A DNA stretch of 64,000 nt, from positions 1-64,000 of the forward strand of contig JAKSYS010000110.1 of assembly GCA_022925895.1 (NCBI GenBank), written 5' to 3'. The position numbers and the translations under genes were made by a program. Under the pieces are notes generated by a model. It did no database searches and was not told where the DNA came from. It saw only the letters and a list, made by a program, of their open reading frames with translations. The first letter of the stretch is position 1; each line of letters starts with the position of its first letter. Below, piece after piece: positions 1 through 64,000 of the stretch. The stretch is from Fragilaria crotonensis. Lineage: Eukaryota; Bacillariophyta; Fragilariophyceae; Fragilariales; Fragilariaceae.

Positions 1-658
1 TGTGACGCAACACAGATTGCTTCTTGATGACATACTTGCCATCTATTCGTCTCCTCCCAACATGAACCTTGAACACACAGTTGACGTGCTCAGCGCATTT
101 GTAGACCCGGAACTTGTCCACTTCACTCGACGAATCGCAACCTGACATCCCGACTGCTTCTGGTATTGCTCCATGACTGGAGTCACATCAGCAAGGCTTT
201 GAAGGACTCAATTTTGAGTTCCTTCACTAGTTTGGAAAATACAACATCTTCAACATGCTCTTTTGCGTCGGTGTTCATTTTGTTAGGTGCTTGTAGTGGT
301 TGGCATCTTTGTTGTTCCTGACCTTCACTTGGCATGCCCTGGGAGTCTGTCTTCTTGGCTTGCACTAGTACAATATCGCTACCGCCAGCAACCTTCTTCT
401 TTCAGTATCGTTCTTATCGTTCTCCTCTCCTTCCTCAAATCTCAATATCTTGCCTCCACACTTCTTCATGGCACGGCTTGCCGGTGAGATCATTTCCATG
501 AGAAGCTTAACATGCCAGGCGACTGTGTTGCATCCTTTGCTTGACTCTTTACTTGCTACATTACCATCCACTATACCCTCAATGACGTTACATGAGAAGG
601 CTGCGGATGACTCTGCAACATTAGCAGACACATCATTTGTTGATACTTTTCCGTCCAT
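1..658 (-). pseudogene. MULE-1 transposase, N-terminal region (partial, frame-shifted)
   Basis: Read on the minus strand from about 181 to the window edge, the frame gives FRVYKCAEHVNCVFKVHV, followed by basic residues and a trailing H. This aligns with FKQFQCVEHVDCPFRVLI in the MULE-2 transposase and fits the C-C...H zinc finger (WRKY-GCM1/FAR1 type) that precedes MULE cores. Upstream, 365-658 is open from an ATG at 658 and lies in the same frame as the protease ORF, just beyond its stop. The coding frame then changes at least twice before the zinc-finger part, which points to decay or unrecognised introns. The DDE core would lie left of position 1. Confidence 0.65.
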
Positions 659-670
659 GATGACCTCAAC

Positions 671-1591
671 TTAGTAGTTGAGGACTCGGCATTTGCTGAG
701 TCCTCTGCATTTTTGATACCCAAGAACCACAATGCTGCCATCATCGGTGTCGTCCATGGTGAGCAATGCGGGAAAGCATCCTCTGATGACACTGCAAGGA
801 AGTGGATACTTGGATAAGTTTTCAACAGCGGCAAGGTGAGTTGCCAAATCAGAACGTTGTTTTGTCATATGTTCTTGTTTGAAAGTTTCATTGGTGATTG
901 GAATACTGTCGATGATGTGCAGTGCCACACCAATCGAAAAGAGGCCACAATCAATCAGATTACCTTGAGTCGGACATGGGCAGTGCTTGACCTGAGTTTG
1001 AGGGCGACCTATCTTAAACTTATCATCACAGACAAAGTAAAGCGCGAATTTGTGAAATTCAGCAAGAAATGCACGAATATGACTTGCTGCACCTCGTGTC
1101 CTTGTCGTAGGTGCACTGCAAAAATCCATCGAGTCGTAGCACTCAATACCCTTGTAGAATTCACAACCATGCTTTCCAGTCAACTCAATCACAAGGACAA
1201 AGAAATGTGACTTATGAACCATTGGCACAACAAGCTTTGATCCCCTGGCAAGGGTGGTGGCTTTGTAGCTCTTCAGGCTCGTTCGAATGATTTCAAGGCT
1301 CTTTCGCGACGTTGATTGGAGCACCAGTTCATTTGCCTTCTCAATGAAGAAAGTTGTTGCTAATCCACCAATGTACAATGGCGGTGCGGATATAGAGGGA
1401 AGCAACGGTGGTGTGGGAGATGGAGCTCCTCTTTGGATCAAGTAGTCCAACAGGTTTGTACTCAAATACTCATTCTCCTGCAGCGCCTGCACATCTTCTG
1501 CATGTGCCGAGAGAGGAATAGAGAACCTTGGGTCTCCCGGAAAAAAGCTCTTCTCAACTGCTGCTCTTCTTGGCTTCTTCTTTGGTGGCAT
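671..1591 (-). CDS. Ulp1-type (C48) cysteine protease encoded by MULE-1
   Basis: This is a 306-residue ORF starting at an ATG with a basic MPPKKKPRR leader. The catalytic set of the Ulp1/SENP fold is visible: His in KSHFFVLVIEL (about residue 128), Asp in ECYDSMD (about 150), and the Gln/Cys stretch CPTQGNLIDCGLF (about 205-217). MULEs of the Kaonashi type are known to carry such SUMO-protease-like domains; their role in transposition is not settled. The ORF ends in a stop codon beyond which the same frame stays open for about 97 more codons into the transposase. The N-terminal FFPGDPRFS motif recurs as HFPGDPRFS in the MULE-2 protease. The catalytic residues are intact here, unlike in MULE-2. 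Confidence 0.8.
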   Translation of the reverse strand: MPPKKKPRRAAVEKSFFPGDPRFSIPLSAHAEDVQALQENEYLSTNLLDYLIQRGAPSPTPPLLPSISAPPLYIGGLATTFFIEKANELVLQSTSRKSLEIIRTSLKSYKATTLARGSKLVVPMVHKSHFFVLVIELTGKHGCEFYKGIECYDSMDFCSAPTTRTRGAASHIRAFLAEFHKFALYFVCDDKFKIGRPQTQVKHCPCPTQGNLIDCGLFSIGVALHIIDSIPITNETFKQEHMTKQRSDLATHLAAVENLSKYPLPCSVIRGCFPALLTMDDTDDGSIVVLGYQKCRGLSKCRVLNY

Positions 1592-1977
1592 AATGAGACA
1601 AGAAATCAGTGTCAGGGACTGTCAAAAAGGGAAGGGGGAGGGAGAGGGTGATGCTGTTGATGATGATGAATGGCTGATGAGATTGTGTTGTGTTGGTGTC
1701 ATAAAAGATCGTCGTTGTACATTTGTACACCACTGTATACGGGCGATTTTTTGTTACTGACCCATCTCAAGCCCGAGAAATCTGAAGGCATATGACAATG
1801 CGACCAGAATGTACCCAAGAGCACACAAGATGACCACATACTTCCTCACACCATCACACCAAGCATTGTCAATGGAATAACACAGCTTATTTCATCAGTG
1901 AGAAGCACATGATAATGCTAAGCAATGCGTGATCCTTACCTTTGAAAGTGTGTCAATGTGTTGGCATTCTACGTTAC

Positions 1978-2228
1978 GGGGTACGATAATTTGCGTGGAG
2001 TTGAAATTGGCACAATCAAAACAGGTGTTATTGCAAATTGTAACAGGTGATATTGCAAGTTGTGTAAAACATAAATGGTGCTATTGAAAACATGGCAAAA
2101 AGATAATAGGTGTTTTTGATATAGTAAAAGTTAGCATGCTATTATTGTCATTTGAGGGGGTATATTATAGCCGATAACAGGTGTTTTCAATTTTTGGAAT
2201 AGATAACAGGTACGATAGCAATTTCCCC
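1978..2228. repeat. MULE-1 right terminal region with subterminal repeats
   Basis: Read inward from 2228 on the minus strand, the terminus begins GGGGAAATT. It then carries about five copies of a degenerate AACACCTGTTATC-like unit, seen on the plus strand as gataacaggt, aacaggtgttt, aacaggtgatatt and aacaggtgttatt. Arrays like this are typical transposase-binding regions. The matching left end is outside the window, so the length of the inverted repeat is unknown. Confidence 0.6.
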
Positions 2229-2363
2229 TAAAATATATGTACCCTTGTGCCCATCTGACTTGTGGGAATGATTGATAACCGACGGAAGCACGGACTGCAA
2301 CACTGTGCACAGAGTTGCCGAACAGTTCGTATCAAAGCAACTCTACTATTTAGATGCACCAAG

Positions 2364-4484
2364 CTACAGTTCACCACCTGTTGAAAAACTCTCCTTCATT
2401 CCCTCCAATCTTCCGCCCATGTCGGCGTAAGCATTATATGAGATTCGTTCCTCGTCTCCGCCTCCCATGAGTTCCGCCAGAAGTTCCGCCTCCAACTCAG
2501 CAGCTTCATTGCCCAGACCTTCCTCAGACAAATACCTTTCCGCATCGAGAGCCGCAGCAGCTCCACTCCCGGCAGACGTAATTGCCTGTCGGTAGATTGC
2601 ATCAGACACGTCCCCGGCGGCAAAGATCCCATTAATCGATGTCCTGGTTGATCGGCCAATCGTTTTGAGGTAGCCGGGATGGTCTTCGTCGAACTCAACG
2701 ACACCTTTCAGAAATGAAGTGGTGGGTGTGTGACCAATAGCCACAAAGACTGCGTCAGTCTTCAATTCCGAAACCTCTTGCGTAACAGTATCCACGAGCT
2801 TGACAGCCGAAACAACTTTCAGCTGATCATCAAGATTGACATCCTCACCATCACTGTTCGTTTCCACGAATTTTCCAACAATCTCCGTCACAAGCGTATT
2901 CCACTTGACTTCAATCAAGGAATGATCCAGCACCCGCTGGGCTAGAATCTTGCTGGCCCGAAAGGAATCTCGACGATGAATCAAGGTGACTTTCTTGGAA
3001 GTGCGTGCGAGGACAAGGGCATCTTCCATGGCGGAATCACCTCCACCAACAACCACCACTTCTTTGCCACGGAACACAGCTCCATCACAAGTTGCACACG
3101 ACGAGACACCACCTCCGCGCATGTCGTACTCCCCAGGTACACCCAACCAATTGGATTCAGCCCCGGTTGCGACAATGATAGTATGAGTTTCGATCACAGT
3201 CGAGTTGGTCTTAACTTTGAAAGGCCGAGACGACGCATCAATGCTGAGGACAACATCAGCTTCAAAGACGGCTCCAAACTCGATCGCCTGTTGTCTCATG
3301 GCGGCGACTACTCCAGGACCAGTCATGTTGTGCAACCCAGGATAATTCTCAACATCCACGCCCTTGCCTTGAAGCTGGCCTCCCATTGGAGGAGCAATGA
3401 CGACGGGCTGCAAGTTGGCACGGGCGGCATAAATGGCGGCCGACATGCCAGCAGGCCCACCACCTATAATGACCACCTTTTCAGGAAAGTCACCTTTAGT
3501 CCAGCTATGCGCGTCTTCGGCATTGTCGTCATCTTCCTCGTCAACTTGCTGATCTCGTTCTGCATCCAGTCTCTTCTCCAACTCTTCCATCAGTTGTTCC
3601 TTGGTGGCGAGACTCAAATTAGGCTTGTCCGGCGCGGCTGAGGTTCTGGTGCGCGACGAGGACGACGACTGGGCTCTGTCGTCTTCACCAGCCGATTTTT
3701 TGGCATTACCAGGCGAACGTGCTTCTGGTGAGAAGCGTTGTTCCATTTTCGGAGCGGATTTGTACTTTTTCTTGAGCCGACGCGCTAGCTGATTCGCCGC
3801 AGCTCCGACACACTGATCCACACCCTTGCCTGCCATGCCGACACATTTGTTGTAAACAACTTCAATGTCGGCCTCGGCTTTAGAAGGTTCAACTTCTTTG
3901 TAGTAGGCAAGTATACTTTAGTGAGAACAACGTTTTGCATCTCTGATTCTCGAATAACTTGTTGCGTCATTTGTCGGAGCTGAGCTTCGCCTGCACCCGA
4001 GAATTGATCAAACTTTTTGCCTCCGAGGAAGAACGCGAACGTGGGCAAGGATCTGATCTGATACTTGCTAGAAAGCTCGTATTGAGCACTGGTATCGACT
4101 TTGACAAAGACAGCCTTGTCCTGGCCGATTTCTTGAGCCAACTTTTTGTAAATTGGAGCCATCATGCGGCAAGGACCACAACCATCGCTATAAAAGTCGA
4201 CAATGACCGGGAGACCAGTTTCTGTGGCATGCTTATGCAAGAGACGTTCGAATTCTTAAAGTGGAAGGGAGTGTGGAGTGTTAGCAAGCGCCAATGAGAT
4301 CGAGATCATTCGATTCCGATGTCGAGCATTTCTGCCTTGTTCATTATTGATAATGCTCACCATGACTCGATTGAATGTTGCGCACCAACGGTCGCGCCTC
4401 AACAAGGCAAGGCGTGAACGCCAAAAGAAGAAGACAGAAGGAGACTGTTGAAAGCAATCTGAATGGCGTAGGAATGCGAAACAT
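2364..4484 (-). CDS. Secreted or plastid-targeted thioredoxin / NADPH-thioredoxin reductase fusion (Trx first, NTR second)
   Basis: Exon 1 (4361-4484) encodes 41 residues with a hydrophobic signal peptide (SFCLLLLAFTP core). A 106 bp GT-AG intron (4255-4360) joins in phase to a thioredoxin domain with active site CGPC (4254 to about 3920). The C-terminal part, about 2364-3900, is a low-molecular-weight NADPH-thioredoxin reductase: FAD site GGGPAGMSAA, redox motif CATC followed by DG, NADPH site VGGGDSAMEDA and a terminal GDV FAD motif. Plant NTRC has the opposite order (NTR then Trx). The frame changes between NVVLTK and YYKEVEPSKA near 3910-3920 without a convincing intron; a one-base indel, real or an assembly error, is the simplest reading. 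The AFTP near the cleavage site faintly resembles the diatom ASAFAP plastid motif, but the remaining transit segment is short, so ER/secretory targeting is equally possible. Confidence 0.85.
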
Positions 4485-4630
4485 GCTGACGGTCGTTTCT
4501 CAACAACGTCGTTCGTTGAGTGGTCCAAATAGCCGTCCCTTGCGTTTATGTTCGGCCGCCGGCTCTCATGCAGTTTTCCTGGACTTTTCTTTTCGCCTCT
4601 GCGAATCTGGTGTCCCATACAATTGTTCGC

Positions 4631-4710
4631 CAACGTAGGGGATAGTACTAGTACTCTACGTACTACCGGTAGGGTAGCGAGTACAGAGTACAGAGTACAG
4701 AGTACTGTAC
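4631..4710. repeat. GTAC-rich short-palindrome cluster
   Basis: The stretch is built from GTACTAG, TACGTAC and TACCGGTA palindromes and a short run of AGTACAG repeats. The same vocabulary recurs in most intergenic regions of the window. No coding signal is seen. Confidence 0.6.
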
Positions 4711-4740
4711 ACTCGTACTCTGAACCAGTTGCAGGGTCAT

Positions 4741-5052
4741 CAGAGACGGGAATTTCTGAAAACATCAAACCCATGGGTACCCACGTAAAGCTACGCTCAC
4801 GGAAGTACCAGCCCAAACCCACCCAGAACCCATACGATCTACCAAGACCTACCCAAACCCACCCAAACCCAGTAGCCAGTACTGAGTACATGGTTCACTA
4901 CTACCGGTAGCAAACATCTACTGTCATTTTTTATGATTTGCCGGCCCACCCAGACCACCATGAAATCCTGAGTCACCCAAACCACCCCTTAACCCAATGG
5001 GTTTGGGTGGGCCGTGGGTTTGGGTGGGCTGGGTTTGAAATTCCCGTCTCTG
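4741..5052. mobile_element. hAT-type MITE (312 bp) with telomere-like inverted arms
   Basis: Both ends carry the 16 bp inverted repeat CAGAGACGGGAATTTC. The element is flanked by a perfect 8 bp direct repeat, AGGGTCAT (4733-4740 and 5053-5060). An 8 bp duplication with CAGAG-type ends is the signature of the hAT superfamily. There is no ORF. The interior has CCCAAACCCACCCA-like repeats near the left end and GGGTTTGGGTGGG-like repeats near the right end, so the transcript or single strand would fold back on itself. Confidence 0.85.
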
Positions 5053-5060
5053 AGGGTCAT

Positions 5061-5595
5061 GCAAATACGTGATACTAATGTATGCATACACCAGTACAGA
5101 GATTTGCTTTGGTCTACTCTGCGAGAGCACTATAACTTCACCTGTCAAAATGATACGTGGAATGTGGAGGGAGTGACAAAACCGTAGTAAAAGGTACTTG
5201 TACTGGAGTACGGAGGTTTATGTGATCCACTGAGGACTGTACGTATGACTGTATGACGAATGGCGTGTACGCGTGTACTGGAGTACTCGTACTTGTAACT
5301 CGTCGACTCGTGGACGTCCAGGCATACAGAAGTACTGCAGAACTGCAAATGTCATACTGCACACACTCGTAGTACCAGTACTGCGTACGACATATATCAG
5401 ATATGCATCCTGCATACTCGCAGGAGTACTCCAGTACTGTACATCCGGTGCGTGCGGTGTAGCGTCTGAGCGCTGAACAGGCGCGCGACCAATCCGACCT
5501 CCATCGAATCATCATTTTACGCTTTGAATTCGAACACGTAGGTTACACATCCACCGTCCACCGTCATTTTGACTGCATAGCCCTCAAATTGCACG
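5061..5595. other. Intergenic region upstream of the TPR-Aha1 gene, GTAC-rich
   Basis: No gene is seen. From about 5270 to 5440 the sequence is dense in GTACT/AGTAC palindromes. The last 70 bp, which would hold the promoter and 5' UTR of the next gene, show no motif I can name. Confidence 0.5.
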
Positions 5596-6843
5596 ATGTC
5601 ATCCTTAACTTCCAACTCGGCCATGCTTGGCTCTCCTCATCGCGATGTTCTCGAAGCTTCACCCGAGACTGACGAATCCAAGGCACATTTAGTCGAAGAA
5701 CTGAAGATGCGAGGCAAATCTGCCGTTGCCACCAAGGATTGGATGAATGCTAGTCTCTTGTATGAAAAGGCCATTACACTTGTGCCTGACGAAGCGGCTC
5801 TCTATTCGAATGCATCATTGTGTCAATACAGTATGGGGCACTTTGATGCGGCACATCGGCTCGCGAAACAGGCTGTGGCGAAGGATCCCAAGTTCCTCAA
5901 GGGATACTGGAGAGAGGGACAGGCCTTGACCCAGTTGTCACGTTACAGCGAGGCTCTGGAGGCACACCGGAAAGGTCTCGTCTATGATCCCACCAACAAG
6001 GCCATTTTGAAGGAGATTGAAAAGTTAAAGAAGCTCGTTGCCGAGGAAACGGAACGAAAACGACTCTTGGAGGAGGAGAAGGCTCGAATGGAGATCGACG
6101 AGGAGCCGTCATCTGATCCCGCTATCGTTACTCCTCCAACTCCCGCCGTGAATCCACCGAAGAAAGCTAGCACATCTGAAACGATCAAAATCGATGACGA
6201 AGTGGACTTTACGAAATCTGATCACGTTAAAGGGTACAAGGTTGTCAATGGCAAGAAGACATCCTATTTTCACAATGAACTCACAGAGGAAGCCAAGGCG
6301 TTGATCGGTGACATTGCACCCAAACGCATCGAAGTGACACCAGAGCCAGCAGCAGCAACGACTGGTGACAATGGCAATCTGTCTGGGTCTGTATGGAACA
6401 AAGCTGGCACTTGGGAAGAAAAGGACGTCACCAGTTGGGCGCAGGAATCCTTGGACGCGGCCTTGCTGGCAACGCAGTTCATCTTGCCCGAATCTTCGCC
6501 AGCTCCGGGAGCGATTTGTACCATTGCGTCATCAAAAATCAATGGACATGCGTCGTTTGCCATGGTGCGTGGGAAGAAGCGATACATTTATGAATTTGCC
6601 GTTACGCTTGAATGGGAGTTTGCTGTCAACGAGGACAAGGCCTGTGGCAGCATGAGCTTTCCTGACTTTGATGGAACTTGTGAATTGGGTGAAGGGTATG
6701 ATATGGTCGAATGGAACGTCAAGGAAAGTTCGAGTTCTACCTTGACGCCACTTTTGGAACGATTCGTTAGGAACGGTGGTCTGCGAGATGCAATTCATAC
6801 GACGTTGGACACTTGGGTTCGACTCTTTCGGGAAACATACTAG
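5596..6843 (+). CDS. TPR-Aha1_N protein, probable Hsp90 co-chaperone
   Basis: This is a single-exon 415-residue protein. Residues about 30-145 form three TPR units (for example ALYSNASLCQYSMGHFDAAHRLAKQAV and the following KGYWREGQAL), of the Hop/STI1-like class that binds the EEVD tails of Hsp70/Hsp90. A charged helix (about 145-170) and a low-complexity linker follow. From about residue 265 to the end there is an Aha1 N-terminal domain: GSVWNKAGTWEEKDVTSW, then GHASFAMVRGKKRYIYEF and TLEWEF. The start codon is the first ATG of the open frame. Canonical Aha1 has Aha1_N followed by an AHSA1 domain and no TPR, so this is a different combination. Function in stimulating the Hsp90 ATPase is inferred from the domain. 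Confidence 0.85.
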   Translation: MSSLTSNSAMLGSPHRDVLEASPETDESKAHLVEELKMRGKSAVATKDWMNASLLYEKAITLVPDEAALYSNASLCQYSMGHFDAAHRLAKQAVAKDPKFLKGYWREGQALTQLSRYSEALEAHRKGLVYDPTNKAILKEIEKLKKLVAEETERKRLLEEEKARMEIDEEPSSDPAIVTPPTPAVNPPKKASTSETIKIDDEVDFTKSDHVKGYKVVNGKKTSYFHNELTEEAKALIGDIAPKRIEVTPEPAAATTGDNGNLSGSVWNKAGTWEEKDVTSWAQESLDAALLATQFILPESSPAPGAICTIASSKINGHASFAMVRGKKRYIYEFAVTLEWEFAVNEDKACGSMSFPDFDGTCELGEGYDMVEWNVKESSSSTLTPLLERFVRNGGLRDAIHTTLDTWVRLFRETY

Positions 6844-7058
6844 GCATAGGTGTACGAGGTACAATTGCTCTCGACATCAAGGTTTGGAAAATCGTAGTGC
6901 GAGTAGAGTTATGTATTACAGAAACCACATACCAAATCTTTTGAGCAGCCCACTTAACAACGGACTGACGACATGTACTGTAAAAACCAGGAAAATTGAG
7001 AGTTACGGCAACGTCAGACTCACAAATTGAATCGCGCTGACTTGTTCGTGAATTCAAT

Positions 7059-8080
7059 TCAGTCTGAAGTAACGTTCTCGTCCAGCATAGGATGAGGTCC
7101 TACCCGCCAAGACGTAACAGACCTGGAAGGTTTGTCGTCATAGCTGTCGACAAAGACCGATCGACAGCAGGGACACGAGTTGCCCTCCTTCAATTTAGTC
7201 AACCACTCAGTGACACACTCTTCGTGAAAAGCATGAATACAGCATTCGTTCATGGACCACACAACGTCATCGCCTTGTTCATAAGGACATATACATACAG
7301 CACAGCAATTCGGAACAAGGCGGTCACCTTGGCGCGTATGAAGGATAAGGTGTCCAAGTTCTGCTTTCGACAGAGATCGAGTCAATACCTTCATTCCATT
7401 CGACAGCACATGTGATTCGACCAGGGGGCTCTCACGGATCTCGGCGAGACAATCTGCATCAGGCGACACCACTCCAGCCTCCAGGTCGTCATCAGTCTCC
7501 GAAGGAGGTGACATATCAACAGCATCAGGACTTCCCAGAGCCGTCGCGGCAGCGTTTGAATTCCTGGAAGCCTCCAAAATATCGTTCTCGCCAACAACCT
7601 GTAAATAATGTCATAAAAATAAGAAAATCGAACTGCGTTTCAAAATTGAATTCACCCACTGGAAAACGAATGGCTTACCATGTGCACCTTTGCTTTGCGA
7701 AAGTAATCTCTCAAAAGTGTGCGTCTTGCTTCCGGAGGAACTGGCTTTTCTGCGTCGCCGTCTTGTTCGCTCCGACGCTCGTCGTCACTGGCCATACTAC
7801 CCATGCGTTGCGCCCATATACCCAGATAATGCGCACCATTGAACTTCCAAATCCAAATCACGACACCGACAACGAGTACAAACCAAAGGGCATTGATGGA
7901 CCAAAACACAATGGAATTGAATTCGCTAGGAGGGCCTTTATGAACGCTTGTTGCTTGGAGATCCCTCGTCATCATTGGGTCATAATTGGAATTGATGGCA
8001 TTCCCGTTTCCTATTTGATCCGAGAGAGACAGACTTGTCCTGAAAAATGTGCTTGCATCTTGCATCTCGGAGTTCATCAT
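7059..8080 (-). CDS. Membrane-anchored RING-H2 protein, probable E3 ubiquitin ligase
   Basis: There are two exons: 7679-8080 and 7059-7598, separated by an 80 bp GT-AG intron (7599-7678). They join in phase 0 between KVHM and VVGENDILEAS, giving about 314 residues. One transmembrane segment lies near residues 57-77 (FWSINALWFVLVVGVVIWIW). The C-terminal half holds a RING-H2 finger: CCAVCICPYEQGDD, then CCIHAFHEECVTEWL and CPCCRSVF, i.e. C-x2-C...C-x-H-x2-H-x2-C...C-x2-C. This suits an E2-recruiting ubiquitin ligase held at a membrane. The substrate is unknown. The upstream gene is convergent; their 3' ends are 215 bp apart. Confidence 0.85.
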
Positions 8081-8216
8081 GTTCGAAGGCTTACTACTGG
8101 TAGTGATTGAGACGAGCTTGAACTTTGCGACGAAATTATGAAATGCAGTAGGGAAGAACGATTACACGGTGGAGCGGCGCGATCGACGCATCTTTAAGTC
8201 TTTTCAAACTGGAGCA

Positions 8217-8339
8217 ATGTATCGGCCGAGGCGAACTCTTTGGAAATTGCATTCTGTTCGGTGTCAGACACGCAGGAAGTTCAAGAAACAGATGGGTCAG
8301 CCAGATTTCGGCAACATTGGTTTATTAGTTCCCGTCTGA
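8217..8339 (+). CDS. Possible small basic protein (40 aa), unrecognised
   Basis: An ATG-to-TGA frame of 40 codons encodes a strongly basic peptide (MYRPRRTLWK..., KFKKQMGQPDFGN...). It starts 136 bp upstream of, and divergent from, the RING gene, where a small gene or uORF could lie. It looks more protein-like than random sequence, but it has no recognisable domain and could be chance. Confidence 0.25.
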   Translation: MYRPRRTLWKLHSVRCQTRRKFKKQMGQPDFGNIGLLVPV

Positions 8340-10902
8340 AGAAGAAAGGAGATCCAAGAATAGTTTCGTCATCGTGACATCATAGTTCGTCAGCAGACTC
8401 GTCGACCACAGATTTTCAGATGTTCGAAGACAACCGGTTTCGATTTCTGCCCACAGGAACGACGACAACAAGCTCTTCGTGGATTTTTGAGCGCTATGTA
8501 TTAACAAGAACTGGGAAAACACGATGTCATGATGACGATCACCATTGCCCTCGAGAAAGCACCGGCAACTCCGGTGACGCACCTCATCATGGTATTCATT
8601 TTTTGTAGAAGCTACGAGAAGAAATATGTGTTTAGAGAGTACAACCGCACCTTGCGCTACGGAATATGGAGAGAAACCTGTCGTTGAGCGTTGCATCCCG
8701 TTGAAGGCACGTGCCCTTCTGCTTGCAGTGGCTACGTCGTACTGAGTATTCAACTATTTTTTATGCATACGGCGACGTCGCATCCAAATACTACGGCGCG
8801 TGCCAAAGTACAAGTACTTGTACTGAGTACTAAAGTACCGGTATGTCCAGTATTTGAGTAGTCCAAGGTCCAAGTGCGTCCAATTCACCCTTGCAGTCGC
8901 GAGAAGGCTGGCCTTACACCCACACCGTCATGTCCTACCATTTATGGTATCCAAAATTAGTCTGTTCCTTCTCCGAACAATCATTTTACATTTCTTCCGT
9001 GATTTACACACTCAAGTACACTTAAATCTGAGTATGTGACTGACCGTCATATTCCAGCTCGTGTCTGTGATCATTTTCATATTTGACAAATTGGCTTGTA
9101 ACTCATCATCCGAATTGAAATCATTGGTGTTTATTAGAGCAATCATTAGTGCTTGTGTAAAGAACACATGTGATGTGGCAAAAATTTGTGATTGAGACTG
9201 TTCTCAGACAAACAACAAGGCTGAAAAGAGTACACATTCTAATCATATGCCAGCATGGTACATACACTAAACTCTTAATACATGTTTTTCCATGTACTAT
9301 TTTGAGGACAAGGCATTTCATGTTGCTGGCCCTCAAATGGGCGGGCAAAATGGGTTAGTGACTGAGTAGTGATATGAGGTCACATTGTGAAAGTCCCACA
9401 CAACATTAACATGAGCAGAGACAGTTAATTGTCTCTCCTAAGGTACTAAATAATGCTGGTTTGGTGGATCAGAGCAACGGTAACGCAGGCAACAGTAGAA
9501 ATACCAAGGGCAGAGTGCTCTAGGAGAAGGAAGGACAGTAGTACAGGCAGTGATACAGTACAACCCTGACAGCAGATAGGGGGTGTAGAAGGATAATAGT
9601 GGATCAAGTCAGAAAAGCTGATCTGACCACAAGTCAAGCTTGCATGTTTGTGGTGGAATGGTGCTGTTGTGCTCACAGAGCTACAGAAGCAGAACATAAC
9701 ATGAATTTGCCACTTGATAGCAAATTTGAAAGGTATTAGCCTTGCACCCAAGAAGATGCATGCCTAAAAACGTGTGAGCATCAAGAGATTGTAAGGAGAA
9801 CCCCAGTATGCTCACAGAATGAACAGAATCCAAAACGGTGGAGGATCCAGAAGGGCAACAGCGACCTCCCGTAGCGAGTGTAGTAAAACCGGTCTGACAC
9901 ATAGAACGTATTAAAAATCTTGTGGCTAGAAATTGTGTATGCCATGTGATGTGTCATGTGTGAGCGACATCAGTATAGGTATCCTATAGTATCAGACAGC
10001 ATCACACCAAACTTGTCCTCAGATGAAAATTTGTTGCTGCATGCAGTACCTTGTAATAACTAATTTGCATTTATCTATGTCATGAGGGCTGCCATCCAAG
10101 CCTTCTCTTGTCAAGCCGCGACTATATCACACGGTCATTTGGTTCAGGTTTTGGCCCTCTTGATTAATTCTTGAGAGCCCTACAGAATGACAACATTTTC
10201 ATTGCAACCGTGACATTCAACTCAAGTTATTAGCTTGTGGCACAAGTGTACACAAACTTCAAGCATCCAGACAGGCTCTTGCTTCCTCAGCAATTTTAGC
10301 TGGAAACATACTATGTATTGACAGCACTGCCAACAAGTACAAGTACCTCGGTGTTGAAGTAGAGCTAAAGTGTGGAGTATGTCCTTTACCAAATATTGTC
10401 TACCGGTAGTACAACTAGTTCCTTTGCCATAGTAAACTTTCTACAAATAATTGCCGTCACCAGGCTGATCATGGCTTGTAGTCGGAATGTGGTGATATGT
10501 CATTACAGATTTTTGCTGATGATGAACAACCTGAGCAGCCTCATGATGCTGCTGAGGACAAACCGCCAAATTGTTGGCCTCGTCCTCTCCTCCTGAAGGT
10601 GAATTCTTCTGCTGCTGATGAGGCCACTCCAAACCCTTTATCCTCATCTTTAAGAATCATGCTATTGCCCCTTCTTGGCTCTAGTTTCTTCCTCGTGTTT
10701 GATTCCGGTGTTGTGTTTCTTCTTGCCCCAAGTTGGAATGAGCTCTCTTTCTGCACACTACTGAGTAATTAAGATTTGGTGTTTAATCTCAAATTCTTGT
10801 TGTGGAGTCGGGTATCTATTGGGACAAACATAAGGTCAATGGTGGATGCAACACTGCGGTGTCAATGCCGTGTTCATTGATAATCCACGTCTCCGGCAAT
10901 CA
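8340..10902. other. Gene-poor AT-rich stretch
   Basis: I see no convincing gene here. Open frames are short, lack domains and mostly begin without ATG. A GTAC-rich cluster lies at about 8805-8845. Some short stretches around 10300-10420 and 10500-10760 could be degraded transposon sequence, but I cannot assign them to a family. Confidence 0.5.
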
Positions 10903-11151
10903 TCAAGCTTGGCACTTCAGCGGAGATTTACCAATGCCAATGCCAATTGGTGGTTGGCTTAGTCTGGTATAGCCTCTACGTAAAATCTCATTTTGCACAG
11001 CAATCAGGTCTTGAATATTGTTCATCACACATGCTATCATGTGACATTCATACAAATCCAGGAATATGCTAGGCTGGACAACAGGAGGTGCCTGTTCAAA
11101 ACATGGTTTAAGGACCATTTGAACCCAAGTGTGCATGATGCATTCATCCAT
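10903..11151 (-). pseudogene. Dead fragment of a pogo-like (DDE_1) transposase
   Basis: The minus strand gives 82 residues that match the C-terminal part of the DDE_1/jerky-pogo catalytic core. SIFLDLYECHMIACVMNNIQ corresponds to the conserved 'P.ILLLD.y..H' block with the second catalytic Asp. GYTRLSQPPIGIGIGKSPLK corresponds to the 'GcT...QPlDvgvnkPlK' block. The third acidic position is Ile in this copy, and no N-terminal half is visible. It is a decayed remnant of a Tc1/mariner-superfamily element. Ends and inverted repeats were not found. Confidence 0.6.
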
Positions 11152-11585
11152 TAAGGCTCAATTCTGGTATGGTGCATACAAAATTTGACGAGGGTAGGTT
11201 GGGAATTCATTAGTTTTAGTCTGGGCACAGGGTTGAGTGAATTGCACGTCATCTGAAGCCTATTTCATACTCAGTGTACTACCACCAGCCACCAGCTACC
11301 AGTAGTTCATCAAAAGGATGACGTTCGCCTCATCGGCATACACAGACCCTGGGGGCCCGTTGGTGATGAACTGCGGAACCTATTAGAAAGTCAAATCAAT
11401 TCACAGCCAACAGTCCGTAAACTATAGTGAGCGGGTGGTGGTGCTACGTGCTACCTTGATGAGTGTCCGCTTTCTTGCCAAGGTGTCGATTAGGGAAGCG
11501 AGACGTGTCGACTACGAGTGCAACACACATCCTCAACACAAACACACTCCAAGACATTCGGACCAACAAAGGAACCACCCTTTGC
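11152..11585. other. Spacer between pogo remnant and LtrA-like gene
   Basis: I see no gene or repeat that I can support. The right part is the likely 3' UTR of the minus-strand membrane-protein gene. Confidence 0.4.
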
Positions 11586-13416
11586 TCAGACTCCACCACT
11601 AGAAAAAGCTTCGTATCCCCTGGTGGACATCTGCATATTTGCCACCGATCCCAATAAAGGAGTCATGCTGGATAAGACGGAAGGCCCTTTGGCCACAAGA
11701 TCTACAGAGTCGTCCTCAGAAGTTTGCTTGGTAATCGTCTCCCGAGCCACACACCACCAGAATCCAAACGGATGCACCAACTCTTGGCTGGAATCGGAAT
11801 CGTCGCCACTGTAGAGTGCCAATTCCACTGCCTCGTCCGTCCAGCTCAGGAGAACTAGAAAGAATGATACACCCGCAAGTCCAAGTATCAAAGTGATTCC
11901 ATCTTGCAATAAGACTCCAAAGAACTGTGCACCAAGGCAGAGGCAGGTGGACACAGTAACGACAGCCAGATAAACAAGCATTTGAGTGAAAAGAGTAGCG
12001 ACAAAGATGAATCGTGGCATTCCAAAGACGGGGATGCGCTTGAGATGCATGGCTTTGATAAAGAGAATGCTGAATATAACAGCCGCAAACCCTCCACAAA
12101 CCATCTCTCTTGCATTATGAGGCAAGGCAGTTGTGGCGGCAAGATAGTTATGCGTCAATAGATCCAGCCCGGAACCAAGAACAGTGGTACCAAGGAGCAA
12201 ACAGAAATGCCCCACATTAAAAAGGAAGGCCGATGCTCCACTGACTAAAAGGGCATGGTCTTGCGCCAGTTTGGGTGCGTCATTTTCATAGAGCAATTTG
12301 AGACAATACAGCATCAGACCGCAGGCACCAAGAAAGCCATATTGCTCTGTCGTGGGGCTCTGATATTCGAAAAATGGGCTGGCCACAACAACGACAGATT
12401 GAAACAAGAACCCGATGAGAAGAACAAATAGAAGACTCCGCTTGGTCGTTGCCGCTGCATTGGATAGGGGATAGTTCGCCTGTTAGGTCAATTCAATTTC
12501 GAATTAAAGAGAAATGTCCCGTGATGATGAGCTTACCATTAAAGTCACTCTGAAACGTATTTGGCAACCTCGCACATGAAAATGCAAGGCCAATAACGAA
12601 TATAATCCATCGCGTTCCAGGTATTTCAGACATGGCTATCCCAACAGTCCATGTGGCCGCCTCACATAGGGTCATGAGGCTCGAAAAGACGGCATGCCTG
12701 TATGCGACGTGCTCAATTGAGTCTTGCGCGGCCCTTCGGAACCACAACGCCAGTCGAAGGTGCAACAAGCTGTGCAAGATTGCCACAAAAGCAGCCATGA
12801 TCATGACGCACATTCCTCCTTCCGTGTCAATTTCTGCGCTGGTGGAAAGTGACCCAAAGAGCACCGCGATACAAGTTAACAAATTAACAAGTTCAAAGGA
12901 AAGGTCTGTGAAGTCGAAACGTGTGCAGTATGCGAGATCCTTGGTCCAGATCATCCAAAAGACAGCAAAGTATAGAAGTGAATCCACCGACAAGCTTCGA
13001 TTTTCTGCGATGGAAATTCCGACTCGAGAAAAGGCGGTCACGATGACGAGATTAAAGAAATAGCCCGACAATCCAGTGGCTTCACGCAGGATCGATTTGA
13101 CTTGCTGTGAGGCAGCCCCAGGTAGAATGGAAGGGTGACGCCACATGCCTCCTTCATACCAGGGTCGGTTCGCATAGTCCATGGCATCTTTGAGAGGTTG
13201 TACCTCCGTGCGAAGGCGTTTAAATTCTTGCGCTAGCTTGACGAGGGAGGCATATAACTTCCGCTTGGCAGCCTTCTCGTCCTTAACTTGGACCTTGAGA
13301 CCAGCCAACGATATCTCCGTGTCCGCAAGGCGTGCCTTGAGTTCTACTTGCGAAGCTTTCTTGACTGAGGACCCAGGTGTAACGTTATCAGTGACGGGAG
13401 CATCTGTAGAAACCAC
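11586..13416 (-). CDS. LtrA-like polytopic membrane protein with N-terminal coiled coil
   Basis: There are two exons, 12537-13416 and 11586-12454. The 82 bp GT-AG intron (12455-12536) joins DFN to AATTKRSLLF in frame. Residues about 20-75 of the open frame are heptad-like (KARLADTEISLAGLKVQVKDEK...), suggesting a coiled coil. Multiple hydrophobic segments follow. The first of these, GYFFNLVIVTAFSRVG, then WMIWTKDLAYCTRFDFTDL, resembles the bacterial low-temperature-requirement A family ('ELFFDLVFVFA...W...T.Y.NRFD'). Exon 2 supplies about six more membrane segments and a hydrophilic C-tail. The frame is open upstream to about 13520 without an ATG. An ATG near 13510 (MATNLPVPLL) is out of frame by one, so the true start is unresolved. 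The transported or sensed ligand is unknown. Confidence 0.6.
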
Positions 13417-13519
13417 CGACGCACGCGATGTCGGTTCTGCAGTCGTCTCAAGAAGGGTGGCAGACTCGTCATCGGGCTGGAAGCAACGGCACTGGCAAGT
13501 TAGTTGCCATTGCTACGAA

Positions 13520-14128
13520 ATAGGTCGAAATAGAGCGTTTGCACCGTGCGAGCAACGAACAACACGTGACACAGCCTATCAATTTTCACATCAACGTGGA
13601 CCCCAATCTCATAGTTCAAGCACACAACGCATGCAGTGCTCTCAGCGACGCACCTGTGCAGACTTTTTACTGCGAGGAAATGTTATTGGGAACATGGTCA
13701 ACCAGGAGCCACAGAGAACTCGGTGTTCTTACTATCAATGAACCCGAAGCGTCTCAAGAGGGAATTTGATTTTAGTGCGCTTGTCAAGCACTTGCGCCAA
13801 TCAGAATCCACTGAAACGTTTTTTAGGCGCTTCCCTCAATATAGGTGCGCATCAGAAAAATCTAAATTCCTGCTGCGACAGCTGCGAGCTGCGAGTCATC
13901 AAACATCTATATCACTATATCATATATGTATATGATAATAGACTAAATAAATGTCGAACTCGAGAATGGGGACATCCCGGTACAGTACATGTACTATGCC
14001 GGTAGATTGAAAATTGAAGATAAGGAAGTCTTCCTGGTACTACTCTATGGTACTCTACACCCTACCTTCTGTATGTCATAGGAGTATTTTGAAATGGACG
14101 GATGATAGCACTCAGCAAAGGATGGGCC
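13520..14128. other. Intergenic, no gene seen
   Basis: This is upstream sequence of the LtrA-like gene. It contains a GTAC/CCGGTA cluster near 13975-14070. I found no coding region. Confidence 0.4.
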
Positions 14129-14131
14129 TAA

Positions 14132-14903
14132 GAGCATCCTCACCGCTGGAGCTAAATCTGAGATATGACCCGATAGGACCATTTGCGTCGACAATTTTGT
14201 CCAAAATGCATGGCACCGCTTGGGCTCGATACCTCAGATTTCGCGCCCCTCGGGCGCGAAATCTGAATTGGGGCGCCAGAATTCAGCAAAATCGATGAAT
14301 TCTGGCGCCGGCGCCAGATTCTCGCGCCCCTCGTTTTGTCCTATTTGACCCATTCGAATAAAACATTAACCAATAGAATTTTATCACGGATGCCGATGCA
14401 CACCGTGACTCATGTCAGTTTGTCTGTCATCTGTATGGAAAAATTGACATCATCTCGGAAGAGGATGATGACACCATGGAAACAATGACGAGATCCGGCA
14501 CAAGCAGATTTCTTCTGGTACCAGTAGTACAGGTACTCTACTAGGGTTTCTACTAGTCGTATAACACCCAACAAGAGGTGCTTTGCCGGTTTTTTCTCGC
14601 CTGTCCTCTTCCATGATTTTGTAGAATTTCTTGCTGCCACTACCGGTACTGGTAGTACTACTTGGAGTACCAGTACTCCAGGTACAGGTAGTGCATACAA
14701 CGCAAGTTCCAGATTCCATTACCACCGCGTCATACAGAAAAAGCAGTCTAATTTACAGAGTGCGTGTCAGATTTTAATCCTGCTGCTCGAAAAAATTGTG
14801 AAAGCCGTGCGAGAAAGATACCACAAATATGTCCAAAATAGGTTTCTAAAGGCGCGAGACCAATTTGTCCGATTCAGATTTAGCTCCAGCGGTGAGGATG
14901 CTC
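14132..14903. mobile_element. PIF/Harbinger-type MITE (772 bp)
   Basis: A 30 bp perfect terminal inverted repeat begins GAGCATCCTCACCGCTGGAG at 14132 and is mirrored at 14874-14903. The element is flanked by the trinucleotide TAA on both sides (14129-14131 and 14904-14906), the 3 bp TWA duplication typical of PIF/Harbinger elements. There is no transposase ORF. The left third contains two perfect hairpins and a GGCGCCGGCGCC palindrome. The middle is GTAC-rich. Confidence 0.85.
14234..14315. repeat. Two perfect hairpins and a palindrome inside the PIF/Harbinger MITE
   Basis: Hairpin A, 14234-14266: TCAGATTTCGCGCCC, loop CTC, then its exact complement (15 bp stem). Hairpin B, 14272-14309: GGCGCCAGAATTC, a 12 nt loop, then GAATTCTGGCGCC (13 bp stem). 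Its right arm runs into the palindrome GGCGCCGGCGCC at 14304-14315. Confidence 0.9.
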
Positions 14904-14906
14904 TAA

Positions 14907-16299
14907 TGTGGCTGGATTCAAGTTTAATGAACTTAAGGTAGCCTCCGTAGAGCCAGTATGCTACTTTTTTAGCTCACCGCCGACAGACCTTCGTCTATCA
15001 CGTCGATCACCACACTTCATTGTCGCTGACCTTTGCCAACACATATCTCATGTTCCGTTGCATCTCCCGCGTGCACAGATAGCTCTAAAGCTTCATCAAA
15101 GGCATTATGAGTAGTAGAAGCATCTGCACGCGGGAGACGCAATGGATTGATGTTTATCTTGTCTTGTGTACCCGCGGTTTTAAAGGCAGGGATTTGTTGC
15201 CAGCCAACGCAGGAAGTTTGTACCATTGTTCAATAGACTCTGCAGTTCAAGTTGCTGTATAAAGGTGCTGAGTATTATTTGATGTGGAAGCAAATAAATG
15301 AAGGTGAGTAACTTTGGAGGAGGCTTGATACCTCGTCAAAACTCAAAGTGCTCACGTTCCGCGCGTCACTTTTGATACGACACTGTTTTCCTTTGGGAAG
15401 CAATGGCCTCGACTAACAAAACACTTGAGCTTGAGTTGATTTCCGCTGAAGTCTCATTGCATCATTGCTTACTGGCGGCCTTCAACAAGCGAGGCTCATG
15501 CAGTGCAAGACCAAGCTTGATTCGTCGCTTTGGTCTCTGTTTTGTTGCCGTTGCGTTTGCTTCGAAGAATGCGACGCATGGTGTTCTGACGGAGCTCGAA
15601 TATTCCCAAGCCTTGTGAACGTGTGGGTTTGCATAGTCTTCGAAACATTATTCATCTCTGGAATACATGGCGACGGTGTGAAAATTCACCAGCAAGCATA
15701 CGTTGAGTTTGTTACCACAACGTGTTTCAGCAGTACTATTTGTGAATTCAACTATTGATGTCATCTGTGATGCTGTTCCATCATGTTGTGGCAAAAATAC
15801 AATGAGCTTTTGTACCAGTTCAAGTGAAGCCGTTTAATTCCACTTCTTGATGTCGTGCAGTGTCGATCCGTCGGCGAATGCAACTCTGCATATGTTCTTG
15901 AGGAGGACACACCAATCTCTAATGGAAGACCCACCACAAAGACTACTAGAGGACCGACCGGCAAGATTAATGAAGCATCAGTTGTCTATGATGCAACTTT
16001 TAGATGGTGCAACTTGCCACGAACCACCTACGGTCATCGTAGCGATTCAGAAGTTAAGAAAACCTCTCAAGCCTTCTTATTGTTGGCCTTGGTTGCACCA
16101 TTGGAGTGCGCAGTCGACGATCTTAGCAAGTTCAAACTGGACGGGGGCGCATGATGAACTAGTAGTATGTTTTTGTGATGTGTTCATATGTCATGCGATC
16201 ATGGTGGTCTAAGGTCCGAGGGCCTCCAATCCAAGTGTGCATTAACATGACAAGAACGGAGAAGAAACGAAACGCAATAGCTCATTGAATACTAAGTAT
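14907..16299. other. No gene recognised; contains one inverted repeat
   Basis: Open frames here (for example 15403-15618 and 15855-16154 on the plus strand) lack domains and codon context I can recognise. The only clear structure is the inverted repeat at 15057-15145. Confidence 0.4.
15057..15145. repeat. Inverted repeat, long hairpin
   Basis: The left arm, 15057-15080 (GTTGCATCTCCCGCGTGCAC, then AGAT), pairs with the right arm, 15122-15145 (ATCTGCACGCGGGAGACGCA, then ATGG). There is one 2-nt bulge and about one mismatch, and a spacer of about 41 nt. No flanking duplication was seen. Confidence 0.7.
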
Positions 16300-18057
16300 A
16301 CTAAATATTCATTTCATACTAAGAGCTACTATCGGCTACCCAAAGGACTTTTTTCCTGCATCCAGCCATAACGTTGAACAAGTGGCAACGGATGTCCAAA
16401 TATGGCGAGCTTTTCGTTCACGAGAAAGGTTACACATCGCCTCTGACGGAGGACTATACGGCAATTTTGGCACATTCGGTTGGGTATTGGCGACGTCTAA
16501 ACACATTTTATTCAAATGCGGGGGTCCGGTTGATGGGCCTTTCGATACCGCCAGTTCCACAAGAAGCGAACTATGCGGATTCGCTTCCTCGTTACTTTTC
16601 ATTGCGGCAGTTGCCAGAAACTGGGGTCTGAGACATAGCTGTTCCTTTCGATGGCTCACCGATAGTCGTTCTGCAATTTCGAAAGTTTACAAAACAAATC
16701 GACGTGGGTGTCTTGCAAGCAGACAAACATTTGATTCCGATCTCCTTTCAATGATTCGGTCGCTTCTGATTGAAATTCGACGAATCGTGGTCTTTCGTTG
16801 GGTGAGAGGACACCAAGACTCCATCAAGTCATACGAACAGCTCCCAAGAGTAGCCAGGTTAAATATTGATGCGGATTATCTCGCTGCACGATACCGTCTT
16901 CGAGGCAAGTTGCAGTCCATGAGCACTGTCGATCATCATCCGGCGCAACGGATATCTATTTCTATCATGGGAAAAAGGTTGACAGCACAATATGACGAGT
17001 GTATTCGGTTTCACATAAATGGCTATCATCTGAAACAATATATGCAGGACCGTAAGAAATGGCGGGATGACAACACTTGGAACATGATTGACATGGGGAG
17101 CTTTGGTCAACATTTTAAACGCCTTACTCCGTCGCAGCAGACATCACACATGAAGTTTGTTCACGACCAACTTCCTCTCGGTACACGTCGTTTTCAAATT
17201 TCGTCGAGTAAGGACAATGTTTTGAAAACATGCCCTTGCTGCGGCAATGCTGACAAGGATTCACATCACTTGGTACGTTGCCACTCCAATTCCTTTATGA
17301 AGAACTCGGGTTTACATACTCTTCGACGGTCTCCAAACGAAGGGTCACATCCTCTGCGTCGCATCCTTGTTGGAGGCACTACACATTGGATCCATACCGG
17401 CACGTCAGCTTATCGAGAGGATCTGGAAGGGTACCCTGAACACATGAAAGACACGATCACTCGTATACTCCACGAACAGGAGTTAATAGGATGGGATAAT
17501 GCCCTGAAAGGTTTTCTGAGTAAGTCATGGATGGACCTCGCGTCGATGAGGTATGACGACTCCAGCATTGACCGCACCGAAGGTGCGCATCGACTTCGAC
17601 GCAGCACCATTCGGGCACTTTACGTTTACACCACCGGGGTAGTATGGAGAGCCCGAAATTCGGCTCTCCACGAATCTGAACATGATCTCAACCGACGTCT
17701 TCATTCAAATATGCATGATACCATCCTTCAATTACATCGCAATCCGGACCAGATCTGCTTTGACGACCGTTATTTATGCGATATGCCTTTGGAGACACTG
17801 CTGAAAAGCTCCGCAGCTACTCAACGGCGATGGATAAAGAAGATGCGAGATTCTCAAGCCATGTACACAAGACTTGGTGAACAACAAACACTGATTACAT
17901 CTTTCTTTTCACGGAGGAAATAAACTCTGGACGATGGCATTTTCAACAACAACTCCTCGCCTACCTCCGGGTTGGCCGGGTAGGGGTACACATCTGGACC
18001 CGTTTGGATTCAGGACGGTGATTAACCCAATAATTAGGTTTTTGTTTTGTTTTGTAA
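16300..18057 (+). mobile_element. 5'-truncated LINE (non-LTR retrotransposon): RNase H and C-terminal zinc region
   Basis: The element keeps only the RNase H domain and the downstream tail of a non-LTR polyprotein. The coding frame is open upstream of the first ATG to about 16265, and the reverse-transcriptase domain is missing, as expected from 5' truncation during target-primed reverse transcription. The 3' UTR is short and ends near a TTTTTGTTTTGTTTTGTAA tract at about 18057. I could not identify a target-site duplication. Confidence 0.65.
16382..17923 (+). CDS. LINE-derived RNase H protein fragment with CPCC zinc motif
   Basis: This is an uninterrupted 513-codon frame. The RNase H catalytic residues are visible: Asp in IASDGG (22), Glu in TRSELCG (63), Asp in LTDSRSA (94) and VRGHQD (about 141-146), followed by an acidic residue near 164. 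Around residue 280 there is CPCCGNADKDSHHLVRC, the Cys/His knuckle seen at the C-terminus of many LINE proteins (zf-RVT-like). The ORF has no stop or frameshift although it is a truncated copy, so the insertion is fairly young. The ATG is probably internal to the ancestral protein. No host function is suggested. Confidence 0.7.
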   Translation: MATDVQIWRAFRSRERLHIASDGGLYGNFGTFGWVLATSKHILFKCGGPVDGPFDTASSTRSELCGFASSLLFIAAVARNWGLRHSCSFRWLTDSRSAISKVYKTNRRGCLASRQTFDSDLLSMIRSLLIEIRRIVVFRWVRGHQDSIKSYEQLPRVARLNIDADYLAARYRLRGKLQSMSTVDHHPAQRISISIMGKRLTAQYDECIRFHINGYHLKQYMQDRKKWRDDNTWNMIDMGSFGQHFKRLTPSQQTSHMKFVHDQLPLGTRRFQISSSKDNVLKTCPCCGNADKDSHHLVRCHSNSFMKNSGLHTLRRSPNEGSHPLRRILVGGTTHWIHTGTSAYREDLEGYPEHMKDTITRILHEQELIGWDNALKGFLSKSWMDLASMRYDDSSIDRTEGAHRLRRSTIRALYVYTTGVVWRARNSALHESEHDLNRRLHSNMHDTILQLHRNPDQICFDDRYLCDMPLETLLKSSAATQRRWIKKMRDSQAMYTRLGEQQTLITSFFSRRK

Positions 18058-19044
18058 TAATGAGTTGATAGCACTGGCTGTTGAAGCCATCCATACCTGC
18101 CGAAGACAACAGCGTAACAAATTCCCTTCAAATTACAGCTGTGCGTGGCAGCAATCATTTCAAACTTGTTGACTCCAAGCCGATATGTCTACTGAGATCT
18201 TTCTTTGAAAACTGAAAACTTGTTTTACAAATGTTTACTATGTTTTTGGGCTTTGCTTGAAGAAGCAATATTGATCCACATCAAAACACATAAGGATATC
18301 ATACCTGAATCAAATGTGCATGCTTGATGGGCTGGAAATAATACCTAGAAAGTTATCTTATTACACGTAGTAGCTATTTCACCACCCACTCATCATAATA
18401 CAAGAATGTACTACTACTCCAGTACCAGGAAACAAACTCCAATTTAAGCCACAACTCATGTCCAATTTGTCTGTGGAAAGAATTTCCCTGTCAAGGCTCA
18501 TAACTCACAAGGACATTAACAGCGAGCAAACAACGGTACAAAACAGGGGCAAACAGTGGTATGATAGATTGAAACGGGTGATCAATCCGAACAATCTACC
18601 GATGGTACTTATCAATTTGGCAACAACAATAATTATGATTTAATCATAGGATTTCCATAATTCAAAGCATGTAGAAACTGTGTAGAAAACATACCATGTG
18701 TGTAGAATGTAGTATCGTGTCAGGAAACAGACAGTAGTACAGTATTCAAGCATACAGTACCCGATACCAGCTCAACCATACCAGTAGTCAAGTAGGGTTT
18801 TGTCAGACATCATACCTGAAGGCATATTCTATTTCAAGCATACAAGAGATGGAATGGAGATATGAGGAAGATATTCAAGGCGTGCGTTGTGGTTATATAA
18901 GTACAAGTTAGCTACTCTGATCGTTGGTTACTCCGGTCTCCGGCGGTGTCTACAGCTACTACCAGTAGTCCAGTAGAATACCGGCGAATGTCTTCATGTA
19001 TTGGGCTTAGCGGCAGCACGTTTAATTGAGTTCTAGTTTTTATA
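18058..19044. other. AT-rich spacer, no gene seen
   Basis: This lies between the LINE 3' end and the left terminus of MULE-2. There is only an unremarkable 61-codon open frame near 18458-18643 and some GTAC-type palindromes. Confidence 0.4.
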
Positions 19045-19501
19045 GGGGAAATTACAATATCACGCATTTTTGCCACTTTGCAATATAGTACATTGACTTA
19101 CTATCCACAAATTCGTATTTTACTATATACTACATTTGCAATTGTATTTTACAATATCACGCATTTTGAAAAGATGCATTTACAATATCACGCATTGTTT
19201 TGCCCTTTTTTACTATATCACGCTTTTGTCGCCTGCCATGCTCGAACTCCACGCACAGCATGGTACACCTTCTCGTAACATTCATCCAAGATGGTCAACA
19301 CTCATCACTCCACCATGTCGTACATACACAACGAACATCATCATCACTCACTTCACATGTGTCGTTTGTTTTTTTGTCATCATGCTTTAAGTGCGGTCAT
19401 AATTCTTTGTTGTGCTCTTTTGTTTCAAAAGAGCAACTCCATCTTCATCTATATGGTCGACAAAACTCCACCAAATCTCACATCAACAGTATACCCATAC
19501 A
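19045..19501 (+). repeat. MULE-2 left terminal inverted repeat (457 bp)
   Basis: It is nearly identical to the complement of 26857-27315. Within it the unit TACAATATCACGCATT occurs near 19051, 19150 and 19181, with a variant TACTATATCACGCTTT near 19210. These are likely transposase-binding sites. The similarity resumes for a few bases (AACCCATTGACG) after an indel of about 30 bp at the inner edge. Confidence 0.9.
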
Positions 19502-19579
19502 ACCCATTGACGTATATATCCAATCATCTGTGAGCAATGATCTCATCATGGCAAATGTTGGCAACACTTATCGTTTCTT

Positions 19580-20335
19580 CTACTTATTGTCATTGTTACC
19601 AACTACATTAGGACAAGTTCTTTGGTTGTGCCCTCTCTTTCCACAAACAGAGCATTTGACAGGAGAATCCTCAGCTACAATGAACTTACTGCGTTTGCAA
19701 ATTTGTTTTGTTTTTGGTCGTCCAGATTGCCGTTTTGGCATGTCGGGTTCCTTAGTTTCACCATCATATACAGTCGTTTCCAAGCACACCGGGAAAACGT
19801 TCTTCATGAAAGTTTTGTGCATGATTTCAAATTTGTAGAACGGATGGACTAAACTTCGCAGAACATAACTGAATTCTTTTTCCTGCCATTTCCTGAACAC
19901 TGCACATGCATGCCAACATGGGTAAAGGAAGTCCTGCCATACTCCACAGCTGCACCACTCCAAGTATGGCCTGACCACAAGGACACGGTCTGGATCACCG
20001 TAGGATCGTGCCATCCGTTGCACATTGTCATCGCCATTTTCATCCACTATTGATATTGGTTCCACCACCTTGAAGTCACCACACCCCACCTCCAACTCAT
20101 CGACAGTCATAGATGCAGCGGCATCCCACCTACGCTTTAGAATCTGGGCAACTCTAGGCACCACCTCCGATCCATCTCTCTCAGCATACTTCCTTTGGCA
20201 AGTACACACTCTCGTAGTCATTATGTCAAGAATTTTGTTCACAGCCTCCAGCCATCCAAGATTCCTTGCTTCTGATAACATACTGTTTGCCGACTTGGAA
20301 GTGTTTGAAGTTACAATTCCATACCGTGGAGGCAA
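19580..20335 (-). CDS. MULE-2 transposase, C-terminal part (SWIM finger and zinc knuckle)
   Basis: The segment begins PPRYGIVTSNTSKSANSMLSEAR, the conserved MULE block that carries the third acidic residue (E in LSEAR). It continues to a SWIM zinc finger, CSCGVWQDFLYPCWHACAV (about residue 130-150). Near the C-terminus there is a CCHC knuckle, CSVCGKRGHNQRTC. The frame has no Met of its own at the start: it opens directly after the interrupting segment 20340-21120. It belongs to the same protein as 21178-22338. Confidence 0.85.
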   Translation of the reverse strand: MPPRYGIVTSNTSKSANSMLSEARNLGWLEAVNKILDIMTTRVCTCQRKYAERDGSEVVPRVAQILKRRWDAAASMTVDELEVGCGDFKVVEPISIVDENGDDNVQRMARSYGDPDRVLVVRPYLEWCSCGVWQDFLYPCWHACAVFRKWQEKEFSYVLRSLVHPFYKFEIMHKTFMKNVFPVCLETTVYDGETKEPDMPKRQSGRPKTKQICKRSKFIVAEDSPVKCSVCGKRGHNQRTCPNVVGNNDNK

Positions 20336-20339
20336 CTAA

Positions 20340-21120
20340 GCAGGTGACGGTGACGGTGAATCTGAGTACCACTGAGTACTCTGCCACAGAACACCCGACG
20401 TCGTTATGTGTCAAGATTTACTGTGCTACAAGTACTGCTCAAGATGTGTCGAGTAATGCTGTGTCATCCGGACACTACTCGAACAACGACAGTACACCAG
20501 TATCTAGTATCTGTTCCGGTGATCACGGCAGTGTTGATGGTTGGACTGTAATCCAGGCCAAGGCTAAAGCACAGAAGACTAAAGAAGCTCCACACAGAAG
20601 GAAGACTGAAGAGTCTATTATTGGTGTGAATGGGATTCACAAGGTGGTGAATGGGAATGCAATTGCAGCTGATGGGATTGGAGTCTAGAAATAGAGACTA
20701 ACAGTACCAGTATCTCTGCTGGTTGTTCTGTTGATCATGAATTGCAACATGGCAATGGTGTGGATTGGACTGCAGCTGCAACCAAGCTTACAGGACATTG
20801 AAGAATGAGGTCAACAATGAAAAAGAAGATTAAAGATTCTTTTGTTGAAGTGACAACCAGTGGGATTGAATGGTTGTTCCTGGAAATGGTGGGATTAAGT
20901 ATGTGGTGGATGGGATTGAATTATTACCAGACTCACAAGGATTACATGATTGAAGGCTACAAATGAGAACTTACCTTTGCATTGATGTTTATGGAGCAAC
21001 AAATCAGACAGCTCACAATTATAACAACTAAGATTTAGTACTGGACGAAATAGTACTGAACATTAATACTACGGTATTTGAATCCGATAATCAGATCGGA
21101 AATTGGAACCCGGAATTATT
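20340..21120 (+). mobile_element. Insertion of about 780 bp inside the MULE-2 transposase
   Basis: The transposase reading is lost after a segment reading KVKPEAATYLEGITVK (about 21121, minus strand) and resumes at PPRYGIVTSN (20335). The DNA between reads better on the plus strand (an open frame runs to 20688). It contains two diverged copies of a coding-like motif (NGIHKVVNGNAIAADG and a weaker GIKYVVDGIELLPDS). I found no clear terminal repeats or target duplication, so its nature is open. A host-derived or transposon fragment captured by the element is possible. Confidence 0.4.
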
Positions 21121-21177
21121 TAACAGTTATGCCTTCCAAATATGTGGCGGCCTCTGGCTTCACCTTTCAAATCTCAT

Positions 21178-22338
21178 CTAGCAACAGGCTCGCATTTCGT
21201 GTCGAGATGATTTTGCTATCAAACAGACAAACTTTGCACACTGCTTTCCAAACTTCTGCGTCACATTGGCCTGGATGTGTCTAGCACAGCTCATTTCGTA
21301 CTTATTTGGGAACACCGCTTTCAATGCCTCCTTCAGACCTTCTTTGTCTCTGTCTGAAATGAAAAGAAATGGCGGCCTGACAATGCCGTCTGCATCAGCA
21401 TCGCCATATTCCTGATCATCAATTATTGGTGGACATGCTTTCTTCAACAATTCAAGCATCTTTTTCCACGTCGCTCCATCCTCGTTTCCGGCGCATATCA
21501 TAAACCCAATCGGGAAGATGTCATTGCACCCACTGAGAACTGATGCCATGTACAGAGTTTCCTTGTGTTCGCTCCTCAAATGTGTAGCATCCAAGGACAC
21601 CACCGGCCGAACAAACTTGAGCACCCCATTCATGATACCGGGAAATACACGAAGATCGACAAGTCTCTTCTCCTCATCCCTAGTACACCCAATCACGGAA
21701 CCAGGATTACTTTTTTTCAAGCCCTCCAAAAATGGAATGACCATTTCGAAGTTTTTCACGACAGCATGTCTCACGCTGCTAGTTTGAAAGCGTAGCACCC
21801 TGTACGCCGTCATGTACGAAATGACAACTCCCGACTTCGTTGCAGCTGTCTTCACAACGTCCGCCGGTGTTGGAGCTCCCTTCTTTGTGCGAACAATCTG
21901 ATCGATAACATCATCAAGCACTCCATTTTGCCTATTCTTCCACTTACTCCCATCAGCTGCCTGTTTAGGTCGGCACACCTCACTGTGCATACCCGTAATC
22001 TTTTGGGCGCAGAACATCCCGTCGGATTGCCGCCTGGATATCAATACACGAAACGGACAGTCTACGTGCTCCACACATTGAAATTGTTTGAAACAGTCGC
22101 TAATGGAACGTTGCACTCTTAAACAATTTCCCGATCTGACCTCATACTTTTCGATGAACGGCACTACCTCCTCCAAGGTCGAGAAGCGGTCAATGTTTGC
22201 GTCATCAAGGATATCATACAATACATAATCCTGTGACTTTGTAGCCACCGAACTTCCCAGCTTTCCTTCGACTCCCTCTGCTGTGAGCGTGGAAGTGCCG
22301 ACGCTGTGATCGTGCTTCTCCTTGCCATCGGATTGCAC
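21178..22338 (-). CDS. MULE-2 transposase, N-terminal zinc region and catalytic core
   Basis: From about residue 60 there is a FAR1/WRKY-GCM1-type finger (FKQFQCVEHVDCPFRVLI...MHSEVC). The MULE catalytic core follows. The first Asp lies in VVSLDATHL and the second in FLFISDRDKEGLKEAL, then comes the conserved CARHIQANV. The ORF ends in SSRHEMRACC, but the ancestral protein continues in a neighbouring frame (ISTRNASLLLDEI, then KVKPEAATYLEGI), so there is a frameshift near the end plus a stop. The frame is open upstream without ATG to the stop that ends the protease ORF, and both share the same reading frame. Confidence 0.85.
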   Translation of the reverse strand: MQSDGKEKHDHSVGTSTLTAEGVEGKLGSSVATKSQDYVLYDILDDANIDRFSTLEEVVPFIEKYEVRSGNCLRVQRSISDCFKQFQCVEHVDCPFRVLISRRQSDGMFCAQKITGMHSEVCRPKQAADGSKWKNRQNGVLDDVIDQIVRTKKGAPTPADVVKTAATKSGVVISYMTAYRVLRFQTSSVRHAVVKNFEMVIPFLEGLKKSNPGSVIGCTRDEEKRLVDLRVFPGIMNGVLKFVRPVVSLDATHLRSEHKETLYMASVLSGCNDIFPIGFMICAGNEDGATWKKMLELLKKACPPIIDDQEYGDADADGIVRPPFLFISDRDKEGLKEALKAVFPNKYEMSCARHIQANVTQKFGKQCAKFVCLIAKSSRHEMRACC

Positions 22339-22389
22339 ACTTGACTCGTCACTGCTGTCGCAGGTGACATACTCGTCGTCATCATCGCC

Positions 22390-23456
22390 TTACTCAACCT
22401 TGTCGTCATCGTCGTCGTCGTCGTCGTTGTGATTCTCATTCCTCTTCTGTATCCTCGCCTGCGCTCTGTCTGTTGTTTTTCCCAACAAGAGCTTGCCCAC
22501 CCTGGCAGGACAATCTGCCTCAGCCTGCAACGTCGTCAACACCAGGACAGCAGCGCTCACATCACTGTCGGAACTGTGTCTTCGTTCCTTCTTCGGTTCT
22601 TTATGAACAACCTCCAGCCCGAAACTGTCTAAGATGCTACTTCCGCGCAACTGCGGAAAGCAATCACGCACAACCTGACTTGTTGTTCCCAAGTCAGCAC
22701 CATCCCCCCCAAATACTGTCACCAGCCTACTTCGCAGATTGGTGACGTCTTGTTGCGTAAACGTTTCTCTCGTGATATCAATGCCCTCGATGAGGTGCAA
22801 TACAACGCCCACTGCAAACAAGCCGCAGTCAAACCCATTTTTCTGGAGGGGACAATCGCATTAATGCACCCTGTCAATCAGCGCCGCGTCACTCTCCCTT
22901 AGGTGCGCATGTTTTTTTCGTGCAGAATGAAATTGTGAATGAACAAATTCACAGCCTTTACGATGCTTAGGACATATGGGTTGACCTGACGCATGCGGCG
23001 TACCAGAGAATCATAAAACGTCATGTCATTTACGAACTCTGGCGTTGACATCGAACAGTCCAGGCATAGCACAAAAAAAAGATCTCCTAACACAATCGGG
23101 ATAAGCAGCCTGTTGAGAGTGCGCGGAGATCCAAAACAAGCTTTCATTTGTTGGCGAATACGAGCGACGTTTCGACTACGAGCAAGTTTACGTCCTTTCG
23201 TCGTATCATCTTCGACAACTTCTGGATTGTCGTCCATCAAGTCATTACATGACCGGATGTAAGTATAGGTGCCAAGGCTTCCAATGTGAGATGCATTCGT
23301 GGAAATTACCTCCTGGGGAGGGACAGATTGCTGCAATATAGAGTCCAACAGCAACGTGCTTAACCAAGCATTTGTTGACAGCGCAGAAGTGTCCTCACTG
23401 CTGGGTGAGATCCATCCAGAAAAGCGAGGGTCTCCCGGAAAGTGTGCCTCCTTCAT
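22390..23456 (-). pseudogene. Ulp1-type protease of MULE-2, decayed
   Basis: The N-terminal half (22899-23456, ATG at 23456) shares HFPGDPRFS and the overall layout with the MULE-1 protease. The C-terminal half (22390 to about 22850) has CDCPLQKNGFDCGLFAVGVVLHLI with the Gln and Cys positions. Between them the frame shifts at an A-run near 22905-22915, and an in-frame TAA lies just before CDCPLQ. The His position of the MULE-1 copy (KSHFFVLV) is GDLFFVLC here, so the catalytic His is missing. The Asp block is present (FYDSLV). An Asp-rich tail precedes the terminal stop. Confidence 0.75.
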
Positions 23457-23990
23457 GGTCTATTTGTGGTGATAGCAACACAACTCCCAAGACAACGTCA
23501 AGAGACGAAGACGACCAAGGACGGCTCAGAATTCGATCTACGGTAGTAAAAGTGGTACTCTCACTCATCCGTATGATGTCTAAGTAAAAGACTTAAGTGT
23601 TTGGCATTTTCTTTCATTGCAAAACGTGCCTGCATTTTGCTATCCAAAGAAAACAAAAATTACTGCAGTTGTTGGAGGGATTGGTGTGTCATATCTTACC
23701 ATTCCAGTACACACTAATTTTCATGACTAGAGAGAAACATCAAAATTTTGTTATCCTTCGCGCGCTGGTACGCTAAGTAGTAGTTTATGATTCAAATCCA
23801 AGCGGAATTCAACGTAGAAGATGTACTGGTCGAAGAATTTTGCGCGGACTTTCATAGCCAACACATTTCACTCCGGCATCACTTCCCCACTTTAGATTAC
23901 TTCTTCCTGTCTTCTTGTTGTAAACTCATTCCGGACAATCTTCGATTCCCATCTCAAGGTAACGTCCCGTCACGTCGTCACTACTAAGAG
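23457..23990. other. MULE-2 internal spacer
   Basis: Divergent region between the protease start (minus strand) and the hairpin array/cargo module (plus strand). It probably holds promoters for both. I see no motif I can name. Confidence 0.4.
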
Positions 23991-24234
23991 CGCATCATCA
24001 TTTCCCTGCCATCTAGCCGGGAATGCTTGTTGCGTTGACAAAGTACTTTCTCTCCCTGCCATTTAGCTTGGAGGTCTAAGTATTTGGTCACCTTAGTAGA
24101 ACGAGGTGTTCTTGATGTAGGGTTACACCCGTTGTCACCGAAACAAATTCTGTCTGCCATCTAGCCGACAGGGTTTGTTTCACTGTCAACAACTATACAG
24201 TACTCTCCCTGCCATCTAGCCGGAAGGGTACAGT
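23991..24234 (+). promoter_or_regulatory. Array of four hairpins with a conserved 12-nt loop upstream of the cargo ORFs
   Basis: The loop TGCCATCTAGCC occurs at 24007-24018, 24155-24166 and 24210-24221, and as TGCCATTTAGCT at 24057-24068. Each is flanked by arms that differ in sequence from hairpin to hairpin but pair with each other. Hairpin 3 pairs 24141-24154 AAACAAATTCTGTC with 24167-24180 GACAGGGTTTGTTT (12 Watson-Crick pairs plus two G-U), with weaker outer pairing. Hairpin 2 contains AAGTACTT...CTCC paired with GGAG...AAGTATTT. Hairpin 4 pairs ACAGTACTCTCCC with GGAAGGGTACAGT. Hairpin 1 pairs TTCCC with GGGAA plus outer CGCA/TGCG. Starts are about 50, 98 and 55 nt apart. The array ends 170 nt before the first ATG of the cargo, so a 5' UTR location is plausible. 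Confidence 0.75.
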
Positions 24235-24403
24235 TTTGGCAAACCACCAGCCATGTCGGACTTGCTTGATACCAAATGAAGACAACGATACGTTGAAGGC
24301 GCGATGTCGGACGTCCATTTCTCGGTCAACTGTGCTCAACTTTGGAAAGGAAAATCCACGTGTAGTAGTGGTGGATCCTTCAAGAAAACAGTTAAGTAAC
24401 AAG

Positions 24404-25264
24404 ATGCCGAAGAAACGCAAGCAAAGGAATTACTTTCCTTCCAGTCCAAAGGTGTTGGCGCTTCTACTAAAGTGCTTCCCCATGAACGGCGGTAATTTCA
24501 GTGAAGGTGGGGATTTTGCGACTGCGTTTCGCGATGCCGTGAAGACAGGGACAATGAAGGGCGAGGTCAAGATATGTGGGACACCCTTGCGATGGATTGC
24601 GTATGCGCTTGCTTGCTCTTTCGGTCTCAACAATGATTCCGATCGTAGTACTGCCATCACGCAATTGCGGTCTGTTGATGACATGTTCATGAAGCACGGA
24701 TCATCCTCGGAATTCCTTTCGGAATTCATCCTGATGGATGTCATCTGTAATCGGAAGATTACTCCGACAGCTGCCGCGGCGTTGGGTAAAAGTGGCTCTG
24801 GTACCTTGGGTGACAACGACGTCGTTATGGCACCTGCGTCTGAAGAAGAAGACCTGGATGACGTCAATGACTTCTTCAAGTACAGGACTCTCCTTGCATT
24901 CCTCCCGGGGGTGGGTGTATTTTACGCCGTGAGGGACTGGCGCAGAAAGTCAGAAGGTGTTGATGGTTCCAGGATAGCCATGGACATAAGTTGGTTTCGT
25001 CTAAAGACGGGCATGGAGCACTCTCCACAGTTGGACTTGCAATTTGGGGAGGATGGGTATGTTAAAAGATTTGCCAGCGTTACGAGTGCGGGGTCGCCAC
25101 CGTCTTCTTTTGTGTCTGCGTGGAGAGTTTCGTACCATCCCGCCGCAATAAATTTTCCGCGTGAAGTGTTCAGCCACGTCAACACAGTGCGCGGATCACG
25201 AAGGCCCAAGGATGCCACCGGATCTTATCTCTGGCCACGATGTGGGTGTGTGGCCAGTTCCTGA
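24404..25264 (+). CDS. MULE-2 cargo ORF A, unrecognised protein (286 aa)
   Basis: The first ATG of the open frame is at 24404 (MPKKRKQRNYF, a basic possible nuclear signal). The protein has a hydrophobic/aromatic middle (LLAFLPGVGVFYAVRDW), an acidic segment (SEEEDLDDVNDFF) and no motif I recognise. It overlaps ORF B by 104 bp in a different frame. It lies opposite to the transposase strand and between the protease and the right inverted repeat. It may be the N-terminal part of the same protein as ORF B (joined by an intron or a lost base) or a separate protein. I cannot tell which. Confidence 0.6.
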   Translation: MPKKRKQRNYFPSSPKVLALLLKCFPMNGGNFSEGGDFATAFRDAVKTGTMKGEVKICGTPLRWIAYALACSFGLNNDSDRSTAITQLRSVDDMFMKHGSSSEFLSEFILMDVICNRKITPTAAAALGKSGSGTLGDNDVVMAPASEEEDLDDVNDFFKYRTLLAFLPGVGVFYAVRDWRRKSEGVDGSRIAMDISWFRLKTGMEHSPQLDLQFGEDGYVKRFASVTSAGSPPSSFVSAWRVSYHPAAINFPREVFSHVNTVRGSRRPKDATGSYLWPRCGCVASS

Positions 25265-26321
25265 CCGAGCTCAAGAATACAACCGCCGCCTTGTCAACTC
25301 TAATTCCACGAGGGTGGGTGGTCGTCATTACGCTCCTGGATGCTTGCATCTTAACATCCCGGATACTTGCTGGATTGTTGATCCTGAGGAACGCCCATTC
25401 GTTGACATCATAGTTGACATTGCGCCACCAGTGTCAAGCACGATTGGGAGGAAGTCTGTCATCATGATCCGAAGCATTCTTGATGCATCACTCAAGTCGC
25501 AGTATTGTCATCTGAAGCAACTATATGATGTTGTCGGTTGCCTAGACGCAATTGTGGAACACAACTCACTTCTGCGTCGGCATGTATCTGTTGGCACGGC
25601 GAGACAGAACAAAGGAGATGTTGGGACAATGCATGCCATCGTGACACGAGTGCTCCTTGACGGATCGGGTACTGTTGGGTACGCCACTAACTATACTAAG
25701 GTGCCGCAAACAGTACTGAAAAGGTTTATCGTGGCGTTCGCAACCGTCGGTATGTGCTGTTTTCCCGATGTGCTGTCTGTTGTTCAACACATGGAAGCCA
25801 ATTCATCTCTTCCACCCATCGCTCCAATGGGTGAGAATGACTGCAATGGAATCCGGGTGGGTTACACGATTGATATGAGTGTTGACCTAGGAAACGTGTC
25901 GCATTTCGACGTAAACGACGCGTCGCAGGGCTTTAGTGTGTGGACGGAGGAAATGCCCGGTTGTGCATCAAACTGGTACTTGATCTTTCCCAATTTGCAC
26001 GGAAGGAGGCCATGCGGAACGAAGTACAATGGCATTGCCGTCAAGCTTTATCATGGGACAGCCATAAGTTGGGACGGACGTGCTGTGAGACATTGCACGT
26101 CGGTGTCTCGACCGGATGGGCCAGGTACAGCACCAGTACGCTCGGGGGGGGGTTGTTGGAATGGCAACAATCACTTATATGGCACCTTCACGGCAGCCAA
26201 GGAAAAAATTGTGGCGGCAGGTCGATGTCGTGCTTCTGGAAATAGTGCGGCAGCAGATGTTGTCACGAATGTGGCACATTCAAATACAAGGCGCCCGAAG
26301 AGACTACCACGAGGTGAATGA
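25161..26321 (+). CDS. MULE-2 cargo ORF B, 2-oxoglutarate/Fe(II) dioxygenase-like protein (386 aa)
   Basis: Residues about 222-350 show the pattern of a double-stranded beta-helix oxygenase. His248-x-Asp250 lies in NVSHFDVNDASQGFSVWTEE, followed by NWYLIFPNL and NGIAVKLYHGTAISWDG. A second His, 311, lies in AVRHCTSVSRPDG, then NNHLYGTFTAAKEKIV. The 61-residue HxD to H spacing suits 2OG-Fe(II) enzymes. TET/JBP-type DNA oxygenases are known cargo of other transposons (KDZ elements of fungi), which is why the association matters. The 2OG-binding Arg/Lys is not certain. The first 100 residues are of unknown fold and may start later than the ATG at 25161, since the frame overlaps ORF A. A G9 run at about 26145 lies just after the second His but does not break the frame. 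Confidence 0.55.
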   Translation: MKCSATSTQCADHEGPRMPPDLISGHDVGVWPVPDRAQEYNRRLVNSNSTRVGGRHYAPGCLHLNIPDTCWIVDPEERPFVDIIVDIAPPVSSTIGRKSVIMIRSILDASLKSQYCHLKQLYDVVGCLDAIVEHNSLLRRHVSVGTARQNKGDVGTMHAIVTRVLLDGSGTVGYATNYTKVPQTVLKRFIVAFATVGMCCFPDVLSVVQHMEANSSLPPIAPMGENDCNGIRVGYTIDMSVDLGNVSHFDVNDASQGFSVWTEEMPGCASNWYLIFPNLHGRRPCGTKYNGIAVKLYHGTAISWDGRAVRHCTSVSRPDGPGTAPVRSGGGCWNGNNHLYGTFTAAKEKIVAAGRCRASGNSAAADVVTNVAHSNTRRPKRLPRGE

Positions 26322-26856
26322 GAAGGACAACGAAATAAAGAAGATCACCACTGGATCCCATGACCGTAATGACAGCGATGACGAGGCAGAAACATACATT
26401 CGTCGTTGTATTCGGCATGGTTGTCGTTACAACGATGACGACGATGTTTTGATGGGTACTGCGAGAGAGAGATGCAGGAGGAGGAAGGGACGGCACGTCA
26501 ATTCCAGTCTGACCTGGAAATGACGAGTGACGAAGACTGTCCTAGAGTGCAGGCACGGAGGAGGCAGGCAATGCGTTTTTGTTTGTTGGGTCTGGATTTG
26601 TACAGACCTAACGGCAATAAAGAATGCTGTTCAAAAGATACTGATGATGAGGATGAAGAAGACGATTGATGTTGATGTTAATGATAACTAACTTGCACCG
26701 GAGCAACTGCCATGGATAACGGTAGCAATGTGAGTACAAAGGAAAAGTAGTGGACACACTTGTAAGGCAATGGCATGTTGCCTTTCATGGACTTTGCTAC
26801 CTCAGTAGGTTGGTCGTCAATGGGTTGTTGGTTGTACTGTACTGTGACGCAGATCC
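26322..26856. other. MULE-2 internal spacer after the cargo module
   Basis: A low-complexity Asp/Arg-rich open frame on the plus strand ends at 26523. The region is rich in GATGA/GACGA runs. No supported gene. Confidence 0.4.
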
Positions 26857-27315
26857 TGTATGGGTATACTGTTGATGTGAGATTTGGTGGAGTTTTGTCG
26901 ACCATATAGATGAAGATGGAGTTGCTCTTTTGAAACAAAAGAGCACAACAAAGAATTATGACCGCACTTAAAGCATGATGACAAAAAAACAAACGACACA
27001 TGTGAAGTGAGTGATGATGATGTTCGTTGTGTATGTACGACATGGTGGAGCGATGAGTGTTGACCATCTTGGATGAATGTTACGAGACGGTGTACCATGC
27101 TGTGCGTGGAGTTCGAGCATGGCAGGCGACAAAAGCGTGATATAGCAAAAAAGGGCAAAACAATGCGTGATATTGTAAATGCATCTTTTCAAAATGCGTG
27201 ATATTGTAAAATACAATTGCAAATGTAGTATATAGTAAAATACAAATTTGTGGATAGTAAGTCATTGTACTATATTGCAAAGTGGCAAAAAAATGCGTGA
27301 TATTGTAATTTCCCC
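26857..27315 (-). repeat. MULE-2 right terminal inverted repeat (459 bp)
   Basis: This is the inverted partner of 19045-19501, with the same four subterminal repeat units (plus strand: aatgcgtgatattgta). There are a few single-base differences and one T-run length difference. Confidence 0.9.
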
Positions 27316-27667
27316 TTTTTTATACTAGCGTACACCAAGGGTGTAAAAATTTATACCTAGATATAAATTTCGTGAATTTATGCCTAATACCTAGGTGAAA
27401 AAGTCTAAAATTTGACCCCCCCCCATAAGAATGGCATTTTGGAATTTTTTTGGGAACACAATTGACTTATACCCATGATAAAAAATGATCTAAAGGTGTT
27501 AGGCTGTTAGGCTTAGCAGTCGTGCATGTGTACCGGCGTAGTCAAACCGGGTGCGACCGACGACGAAGGTCGCACTGTTGCTATCTCCCAGTCGCAGCAG
27601 ACCTGTTGTACCACGTAATTGTAGTCCTTTCTACGTATATGACGACACAACATATGCATACTCGGAG
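27316..27667. other. Short spacer between MULE-2 and the copia element
   Basis: AT-rich sequence with imperfect repeats of ATTTATACCTAGATATAAAT type and a run of nine C at 27416-27424. No gene is seen. Confidence 0.4.
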
Positions 27668-27876
27668 CGTATAAGTCTCGCCGTGTTGTACTTACCAACA
27701 ACTAGTAGATATAAAAGGAGAAGAACGTAATCAAGATGATAACAAGATAAAATTATAAGCACTAAAGTCATTAGATCCGGGACATAGGAATTTCGGAGCG
27801 AACATCATCTGCTCTTGGTGACGACGTCGATTGCATTGTACAGTAACACAGTAACTAGTACGGCCACCCTTAAACA
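27668..27876 (-). repeat. Copia element 3' LTR (209 bp)
   Basis: Direct repeat of 34062-34270, with no difference seen by eye. On the element's own strand it starts TGTTTAAGGG. Confidence 0.9.
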
Positions 27877-30800
27877 GTCCCCGCGATCCGAACATTACAT
27901 GAACCTGTTGTAGTAAGCCCACGACATAGTCGCACAGGAGGTACCGATACCAGAAGAGACTGGCGGGAAACCTTGGGCATCGATTATAGATTGTAGAGAA
28001 TTGAACCAAGAAGCTCACGACGACGATCAGTTGGCAATACCTTCGTAAATAGATCCGCCAGATTGGTTTGTGTATCTTCCTTGTGCACTTCCAAAACGCC
28101 CGCAGCAGCGGCCTCTCGCACCGCATGGTAATTGATGGCATTGTGTTTCTTACTTAACACGGACTCAGGGATGCTGGTATTCTTTACCACACCCTGATTG
28201 TCACAGTACACCTGCGCGGGCCCTTCCAAAGGGACGCCAAACATTCGAAGCTTATAGCGCAGCGCAATGATAACATCTCGAGCATTCCGCAACGCAACAA
28301 ATTCACTGCCAAACGTTGATGTTTCAACTGTATTCTGTCGACGACTTACCCAAAGAACAGGCGAATTTTGCACAAACACCAGGATCCCTGTATGTGAACG
28401 ACGGGTAACAACGTTGCCCGCATGGTTAGCATCAACAAAAACGTGGATATTTACCGAGTTCCCAAGTGGCTCAGGCATCCGTGGCGGCAACTCTTCTTCA
28501 AGATTTTCATAGAAGGAGGACCAGTCAGGCTTCGCCATCGTCGGCGTTACTGGAACCGGGTCAGTAGGATCAAATATAAAACTGGACTTCTCGTGTTTGT
28601 TCAGGTACGCGAATACATGATAGACTGCCTCCAAGTGTCCGACACGAGGTAACGCGAGATGCTGAGACAATAATGATACCTCCGTATATATATCAATTCG
28701 CCAGAGCTCGACGGCCCATCGGAGGACACCAATCAATTGGGAGTATCTTGAAGCCCCCTCCTCATCGCACTCGTCCGTTGTATCCGTCTCTGGTCGATAG
28801 GTCGTACTGGCGAACGGCGACTTAGCAGTCGTCTTCATGTTCCGGCCATCAGCTTGCAACAACAATTTCACGTTTCGAACGGCATTTTTCACATAAGTGT
28901 GAGCAGAAAAGGCCCAGTACTCGCGTCCAGTCGGGTCACCAGGCCTCGTGACCTTTCGCACGTCTGCACCGAGGTAACGAGTTGGTGGACCGATACTGGC
29001 GGGATTCAATTCGTATCGTGCCTGTATGGACTCGAGGTGAACAGTTGGGTTATGCGATACAATCAGAACATCATCGACGTAAACCAGCATGTACTCATAA
29101 TACTTAAAACCATTCTCTTTCGCATTTGGTCTGCGGTAGACGTCCGGGTCGGCGATTGTTGGAACAAAATCCATTTCAAGTACAGTCGCATTGAACATTT
29201 CACGCCACGCGGCACCACTTGATTTGAGCCCGTATAGTGCCCTGACCACTTTTACAACCGTGCCTTGCCGCGAGCCAAACTCCGGCCCTGCGACAAACCA
29301 AACCTTTTCCCGGCACGGCGCGTTTAGGTATGCATTTCCAACGTCGCATGCGATGATCTCGATATCGTTAAGTGCAGCAATCAAGAAAGCAATTCGTACG
29401 CTGTCACGGCTCACAACACTTGAGTAGGTTATACTTGCTGGTGCTTCCGTCATGTGACCTCCAGCCACAAATCTTGCCTTCCGAGTTAGATCCATTTTTA
29501 CATCGAAAATCATATGACACTTTATTTCTTGGAACGCAACGTATGCTGCCTTGTTCTGTCGCACCTGATCCGGAGTCAGACCATCATCGAATTCAAACGC
29601 AACCATTACCTTTTTCATCTCCTTTTGTATCGCCTTCCACCAGAAATCTGTCCCCGTTTCCTTGTCGATCTGCAGTGCCTCCTGGACGGAGTGAGGCAAC
29701 CTCACCCCATACTTATGACTTGTCTTCCAGTACCTGCTCTTTACTTTTGCAATGATTCGGTTTCGAGTTCGGAGAGTTTCAGACACCCACCATTTGAAGG
29801 CAGGCTCCTCCTGGATACGATTGGCAACGGCATATTCAGCAAGTTGTATTGGGTTAGAGTCCTTGACGTGTTTGAGATCAATCCAATCGGACGAACCATC
29901 GCGCCATTGGCAGAGTAACTTCCACCCTTTAGTTGTCGTTTTCGGAATTCGTCGCCCTCGTCGCGTTAACGTGTACCCATTCGTTATGTCCACGGCAGTT
30001 CTGTCTTTCTTGTGGTCGACAATTTCCTGCAATACTGCATGTCTGCGACCTTCGTCGTCGCACTGGGAGTAAATGTTGTCGGCGATCACATTCGCGTTGT
30101 AACGGTAAACAGATCCATCCTCCAGTGTGCATTCATATTCGCGGGTATCCAACAACGGGTTGGCATTCCTCTTACCGACCGCATTTCCATCGTTGTCTTT
30201 GACACGTTTCGTTACCGTCGCCATGGCAGTTTCACCGTTTGAGTTCACCAGGAATTCCGCACCAAGGTATTGATCAAAGGTGTCAAACTCGATGTCGTCA
30301 GCGTCGGATTTGGGATCTTGCAACATGTCCCCGTATTCCGTCGCCGGCGGAATATCAGGCAAGTCGGGTTCATTGGTCACGTCATCGTCCTGCAAATAGA
30401 AAACATGATTGGGTAACGCAAGTTGAAAGTTTTCGTCATCTAGACGGGTTAGGAGATGCTCATCAAAGGTCGCAATTCTGGTTTTCATGGCGTCAGGCGC
30501 CATGTCAGTGGTGGTGATGTGCTGCACGGTGGAACGTGCAATGACTTTACCTGATTCGGTCAGTACCCAGTACGTCATATCGCTTCCGACTCGTTGAGCG
30601 ATCCCGAGCCAGCGACCGATCTTTGCCTGCTCGTCCGTCATGTCCATCTTTTTCTGATCCCAATACCAGACTCGGTCGTAAAAATCGAAGTCCAGCCATT
30701 CAGATATGTCAATCGTTTCACCTGTCAATTTCTCGAGTCCAGGGCGCTGGTCAACACCTCGAGCTAAGATGGACTGTATCTCCGATATATAGACCAAGCC

Positions 30801-33800
30801 ATAATCCCAGAGTCGTGCTGGCACCTGATTCGACCGCATACGAGTCTTCCATTTTGTTTTGACTTCTCGAATTTCTGTTTCGGCGCGATGATTCTGCGTG
30901 ATACCACGACCCTTCTCGGCTATCCGCAACTTGATATTCAATCGTCGTACGATTTTCATCACTTCGGTGTTCTTACCTGTCTGTTCAGACGCGAAATCGC
31001 AAACGAGAGTCTCCGGTATTCCGACATCGTCAATGAACTCTTGAAGGACCGTGCAATATTTGCACTGGCTTTGGACTCCATTGGGTACACACGGGTAAAA
31101 CTCCCATTCGTAATCAACTGGGCACAAGTGAATCCAGAGAGGGACTTAACCTTCGAGAAAAGAGTATCCATGTAAAATACATCATGAAGCCGCCGCCGGT
31201 GTAGGTTCAGATGATCAACTCGGTACCGACGGTGGAGTGGATGAATCGCATGCCGGACTCCGTGCTGTGTGGTCGTCTTCAAAGTCTTCTTTGCGGTCTC
31301 TAAGCCACATCGAAATTTACGAGCAACAGTCTCGGCGCTCACCTGGGAGTGACGTTCTTTGGCACCCACGAACGCCAAGCCAACTTCGTTCTCGTCACGG
31401 TTAGCTGTTGCCACATGTACCGCGGACACCATTCTCCGTAGGAACGACGCAGGGTCCAACATCGAAAGGTCAGATCCGCAGTGACAGTGTTCCTCGCAAA
31501 ATTGATCACAACGGGGAATCCGATCCAACGCACAGACGTTTCGATACGTCACCTGTTCCATAGTTAGTTTGGTTGATGCTGAAGCAGCAGATATATTTAC
31601 CTCCCCGGGATTCCACGGCGTGTCAATTGTGAGTTCGACGATACGACAGTTCTCGTATTCCCAGGCAGTCGGGACGCGGGAGTCGAAGTAGACAGTCGTG
31701 CCTTGCATGTGGAAGGGAATATGAAAAGCATCGCCAGTGATTCCGAATGCGCGGGTCTTGTCAGTGGGGTCGTCGGAAACCATAAGACCAGCATGACGAA
31801 TCTGATTGGGATTTATAAGGCTCATCTGTAATCGAGATCCGTACCAGAGAACTTGATTAAACCGAAGAATCACAGTTTCGCCAGTGGTGTCATCAGTAAA
31901 GGACGTCGACGCGTTAACAATGGGGATGTTGGTGAGGGGTTGGTAATCAGTGGAGTAGGGGGTGACATCGCAGAAATCACCAGTGTATTCGTCCAGTTGA
32001 AAATTAGGGCCGGCCACACAAGTGTCCGCGTGTGAGTCGAGTTCGCAGCGTGCGACAGTGCCAGGAGCATTCAGGTGAGTGGTTTCAAGAGATTTGATGG
32101 AACGATATCGGTGAGTAGAACGGATGGCGGAGACGTTGTTTTGGACATGCCCCAACGCCAGTGAACGAGTGTTAGGCGTTGGGATTGCCAGTCAATCGGT
32201 TCGCCTTGGTCCAAAACGGCCTCCAGTGCGACCACCACGGTCAGTTGACGAAGTGGACTGTGTCGCAATGGATGATGTTGACGCATCATATTCCACAATA
32301 TCCGTTACGTTCGCTGCAGCCACATTCCGTTCGTCAGCAGGAGCTGGACGATCATTGTGACGTCCTGCGTGACTGCCGCGACCGCCACGACCGCCACGAC
32401 CGCCACGCCCTCCACGGTTGTCACGGCCTCCTCCTCGTCCACTAGTCCCATTCAGGAACTCGCGCCGCTGGTAAACATACGTATGCCCTCCGCATGCACG
32501 GAGCTTGTCCCACTCGTCACTAGTAAAGTTACGGGTGACGTCGGTCACATCGACGCCATTCATAACGACTCGCATCCGATTTCCACCACCGGCGTTACCA
32601 CCGCGACCGCTATTCCGACCACGACCGCGGCCACGGTTGCTACCTCGTCCGGCATTAGTATTCACAGCACCAATATTTCGTTTGTTCTTACCGGGTTCAA
32701 TACTCGCAAAGCGAGATGAAATTGTGCGTGACAACGTAAGACAAGCCTCGTCAAAGTTCGATAAGTAACGGTCACGAATTATGCCGATGGTGGTCTGAAC
32801 CTGGATGTCGTCGTTCTTGATGCCGCGGATTAGCCACTGTACCTTTTGAGCAGGATAAAGGGGTTGTTCAGCATCTTCCATTTCCATGAAAGCTTCATTG
32901 AGTCGCGTTAGATATTTTTCGAATGGAAAGGACGATTCGTTTTTCCAAAAGAGGTTCTCGAGCTTGGCTAGGGCACTAGCGGCGCGCCTCTGATCATGGG
33001 CTTCACCAACATAGTGCTCCCGAAGGAGAAGGTGAGCGGCCCTCCCATCACCATCCTTAACCTTTTCGAACCATGTCTGCCCGTCAGTTTTTGTGAGCAA
33101 GTCTTTGAACAAATGGTATACTTCCCTATTGTCGTCATGATACTGTCGCGTTTGAAACGACGCAGCCCACAACGCTCGAGTGTATTCGTCCGGAGCCTTC
33201 TCCGGGTCAGCATCTGCTGCACGAATCACGTACGAAAGTGGAACACCTGCCTTTCCCATCCTGGAATCGAGGTAATTGGTAACCTTCTTGATCCAATTCT
33301 TGTAGTCATTGGAGACAATCGCGTCTGGGTAGTAGAGCTTTAAGTCAGCCTTGTCCTTACCGGCCTCAGCATTAAGCTCCAAGATGAGTCCATTGATAAA
33401 CTCCGGAGTCAACTCACGGAGGTCACAGTTAACGCCTTCACGGGATTCCTACGAATCCAGTGGGCAATTGCCTTTAACGCCTTGGTCCTGGCCATCCCAA
33501 ACTGAATACGGGTATTGGCTGGGGTTCTCTTGGAATTGCGATCTGCCATGGACTCGATCTCTTTATCGTTATAGATAGCAAGCTGGTCAACCTCCTCGAT
33601 ACCCTCGTATTCTATCAAACGTGTCTGAGCTTGGGTGTCACGAATGCCGCACATATGCAGGACATAACGCATGCCATGATGCTCAAGATCAGGGAACATG
33701 TCCTCGAAATCGATGTCAGCAAGAGCCATCTTAACTATAGGAGATCACACGTGAGGTCCAGAGAACACTCAACATTAGCACGACCGATGACTGTCATAAA

Positions 33801-34061
33801 GGCAGTTGTACCCATGGGGAGCACTATCGGATGACGGATGATCAATCCATCATTGGACACTTCCGTCACGTGGCTGCATCCAGACCACGCAACTCACACT
33901 CGACGAAACGACCCCATGACGGTGGCCAACCTTAATCGTTTCACGACGTCAGAGTGTGACACCCCTTTCTCTCACTCTTGGAGGGGCGGCGACGAATTAA
34001 ATTGCCGTCTTTCACTTCATCTTACTTCCTCATTTCGTTCACTGCGTTGGGTCTGATAAAC

Positions 34062-34270
34062 CGTATAAGTCTCGCCGTGTTGTACTTACCAACAACTAGT
34101 AGATATAAAAGGAGAAGAACGTAATCAAGATGATAACAAGATAAAATTATAAGCACTAAAGTCATTAGATCCGGGACATAGGAATTTCGGAGCGAACATC
34201 ATCTGCTCTTGGTGACGACGTCGATTGCATTGTACAGTAACACAGTAACTAGTACGGCCACCCTTAAACA
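34062..34270 (-). repeat. Copia element 5' LTR (209 bp)
   Basis: Direct repeat of 27668-27876. On the minus strand it is followed by GGTTTATCAGACC, which resembles the initiator-Met primer-binding site common in copia elements. Confidence 0.9.
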
Positions 34271-34974
34271 GGAGTAGATGTTTGTTATCGCCTTGTATCA
34301 ACATATCTCCTCTCTAGTTTTGATAGAGCTGTTTTGATGTTTTGATAGTCCGCATATGTTCCCTAATCGAGCCGGCCATCACATGCAGAAGTGTACGGGA
34401 GTACTGACTTCTACTTACTACTGGTACAGTGTACGGTATTTCTATCCTCAGAGGAGCAGTGTGAGATTCGTAGGTAAAGGCGATATGTAACTTAATTTGA
34501 AATATAATTTATGGAGTCGATTTTTTTAGAAAGCTCAATCGGCTCGAATGAGGGGACATACACGGATAGCGATTTTTTAAAGAGTCCACTCGGAGAGCTT
34601 CGCGCATGTGCACGAGCACGCACGCACGACTGAAAGCCACCTATCTCGCGGAGCCTTGAGTAGAAGTACAATTGTATCAGGTATGCAGGTATCTGTACCA
34701 GGTACTTGTACTAGTACAAGGTTCTTAACTGCTTTCAAAACGGACATCCACATATAGGTAGGTGCCTATGATACAGAATTCGTCCCGTTTCCTTCTTTCC
34801 TCGAGTGCCGGGTATTACTACAAAAAAGTATACAGGATGCTACGTACAAGTACCGGTTTTCAATACCACCACTTGAAAAGGACAGCGTTGCAATCGCGAT
34901 GTCATGAAAGAACGGTCCGTTTGATTGCAAACTTCAGACTTGCTGCCGCTCATTTTTAAGCGTGATAACACTGT
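34271..34974. other. Intergenic, no gene seen; GTAC cluster
   Basis: Between the copia element and the glycosyltransferase-like gene. GTAC/AGTACT palindromes cluster at about 34420-34440 and 34670-34730. The last 200 bp are the likely promoter and 5' UTR of the plus-strand gene. Confidence 0.4.
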
Positions 34975-36324
34975 ATGACAATTCATCAGATCATGACGAG
35001 CTATGCTGAACCAGTCGGGAATACCATATTTCCAAGCCGTACCACCATGGAAGCTTCCCTGAAGATTATTGTTGTTTTCGCTATTGGAGTCGTCGTCGGA
35101 AACGTCTGGAGTTTTGATTTTACCATTATTGGAGCATCATCATTCGTGTCCATAGCATCGAAGACATCAAATTTAAACAAGACCTATCATGGACCTATTG
35201 TAGGAGACGCCGAGACCCATCATGATCATGTTATAGGAGAAGCCGAGGCCCACCATGAACCTGTTGTAGGAGAATCCGCGATCGATACTCTTGAAGGTAT
35301 CCACAAAATGTCAACGACTGACTCAAGCATCGAAAAGATTGCCTCTCGTGCTGATCGTTTCATGGACGGACCGGCAAGGCTGTGTGCTGCTCTAGTGAAT
35401 CGCGCAAATGGCACAAAGGAGGGCTCGGAGCCGTGGAGATCTTCTGGAGGTCTGCTGTGGACGCATACCGACTGCGGTAGAGAAGCTGTTCACTCACTGG
35501 GAAATCATTTGTCACGATGGTACATGGTCAGGGCTATCGCTTCCGCAGCTGGAGTCACGATTCAGTTGGACTGTAGATCCCCCATCACCGATTCCATTCC
35601 ACAGCATTGCGAACCATCGCGAACTGCCCTGGAGAATGGTTCATCGTTTTCCTGGAAAGATGCATGCCAACTTGACAAGGAGCATTTGAGGTTTCCCCAC
35701 CAGGGTCGCAATGGCTTAGAGCATATGGTGGGTGCGATTCGCTCGGACTTGAGAAACATGACGCACACTATTCTATCGAAGACTGCCGGGCTTGCACGGG
35801 ACCTTGATGAGGTCGTAGTTCACTTGCGAACGGGTGATATTGGTCAGAATGCGCACCCATGTTATGGGCTGGTCCCATTTCATGTGTACACGAACCTCAT
35901 TCCCAGAACGGCCCAAACAATTGGTGTCATCACTGCCCCCTTTCGACAAGGAGGAAGATTTGACTTCAATGAAGCGGTCACGCTTGCTGCGAGGGATTAT
36001 ATTCGAAGCAAGTTCCCTGATGCGAGGGTATCTATTCGCAATGGAAATGAATCAATGGCTGTGACCTATGCGCGAATGGTGGCAGCGAATTGGTCATTCT
36101 GCGGTTCATCGACATTTTGTCTGTACCCTGCCCTTGCTACAGCTGGCAAGTCCTACATTTTGCAATCGCCCCTGTATGGTGGTACTTCCAGCTGGCTCGG
36201 CATGGTGGCGGAAATGCTCGATAATGTGCATTATATAAAGGACGAGATGATCTTCTCGACTGAATATCATGGGTGGAATGTGAGTTACATTGTTGAGAGG
36301 CTGCAGCGCAATACTGGTAGCTAA
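34975..36324 (+). CDS. Type II membrane fucosyltransferase-superfamily-like protein
   Basis: This is a single-exon protein of 449 residues. A hydrophobic segment near residues 30-48 (KIIVVFAIGVVVGNVWSF) without an obvious cleavage site fits a Golgi type II anchor. A stem follows with three imperfect tandem units (YHGPIVGDAET, HHDHVIGEAEA, HHEPVVGES). The luminal domain has VVVHLRTGDI (H283-x-R285-x-G-D288), the H-x-R-x-G-D nucleotide-sugar motif of alpha1,2-/alpha1,6-/O-fucosyltransferases, and a later SFCGSSTFCLYPALA block like the family's third motif. Several NxS/T sites are present. ATGs at 34993 and 35047 are alternative starts, the last sitting directly before the anchor. The acceptor is unknown. 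Confidence 0.65.
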   Translation: MTIHQIMTSYAEPVGNTIFPSRTTMEASLKIIVVFAIGVVVGNVWSFDFTIIGASSFVSIASKTSNLNKTYHGPIVGDAETHHDHVIGEAEAHHEPVVGESAIDTLEGIHKMSTTDSSIEKIASRADRFMDGPARLCAALVNRANGTKEGSEPWRSSGGLLWTHTDCGREAVHSLGNHLSRWYMVRAIASAAGVTIQLDCRSPITDSIPQHCEPSRTALENGSSFSWKDACQLDKEHLRFPHQGRNGLEHMVGAIRSDLRNMTHTILSKTAGLARDLDEVVVHLRTGDIGQNAHPCYGLVPFHVYTNLIPRTAQTIGVITAPFRQGGRFDFNEAVTLAARDYIRSKFPDARVSIRNGNESMAVTYARMVAANWSFCGSSTFCLYPALATAGKSYILQSPLYGGTSSWLGMVAEMLDNVHYIKDEMIFSTEYHGWNVSYIVERLQRNTGS

Positions 36325-36761
36325 GATGCCTCGCATAGATGTCGACAGTTGCCGGATTCTTTGAATGTCTTGGATATTCAACTTCAAGAGACGCTATGGG
36401 CTACCGGAAGGCATATTATGTGATTGCGTGACTGTTTGCATTCTTCCGATCAGAATGACAAATTGTGTTTTGGCATGTCTCGACTGTGCATATCATGATT
36501 CATAAGTCGCGGGTAATGCCACATCATCTGTGGTGGTTCATGTTCTGTGTTCATCGGTGATAGGTACTCATTGCTTGATATATTTCAGTCCCTGCTCTCA
36601 ACTTATAGTCTACGGTATGCTGTAGTACTTTGAGTGGTTCTACGCGGCTAAACACTGTGTGCGGGTAGCGTCATGGCCTTGAAAGACCGTTCCTAATCAA
36701 GCTTTCGAATTGGATACGGGTTGGAGCGATTCACAATAGCTTCAATCGCCGGTGGTAGCGT
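36325..36761. other. Convergent intergenic region
   Basis: 3' flanks of the glycosyltransferase-like gene (plus) and the nuclear-protein gene (minus). No gene or repeat seen. Confidence 0.4.
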
Positions 36762-38579
36762 TCAAAAGTTGAACTCGAAGGTGTCTTCAATCAGAGCTGG
36801 GCCCCAGTTCTGAGACATGGGTTTAGCTTTGAAATCAGCCTTGCGGCGCCAGATCGCAACCTTCGGCGTAGTCAGATTTGTCACTAAGTTCGATACTTCT
36901 TCGTCCTTGTTCTTCACGGAGACACAATCCTCGTGAATTCTGGGCCTCTTTCGACATGAAACTTGAGATTGCTCTGGGGAAACGTTGACACCACGAAGGC
37001 AGGCTCCAGGCCTGCCAAAGACCTTCTTTCGCTTCTTGGGGGTCGACAAGACAATAGTGACAGGGTCTTTTTTACGTTCATCAGTAATCAGCGGCCCTTT
37101 CTCATCGGAGTGTTTGGTGGATTCCGGTCCGTCATCTAAATAGGTAACGGTAGACGTGATGCGCCCGACTTTCTTCTCAGAACCGATCGGCTTCCCCTTT
37201 CTATGGCGAGTTGAATTACTAGCGGACTGGCTGCGTGAAACGGGTGGACAAAAGGGATTCCTCTTCGACGCTTCGCGCTTGCTTCGTCGAGGTGTACGAA
37301 CATCAACAACAGGCGAAGGATTCTTCAAGTTTGTCACGGTCGGTTTCGGAGATTCGACGACCACCAACGCCGAAGACTTGGTCCTTTCTTTCTGCGCGGA
37401 AGCCTCGACTGGGCTGTATGAGGTCCGCTCGATTCCAACCTTGTTCGTAACATGACCGAGAACGCTCGCTATCATGGACGTAACCTTTTCTTGTAGAAAT
37501 GGCATGCAAGCATCGATGAAAAGGGTACGCTGTTTCTGAAAGAATCCCGTTGCTTCGCGCTCGTTCTGCTGGCGAAGCGCTGAAGCTTCCGCTTCAAGTT
37601 GACGGATTTTGTCGTTGCCTTTGTCGTCAAGTCCACTGGTAGCACTTCTCATTACTTTGTCTATTTCGCCAAGCGCAGACTTCCTACCTTCTGCTATTTC
37701 ATGCATGCTTGATGCGACCATCGCTTGGATTGAAGCAGCTTTCTCGTCTAGTTTCTTCAAGTGATCGTTGATGATTTTCCCGGATGATGTTGTATCGAGC
37801 ATCGTAAATTGGCGAGACGTAGCAGCGTCTTTCGCAGCGGTCGAGCGAGCGCAAGGCCCTGGAGTTTCACTATTGTTGGTTGCGAATCTGACCGGATGTG
37901 CATCATGCAGTGCTGGCTTCGTAGACAAGTCGATGGATTTCGGTTCGTGTTTGGTCGAAGAATGGACGGCGCGCGCTGGCGTACGAGGATTGAAACGATC
38001 TGTCCAAGATCTGATTTTGGTACCGCATCGTGGTCGATAAGGGGTGCGCGAAGAAGCAACGGAGATGTTAGCTCGAGGCGTACTTGCTGGGTCGGCAATG
38101 CGTTCTAATGGAACAGAAAGATGGTGGAAGCGCGACGCCACAAGCGCTCTCGTCATAGGAGTGGTTGCATGGTGGAATCTTGGAATATAGTCAGTTTGGT
38201 GATTCGAGGCAACCGATTTGTTTTGTAATCCCATTGTGTAGGCATGTTGATCTGAGTGTTGCGACGAGAAATCATCGGTCATTTGCGACATATGTATGTC
38301 TTCCATGCATTCTATCGTACCTGGTCGAGATCTGACGGGAGGAACTGGATGACAGCCAGCGTTGACGCGATTCAACCAACTCACCTCGTGACGCTCTCCT
38401 GCGTCTCGGGGACCAGACGCTCCCTGTAAACTCATGTTTGCAATGCTCGTATTGGTACGTTTCCGGTGCGCCGTGGCGATTGCGCCAAATCGATTTTCTC
38501 GGGGAGTGGAACAATTGACGACTTTCGATGAACGCATTTCCGCAAAGAGCTTGCTGCTTTGAGCATACGCAGACGCCAT
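36762..38579 (-). CDS. Unrecognised, probably nuclear protein (605 aa) with a central coiled coil
   Basis: I prefer the ATG at 38579 (MASAYAQSSKLFAEMRSSK). The frame is open further upstream to 38825, but that part looks like 5' UTR. Residues about 1-270 are low-complexity, Ser/Thr/Pro/Arg-rich. About 270-360 is helical and coiled-coil-like (INDHLKKLDEKAASIQAMV, then KIRQLEAEASALRQQNER). The C-terminal third carries basic clusters such as TPKKRKKVFG and TPRRSKREASKR, likely nuclear signals, and an acidic-aromatic end (EDTFEFNF). No catalytic domain is visible. The layout resembles scaffold or chromosome-associated proteins, but I do not assign a function. Confidence 0.6.
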   Translation of the reverse strand: MASAYAQSSKLFAEMRSSKVVNCSTPRENRFGAIATAHRKRTNTSIANMSLQGASGPRDAGERHEVSWLNRVNAGCHPVPPVRSRPGTIECMEDIHMSQMTDDFSSQHSDQHAYTMGLQNKSVASNHQTDYIPRFHHATTPMTRALVASRFHHLSVPLERIADPASTPRANISVASSRTPYRPRCGTKIRSWTDRFNPRTPARAVHSSTKHEPKSIDLSTKPALHDAHPVRFATNNSETPGPCARSTAAKDAATSRQFTMLDTTSSGKIINDHLKKLDEKAASIQAMVASSMHEIAEGRKSALGEIDKVMRSATSGLDDKGNDKIRQLEAEASALRQQNEREATGFFQKQRTLFIDACMPFLQEKVTSMIASVLGHVTNKVGIERTSYSPVEASAQKERTKSSALVVVESPKPTVTNLKNPSPVVDVRTPRRSKREASKRNPFCPPVSRSQSASNSTRHRKGKPIGSEKKVGRITSTVTYLDDGPESTKHSDEKGPLITDERKKDPVTIVLSTPKKRKKVFGRPGACLRGVNVSPEQSQVSCRKRPRIHEDCVSVKNKDEEVSNLVTNLTTPKVAIWRRKADFKAKPMSQNWGPALIEDTFEFNF

Positions 38580-39415
38580 GGTATAGTTGAAAGGTGATAG
38601 TAATCTATTGCAAGATGAATGGTGACTGCAGATCAATTCGGTATGCAAAGACCTTCTCCAGTTTGATGGAAGTTTGTGAACCCAAGGTCGGCGGGAGGTA
38701 CTTGTAGGTGATGGAAGGTGCGTTTTAAAAGGAATGACGATGTCGAGAGGTGGGGGGTGGGCGGCCTGCTTCAACACGTCATAGTCAGTACCGTGTACAC
38801 CAGTACTGTAGTACTTGTATGTCATACAAAGCGTATTATACGAGTCGCTCTTGCACTGACTTGCGTATCATATATAGCATGTATGCATATCTACATGCTC
38901 TATCCTCTCTAGCTACGAGTACTCTACTACTACTAGCACCTGCATACCTGCATAAGCTGTAGTACACCGTAGACAACATCCTGTACTACGACAGACAGTA
39001 ACGATTGTACTTGTACTAATCTACTAGTAGTACGGTACAAGTAGTGCTCCGAGGCAATGATTCGTCTTTCATGCCCTGGGTGATTGCAGTGACGAGCGAT
39101 GAGTGATTGGAGATGAGAGATGTGCCTACATGTGAACTTCACTCTCTAAAAGATACGGAGAAGTGCATCACAGTTCAGAATCCCATGAACCTAAACGTCG
39201 TTTAAGTTGAACTACCGTTACGCAAGAATGAAGGAGGTCCTTCTTCCAACGCACCCAGGCATTTGTCTGTCCGTACGGTTTTACACAACGACCCCCATTA
39301 GAATCATTCAGACACTTGCGCACGTATGGCAACGAGCGCTCTATACCTGGTAACTCTAGTTATGAATGCATTGGCCACACTCCCCTTGTCCCAACTGAGA
39401 GCTCCGTCACTTCAT
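38580..39415. other. Intergenic region with a dense GTAC cluster
   Basis: About 38790-39030 is packed with TAGTACT, GTACTTGTAC and TACTACTAC-type motifs. The left 250 bp is the open upstream extension of the neighbouring minus-strand gene and is probably its 5' UTR and promoter. No other gene is seen. Confidence 0.5.
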
Positions 39416-40707
39416 CTACGACCCAGGCCGGATGTACGCAATTTTACGTCGTTGGCGCATCCGTCGCACCATGAGTGAGGTCACATCCGCTGCCGACATG
39501 CGAGAAGTGTCGATCTCATCAATTGCGACGATCATGTCGCCCTTATCCAAGAAACCTTCCAGAGGCGACCCTGGCTTTATTCGCCATACGATTGGCCTTC
39601 CGTCTACAACATCAATCGCTACTCCCAGCTTGCCAGCAGGCGCCCATAATTCAACGCGAGTCCCATAAGGCTCGTTGGATGAGGAATTCGGTAAAGTGTC
39701 GAGCGTGAGGTGCAAACTGTTTCGATCGTAACCATCAAAATAGTCTTGCCGAGGAGATGGAGGTATTATGGTGACTGACGGCTCTGGTGATGCTGGTACT
39801 TTGTATCCTGGGCGGAAGGAAAAGCGATGAGAATTAAAGGTGTTGTCATCCTCGTCATCCGCGTCGAGGATAACAGTATCTTTAGAAGGAAACTCAATAT
39901 CATCATGAAACGGTGACAGATTGCTTTGTGCACCTGACACGTACTTCGGTATGAGAGACCGTTGCCGTCTGAGCAAGGTAATCGTGAGAAAATGGGGCGA
40001 CATAAACGAGGTCCGTGAGAAAGTACTTACTTATATAGAATGTAGCAAACAACGAGTGCTACAATCACGATCAGACCTCCAACTCCTGCCAAAATGTACA
40101 ACCCAATTGGCTTCACGGCATCAGCGTCGTTTTCGATACTCCGGGCTTCAATGGATTGAAGCACGCTCATGTCACTGTTCTTCTTCTTGAGAAATTGAAC
40201 GAGCTCAGATTCAAACTTGTTCACCAGATTCAGAACGATGTTATGAAATCCTTCCTGAGTCAAAGTCTGATCCGATGGGTTTGGTCGAAAATTGACGTCA
40301 ACTTTGGTTTCCAAATCTAATGTTTGACCGTCCTGCTCCAAAGTTTGATACAAAACGTCGACCGACCTCACCGTGAGATCGTATTCAGATTGCGAGTCAA
40401 AGATTTGTTCGTAAAAGTATTTCATATCTTGTTGAAAATAGGTTACTTCGACTGTGTCGAAGATACTGTCCAATGGATTGGCGGCGATGATAATTGTTGA
40501 CGTCAGGAAGGTCGGAAAGGTTGAATTTGAGCCCGCCGGTGTTTGTCCAGTCTCTAGGTAGGTTTCAATATCTGTTAGCGAAACAACGTCGGTACTGTAC
40601 GAGGCCATCGTCCTTGACGACCACATCAATACGAGAAAGGCGATCATTTGAGCTGTCCGAGGGCTGATGATTGACATGGAAGTTGTAGTATAAGGAAGGG
40701 GCCTCAC
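39416..40707 (-). CDS. Single-pass membrane protein with C-terminal PDZ domain (copy 1)
   Basis: There are two exons, 40031-40707 and 39416-39968, joined across a 62 bp GT-AG intron (39969-40030) exactly after the membrane segment. The protein is about 409 residues. An N-terminal signal peptide (MIAFLVLMW core) is followed by an exoplasmic domain of about 175 residues. A transmembrane helix (PIGLYILAGVGGLIVIVALV) and a cytoplasmic tail follow. The tail ends in a PDZ domain: LGVAIDVVDGRPIVWRI, then SPLEGFLDKGDMIVAIDEID. The PDZ core matches that of the gene at 61326-63395, and the overall plan is the same. Diatom silicalemma-associated proteins share a signal-lumenal-TM-cytoplasmic plan, so a silica-vesicle role is conceivable but not shown. 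Confidence 0.75.
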
Positions 40708-41229
40708 CCAGGCTGAGGAGCACGATGTTGAGAACTCGTGAGTTTACACAAGTCGCACTGATTGGGATAACAAGAACTCGTTCAGCCCCATAATGTGAGG
40801 GTATGTGGTCAAGATCCAACGCACCAACTCTGAAGAACGACCGTTGAGCGAACGGACAAAATTTAGAGATAGGGATAGTTTCGATGGTGGTACTGCCATA
40901 AAACGCATACAGTATACCGTATCCATTGTACAAGCAGCTTGTACATGTACCGTAGTACTAGTGGCTTGAACTACCGTTGTCCTACCAAATACAGTAGTAC
41001 TACGGTTCAGGTACTTCTCCAATTACAGCAAGTATCGTAATCATATACTACGTGCACCTTAGTTGCATCGTATGCATACAGTCTGCGCGCTGCGCTATCA
41101 TAATCACAGGCGGCGAACGATTGCACTTGTGTCACTGGTGAAGTCGTAGTCGTGACCTTCACCAGCTACGGTAGTGAGTGACCCCGAACCATCCCGCCAT
41201 TTCGCGATCATTTGCAGGTGGTAGCAATC
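40708..41229. other. Divergent promoter region
   Basis: Lies between the PDZ membrane gene (minus) and dynamitin (plus). A GTAC/TAGTACTAG cluster sits at about 40940-41015. No gene is seen. Confidence 0.4.
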
Positions 41230-42251
41230 ATGAGCTCCGTCGACTCTGCTGATGAAGCTGGTGGCGAAGCCATTTATAGCAGTGATGGTCTCCCTTCGTT
41301 GTCTGCGCCTCGAGCGCCAAAACTGACGTCGATCGTATCCACTTCGGGAGAGGACGTTTTGGATTCCAATGAACTGCTGGACCCTGCAGCAGCTATGTCG
41401 ATATATTCGCCAGCTTCCAAGGAGAGCGCACAAGCGAAGCTAGCAAGATTACAGAGAGAGGTCGCTGAGCTGGAAACAGAAATAAATGGCGACGACGTAT
41501 CCAAAATCGCAACGGCATTGGCTTCTCGACTTGGCAGCGGAGTCAATGCCCAGGATGATCTGACGAAACTCATCGATGACTACAAGGCGAAAGAAAAGTC
41601 GGACACCAAAGTGAGGGAAACTGGTGGGTTGGTCTATGAGCTCTATGGAGGTACGGTTGGATCCTTGTCCACCGCAGAAGAACGCATCTTGAAGCTTGAA
41701 CAAATGCTTGGTAGTTCGGGCGCCAGTACACCGTGTATCATATCGCGATTGCAATCCTTGGAACAGAAGATGCGCCGCGTCGACTCCAAGTCGATCGATG
41801 ATGCTGCAACTCGCGCAAAAGCTATACGGTACGTTGCAACTTTGTTAAAAATTAGCTAACTCAACCTTCTACTGCCATGCTCATCATCGTGAATGTTGCC
41901 GAAAACAGCTCCGATCTGGAAGCCGCCTCGAAGGCTCGTTCAAAACTGACTGGCTCGTCCTCATCAGCAGACAACAAGACCATTTCTGAGCTTCATGCGC
42001 AGCTCATTCAGTTGGAAGGTGTTTCCGAACACTTACCGGCCCTCACACAGCGGTTGCAACAGCTAGCTCATTTGCATGTTAGTGCAGCCAACTTTTCATC
42101 ACGCCTGACTCAGAGCGAAGAGTCTTTGGCAAAAATTCAGGGAACTCTTGCAAACCTTGGCACCTCGATGGCCAAGATTGAACAAGGTATGATTGACAAC
42201 ATGCTGACCATGGATGCTAACCTCAGAAAGTTGGAGGAGCGACTTCCTTAA
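41230..42251 (+). CDS. DCTN2: Dynactin subunit 2 (dynamitin, p50)
   Basis: There are two exons, 41230-41828 and 41909-42251. The 80 bp GT-AG intron (41829-41908) joins RAKAIR to SDLEAASKARSKL in frame. The protein has about 313 residues. Near the N-terminus is GLPSLSAPRAP, comparable to the short N-terminal motif of dynamitins. After it come LARLQREVAELETEI and VYELYGG...ERILKLEQMLG, which line up with the VTYELHS...ELEKRLTELE block of animal p50. The C-terminal LPALTQRLQQLAHLHVSAANF, then MIDNMLTMDANLRKLEERL, lines up with the ELVQRLVTIKQLHEQAMQF...NFASIDERMKKL end. Nearly all of it is coiled coil. p50 builds the shoulder of dynactin, the dynein activator. I chose the second Met (MSSVDSAD); an earlier in-frame ATG lies at 41212. 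Confidence 0.85.
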
Positions 42252-42662
42252 GTGATTATGTTCCGCCTGAGTGTACATCCATCGGCGAGACCTTGCGATT
42301 AGTCATCGTTGTATGCTAAATGCTGTTGCTGATGCTGCAGTATTTGAAGCTTTTGTGCCGTAGATGTGTGATCAGTAGTCACCATCGTGAATGCCTAATT
42401 ATTACGTACGATTTACGACACTGATTTTGAGGAGAATAACGAATGCCATCACTTGGAGGGCTTAGGAAGAAGCATGGACTTAAGTTCAATGTACCTGCAT
42501 GACGCAACTCATGCTATATGGTTCCATGTCCCATCGTCAATGGCGGCTATCTGCAACAACTGACGGATTTGAGCATTGTCCCGCGCTTCGGTCGCAAAAC
42601 AGAACATTAAAAAAAGAGAATTGTTAGAGTATATATTTGTTGTTAGAACACATATGTGGAAC
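42252..42662. other. Intergenic, no gene seen
   Basis: 3' flank of dynamitin and 5' flank of the tRNA gene. Confidence 0.4.
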
Positions 42663-42747
42663 CTCGTGATAGCTCAGTTGGTAGAGCGGCGGACTGTAGA
42701 GGTCTCAGATCATCCGTCGGTCACTGGTTCGATTCCGGTTCGCGAGA
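42663..42747 (+). tRNA. tRNA-Tyr (anticodon GTA) with a 12-nt intron
   Basis: Acceptor stem CTCGTGA pairs with TCGCGAG (one G-U) and discriminator A follows. D-arm is GCTC AGTTGGTA GAGC. The anticodon stem GCGGA pairs with TCCGT around loop CTGTAG-A, with anticodon GTA at 42696-42698. The T-arm is ACTGG TTCGATT CCGGT. A 12-nt intron (42700-42711) sits at the canonical position 37/38, leaving a 73-nt tRNA. A TTTT pol III terminator begins at 42751. An intron is a general feature of eukaryotic nuclear tRNA-Tyr. Confidence 0.92.
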
Positions 42748-42836
42748 TACTTTTATTAGCATTTGCATGCTTTTGTAGTAGATCTTTTGGAATTTTATTT
42801 ACACAATTTTTCATTCTTGGCGCAGAGTAGGAAAAT

Positions 42837-42878
42837 GTGATGAGTGATGAGTGATGAGTGATGAGTGATGAGTGATGA
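42837..42878 (+). repeat. Heptanucleotide tandem repeat (GTGATGA)n
   Basis: About six copies of GTGATGA/TGAGTGA just upstream of, and running into, the open frame starting at 42872. Confidence 0.85.
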
Positions 42879-43330
42879 CGGCAAAAATGGATGACGATTC
42901 ATCTGATGGGTCAAGTAGGTACGTCATGTTTAGTGGTGACCTGGGCGACGCAGAGTCTTATGCCATGGACAAGTTTTATACTGTTGGCGCTTCCGTAACC
43001 GCGTATGTCAAGGTTGGTGATGATGGCATTTTCAGATGTATGATCGGGGAGGACATTCGCGTGTCATTTGAATTGGACAGAGTGGCACAGAGTAATGTTG
43101 CATTCACCTTGGGTCCGCATGTATACAAGGTCACTATTTTGAAACCAAATTGCAGTTATCCAAGAATTACGTTGTGATTCAAAGGAGAAGCGCCGGTGTA
43201 TCTTCCGTTGGAGCAATCGTGCGCTTTCTTGTCAGCTGCGCTCTATGCGCCAGTGGCAGGGTCCTTCGACGTGGATGTTCGATGTAACGGTTGCGATGAT
43301 ATCAGCAAAAAATCGTCGACGTCCTATACG
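42872..43330 (+). pseudogene. Unrecognised ORF, possibly a pseudogene, next to a copia insertion
   Basis: An open frame of 101 codons (42872-43177; for example SYAMDKFYTVGASVTAYVKV) ends in TGA. The same frame continues for about 50 more protein-like codons (GEAPVYLPLEQSCAFLSAAL, then DVDVRCNGC) to about 43330. This suggests one nonsense change in a former gene, or a chance continuation. I recognise no domain. The copia element at 43406 lies just downstream. The site before insertion would have read ...GTGTCCCT-GACAGG.... Confidence 0.35.
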
Positions 43331-43405
43331 TAGCTGTTGCGGCCACTTTTGTTTTCAGTTTGTGCGTCAATCATCGCTAGTTATGGAGGGGAATCCAGTG
43401 TCCCT

Positions 43406-43581
43406 TGCTAATTCCCAGAAGCCTGGAAACCAATGTCCACAACCGCGTCAGAGCGTCGGTCATTATGCCAGACGCCAATGACCTTCACCAAGACCACTCA
43501 ATGGCTCCACTCCCAAGTCCAGCTACAACATTACCATAATTTATGTAGCTCACCTTTATGTCGACATCATCGTGATCAACA
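43406..43581 (+). repeat. Copia 5' LTR (176 bp)
   Basis: Begins TG, ends CA, and looks identical to 48678-48853. Confidence 0.92.
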
Positions 43582-46500
43582 GAGCTACATAAATCTTCTC
43601 CCCCCTCGTGCCGCCTTCGCCTCCGCTGCGAATCCCCCGGCACCCCACTACACACCACTGCCTCCGTCGCTTTGTCGTGTGTTCCTTCCGCTCAACTGTG
43701 CCAGCCTGCACCGCCTTGAGCACCTAATTTACCTCTCGCACAATGAGCACTCCCGCGTCCACGACACTTCCCTTCCCGCATCCTGTCCTAACGTCTATCC
43801 CCTCGGAACCAACGAACAAGACTTTGCAACTCCTCCAACAGGAGCTCTATGCCAATGCCCGTGCGATCCATTCCACACGAGGCGGCGGCGAAAACGGCCA
43901 TTTGGCCCTCGTGATGCCGCCAGACCTTTATCTCGCACGCACAGGTATGGCCTTCACGACGCCGATACATCCTGGCGATCAACCTATCCACGTCCCCGGT
44001 GCAACTTCCGCCCAGATTACGGAGACCAATCGTCAATATGCCGCTTCCCTCGACGAGCATAGACGCTACACCACCGTGGCCCAGGAATTGAAAAAACAAC
44101 TGCTCCTGGCTGTTGACAAAACATATCTCTACATTCTCGCGGACGCCGACTTCGGTTTCGCCGACGTCTCCTGTGCCACAATGCTCCACCACCTTCGCTC
44201 CACCTACGGCCGCATCACACCCGAGGAACTCGAACGTAATCGTGCGCTCCTCTCTGCCGACTGGAATCCCGACGAACCGATGGAGGGTTTCTGGTTCATG
44301 GTCAAGGAGGTGCAACGTTACGCTGTTGCTGGTGCCGAACCCATCACTGACGCCGCCGTCATTCGCCTCACCCTCCCTGTTTTCGAAAAAACTGGAGTAT
44401 TTACCACTGCGGTAGAGAAATGGCGCGACCTTGATGAAACCGAGTGGACCATGCCGCGCTACCAATCGCACTTCCAAAAGGCGAACAAAGAGCGCCTCCG
44501 CAAGTTGACTGCGTTGACAGCGGGATATCATGGTGCCCACGCCGCCGTTACCACACCTCCCGGCCCTGCACCGCCGCTCGCCGCCGCTGCCGCTGCTGCT
44601 CTCCCTTCATTAACCACTCCTCTACCTGGCCCTACTACGATCGCCGACGGCCAGCCTTTCTTCTATTGTTGGACACATGGTCTGGGTACCAACCGTACGC
44701 ACACCAGTGCCACTTGCAACCGTCCCGGTCCTGGCCACCAAACAACGGCAACCACTCGCCACATGATGGGTGGTAACAACACCATCCTACGCGGCGGTCG
44801 CACCCCTCGCGGCAGCGCTCCCGCTTCCGCACCGCCACCTACATCCTCCGCCTGACCCGGTGGGAAGCCTACACCTCTTCCCACCGCCCCGTCTTCTAGT
44901 GTAACCCGTAACGACGTTATAGTTATTCCCGTTGCCAGCCCACCAGAACCCGCTGCTCTTGCACCCGTAGGTCCTCCCACCATCGCGCTTCCTCCGTCCG
45001 TTCCCGCCATTGCCGACACCGGTAGTACGGCACACTTCTGCACTATCGATGCACCCGTCATAAACCGACGCCCAACATCGTGTCCGATCTCGATCCACAC
45101 ACCTGGAGGCACCATTTTGACTTCAACGCATGAAGCCGAATTGGACTTGCCATTCCTTCCACTGGCGGCTTGTCATGTCCATATTGTACCATCACTTGCC
45201 ACGGCCTCCCTCCTTTCCATTGGTCAATTGTGCGACGCTGGTTGCGTTGCCGAATTTACAGCCACCACATTGACAGTCACCTTCCAAAACACCATCGTAC
45301 TTACTGGCACCCGTACCCTTGCCACACGCTTGTGGCATGTGCAGTTACCCGCTGCAACCCCATCCCGCGTCGATCATTCCGCATTCTCCGCCATCGGCTC
45401 TGCCACACCTGCCCAACTCGTAGCATTTGCCCATGCAGCACTATTCTCGCCTGCCCTCTCTACGCTTGACCAGGCTCTCGCAAAAGGATACCTCACTAAC
45501 TTTCCTGGCCTCACCCGTGAACTCCTCCGCAAACATCCACCTCATTCTCCTGCCATGATCAAAGGCCATCTTGATCAGAGTCGCCAACACCAACGCTCCA
45601 CCAAACCAACTCAAGCATCTTCCGGCGCCCCCATCCTGGAACTCGAACACGACGACGAGGCCTTTCCTGCACCAGACGACGCCCTCCCTCCTGGCGCACG
45701 TTCTCACTTTTGCTACGCCGCAGTCATGGAACCTACCGGCCAAGTCTACTCAGATCAAACTGGGCGTTTTATCACGCCATCAAGCACTGGGAATAACTAC
45801 CTTATCATTGTCTATGACTATGACAGCAATTGCATTCTCGCAGAGCCAATTCGGGATCGCAGTGCCCACGCAATTCTACAAGGCTATAAAACCTTGCATA
45901 CCCAGTTATGTAATGCAGGTCTCCGCCCTGCTCTCCAACGCCTAGACAACGAATGCTCCGCACCGCTCAAAAGTTTCCTTCACGACGAGGGAATTGACTT
46001 TCAGCTTGCACCACCCGGTGTCCATCGCCGCAATGCCGCCGAACGTGCTATCCGCACCTTCAAAAATCATTTCATAGGGGCCTTTGCAGTGTCGACAAAC
46101 ACTTCCCCCTCCACCTCTGGGATCGTCTCCTCCCCCAGGCTCTTGTCACACTCAACCTGCTTCGGAGCTCCCGCATCAATCCAAAGCTGTCCGCGTGGTC
46201 ACAGCTCCACGGTCAATTTGATTTCAATCGCACTCCCATTGCTCCCCGGCATACGCGTACTGTTCATGACAAGCCTGCTACCCGCGGCACCTGGGCACCC
46301 CACGCACTGGACGGCTGGTATGTGGGTCCTGCCTCGACTCCTACCGCTGCTACTCTGTCTGGATGTTCGACTCCGCGCAACTCGAATCTCCGACACCCTC
46401 GTCTGGTTTCCGACACAGATCCCGATGCCCATTGCATCCTCCACCGATCTGGTCCTTGCGGGCATTGCCGACATTCACCATGCACTCTCCAATCCATCCC

Positions 46501-48677
46501 CGGCTCCGCACTTGCGCCCACTACTGCTAGTCAAGTCGCTTCCTTAAGCTCCTCACCAATCTCCTCAGCAACATTTGCGCTCCCACGGCTACACCACCGC
46601 TGCCAAGTCCATGCCGGCACCTTCCCAGCCGCGCATCCAACATCACCGCTCCTCGTGCACGTCGACGACGCTACCGAGCCCGCACCCGTACCCCTCACGC
46701 CACCTCCACTGCCTCCGACCGCAGTCCTTGCCGCACCTCTGAGGGTGGAGCTGCCACCATCCCCCCCCTTGTCGAGCGCGCCCATCACATACGCTACCGC
46801 CACACGCCGGTCACGACGTCGCCGCAAACCACCCGCCCATCTGGCCGCCACAGCAGTCACCGCCCACTCTGCCCATCCCGCCCACTACGCGCTGCACGGC
46901 AATGCATTCAATCCTGATACCGGCCAACTTGCCGAATATCCGAACTCAGTCGCAGCAGCGAAGGGCCCGAATGGATCGCATCCATGACCGACGAATTCGG
47001 ACGCCTCTGCCAAGGCCACGCAACCATGCCCACCGGCACAAACACCATGTACTTCATTGCCGTACGCGATATCCCTAAACAAAAAAAGCCAACGTACATC
47101 CGCGTTGTCGCAGCCCTACGGCCCGAAAAAAGCAACCCCCGTCGCGTTCGCATCACTGTCGGTGGCGACCGTATCGAATACGATGGCAACGTCAGCACCA
47201 AGACAGCCGACCTCACTACTGTCAAAACCATGCTCAACAGTGTCATCTCTACCGTGAATGGCCGCTTCATGACGGGCGATCTGAAAGACTTTTATCTTGG
47301 CACACCCATGACCGAATATGAGTATATGCGCATCCCCATCTCCATGATCCCTCCCGCAATCATGGAACACTACCAGCTCACGCCACTCATTCACAACGGC
47401 CATGTCTATGTCGAGATCCGAAAAGGCATGTACGGGTTACCGCAAGCTGGCATACTGGCGAACGACCGCCTTGTCGAATTCCTGAAACCCCATGGCTATA
47501 GTCCTGTCCCCCTCACCCCTGGCCTCTGGCGCCACGCCTCCCGTCCGATCGCCTTCACACTCGTCGTCGACGACTTCGGTCAAATACACGCCGCGAAGAC
47601 GCCGAGCACCTGATGAACTCCTCCGCTTACAATACGCCGTCTCGAGGATTGGACCGGCGCGATACTGCGGCCTCACGCTCAACTGGGACTATACCCGAGG
47701 CACCGTCGATATATCCATTCCCGGCTACGTCGCACGGGCACTTAAACGCTTCGAACACGCAACACCCACTATTGCCCAACATTCCCCCCATGCGTATATC
47801 AAGCCCACCTTTGGTGCCAAGCAACAGCTCACACCACTGCCGGATGCATCACCTGCCCTTGACCTCGCTGACACCAAACGCGTCCAAGAAGTGCTCGGCA
47901 CGTTCCTCTATTATGCTCGTGCCGTTGACTCCACAATGCTAACGGCCATCGGCACACTCGCAACACAGCAGGCCAACGGTACAAAATCAACCATGCACGC
48001 CCTCACGCAATTCCTTAACTATGCCGCAAGCAATCCCGAGGCCACTGTCCGATACGTGCGCAGCGACATGGTACTCCACGTTGAAAGTGACGCCTCATAC
48101 CTCTCTGCTCCCAAGTCACGGTCCCGCGCCGCTGGCTACCATTACCTAAGCAGTCGCCCTCCCGATCCAACCAAGCCGCCTCCCGCCAACGCCACTCCTC
48201 CCCCTGGAAATGGCGCCATCAATGTCCTTTGCCAAATCCTGAAGGAAGTGGTATCCAGTGCCGCCGAAGCCGAGCTCGCCGCCTTATTTCACAACGGGAA
48301 AGAGGCCTGTCCCCTGCGTACCTGCCTTGAGGAACTTGGCCATCCCCAGCCCCCCACTCCTATCGTCACTGACAATAACACGGCCGCCGGTATCGCCAAC
48401 GACACCATGAAACAACGCCGCTCTAAGGCCATCGACATGCGTTTTTACTGGGTCCGTGACCGCGTTCGCCAAGGTCAATTCATTGTTTACTGGCGTCGCG
48501 GTGCACTCAACAAGGCCGACTATTTCACGAAACATCATCCTGCCTCTCATCACCAAGAAATTCGATCCAGCTATTTGCATGCCGTCACGAATCCGTCACG
48601 CAATTACTTTGAATGTCTTCAAGATACGCTCGTAACCCCTCGCGCTCCATCGCTTAACTCGGTTGCTGGTGAGGGTG

Positions 48678-48853
48678 TGCTAATTCCCAGAAGCCTGGAA
48701 ACCAATGTCCACAACCGCGTCAGAGCGTCGGTCATTATGCCAGACGCCAATGACCTTCACCAAGACCACTCAATGGCTCCACTCCCAAGTCCAGCTACAA
48801 CATTACCATAATTTATGTAGCTCACCTTTATGTCGACATCATCGTGATCAACA
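48678..48853 (+). repeat. Copia 3' LTR (176 bp)
   Basis: Looks identical to 43406-43581 and is followed by the TCCCT target duplication. Confidence 0.92.
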
Positions 48854-49062
48854 TCCCTGACAGGTGTGCAACAACTCACCAACTACGAGATCGTATGTTG
48901 GCATGGCACATAAATGTCTGAGCGTTCGCGAGAAGCCTTCTTGTCGTTGCTGGGACCAGAGTCCGTTTACGTTTCATAACAACAAAATATTGGAGGTATG
49001 TGACCCCAAAGTGTACATGAAAGAAAAGCGCATGGCATGGAAATGCTAACATCCGTGGGTTC

Positions 49063-49350
49063 ATGACAGACGACCAGGCAGTATCGCAAGAAGAATTCAA
49101 AACGCACGTGCTCAACTTTCTGCAAGAAATCGAAAAGTATAGGCGCGATCCAATGTGGTCAATCTTGATCCCAGAGCATGGCATTCACCGGCGAACCGCA
49201 CCAATTCTCTTCTTCTTTGACTCCATCGCCTTGCCGGCCAGAGTGCGATTGGTCGTCAATACTAATATAGGCAATGCCACGATGGGTGAAAATCCCGAGG
49301 ATGCTGCTGCCACTATGGCAATGCGTAGTGCGGCCCAAGTCGATACCTGA
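49063..49350 (+). CDS. Hypothetical small protein (95 aa)
   Basis: ATG-to-TGA frame whose first 35 residues look like an amphipathic helix (SQEEFKTHVLNFLQEIEKYRR), followed by a mixed region. No known domain. It lies between the copia 3' LTR and the convergent C2 gene. It could be the 3' part of the gene disrupted near 43406, but I see no direct link. Low confidence that it is expressed. Confidence 0.35.
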   Translation: MTDDQAVSQEEFKTHVLNFLQEIEKYRRDPMWSILIPEHGIHRRTAPILFFFDSIALPARVRLVVNTNIGNATMGENPEDAAATMAMRSAAQVDT

Positions 49351-49520
49351 CGAGCAGTGGGTCAACATGTGATGAGGGAAGGATTGTTCTGGAACAGTGT
49401 CCTTAAGGATTGCGCTGCTGATGCGCGTCAACCAGTCTATTAGTGGTATTTTCAAGTAGGAAAGTTTCATATTGGACGATTTATGACGCAATGTATTCCC
49501 TTCCTCTACACTTGTTTTTA

Positions 49521-50735
49521 TTAGATCACAACATGTACTGGTTTGGTGAATGATTTTTCCCGCTGTCGTTGGTTATGCGCATCGCGAGATTGATTCCACA
49601 CCGCAGATGTCGCCGCAGTGAGTCCCGACAGCGCTGCAAAGCCCGTCGTGCGGAAAGCCCCCCAAACCAGCTTCACTGACAAGATGACAGGCATCAGTAC
49701 TTCTCCACCAGCGTCCAAAAGAGGGGCGGCCAGCGATTGTGTGACTCGACCAACAGATGTCGAGAGGAAGATATCGGCAGGAGCCAGCGCCAAGTTGACG
49801 GCGCCATCGATAATGTTGAACCGCTCAATGACAAAGACTGACTTGCGGTGTATTCGAAGAGTGGCACGTTGACCGTTTCGCATTCGATACTCCACCAACA
49901 AATAGCACCCTCGTCCCTGCAGAACTTTAAGTGGCTGCAGTGGTGGTATGACTGGCAGACAAGAGGAATGTTGCGAATTTCGTCGTGCAAATGCCTCCAA
50001 GGCCACCAAATCGTTCGGCTGTGGGTTTAAACCATTCGGCACGTAGGATACCAGGACTCGCACCTCACCAGTCGGATTATCCTTCTTTTGAAGTGGCAAC
50101 CACATATCCAGAACGCCGACTTGAGTCTGCCCCTTGTCTTCACCAAGACAGAGGGATGTTATGTCCAAATCCCCCATTCCTAATACGCGATCCTCATCAC
50201 TTGGAACAAGAGGGATTCCAATACGCTCAGTGGCGGATGCGTCTTCAATCGCTTCCACATGCAGCAGAATCGGAGCTCCGTCGCATAAATTCTTTTTGAG
50301 GGGAATATCCCATTCGCAATGCGGCCAGACTGGATTGTTCTGATTCGGTACTACCGCAGAAATATACTTGGAGGACGCCGGGGGCGGCTTTTGCATCTGA
50401 TTCGTGGCGTCGGCACCTGCGATCGGAAACTTGAGTTCCAAGGTGCAATATGCCGACACGCTTCCGTGTGCTTTGCTCAGTCCCAAATGTTTGACGGGTC
50501 CCAAAGCTAGAGCACTCCAATAGGTCCGTTGCAGGTTTCTGGCTTCCAATAATTGCACTCGAAACGTCCCAATGATCCCTTTTTGATGATGTAACAGTCG
50601 ATAAGGAGAATCCCTAAATGAGTAATCGCGATCCCAATGGATTTTGTCTGGTTGACCCCAAGTCGATTGAAGGGCCCGTGACGCTTCGTAGGTCAGCGGT
50701 TCTGACAGTGATGCAGAAGCGCCAACGTTAGACAT
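49521..50735 (-). CDS. C2-domain protein
   Basis: This is a single-exon protein of 404 residues. Residues about 55-215 form a C2-like beta sandwich: GTFRVQLLEARNLQRT at strand 1, SAYCTLEL, NQNNPVWPHCEWDIPL (the usual 'NPVWNE.F.F' block), ILLHVEA, then a GMGDLDI strand. The usual set of Ca-binding Asp residues is incomplete, so it may be Ca-independent. A second beta-rich region (about 285-345) and a C-terminal region (LLDAGGEVLMPVILSVKLVWG) that is partly hydrophobic and could touch a membrane follow. Membrane binding or trafficking is the likely general role. Confidence 0.7.
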   Translation of the reverse strand: MSNVGASASLSEPLTYEASRALQSTWGQPDKIHWDRDYSFRDSPYRLLHHQKGIIGTFRVQLLEARNLQRTYWSALALGPVKHLGLSKAHGSVSAYCTLELKFPIAGADATNQMQKPPPASSKYISAVVPNQNNPVWPHCEWDIPLKKNLCDGAPILLHVEAIEDASATERIGIPLVPSDEDRVLGMGDLDITSLCLGEDKGQTQVGVLDMWLPLQKKDNPTGEVRVLVSYVPNGLNPQPNDLVALEAFARRNSQHSSCLPVIPPLQPLKVLQGRGCYLLVEYRMRNGQRATLRIHRKSVFVIERFNIIDGAVNLALAPADIFLSTSVGRVTQSLAAPLLDAGGEVLMPVILSVKLVWGAFRTTGFAALSGLTAATSAVWNQSRDAHNQRQREKSFTKPVHVVI

Positions 50736-52374
50736 GCTGGAATTTGTAGTAGGAAGAAGACAACTCCTAAATGCGGACAGATGGGACTATCTGCTCTCTG
50801 CTCTACAAGTTTGTCTATGCTCTTCGATGGGACTCCGTAGGACGAATTGTATAAAAGGTTGAAATAGGCAATGCACAGGGCATTCTGTGCGGCCTTTTTC
50901 AACTGTTTTGCTTGTGAGAGTGGAGAACAGATCTACACAAGTTCTGTCGTATACTGTATACTGTGTATCATGGTAGGAACATGATAAAGCGGGAGTACAT
51001 GCTGCGGTACTACGTGGTTAAAATGTACATGTATTCATACTTGAAAGTAACAGTAGAACGCACATTGCATGATTCTACCGTAAGTAGGCGCTCGGAGCTC
51101 GGAGTTCGGAGTTGCACGCCTGCGGAACATGTATGTCATACTCGTACCGGTACAGGTACCAGGTACTGTAGTAGGATGTCATACTCCGAACTCTGTTCGA
51201 CGCACCGCATCGCGCGATGGCAATCATGACCGTCATCAGATCATCAGACTTCTGACAAACGGCGCGTCACTTGAATCTTGAATACATCATCATTGTATGG
51301 AAAGGGTTCGGGTTTTTGCTGGCACAAATTCAGTTGATGATTTTTTTCAATTGAGTAGTAAAATGTCACTCTAACTGGACCTTTCCACACCAGATCATCT
51401 CTAAAGTCTGATGATTATTCTATTTAAGAATAATGACAGGGATCAGTAAGGGTTATTGTACGTAGTAGTTATGGAAAACTCCCTCAAGATTAATGATAGT
51501 TTTGGAGTTAACAACATGACAGATCCACATCAGTGTGGCTACCTGGTTTAAAATGCTATCTCAACTGATTGCTGACTAGATAAATCAATATCTCCCTGAA
51601 TACCAAGAATCCTTTCTCCATTCTTCTTTGATCAGCACCTGTGCGGTTCAATTCTTTACGTATTGATGCATTCTCAGCACCTACGCACAACATTTATTGG
51701 TGTTTTTTCAGGTCACTAGATGATTTATGCCACTAGAAGGAAAGCATTTTCCTATGTACAGTTCCAGGTCCACCAATGTTATATGCTGCACTGGAGCCTG
51801 GAGCGGCAAGAGAAAGGTCTGGCAAATTTCTCTTTTTGGCAATAGGTATGAGGTCGTCTCTATCCGTCATTGTGGTACAGGTACTACGGTAGCTAGTACT
51901 ACAGTATGGAGTACCAGTAGTTAGTACTCAAAGAACCGAACAATTGTGCACAATCCTGCGCAGACAGCTTGCTCAAATCCTCAGGAATCGTACAAGTACT
52001 GGTGTGGGGAGTTGGGAGGTACCAGGTACTAGTACCTGGTAGCATGTACAAGTAGGCAGTGGCCTACACGTGCTACTCGCAGTCTACAGTGGTAAATCGT
52101 GACACTTCGCCGGGAGGCTACTTGTATACTTGTACAAGTACGAGTACCGTTCGTACTCCGTGTGACTTATATCCGGGTATGAAAAATTGTCATCGTTTCT
52201 GATACTCGATGTACACTATTGAATCTCCCGTTTCTACTGGCGCGTGCTGGCTTACGATGTACTGAGTTCATCGTACCCAGGAAGCTGTAGCCGAACCCCC
52301 CTCGAGCAGAGCAAAACCGGCATCCCCCTCCATCAAGAATGGACAAGAGGCTCGCAATCATAGCTGACAGCACC
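50736..52374. other. Long intergenic region with GTAC clusters
   Basis: About 1.6 kb without a supportable gene. GTAC/GGTACC-type palindromes cluster at about 51140-51180 and 51880-52160. A 12 bp inverted repeat (51240-51251 with 51404-51415) is too weak to call an element. The right end is the promoter side of the large propeller gene. Confidence 0.5.
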
Positions 52375-55300
52375 ATGGCGGGTTCCGGTCGAAGTCGCCG
52401 ACAAAGAACCAAGACCAAGCATTATACAGATGATGATCCCTCAACATTTACTACAAAGGAGAAGAAAGGAGCTGTAGCGTCGGACTCACATGCGACTTCG
52501 GACAAACGACGAGGACAACCGCAAACACAAGGTCATGCGCGTCAAACGCAAAGGACGTCGATCACACCCGTCAAGAAGCGTCCGCGTCCGCGAAAAATCC
52601 ATTGTCCTGTTCCCCCTCCGGTATCTCCTTTCACTTGTCTCGACCACTACGTACGCATTGCTCCTCTCTTTCACTCTACCGAACCCCCTCATTCGGTCAT
52701 CAACGGAGAGGCTTGGGTATTCCACCACCTCTCAAGCCACCCACTTGGCAACTGCTACCACTTCCAAAACCACCAGTGCTGCTTGCTTCCGAATCGGAAT
52801 CCACATTGAATGCTCCCGCTTTTTCGTGCACTCCAGCATGCACGTGTTTGGCATCGAATGACACTTATCTCGCCATGGGCGACACTGCAGGTTTCGTTGC
52901 TGTCTACTCGCTAGCCCCGAAACTGCTCATGGTTACTCGGCTCACGACGTCGGCATCAATACGAGAAAGGACTGAAGATGAGGCACTGCCCCCATCCAAG
53001 AAGTTTGGCATGTACCTGAAAAAGATTCATCCGAATCAAGTCGAAAAGATTGCGATATCAAAATCATCGCTTTCGTCAAGTTTGCATCAATGTCGACTGG
53101 TAGTGGGGACCAAACAAGAAGTTGAACTGTTGGATATGTACACCAATACAATTCTTTGGACCGTTCCGATAGAGTTGTCGATCCATACTTTGGACATTCA
53201 CCCCCAGTCGTATCAAGTTCTGTGCAGCTTTGCGGCAGACAATAAGGTCGACACTCAGCAGTGTCAAACGGACCAGCTGCAACCGTCAACCAATACCCCC
53301 TTGTGGCTCATGGATATCGTTGACGAAAAACCGTGCCAAACAGTTGTTCAACCGAAAACAATTGAGAACGAGCTCTTGCCCTTGGGCAACCGATGTTCGG
53401 CAATTTGGGACAACTCAGACACTGACACCTTCATCATGGTCACTCTTGTACACGGACCAGATGATTCCATCGCACAAGAATTGCTGCAGATTCACCGGTC
53501 CACGTTTACAATTCTGCGAAGCCTTGTCGTCCCCAACAAGCCGTCTGGCAAATCAAGCTGCCATAGTATTGAGTCCCTGTCGCAGAGTCCGACGGGTCAC
53601 TTAACACTAGTGTCCTCCACCAAGGGCATACAGCTCGTCGAAACAGCAACCTTTACAATTTTACGCGTGTTTGGTGATGCAGTGGCACTTCATGGGCACT
53701 CGTTGCTCTTTCAAAAGGCTTACTTTGTTCCCAAAGCATCGCAGCTACAGTTTCGGTCGCTTACGAACGAGGAAGCCGATGATGAATCTCTAGATGACGC
53801 TTGGATTCTGGGAGTTCCCTTTGCCAATCGCGAACCTCGCGAATTTCGTGATGTATTGCATCTCTGGGACTTGTGGGATGGCAAAAGAACCTTTACGACG
53901 CTAACAGGACCTCCAAAGGCACAAGGATTCAATAGTGTGGAGTGTCTCCAGAATCAATTGCTTGTAACCACACAAACAGGGCAATTCTATCGCATGGCTG
54001 CCACGTGCGAAAGCGATTTCGGTGGAATCATGTATCCGCCTGGATATCAAGTTATTAACGATAATGTGGAGTATCTTGAAGATGAAGATGAAGTAGACGT
54101 TGTGATCGCAAACGAAAGCTTCGACGAGGAGAGTGATGATGAAGAAGACGTCGATGTTGTTGTGGATGACGATGTTGCAGAAGCCTTGCGACGAAGTATG
54201 ATGGAGGCAGAAGAGTCGAAAAATGAACGAGATCCGCATGATGATGAAGTCATTGATGTCGTGAGTGGCAGCGAAGCTAAACTCTCATTCCTACCGTGTC
54301 GTCCCGAACCCTATCTAAGACAAGTTCTGAAGAGTGGTTCCTCGCCCATGTCGTCCGTGAGTCATTCTTTCGTCGACCCGGCGGCGTCCTTTATCAGTTC
54401 TATGTTACTTCCCATGCCCCATCTGCAAGAAGCACTGGGAGCCAACGACGATAAGCCCCTGTGCGAAGAACCCAAGATGCAAGCAAAGGTTATCCGGGCT
54501 AAGCGAAGCAAGGCGGCGTCGCTTGAAGCGCTGCTCAGATCTTCGCTAGATGCGGACTTGAGGAGAGTCATGATGTCACGGCAGGTATGGGCTGATGGTT
54601 CGGGCAGTCATCTGGAAAGTTTGCAATGGGCCGAGGAAAAGAGAAGGCGAGAGGGAACTGCAATCCAAGCATCCAACGGCTCCAGGAGTGAGTCGGCTGT
54701 TGGGAAGACCGACAAAATTCCTCCTGTTGAGCTTGTTCCTGCAGCGGTGTCGCCGTCGGAGGGCAGCGCCAAGAACGGACGGCTAAATGGTGTATCAGCT
54801 CCTTTGACAGATAACTTCAACAAGATTAAAATGGATGTAGCTGCAGCCTTGTTGATGTCGGCCAATGGCGAACTCGACAGTCCAGCTGAGAACGAAAAGC
54901 GTTCCATCTGCAAATCAAGCAGACCCGTCGACTGGGAAGACGGAATGGACGTGGTAAATGTTCGGAAATTTTCTGAGCAATCTGGGAAGAAGGCTGCGGT
55001 TCCTTCGCTGGCATGTTTAGCTTGTCGTGGTCGATTTGTGTGTCATACTTGTACCAAGAAAGAAAAGCCAGTTGACTATGACGAGCTCGAAAGGGCTGAT
55101 GAGGAGAGAAAAGAAAAGGAAGAAGAAGAGAAACGCCAAGCGAGGGCCGAAAAGCGTCGCCTTGCTGATGCTAAAAGGAGGGAGGCCCGAAAGAAGAAAA
55201 AGATGGAGGAGGACTCACGAAGTCAGCGTGAAGCACTTGAGCGAACTCGTCGTGAAATGGAAAATGTTCAGCACGAAGTGGAAAACTCACGTTTGCACGA

Positions 55301-56774
55301 CGACGACAAAGATCGGAGACGCGCTGATATGTTGCTGCGGCTTCAGGCAGAACAAGAACTATCAACTTGGCCTACACCAACGGAATCAAACGGAAAGGAA
55401 TTGTTGAATAGGGAGCCGTCCATCCAACCTCCCCTCCACGACGTCCGAACTGAGTGGCCTCCTCCAGCAGAGCAATACGAGCCACCTAGCGACCCTCCAA
55501 AAGGAACGACTTCGTATTCTTCAGATTGGCCGCCTCACAACAGCCAGGGAAATCACCATGAAATTCCGCCAGCCGTCCCATATAATGCGGATTGGCCTGA
55601 AACAACCACTTCTCGCGTGAGTGACGCTACCAACAGCAGCTCGTATTATCACGGAGCACAAGGCTGGCCGCCGGTCGCGGTGGAGGGGAACGCACCAAAA
55701 GAAGCAAGTGTCACTCCAAGTCCTCGTGATTACAATCCACCAGCCTCCTCAACGGCGGAGACTCCAGCGTGTACGGCGAGTGGTCAGGTTGAGTCTTTCA
55801 CCACCGGTCATTATGACGTAGGCGAAACACCGGCACATGAACATCACGCACAGCTCGCAGCCCACGATGCACCTGAGATTTTAACTCAGACTCCCGAGGA
55901 CGTGGTACGTGAACAAGGTCAAGCCCACATCCAAAACTACTACAGATCGACAAAGGCAGACGCATATAAATCGGCTGCGTCTCATCCTCAACATTACTTC
56001 GTGGCGACGCAAGCATACGCTCTGGAGCACGCCGCAAGTGCACCCGCGACCACCGACGACACCATTGGACAAGGACACTCTTATGCAAGATCAAGCCATT
56101 ACGGGTCGCCCAAACTGGCAGATGTGACCTCTTTGGCAACGGCAAGTGATCACTACGGCTCTGCATCGACGACGGAGCCTGCAGCGCCTTTGACTGACCG
56201 GTATTACATTTCGACGGAAAACGATGTAGCAGCTGCATCCAGTGAATACTACAGCTCGGTACCTCCAGTATCTGCGTACGAGACAGCTGCTTCATCTTCT
56301 GCTAGCGGCGATGTCCAGGAACATGCAAACTATCGTGCATATGAGGCAGACTACTCGGCAAAGTACTACGATAACGCTTCAGAACGTGATGCACGGGCCA
56401 TGTATTACAATTCTGGACCGGACGTTGATTCGCATCCACATCATGCGCGCGACGACGATGACGACGCCGCTCGAATTGGACAATCGTATCATCGTAACTC
56501 CCAGTACCGTTATTCACCAAAGGCGACATCCGAAATGTTGGATCCCGCCGAAGCTTTGGCTTCGCTTGCCATGTTCGCGACGACGGCCGTGCCCATGGCA
56601 AGTAGCGACGGTGACTATGGCAATGAGGAGGAGTCATACGGAGGTATTGGTCAATACCATCATCGGCAGCAAGTGTATGAACAAAACGACGGACTTGAAT
56701 ATGCACCGAACAACAATGGGTGGGGCAACCATCCGACTAATGCTGATCCGGCGCATCAGGGGACTTCGAATTGA
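52375..56774 (+). CDS. Large beta-propeller / coiled-coil protein with Tyr-rich tail
   Basis: The main open frame is 52602-56774 and has no ATG at its left end. A short first exon from the ATG at 52375 (MAGSGRSRRQRTKTK) joined by an intron somewhere in about 52590-52710 is the likely start; I could not fix the junction. Residues up to about 470 are WD40-like (CTCLASNDTYLAMGDTAGFVAVYSL, then later LHLWDLWDGKRTF). An acidic block follows (EDEDEVDVVIANESFDEESD), then a double CxxC segment (CLACRGRFVCHTC). After it comes a long charged coiled coil (EERKEKEEEEKRQARAEKRR). The last 400 residues are low-complexity with repeated DWPP/EWPPP and Y-rich NYYRS/EYYSS motifs. Propeller plus disordered Tyr/Pro tail suggests a scaffold. 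The function is unknown. Confidence 0.65.
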
Positions 56775-57057
56775 AGATTGGGAAGACGATGCAATTATCA
56801 CATGAATGGTAGATCGCGTCAATTGGGACATGTATGAGTTTTCAAACAATGATACGCATCAATATGGAGATATTAACTTTTCAAGGAATTGATGATGCGC
56901 GTCAATAGCGGTTTCTTGGGGCTATGCAAAGATTTGATGTTGCTTGTGAAATGGGTTGATTGTGTAGTTGCGTTTCGATCAACGCGATGAACGAGGAGTG
57001 TCAAGAGTATTATATACGGAGTACTTCGATAACTAAATGGATGTTAGAATCACAATA

Positions 57058-57925
57058 CTACGACACAGTGCAACAAGCATTGGTTTTCTTGGCGGATTTG
57101 TAGAACAGCTTGGACTGAGAAGACAGGTCATTGGATCTCGATACCAAAGTATCCAACTTTTCACCGCGATCCAAGACATTTTCAAGCGTCTTGTGCAAGA
57201 TTTCCTTCGTCTCATCCAAATCCTGCTGAATCTTGGTCACCTTATCTGCAGCCGCTGGGTTCTGGTATTTCACCAGGTAATCTTCGATCGGGGGGAATGG
57301 CATTGATTCGGCCGACGTGCACGTCTTCCAGGCATCACCAACTTCCGAAACAAACTCTTCCAAGAGCTGGCCTAGCAACACAAAGGCGACGCGAGCAGGG
57401 TACTCAGCGTCTGTGGTGACAGTCCCGGCCAAACCATCGGATCGAACGTAACAATGAACGACGTAACCCTCGTGACTCACGGATTGCCGTTGTCCAGGTT
57501 CTGTTCGTTTGATGAACGTTTTGGTGAGAAATGTTAGCATCTCTTTGACACTCTGCTCAGAAGTGGGGAAATAATGGTGGAAGAGGTTAGAACGAGTTGC
57601 AAAGTCAAAGGCTATTCGATTCCACTCCAGTAGGATCAAAAACAGAACAGCATAGGATAAAACTCTCTGACATGGGATGGTTTCGACGTGACCACGACAC
57701 ACAAGTCAAGACACACCAGAACGATACCTCGTAGCTCGTGCTATATACCACAAGGAGCGTAGAGCCTACGTGCAATGACCAAGGACCCAACCTGTAAAAA
57801 AGATGCTATCGTACCTGTCGTTGGAAAAACCCGAACGAAGCCAAATCACTAGCCATTACCACAGGAATTGGTTCATTGAGGTCAGCGCCTGTACGGACAA
57901 TGGCGATTCCAACTACTTTTGTCAT
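57058..57925 (-). CDS. YKT6: YKT6 longin R-SNARE
   Basis: Exon 1 (57815-57925) encodes 37 residues ending FGFFQRQ. Exon 2 (57058-57552) starts SVKEMLTFLTKTF. The 262 bp GT-AG intron joins them in phase 0, giving 201 residues, the normal YKT6 length. The N-terminal longin fold (residues 1-135) is followed by the SNARE motif DKVTKIQQDLDETKEILHKT and LDRGEKLDTLV, with the zero-layer Arg in RGEKL. The protein ends NACCTVS, a double-Cys lipidation site: the CTVS box is suited to farnesylation and the Cys before it to palmitoylation, as in YKT6. It acts in ER-Golgi, vacuolar and autophagic fusion. The gene is divergent from the SRX gene. Confidence 0.93.
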
Positions 57926-58325
57926 ATTCTTGGTTGATGTTGAGCGATAGTAATGGAAGTTGGTCAATCACTTTGTTGGTTGTTGGTGTTCAGTGTTCCG
58001 CTTCGTAAGTCGGAAGTGCAGACGTTTTGTGTCTTGTGTGTGAGTCGTTTTTTGGAGTTTTCAAAAAAGAGAGCTGTGGAATGTGGAACCTTGTGTCATG
58101 CTTCACAGTTTTTCGCTGGGTTCGAGTTTCGACATGTCGCCTCGTTTTTCGACAACGATCCCTTTTGAGATGACAAGCCACATGGTACTCAAAATACCGT
58201 GACAACAACTTGCATTGTATCCTCCGTCTACCTTGGCTTTAGACTGAGAATTGATGCATCCATTCAGTGGAGAAGTAGCCTCATAGCTCATAGCTCATAG
58301 CTCAACAATAAAGGCAAACAAAATC
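57926..58325. other. Divergent promoter of the YKT6 and SRX genes
   Basis: 400 bp between two divergent trafficking genes. A CATAGCT triplet repeat lies at about 58281-58301. No gene is seen. Confidence 0.4.
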
Positions 58326-58793
58326 ATGATTGATTCGTTGACAATTCTTTCCAAGGGCGGCTTGATACTCTTCCAACACAATCCTTCATCTGGCATGGCA
58401 CCATCAGAGGTCAAAACAGAAGCGACAATCAATACCTTCATATCAAACGTTCTGTTGGATCCAACCAAGGCATTCATGACGCGTTACATCAATGAGGGCA
58501 CAGTTGTCGAATGGAAGGACATGACGGACTTGTTGATTATCGTCTTGTATCCAGAAGAGGTTTTACGAAATAGCAAATCAGTCGCGTGGCTAGCTCGTTT
58601 CATGGACTCGGTCGGCAAGGAATACTCGCTCTTCGAAGTGGCAACCTCCTTGGAGGATGAGATTATTCCTGATACTACTCTTCTGAAAAAGTCGGTAGAG
58701 ATTCTTTGGACGAAGGCTTTGAAGCATAAGGATTTCGACTCTGCTGGCGTCGAATCGAGGAGGGAAACACAAACAATATCAGTGTTAATGTAA
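58326..58793 (+). CDS. SRP receptor alpha N-terminal (SRX-like) domain protein, no GTPase
   Basis: 155 residues. The start MIDSLTILSKGGLILFQ matches the first strand of SRP-receptor alpha (MLDFFTIFSKGGLVLW in animals), the longin-like SRX domain that binds the SRP receptor beta GTPase. The middle (SNVLLDPTKAF, then WKDMTDLLIIVLYPE) fits the rest of SRX. A full receptor is about 600 residues with an NG GTPase domain, but only 350 bp separate this ORF from the convergent gene at 59143, so no GTPase can follow. Past the TAA a neighbouring frame reads protein-like for about 42 codons to near 58922, so a short second exon or a frameshift is possible. Either a stand-alone SRX protein or a truncated paralogue. 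Confidence 0.65.
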   Translation: MIDSLTILSKGGLILFQHNPSSGMAPSEVKTEATINTFISNVLLDPTKAFMTRYINEGTVVEWKDMTDLLIIVLYPEEVLRNSKSVAWLARFMDSVGKEYSLFEVATSLEDEIIPDTTLLKKSVEILWTKALKHKDFDSAGVESRRETQTISVLM

Positions 58794-59142
58794 ATACCAG
58801 TCAACGAAAAGGAAAGGAATCTAGGAACGGATGCGGTCACGCTGGTTGTCGAGAACAACCCTGATTCACTTATTTGTTGTGCCATCCACTTGTTGGAAAC
58901 TACAGGATATCGACCAGCTTAGTGGATTTGGCAAAGCGCTCCGAAGCGGAGATCACGCCCTTGAAATCTACGGCATCTTTTTTACCAAGGTCGTTACTGT
59001 CAGCGACAAGGTAGGAACAGCGTCGACAATGACGCGGGTCGGTAATTAACTTATCTCAGTAAGCTGAGTGTTCAGCAAGATTTACTTCTCGTAGGAGTAT
59101 TCTAGTGCTAGTTCACCGCAGCTAAACCCCAGTAAAATTGCG
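58794..59142. other. Convergent region, possible extra short exon
   Basis: One frame from about 58797 to 58922 looks protein-like (TDAVTLVVENNPDSLICCAI) but has no start of its own. Otherwise nothing is seen. Confidence 0.3.
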
Positions 59143-60672
59143 TTACGGTAGAGGCAGAAAGTCAAATGGCGACATGTAGCGCTCAGCAAGCACTTCCTCT
59201 CGATTCGGTGGGCGCTCCAATGCAAACGGCGTTTTTGCTATAATCTCCTTTTCGGTTTTCGCGTCGCCTTCGCTAGTCAAAAACGGCGAGCTAACTTGCA
59301 ACTCCTTCACAACTGGCTTTCGACCTGCTCTGCCCATCTCTAAACGACGCTTGAAGGGCAAGAAGACATTCGAACCGAACCCTATCAAGGACGCTAGATT
59401 GCTGGGAATGCCAATCCCATGTTGTCCAGTACCTTCCTTACACAGCACATTATTCTGCAAGACCCATTCCAAAGTCTCATAAACCGTGCAGCAAGTGGCA
59501 TCGATCGAGTGCACATAGGCGACATGAGTTCCCCCGCAACGGATGTTCAGTTGACGAGTACAAAAGTCTGTCCGATTCGAGATTGACGCGAGAGTAATAT
59601 ATTCGCCATGGAGAAATCCCTCAACGACGATCCGACTTGCTTCTGATGGTTCTAGCTTATTGGGTGCGAGGACTCTTTTCCTGACCATGGGAGATTGCTG
59701 CCGACTGCGTTGAAGGACAAAGCCAGGATGGTACGTCACGAGAAGTGATGTAAAAAGGTTCATAATTCGACCGACAACCTCAAGCTGCAGCTTTCGAGAT
59801 TCTTCCAAAGTACTACCTGACAATCCGAATAACACCACTTGTTCTGATGTGACCTTTTGGAACCATTTTCGTTTCGAAGCAAACGTCGTTCCCCCAAGAT
59901 TGTTCGTTAGGCAAACGCATCCTCTCGGTAGCTCTCGATCCCACAATATCTTGTCCTGAAACAACATGGAAGCAGCAAGACAGGTTGTATTATGGTTCTG
60001 CAGGACGGGCTCTCGCGTTTCGTAACCCAGAAACGAACGCAGAGTCTCATGCGGCAGAGAAAGATGATCTGGCAATGACACAATTGGAAATTGCTCGGTT
60101 TTCAAACACGAACTTGCCAGAGTCGTGATTGCACGTGCCAAATCCACTGCGATCCCGGTAACCGCGGTGAATGGCGACGACCCTTCGAGTAGGACTCGTT
60201 CGTAGCCACCGAGACAAAACCAGGGATCAACGACAGGGTTCGTGAATACCAAGTCTGATACTGGGGTTGGGGCGCCCCATTCGCCAGAATTGCAATCCAA
60301 TCCAGAATCCACAAGGTTACCTACTCGCAGTAAATCATCGCGAATGGACCTGTCTCCGGCCTGCAGTTGGTCGTGATCGGCTTGTATCGATGCCTTGAGA
60401 CTTTTAATTTGCCTCTTCACATCTTCCTTGTCTACCACATGTAGTTCAGATGCTGGAGCCAGCGAACGTTGAATTATCTTAAGCTCATTTCGTTTGTGGT
60501 CAAGATCCTTGGCCTGAACCCGACGTGCAATGTCGCGACGTTGTAGGTCCTCCAGTCGAGCTCGAAGGTTTTCTATCGGAATCTCAGGATATCGACGACA
60601 TTGAGACTCAAAAACGCTTTCTATACTGCCTCCTTCGCTGTTGGGACGTAAAAGATCAATGCCTATGGGCAT
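59143..60672 (-). CDS. Seryl-tRNA synthetase-like protein lacking catalytic motifs
   Basis: I chose the ATG at 60672 (MPIGIDLLRPNSEGG); the frame stays open upstream to 60903, but that part does not fit the family. The protein has 509 residues. The N-terminus DLLRPNSEGG...SQCRRY and the helical hairpin that follows match cytosolic SerRS (DLFRTEKGG...ESQRRRF). The C-terminal half aligns through ITLASISNRTDFCTRQLNIRC (SerRS: LVSCSNCTDYQARRLGI) and AYVHSIDATCCTVYETLEWVL (YVHMLNSTLTATERTLCCIL). Where SerRS has motif 2 (CFRKEAG) this protein has CLTNNLG, and the motif 3 Glu-Arg is Val-Tyr, so the ATP-binding Arg residues are absent. It is probably an inactive paralogue with a tRNA-binding, regulatory or organellar role. 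Confidence 0.75.
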   Translation of the reverse strand: MPIGIDLLRPNSEGGSIESVFESQCRRYPEIPIENLRARLEDLQRRDIARRVQAKDLDHKRNELKIIQRSLAPASELHVVDKEDVKRQIKSLKASIQADHDQLQAGDRSIRDDLLRVGNLVDSGLDCNSGEWGAPTPVSDLVFTNPVVDPWFCLGGYERVLLEGSSPFTAVTGIAVDLARAITTLASSCLKTEQFPIVSLPDHLSLPHETLRSFLGYETREPVLQNHNTTCLAASMLFQDKILWDRELPRGCVCLTNNLGGTTFASKRKWFQKVTSEQVVLFGLSGSTLEESRKLQLEVVGRIMNLFTSLLVTYHPGFVLQRSRQQSPMVRKRVLAPNKLEPSEASRIVVEGFLHGEYITLASISNRTDFCTRQLNIRCGGTHVAYVHSIDATCCTVYETLEWVLQNNVLCKEGTGQHGIGIPSNLASLIGFGSNVFLPFKRRLEMGRAGRKPVVKELQVSSPFLTSEGDAKTEKEIIAKTPFALERPPNREEVLAERYMSPFDFLPLP

Positions 60673-61325
60673 GTGAAGAATGTAGAGGGTTACCTGCGAG
60701 GTTACACTCTTACTGTTGCGACCAATCGCCTCTACCAGACCAGAACGTGCAGTTCTCTCGTTCCAGGGTTCCAGAGTCGATGTACTGGTGTATAAAAGCA
60801 CTCGTGTTGCTTTTGCTATAAATTTATACATATGTATATGTATGTATTGATAGGTAGCATTCTTTGGTCTACGGTACCAGTAGAACGCACTAAAACATGA
60901 CACTTTTTGTATGGTACTACAGTACTTGTACCAGGTCCTCCTACCGGTTACTCCCGAGTCCCGAGTCTCGACGACTCCAGCGCTATGTTTCGAGTTTCGA
61001 GCAGTCCGTTGGCGCGGTCGTGCACTCGCTGTTCATGATAGGCATCGGATGTCTCGTTAGAAATAGATGTCTTGATTCAAATATACATCAATTTCGTATA
61101 AATATGGACGACGGTTCGCAAATCTAACGACCACAATTTATGAATCCATCGTTTCCTTTGCTTCACGAAGCTGGTCATCCTTGACTCCTTTGTCCTCCAA
61201 CTTTCCAAACGAAGCAGGAGACCCTAAGCAAGCAAACCAATTGACTCCACAACAGTCTCAACACTTGGTTCTCAAGACCAAACACACACGCTTGTCTTCC
61301 CTTTTGTCGCACTGGTGTAAACGCG
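60673..61325. other. Divergent promoter region, GTAC cluster
   Basis: Between the SerRS-like gene (minus) and the PDZ membrane gene (plus). About 60890-60960 carries GTAC palindromes, and 60780-60850 is AT-rich with TATACATATGTATATG. No gene is seen. Confidence 0.4.
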
Positions 61326-63395
61326 ATGAAGTTTGATCTTCTCGCCATGACCTTCCTCGTGGGTCTGTGTCCCGCCGCTTCTGCGGCAGGGGACTTGACA
61401 TATTCTCCGACAATAATCTCCACCTCCACCAGTACTACTGCAGTGAGTCCCCGACCCTCCGTCAGGCCGGTGACCACGAAACCAGTTATAACGATGGCAC
61501 CTACAGACTCCCCAGCGCCAAGTCCCCAACCGTCGAGTGCACCAAGTCCTGCACCATCCGGTACTTACAGACCAACTAGGATTGACTCGGTTTCTCCTAC
61601 TGACAGTCCAGCTCCCAGTCCAGCACCATCGCCAGTTCCAAGTCTGCAGCCTTCAGAGCCTCCATCCAACAATCCAACCTTCAGTCCATCCAATGAACCC
61701 ACAATGATGCCCTCTCAGAAGCCATCAAGGAGACCATCTTACGCTCCGTCTTCTTCCCTTTCTCCCTCGGTTAGTCCCACATTATCCGTTGCTCCCACAA
61801 CCAAGCCTTCGTTGTCTCCGTCAAGTAATCCAACAGTCACTCCCTCCATCCACCCTTCCTATTCCCCATCCGTTTCTGTATCCCCAAGCAGCACTCCTAC
61901 AACCGGTGCGCCGTCGTCTACTCCGTCTACCGGAGCACCCTCAACATTTCCATCCCAGATCCCATCAGATTCTCCTTCCATCCATTCAGTGATTCAGACC
62001 GCAATAGTTGGAGTTACGCTTGATCTTCATGATCCACTTGACGCAGATGTCACTCAAATCTTTGAAGGACAAGCGAAGCAATTCCTTGAAACCCAATGGG
62101 AAACTGATATGCCGCTCTTGGAAGGCATGATCATCAACATTGTCGATCTACAGGTTACAGAACAGACAGTCATTCCCAAACGACGTCAACTCAGTGACTT
62201 ACGCTCTCTCCATGAAGCGGGGCTGCGCATTCGATTTAATGTCACTGGCGAAGTTTTGCCAGGAACTCTACCGCCGGATTTCTCTTTCACTGATGAAGTC
62301 AGTCGACCTTTCCGTGAAAACTATGGAACATTTATATATCAACTTCATAGCCAACACAAGATATTTGCAGGAATAGTCGACGGCACAGTGGCCAATCCTG
62401 ATTCAGCGTCCACGGACATTGAACCTGTTGTTGCGGGACGAGCATCTGCAGGCGCAATCGCGGGGATTGTTATTGCTACAGTTGGTTCTGTTGCTTTAGC
62501 TATTATTGCGGGTATGTATGCCATCAAGTCCAGGAACAGTGATTGTCGTAAAGTCCAGAAACCCATGCTTGATATGTATCAAATTGAGCACAGCGACTCT
62601 CACTCAACCTCGATGACTCCTTACAATGGTGCTGAGGCACTGACTCCCCATTCGATTGAATCTGGAAATGGTGTAAACGGAACCAGACGACGTATCAAAT
62701 CGCTTCTTGATATGATCAGCAAAAATGGGTCCGATGAGGAGAATCAGGATGCCAACTCCGATTTAGGATTGAAACTCTCTGAGGCAGTACTTGGAGCCCA
62801 TGCGCTTAAGAAGGAACAGCTGGGGAAAACCAGCAGTTCTCGTGGCTCAGATCCTCCCGCAATCGGGACGAATCAATTGGGTGCCCGTCCCAACATCGAT
62901 GCAAGTGGCGGGGGCAGCTTGTGCTACTCAGACGACGATTCGACGTCATGTGGAGGTACCCCCACTTCTGTCCAGCTTACTCCAGCTGCCTCGGATACGC
63001 CGTCCAGCGTGTTCTCTGGCCTTGCAAACCTTGGCGCCAGACCAATGGAAACGTCAGAGCAACTACATTTCCATAATGAAACGGGTTCTGTTGGAAGTTC
63101 GACTTTAAACGATCATTCCGTCAAGAGAACAGGCCTGTATGATGTCTTCGCACCTTCTGGACCGCTGGGTATCGTAGTCGACACAACACGAGATGGTCCT
63201 GTTGTGCACTCCATGAAACCAACATCACCGTTGCTTGGTCTAATAAACCCAGGTGACCTTATTGTGGGATTGGATGACATGGACACCAGGAGCATGACTG
63301 CAGCAACGTTAACGAGAATGATGGCCAAGAGATCCCATCAAGCAGAGCGGAAAATTACACTCCTAGCATTCGAGGGAGGAAGCACTGTGAACTAA
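61326..63395 (+). CDS. Cell-surface or vesicle membrane protein: Pro/Ser/Thr stalk, TM, C-terminal PDZ (copy 2)
   Basis: This is a single-exon protein of 689 residues. The signal peptide MKFDLLAMTFLVGLCPAASA is followed by about 190 residues of PSxxPS/PTxxPS repeats like those of diatom cell-wall-associated proteins. A folded exoplasmic domain (about 217-350) includes KRRQL, a possible RxL-type processing site. One transmembrane helix follows (about 378-400, AGAIAGIVIATVGSVALAII), then a long Ser/Asp-rich cytoplasmic tail. The end is a PDZ domain: LYDVFAPSGPLGIVVDTT, then SPLLGLINPGDLIVGLDDMD. PDZ core and topology match the gene at 39416-40707. The repeats could carry glycans or phosphates. 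A silica-deposition-vesicle or wall link is an inference from architecture. Confidence 0.8.
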   Translation: MKFDLLAMTFLVGLCPAASAAGDLTYSPTIISTSTSTTAVSPRPSVRPVTTKPVITMAPTDSPAPSPQPSSAPSPAPSGTYRPTRIDSVSPTDSPAPSPAPSPVPSLQPSEPPSNNPTFSPSNEPTMMPSQKPSRRPSYAPSSSLSPSVSPTLSVAPTTKPSLSPSSNPTVTPSIHPSYSPSVSVSPSSTPTTGAPSSTPSTGAPSTFPSQIPSDSPSIHSVIQTAIVGVTLDLHDPLDADVTQIFEGQAKQFLETQWETDMPLLEGMIINIVDLQVTEQTVIPKRRQLSDLRSLHEAGLRIRFNVTGEVLPGTLPPDFSFTDEVSRPFRENYGTFIYQLHSQHKIFAGIVDGTVANPDSASTDIEPVVAGRASAGAIAGIVIATVGSVALAIIAGMYAIKSRNSDCRKVQKPMLDMYQIEHSDSHSTSMTPYNGAEALTPHSIESGNGVNGTRRRIKSLLDMISKNGSDEENQDANSDLGLKLSEAVLGAHALKKEQLGKTSSSRGSDPPAIGTNQLGARPNIDASGGGSLCYSDDDSTSCGGTPTSVQLTPAASDTPSSVFSGLANLGARPMETSEQLHFHNETGSVGSSTLNDHSVKRTGLYDVFAPSGPLGIVVDTTRDGPVVHSMKPTSPLLGLINPGDLIVGLDDMDTRSMTAATLTRMMAKRSHQAERKITLLAFEGGSTVN

Positions 63396-64000
63396 GGGAC
63401 TGAGCATGCAATCCGCTTTTATGATCCTTTGCGTGTTTCAAAATTGGTACAAACATCCAGTTGAAGTGTCATTATATTAAACGCCTTCTTTTATTTGAGA
63501 TGTGAAGAACACAATGCTATTACTCCGTACTACAGGCCTGTAATGGTCCGATGACAAATACGCACTTCTGCATATCAAGGATTAGATGGTTCGTAAGTGT
63601 CAACGATAACCGTACTTGCGCGCCTTTGCCAGTGCGCATCATTCCAGTGCCTACTTGTTATTACACCTCGACTACGTTAGCCTGGTGATAATTGAATCTG
63701 TTGACTTGATTGGATGACGACTCACTAGTCGTTTGTCACTTACCTGTGCAGTTTTACTGCGTCCAACTCGGTTTCAACGACACCCCGCTTATTTTAACAG
63801 CCGGTCAGTTGTTTGGAAGGGTACGATCTTAAAGTGTTGGTGGGACCTTGCAATTAGCGCCTGTGTCACCGACGTTTGCCAAAGTCCAGATTATTCATCA
63901 ACCGACAGTTGTGGACAGTACCAAGCGATGTTGCTCGGTTAAAACTGAGTGGATCGGTATGACCTGTGGACTGTTGGTGAACGTCGACCAACATACAACG
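63396..64000. other. 3' flank of the PDZ gene, no gene seen
   Basis: A 69-codon open frame at 63733-63942 has no recognisable content. The first 100 bp are the likely 3' UTR. Confidence 0.4.

Follow-up and report, generated by a model that had tools for sequence, protein, structure and literature searches.

INTRODUCTION

In the sections of the fungal survey considered here, TET/JBP genes are described as having moved among 11 fungal transposon lineages, with KDZ, Plavaka, EnSpm, ESTA, hAT, Harbinger, IS3EU, and Helitron elements as their carriers (PMC12730594). MuDR elements are named in those sections solely for SET methyltransferase genes in Phytophthora (PMC12730594). In Arabidopsis, VANDAL elements combine VANC proteins with rapidly diverging tandem repeats, according to the portion of PMC10398659 used here.

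Here, we analyze a 64,000-nucleotide stretch of Fragilaria crotonensis DNA (the window), which begins at base 1 of its contig. A preliminary description of this stretch proposed that a Mutator-like element (MULE) carries a 2OG-Fe(II) dioxygenase-like cargo, perhaps related to TET/JBP enzymes, on the strand opposite its transposase. We find that this cargo is a single gene, here called A+B, which is accompanied by an array of hairpins with a CAUNNA loop. Our preferred reading, to which we give a little less than an even chance, is that A+B and the hairpins form a transposon-hopping, probably anti-silencing module, consisting of an enzyme-like protein and its cognate hairpins.

RESULTS

The window contains a genuine Mutator-like transposon

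A genuine Mutator-like transposon spans positions 19045 to 27315 of the window (Table 1). The inverted repeats and the target duplication that had been claimed for it are both present: the repeats are 99% complementary over 435 nt and were extended outward to the two end positions, and copies of 9 bp lie immediately outside them. The elements compared are alike in this respect, with terminal inverted repeats (TIRs) of 435-483 nt in the window, C87, and C22 elements and 9-bp target site duplications matching at 9/9 positions in C22 and at 8/9 in the window and C87. The transposase had also been placed correctly, since its catalytic domain and SWIM finger were both found on the strand opposite ORF A and ORF B.

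Table 1. Positions of the features of the transposon within the window
Feature	Position	Strand	Remarks
Left target duplication, GTTTTTATA	19036..19044		8/9 identical to right copy
Left terminal inverted repeat, starts GGGGAAATTACAATATCACGC	19045..19501	+	435 nt, 99%, then extended
MULE transposase, C-terminal part	19580..20335	-	SWIM finger PF04434, E 1.8e-6; zinc knuckle zf-CCHC_2, E 0.024, below cut-off
717-bp insertion	20409..21125		TG...CA, GTTATG direct repeat; interrupts transposase gene
MULE transposase, catalytic part	21178..22338	-	PF10551, E 2.6e-7, over cut-off
Broken gene matching the C87 element's C48/Ulp1-like protease gene	22390..23456	-	DNA match to C87
Hairpin 1, loop CAUCUA	23998..24027	+	Model match E 5.7e-7; training site of model
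Hairpin 2, loop CAUUUA	24048..24077	+	Training site of model
Hairpin 3, loop CAUCUA	24146..24175	+	Training site of model
Hairpin 4, loop CAUCUA	24201..24230	+	Training site of model
ORF A, N-terminal part of accessory gene	24236..25264	+	Single frame with B at C87, C131, C22
ORF B, C-terminal part of A+B gene	25161..26321	+	Carries invariant H-x-D...H
HxD codons, ORF B H248 and D250	25902..25910	+	H248 25902-25904, D250 25908-25910; invariant 18/18
Distal His codon, ORF B H311	26091..26093	+	Invariant 18/18
Right terminal inverted repeat	26857..27315	-	Extended repeat
Right target duplication, TTTTTTATA	27316..27324		Flanks right TIR

Remnants of an Ulp1/C48 protease gene, which the preliminary description did not mention, also lie within the element. 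Over positions 21126-23515, the DNA is 90% identical to the C87 element, whose protease copy matches PF02902 (E 4.4e-9); the two protease-gene pieces of the window element gave no Pfam match. The only other MULE-like piece recognized in the window, a C48 protease ORF at 671-1591, lies close to the contig end. As the window starts at the first base of its contig, the absence of the module from MULE-1 that the preliminary description claimed is at best tentative.

ORF A and ORF B are parts of one gene

Both open reading frames were confirmed, and the residues H248-x-D250 and H311 reported for ORF B were located at the codons given in Table 1. The view of ORF A and ORF B as two genes was not upheld. 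Better copies carry the two without interruption, in open frames of 808 aa (C87, C131) and 696 aa (C22); they are a single gene that is frameshifted in the window. Its likely start codon is at 24253, and the predicted protein is about 700-800 aa long.

To describe the evolution of this gene, we used 18 copies readable in one frame for the tree, the invariance counts, and dN/dS, with broken copies excluded rather than repaired. The HxD motif, the distal His, and two Arg residues are invariant in all 18. The dN/dS ratio is 0.20 and 0.13 in the two close pairs; four pairs whose dS exceeds 1.3 give 0.09-0.13. A+B is under purifying selection, which, with the invariant HxD...H residues and the many genomic matches of ORF B, puts the observation far outside chance.

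Relatives of A+B lie beside transposases

ORF B has 120 matches genome-wide. Among the 100 merged loci, in which L003/L031, L012/L032, and L023/L033 are duplicate entries for the same place, 80 have a transposase match within 6 kb, against a background of 6.4% of the genome; at 10 kb, the count is 83/100 against 9.9%. This linkage count took all rows of six transposase tables (91, 115, 80, 118, 93, and 34). The MULE tables alone link 30/100 loci and the PF18759 table alone links 20/100. With all tables, 20 of the 100 loci are without an assigned transposase. Of the 18 MULE-A-linked loci, 17 are head-to-head with the transposase, which, with the counts above, bears out the idea of A+B as a repeated MULE cargo opposite the transposase.

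TIRs enclose both the transposase and A+B in the window, C87, C22, C592, and C183 elements. A search for target site duplications at C592 and C183 found none, and a search for Plavaka element ends at C122, C109, and C76 gave nothing clear.

The module has changed transposon partners

The transposases that accompany A+B belong to two Plavaka (CACTA-like) lineages, two MULE lineages, and a third MULE lineage, MULE-C, which is provisional because its PF21056 match (E 0.0035) stays below the cut-off. No similarity was detectable among the MULE transposase types. In the A+B tree, MULE-C falls in the same clade as the Plavaka-1 copies C122 and C466 (support 100), MULE-B groups with other Plavaka-1 copies (support 70), and MULE-A groups with Plavaka-2 (support 77), so that two of the three partner changes depend on supports of 70 and 77. 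Since the A+B module occurs in elements of unrelated transposon types, A+B and its hairpin array have switched partner several times. The presence of A+B in Plavaka and further MULE-type elements was not known to the preliminary description.

This partner switching bears on the possibility that A+B is not an enzyme but a second transposition protein, i.e., a DNA-binding or end-synapsing helper as in other MULE and CACTA elements, with the hairpins as its binding sites. Such a role would fit both the nearly fixed gene order beside the transposase and the repeated structured sites near the A+B gene. However, a synapsis helper is expected to be bound to one transposase and its ends, whereas the same A+B accompanies MULE and Plavaka transposases and even mutually dissimilar MULE types. 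In addition, the window hairpins lie mid-element, away from the TIRs, and the invariant H, D, R, and W residues look catalytic. We regard a helper function as rather unlikely.

A hairpin array precedes A+B

Directly upstream of A+B, and oriented as the gene, lies an array of hairpins with the hexaloop CAUNNA. The array is a new observation that the preliminary description had missed. It reaches up to 11 tandem copies (C829); the strict hexaloop is absent from C592 and C637, and C183 has a single such hairpin. Across 39 sites, the arms are complementary within each site to a degree equalled by 0/2000 permutations. CAT..A is the top-ranked loop in two counts: 17/281 with strict stems, a count that missed bulged hairpins, and 40/93 upstream hexaloop hairpins in a folding-based count covering 13 of the fetched loci, compared with 0/53 on the other strand and 1/151 in coding sequence. 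An Rfam search of the array region gave no family for the array; the opposite strand had one sub-threshold match to a snoRNA (20.7 versus 45 bits; E 0.0077), which was taken as chance.

The stems covary, with a score of 0.394 compared with 0.214 for shuffled sites (reached by 0/500 shuffles) and at most 0.186 when slid. Two of the five stem measures lie within the shuffles (both-sides-changed pairs, 299/500; further pair types, 423/500), and 30% of stem cells are unpaired.

The loop variants CAUCUA, CAUAUA, CAUACA, and CAUCCA track the A+B protein clade and not the transposase clade. The variants follow descent, and descent alone is no proof of a protein-hairpin interaction.

The placement of the hairpins raises the further possibility that they autoregulate the A+B mRNA as a protein-bound translational operator, with a protein role unrelated to silencing. 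Consistent with this, each of the 80 hairpin-model matches with an E-value no higher than 0.031 is located upstream of A+B, in sense orientation. This search covered 66 sources, with the site-bearing loci L002, L008, L012, L017, and L019 outside the set, and the training sites in the window, L027, L029, L034, L035, and L036 match by construction. The window loops lie about 35-245 nt 5' of the likely start codon, and, relative to shuffles, folding is better for the sense strand (z -5.2) than for its reverse complement (z -3.1). However, C466 and C829 bear extra CATCCA hairpins on the strand of a divergent neighbor ORF, and the hairpins may therefore mark more than one transcript. Overall, we consider pure autoregulation unlikely.

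The oxygenase reading is neither shown nor refuted

The proposed 2OG-Fe(II) or TET/JBP identity was not supported in the form given, although the residue pattern and the His spacing fit. The 2-His-1-carboxylate HxD...H triad is invariant in 18/18 copies, and the two His residues are 63 positions apart, compared with 61 in a 2OG protein of the same genome. Such a triad arises in 866/20000 permutations of the invariant residues, which makes it modestly unlikely by chance. Sequence similarity, however, did not back the claim. A profile-profile comparison (hhalign) with 28 of the 30 2OG sequences fetched from this genome (two were too short) was not significant, with probabilities of 0.5-2.4% and a score reached by 18/210 and 22/220 shuffles. 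The best alignment pairs the distal His with the catalytic His, which we do not count as support because 81/220 shuffles do likewise.

Searches of Pfam (13 members), PHROGs (B only), and PDB by sequence (B) and by profile gave chance-level matches for A and B, none of them significant, and no relatives were found in IMG/VR and GTDB, searches that may omit records of this genome. The best match, to arenavirus GP1 (E 0.0099), was judged to be chance because the profile search gave 0.11. Single-sequence AlphaFold models of the window sequences had pLDDT values of 31.5 and 27.9, too low for reading a fold.

In 2OG oxygenases, the Arg or Lys that binds the 2OG carboxylate usually sits on the last DSBH strand. 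In our reading, there is no conserved Arg or Lys at this usual place after the distal His. Invariant Arg residues occur 4 and 1 residues before it, and another site for the carboxylate ligand is possible. Altogether, the reading of A+B as a 2OG oxygenase is neither shown nor refuted.

A narrower proposal, that A+B is a TET/JBP-type 5mC oxygenase in direct parallel to the fungal transposons, draws on the same triad and spacing as well as on the C5-methyltransferase genes of the host (13 PF00145 matches). In the sections considered of the fungal survey, the PE type was itself identified solely through predicted folds and HHpred matches of E 1.4-19 (PMC12730594). Nevertheless, Tet_JBP (PF12851) matched nothing in the genome up to E 1 and was absent from the Pfam matches of the 13 members, no conserved Arg was seen after the distal His, and we found nothing that corresponds to the large A domain at the N terminus. 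We consider this proposal improbable.

Finally, capture of a host gene by chance and its amplification with the elements is already disfavored and, in our view, very improbable: MULEs do tend to pick up host gene fragments (PMC6446971, in the portion considered), but A+B occurs with several transposase lineages in nearly fixed orientations and under purifying selection, and no host-only copy was identified among the 100 loci, 20 of which lack assignment.

DISCUSSION

Under our preferred reading of an anti-silencing module, A+B and the CAUNNA array just upstream of it would be a self-contained unit whose target is the host and not any single transposase. The A+B protein would recognize its own hairpins, whether in extruded DNA or in nascent leader RNA, and would in this way be directed to elements like its own. 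Its HxD...H triad suggests a metal-dependent, possibly 2OG-type, oxygenase that could alter a silencing mark carried by DNA, RNA, or chromatin. A more specific version, which we offer tentatively and hold to be unlikely as a whole, is a new class of transposon accessory system in which an enzyme from a new oxygenase-like family reads CAUNNA RNA hairpins in its own leader to find and protect the element, that the module travels among MULE and Plavaka transposons and its specificity is switched via the two variable loop bases.

If true, the inheritance of a structured nucleic-acid partner together with A+B across transposon superfamilies would be unusual. The four loop variants may represent a specificity code readable from sequence, which offers a testable protein-target pair. 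The module would bear on transposon silencing in single-celled algae and on the ways in which transposons counter it.

The iron-responsive element is an RNA hairpin with a conserved hexaloop. The array resembles it in having, close to a start codon, a conserved six-base loop on paired stems that vary, and differs in its CAUNNA loop, its many tandem copies, and its lack of an Rfam family.

Plant Ulp1/C48 MULEs (KIU/Kaonashi) resemble MULE-A in carrying a C48 protease, as seen in the C87 copy; in the part of PMC13317346 considered, the plant Ulp1 domain was absorbed by VANC-type genes, whereas in MULE-A the protease has a gene of its own next to A+B. VANC is likewise a transposon-borne accessory protein accompanied by lineage-specific short noncoding repeats that diverge between families (PMC10398659, portion considered). 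A repeated lineage-specific noncoding motif is found with A+B as well, but of a different kind: hairpins with covarying stems, in a module common to MULE and Plavaka.

As in the fungal TET/JBP transposons, an HxD...H accessory gene is passively carried from one DNA transposon superfamily to other, unrelated ones, including Plavaka, in a recurring gene order (PMC12730594, sections considered). Mutator is not among the carriers listed in those sections (PMC12730594), and A+B differs from the fungal genes in having no detectable TET/JBP similarity, a large extra N-terminal domain, and an accompanying hairpin array. Transposon anti-silencing modules are known in plants, as VANC, and TET/JBP genes have been proposed to play this part in fungi; A+B would add an independent case, in a diatom.

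The window element and its cargo gene

The preliminary description read the window as holding a Mutator-like element (MULE) that carries ORF A followed by ORF B as cargo on the strand opposite its transposase, and our analysis confirms the cargo. The inverted repeats of the element measure 435 nt at 99% (later extended) and start GGGGAAATTACAATATCACGC; its flanks are GTTTTTATA / TTTTTTATA, and a related copy on contig C22 has a perfect 9-bp target duplication, CTTTAAAAT. On its minus strand, the element also holds remains of a protease gene, which we infer to be C48/Ulp1-like from the copy on contig C87 (E 4.4e-9), whose DNA matches at 90% across window positions 21126-23515. The element looks dead.

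Both ORFs are present as described, but they are one gene (A+B). A single open frame spans them on contigs C131 and C87 (808 aa, stop to stop) and C22 (696 aa); in the window copy they are separated by a frameshift, which was left unrepaired in our analysis. At loci L034, L035, and L036, the A+B frame reaches 1151-1494 aa with an additional C-terminal region.

Features of the window and its contig
Feature	Position	Strand	Remarks
C48 protease ORF	671-1591	-	PF02902 E 2e-6; close to contig start; possibly the truncated end of a further element
Mutator-like element	19045-27315		
MULE transposase piece, SWIM finger	19580-20335	-	E 1.8e-6
Insertion, 717 bp	20409-21125		TG...CA; GTTATG direct repeat; interrupts the transposase; resembles a solo LTR
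MULE transposase piece	21178-22338	-	PF10551 E 2.6e-7
Four hairpin sites	23998-24230		Core TGCCAT(C/T)TAGC; directly upstream of A+B
ORF A	24236-25264	+	
ORF B	25161-26321	+	
Retrotransposon-like stretch	27668-34271		Identical 210-nt direct repeats; long polyprotein-like ORFs; probably a recent insertion
Retrotransposon-like stretch	43406-48853		Identical 176-nt direct repeats; long polyprotein-like ORFs; probably a recent insertion
Second ORF A relative (beyond the window)	93619-94383	-	

A+B accompanies several types of transposase

The cargo occurs far more widely than the window alone could show, and it is accompanied by a structured nucleic-acid partner. The 62.1-Mb assembly (881 contigs), in which the window is C16:1-64000, contains at least 122 matches to A and at least 120 to B, the latter merged to 100 loci. 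When all rows of the MULE and Plavaka (CACTA-like) transposase searches are taken in, a transposase match occurs no more than 6 kb away for 80 of the 100 B loci, compared with 6.4% of the genome, and 20 have none at that distance. The nearest match is MULE-A, the window's type, at 18 loci, MULE-C at 10, and another MULE at 5, which bears out the repeated MULE linkage proposed earlier as a check; it is Plavaka-1 at 29, Plavaka-2 at 12, and another Plavaka at 6. Gene order is nearly fixed. B stands head-to-head with the transposase at 17 of 18 MULE-A loci and tail-to-tail with it for Plavaka-1 (29/29), Plavaka-2 (12/12), other Plavaka (5/6), MULE-C (10/10), and other MULE (2/5, the remaining three being on the same strand).

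The Plavaka assignment rests on PF18759 (E 6.3e-8 and 4.6e-6, above the cut-off); Plavaka-2, itself without a Pfam match, is 24-28% identical to Plavaka-1. The transposase on contig C592 (MULE-B) matches PF10551 (E 6.1e-12), while MULE-C, on contig C183, is a provisional name because its sole match, PF21056 (E 0.0035), falls under the cut-off. Neither BLAST nor phmmer found similarity among the three MULE types. Transposase and A+B are jointly enclosed by inverted repeats in the window and on C87, C22, C592 (33 nt, 94%), and C183 (51 nt, 96%); no target duplications were found at the last two, and no clear ends at three Plavaka elements.

In a B-domain tree of 18 readable copies, MULE-C groups with the C829 copy and the Plavaka-1 copies of C122 and C466 (support 100), MULE-B with other Plavaka-1 copies (support 70), and MULE-A with Plavaka-2 (support 77). 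The best topology therefore requires three partner changes between MULE types and Plavaka, two of which rest on modest support (70 and 77). The dN/dS ratio is 0.20 and 0.13 in two close pairs of copies and 0.09-0.13 in four pairs with dS > 1.3; four saturated pairs gave no value.

A hairpin array lies upstream of A+B

The arms of the four window sites vary between sites yet pair within each. Across 39 distinct MULE-A and Plavaka-2 sites, mean arm pairing is -16.7 kcal/mol within sites versus -10.7 across sites, and none of 2,000 permutations matched the observed within-site total. When the regions upstream of the gene were folded at 13 loci, 93 hexaloop hairpins resulted, and 40 of these carry loop CAT..A; the opposite strand gave 0 of 53 and coding sequence 1 of 151. 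At least one such hairpin occurs at 11 of the 13 loci and at least two at 9. By this folding-based rule, none was found at C637, which has a CAGAAA loop twice, or at C592, where a repeated hairpin upstream of A+B (L033, 6560-7700 region) has CATACA closed by a T-T mismatch, an array variant. Window-wide, 678 CAT..A words yield five such hairpins, four of them in the array, and the folding z score of the array region is -5.2 on the gene strand versus -3.1 on the other.

A covariance model searched over 66 sources (338 kb) gave 80 matches with E no higher than 0.031, spread over 24 of the 32 B-holding loci covered. Since these include training sites and places fetched twice, they speak for specificity and are not an independent count. 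All share the orientation of B and lie upstream, preceding the start of its match by 849-2244 nt. Up to E 1, no match occurred in 30 loci of 2OG genes or in the window outside the array; matches beyond arrays begin at E 0.039, in L040 and, at four B loci, on the antisense strand. The array corresponds to no Rfam family. Additional CATCCA hairpins at L036 68-372 (-), spaced ~99 bp, and L034 335 (-) share their strand with a neighbouring divergent ORF.

Covariation over nine stem pairs in 32 sites scores 0.394, versus 0.214 (sd 0.025) in shuffles (0/500 as high) and at most 0.186 in slid controls; the shuffles ignore kinship of sites; it is preserved in the slid controls, and these are likewise exceeded. 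Stem cells changed on both sides number 48 versus 26.4 shuffled (0/500), whereas pairs with two-sided change (7 versus 6.5) and pair types (21 versus 22.1) do not exceed shuffles. In all, 69.8% of stem cells pair, and the pair adjoining the closing pair (G-C, G-U, or A-U) is never broken.

The loop variant goes with the A+B clade and not with the transposase: it is CAUCUA/CAUUUA in MULE-A, CAUAUA in Plavaka-2, CAUACA in the Plavaka-1 copies of C109 and C529, and CAUCCA, save one CAUUUA, in the C829/C122/C466/C183 clade, where the MULE-C element of C183 has one hairpin. This match is expected from joint inheritance and by itself is no proof of contact between protein and hairpin. The gene-plus-hairpins module is conserved and exchanged among unrelated transposons.

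Is A+B an oxygenase?

The preliminary description read an HxD...H motif in ORF B as the mark of a 2OG-Fe(II) dioxygenase-like module, possibly of TET/JBP type. The triad H240, D242, and H303 (domain numbering; add 8 for ORF B) is unchanged in all 18 copies, as are D297, R299, and R302, and its H-to-H spacing of 63 compares with 61 in a PF13640 protein encoded in this genome. The pattern is only suggestive, since permuting the 56 invariant letters at random produced such a triad in 866 of 20,000 trials. Searches of Pfam, PDB, and PHROGs gave nothing beyond chance level, and profile-profile comparison with 28 2OG sequences of this genome gave probabilities of 0.5-2.4%; among shuffles, 18 of 210 reached its score, as did 22 of 220 when the alignment was fuller. 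Two single-sequence AlphaFold runs reached pLDDT 31.5 and 27.9. Ordinary 2OG enzymes are detectable in this genome (PF13640, 49 matches; PF13532, 7), while PF12851 (Tet_JBP) has no match in it. Missing sequence similarity does not refute an oxygenase, because the PE-type TET proteins of fungi were identified solely through HHpred E values of 1.4-19 plus predicted structures (PMC12730594). A dioxygenase role for A+B is plausible but unproven; a TET/JBP identity is unsupported.

Proposed role and comparison with known systems

A helper bound to one transposase would be of no use to several, which suggests that the module targets the host, and the likeliest problem common to its carriers would be silencing. 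With less confidence, we propose that A+B may bind the CAUNNA hairpins and so find its own kind of element, and that its HxD...H centre might alter a silencing mark. In our view, the structured nucleic-acid partner is the most interesting part.

We found no report of the A+B family or the hairpin array in the open-licence literature. In fungi, 11 transposon lineages, Plavaka included, carry TET/JBP genes, and Mutator is absent from the carriers listed there; the introduction of the same paper states that Phytophthora MuDR elements took up SET methyltransferase genes (PMC12730594). An Ectocarpus survey describes algal transposon genes possibly modifying DNA (PMC12477816), and in plants the known MULEs include some with anti-silencing genes and some with Ulp1 domains (PMC13317346). 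VANC21 localises to noncoding repeats whose short motifs differ between VANDAL families (PMC10398659), and A+B might find CAUNNA hairpins in a similar way.
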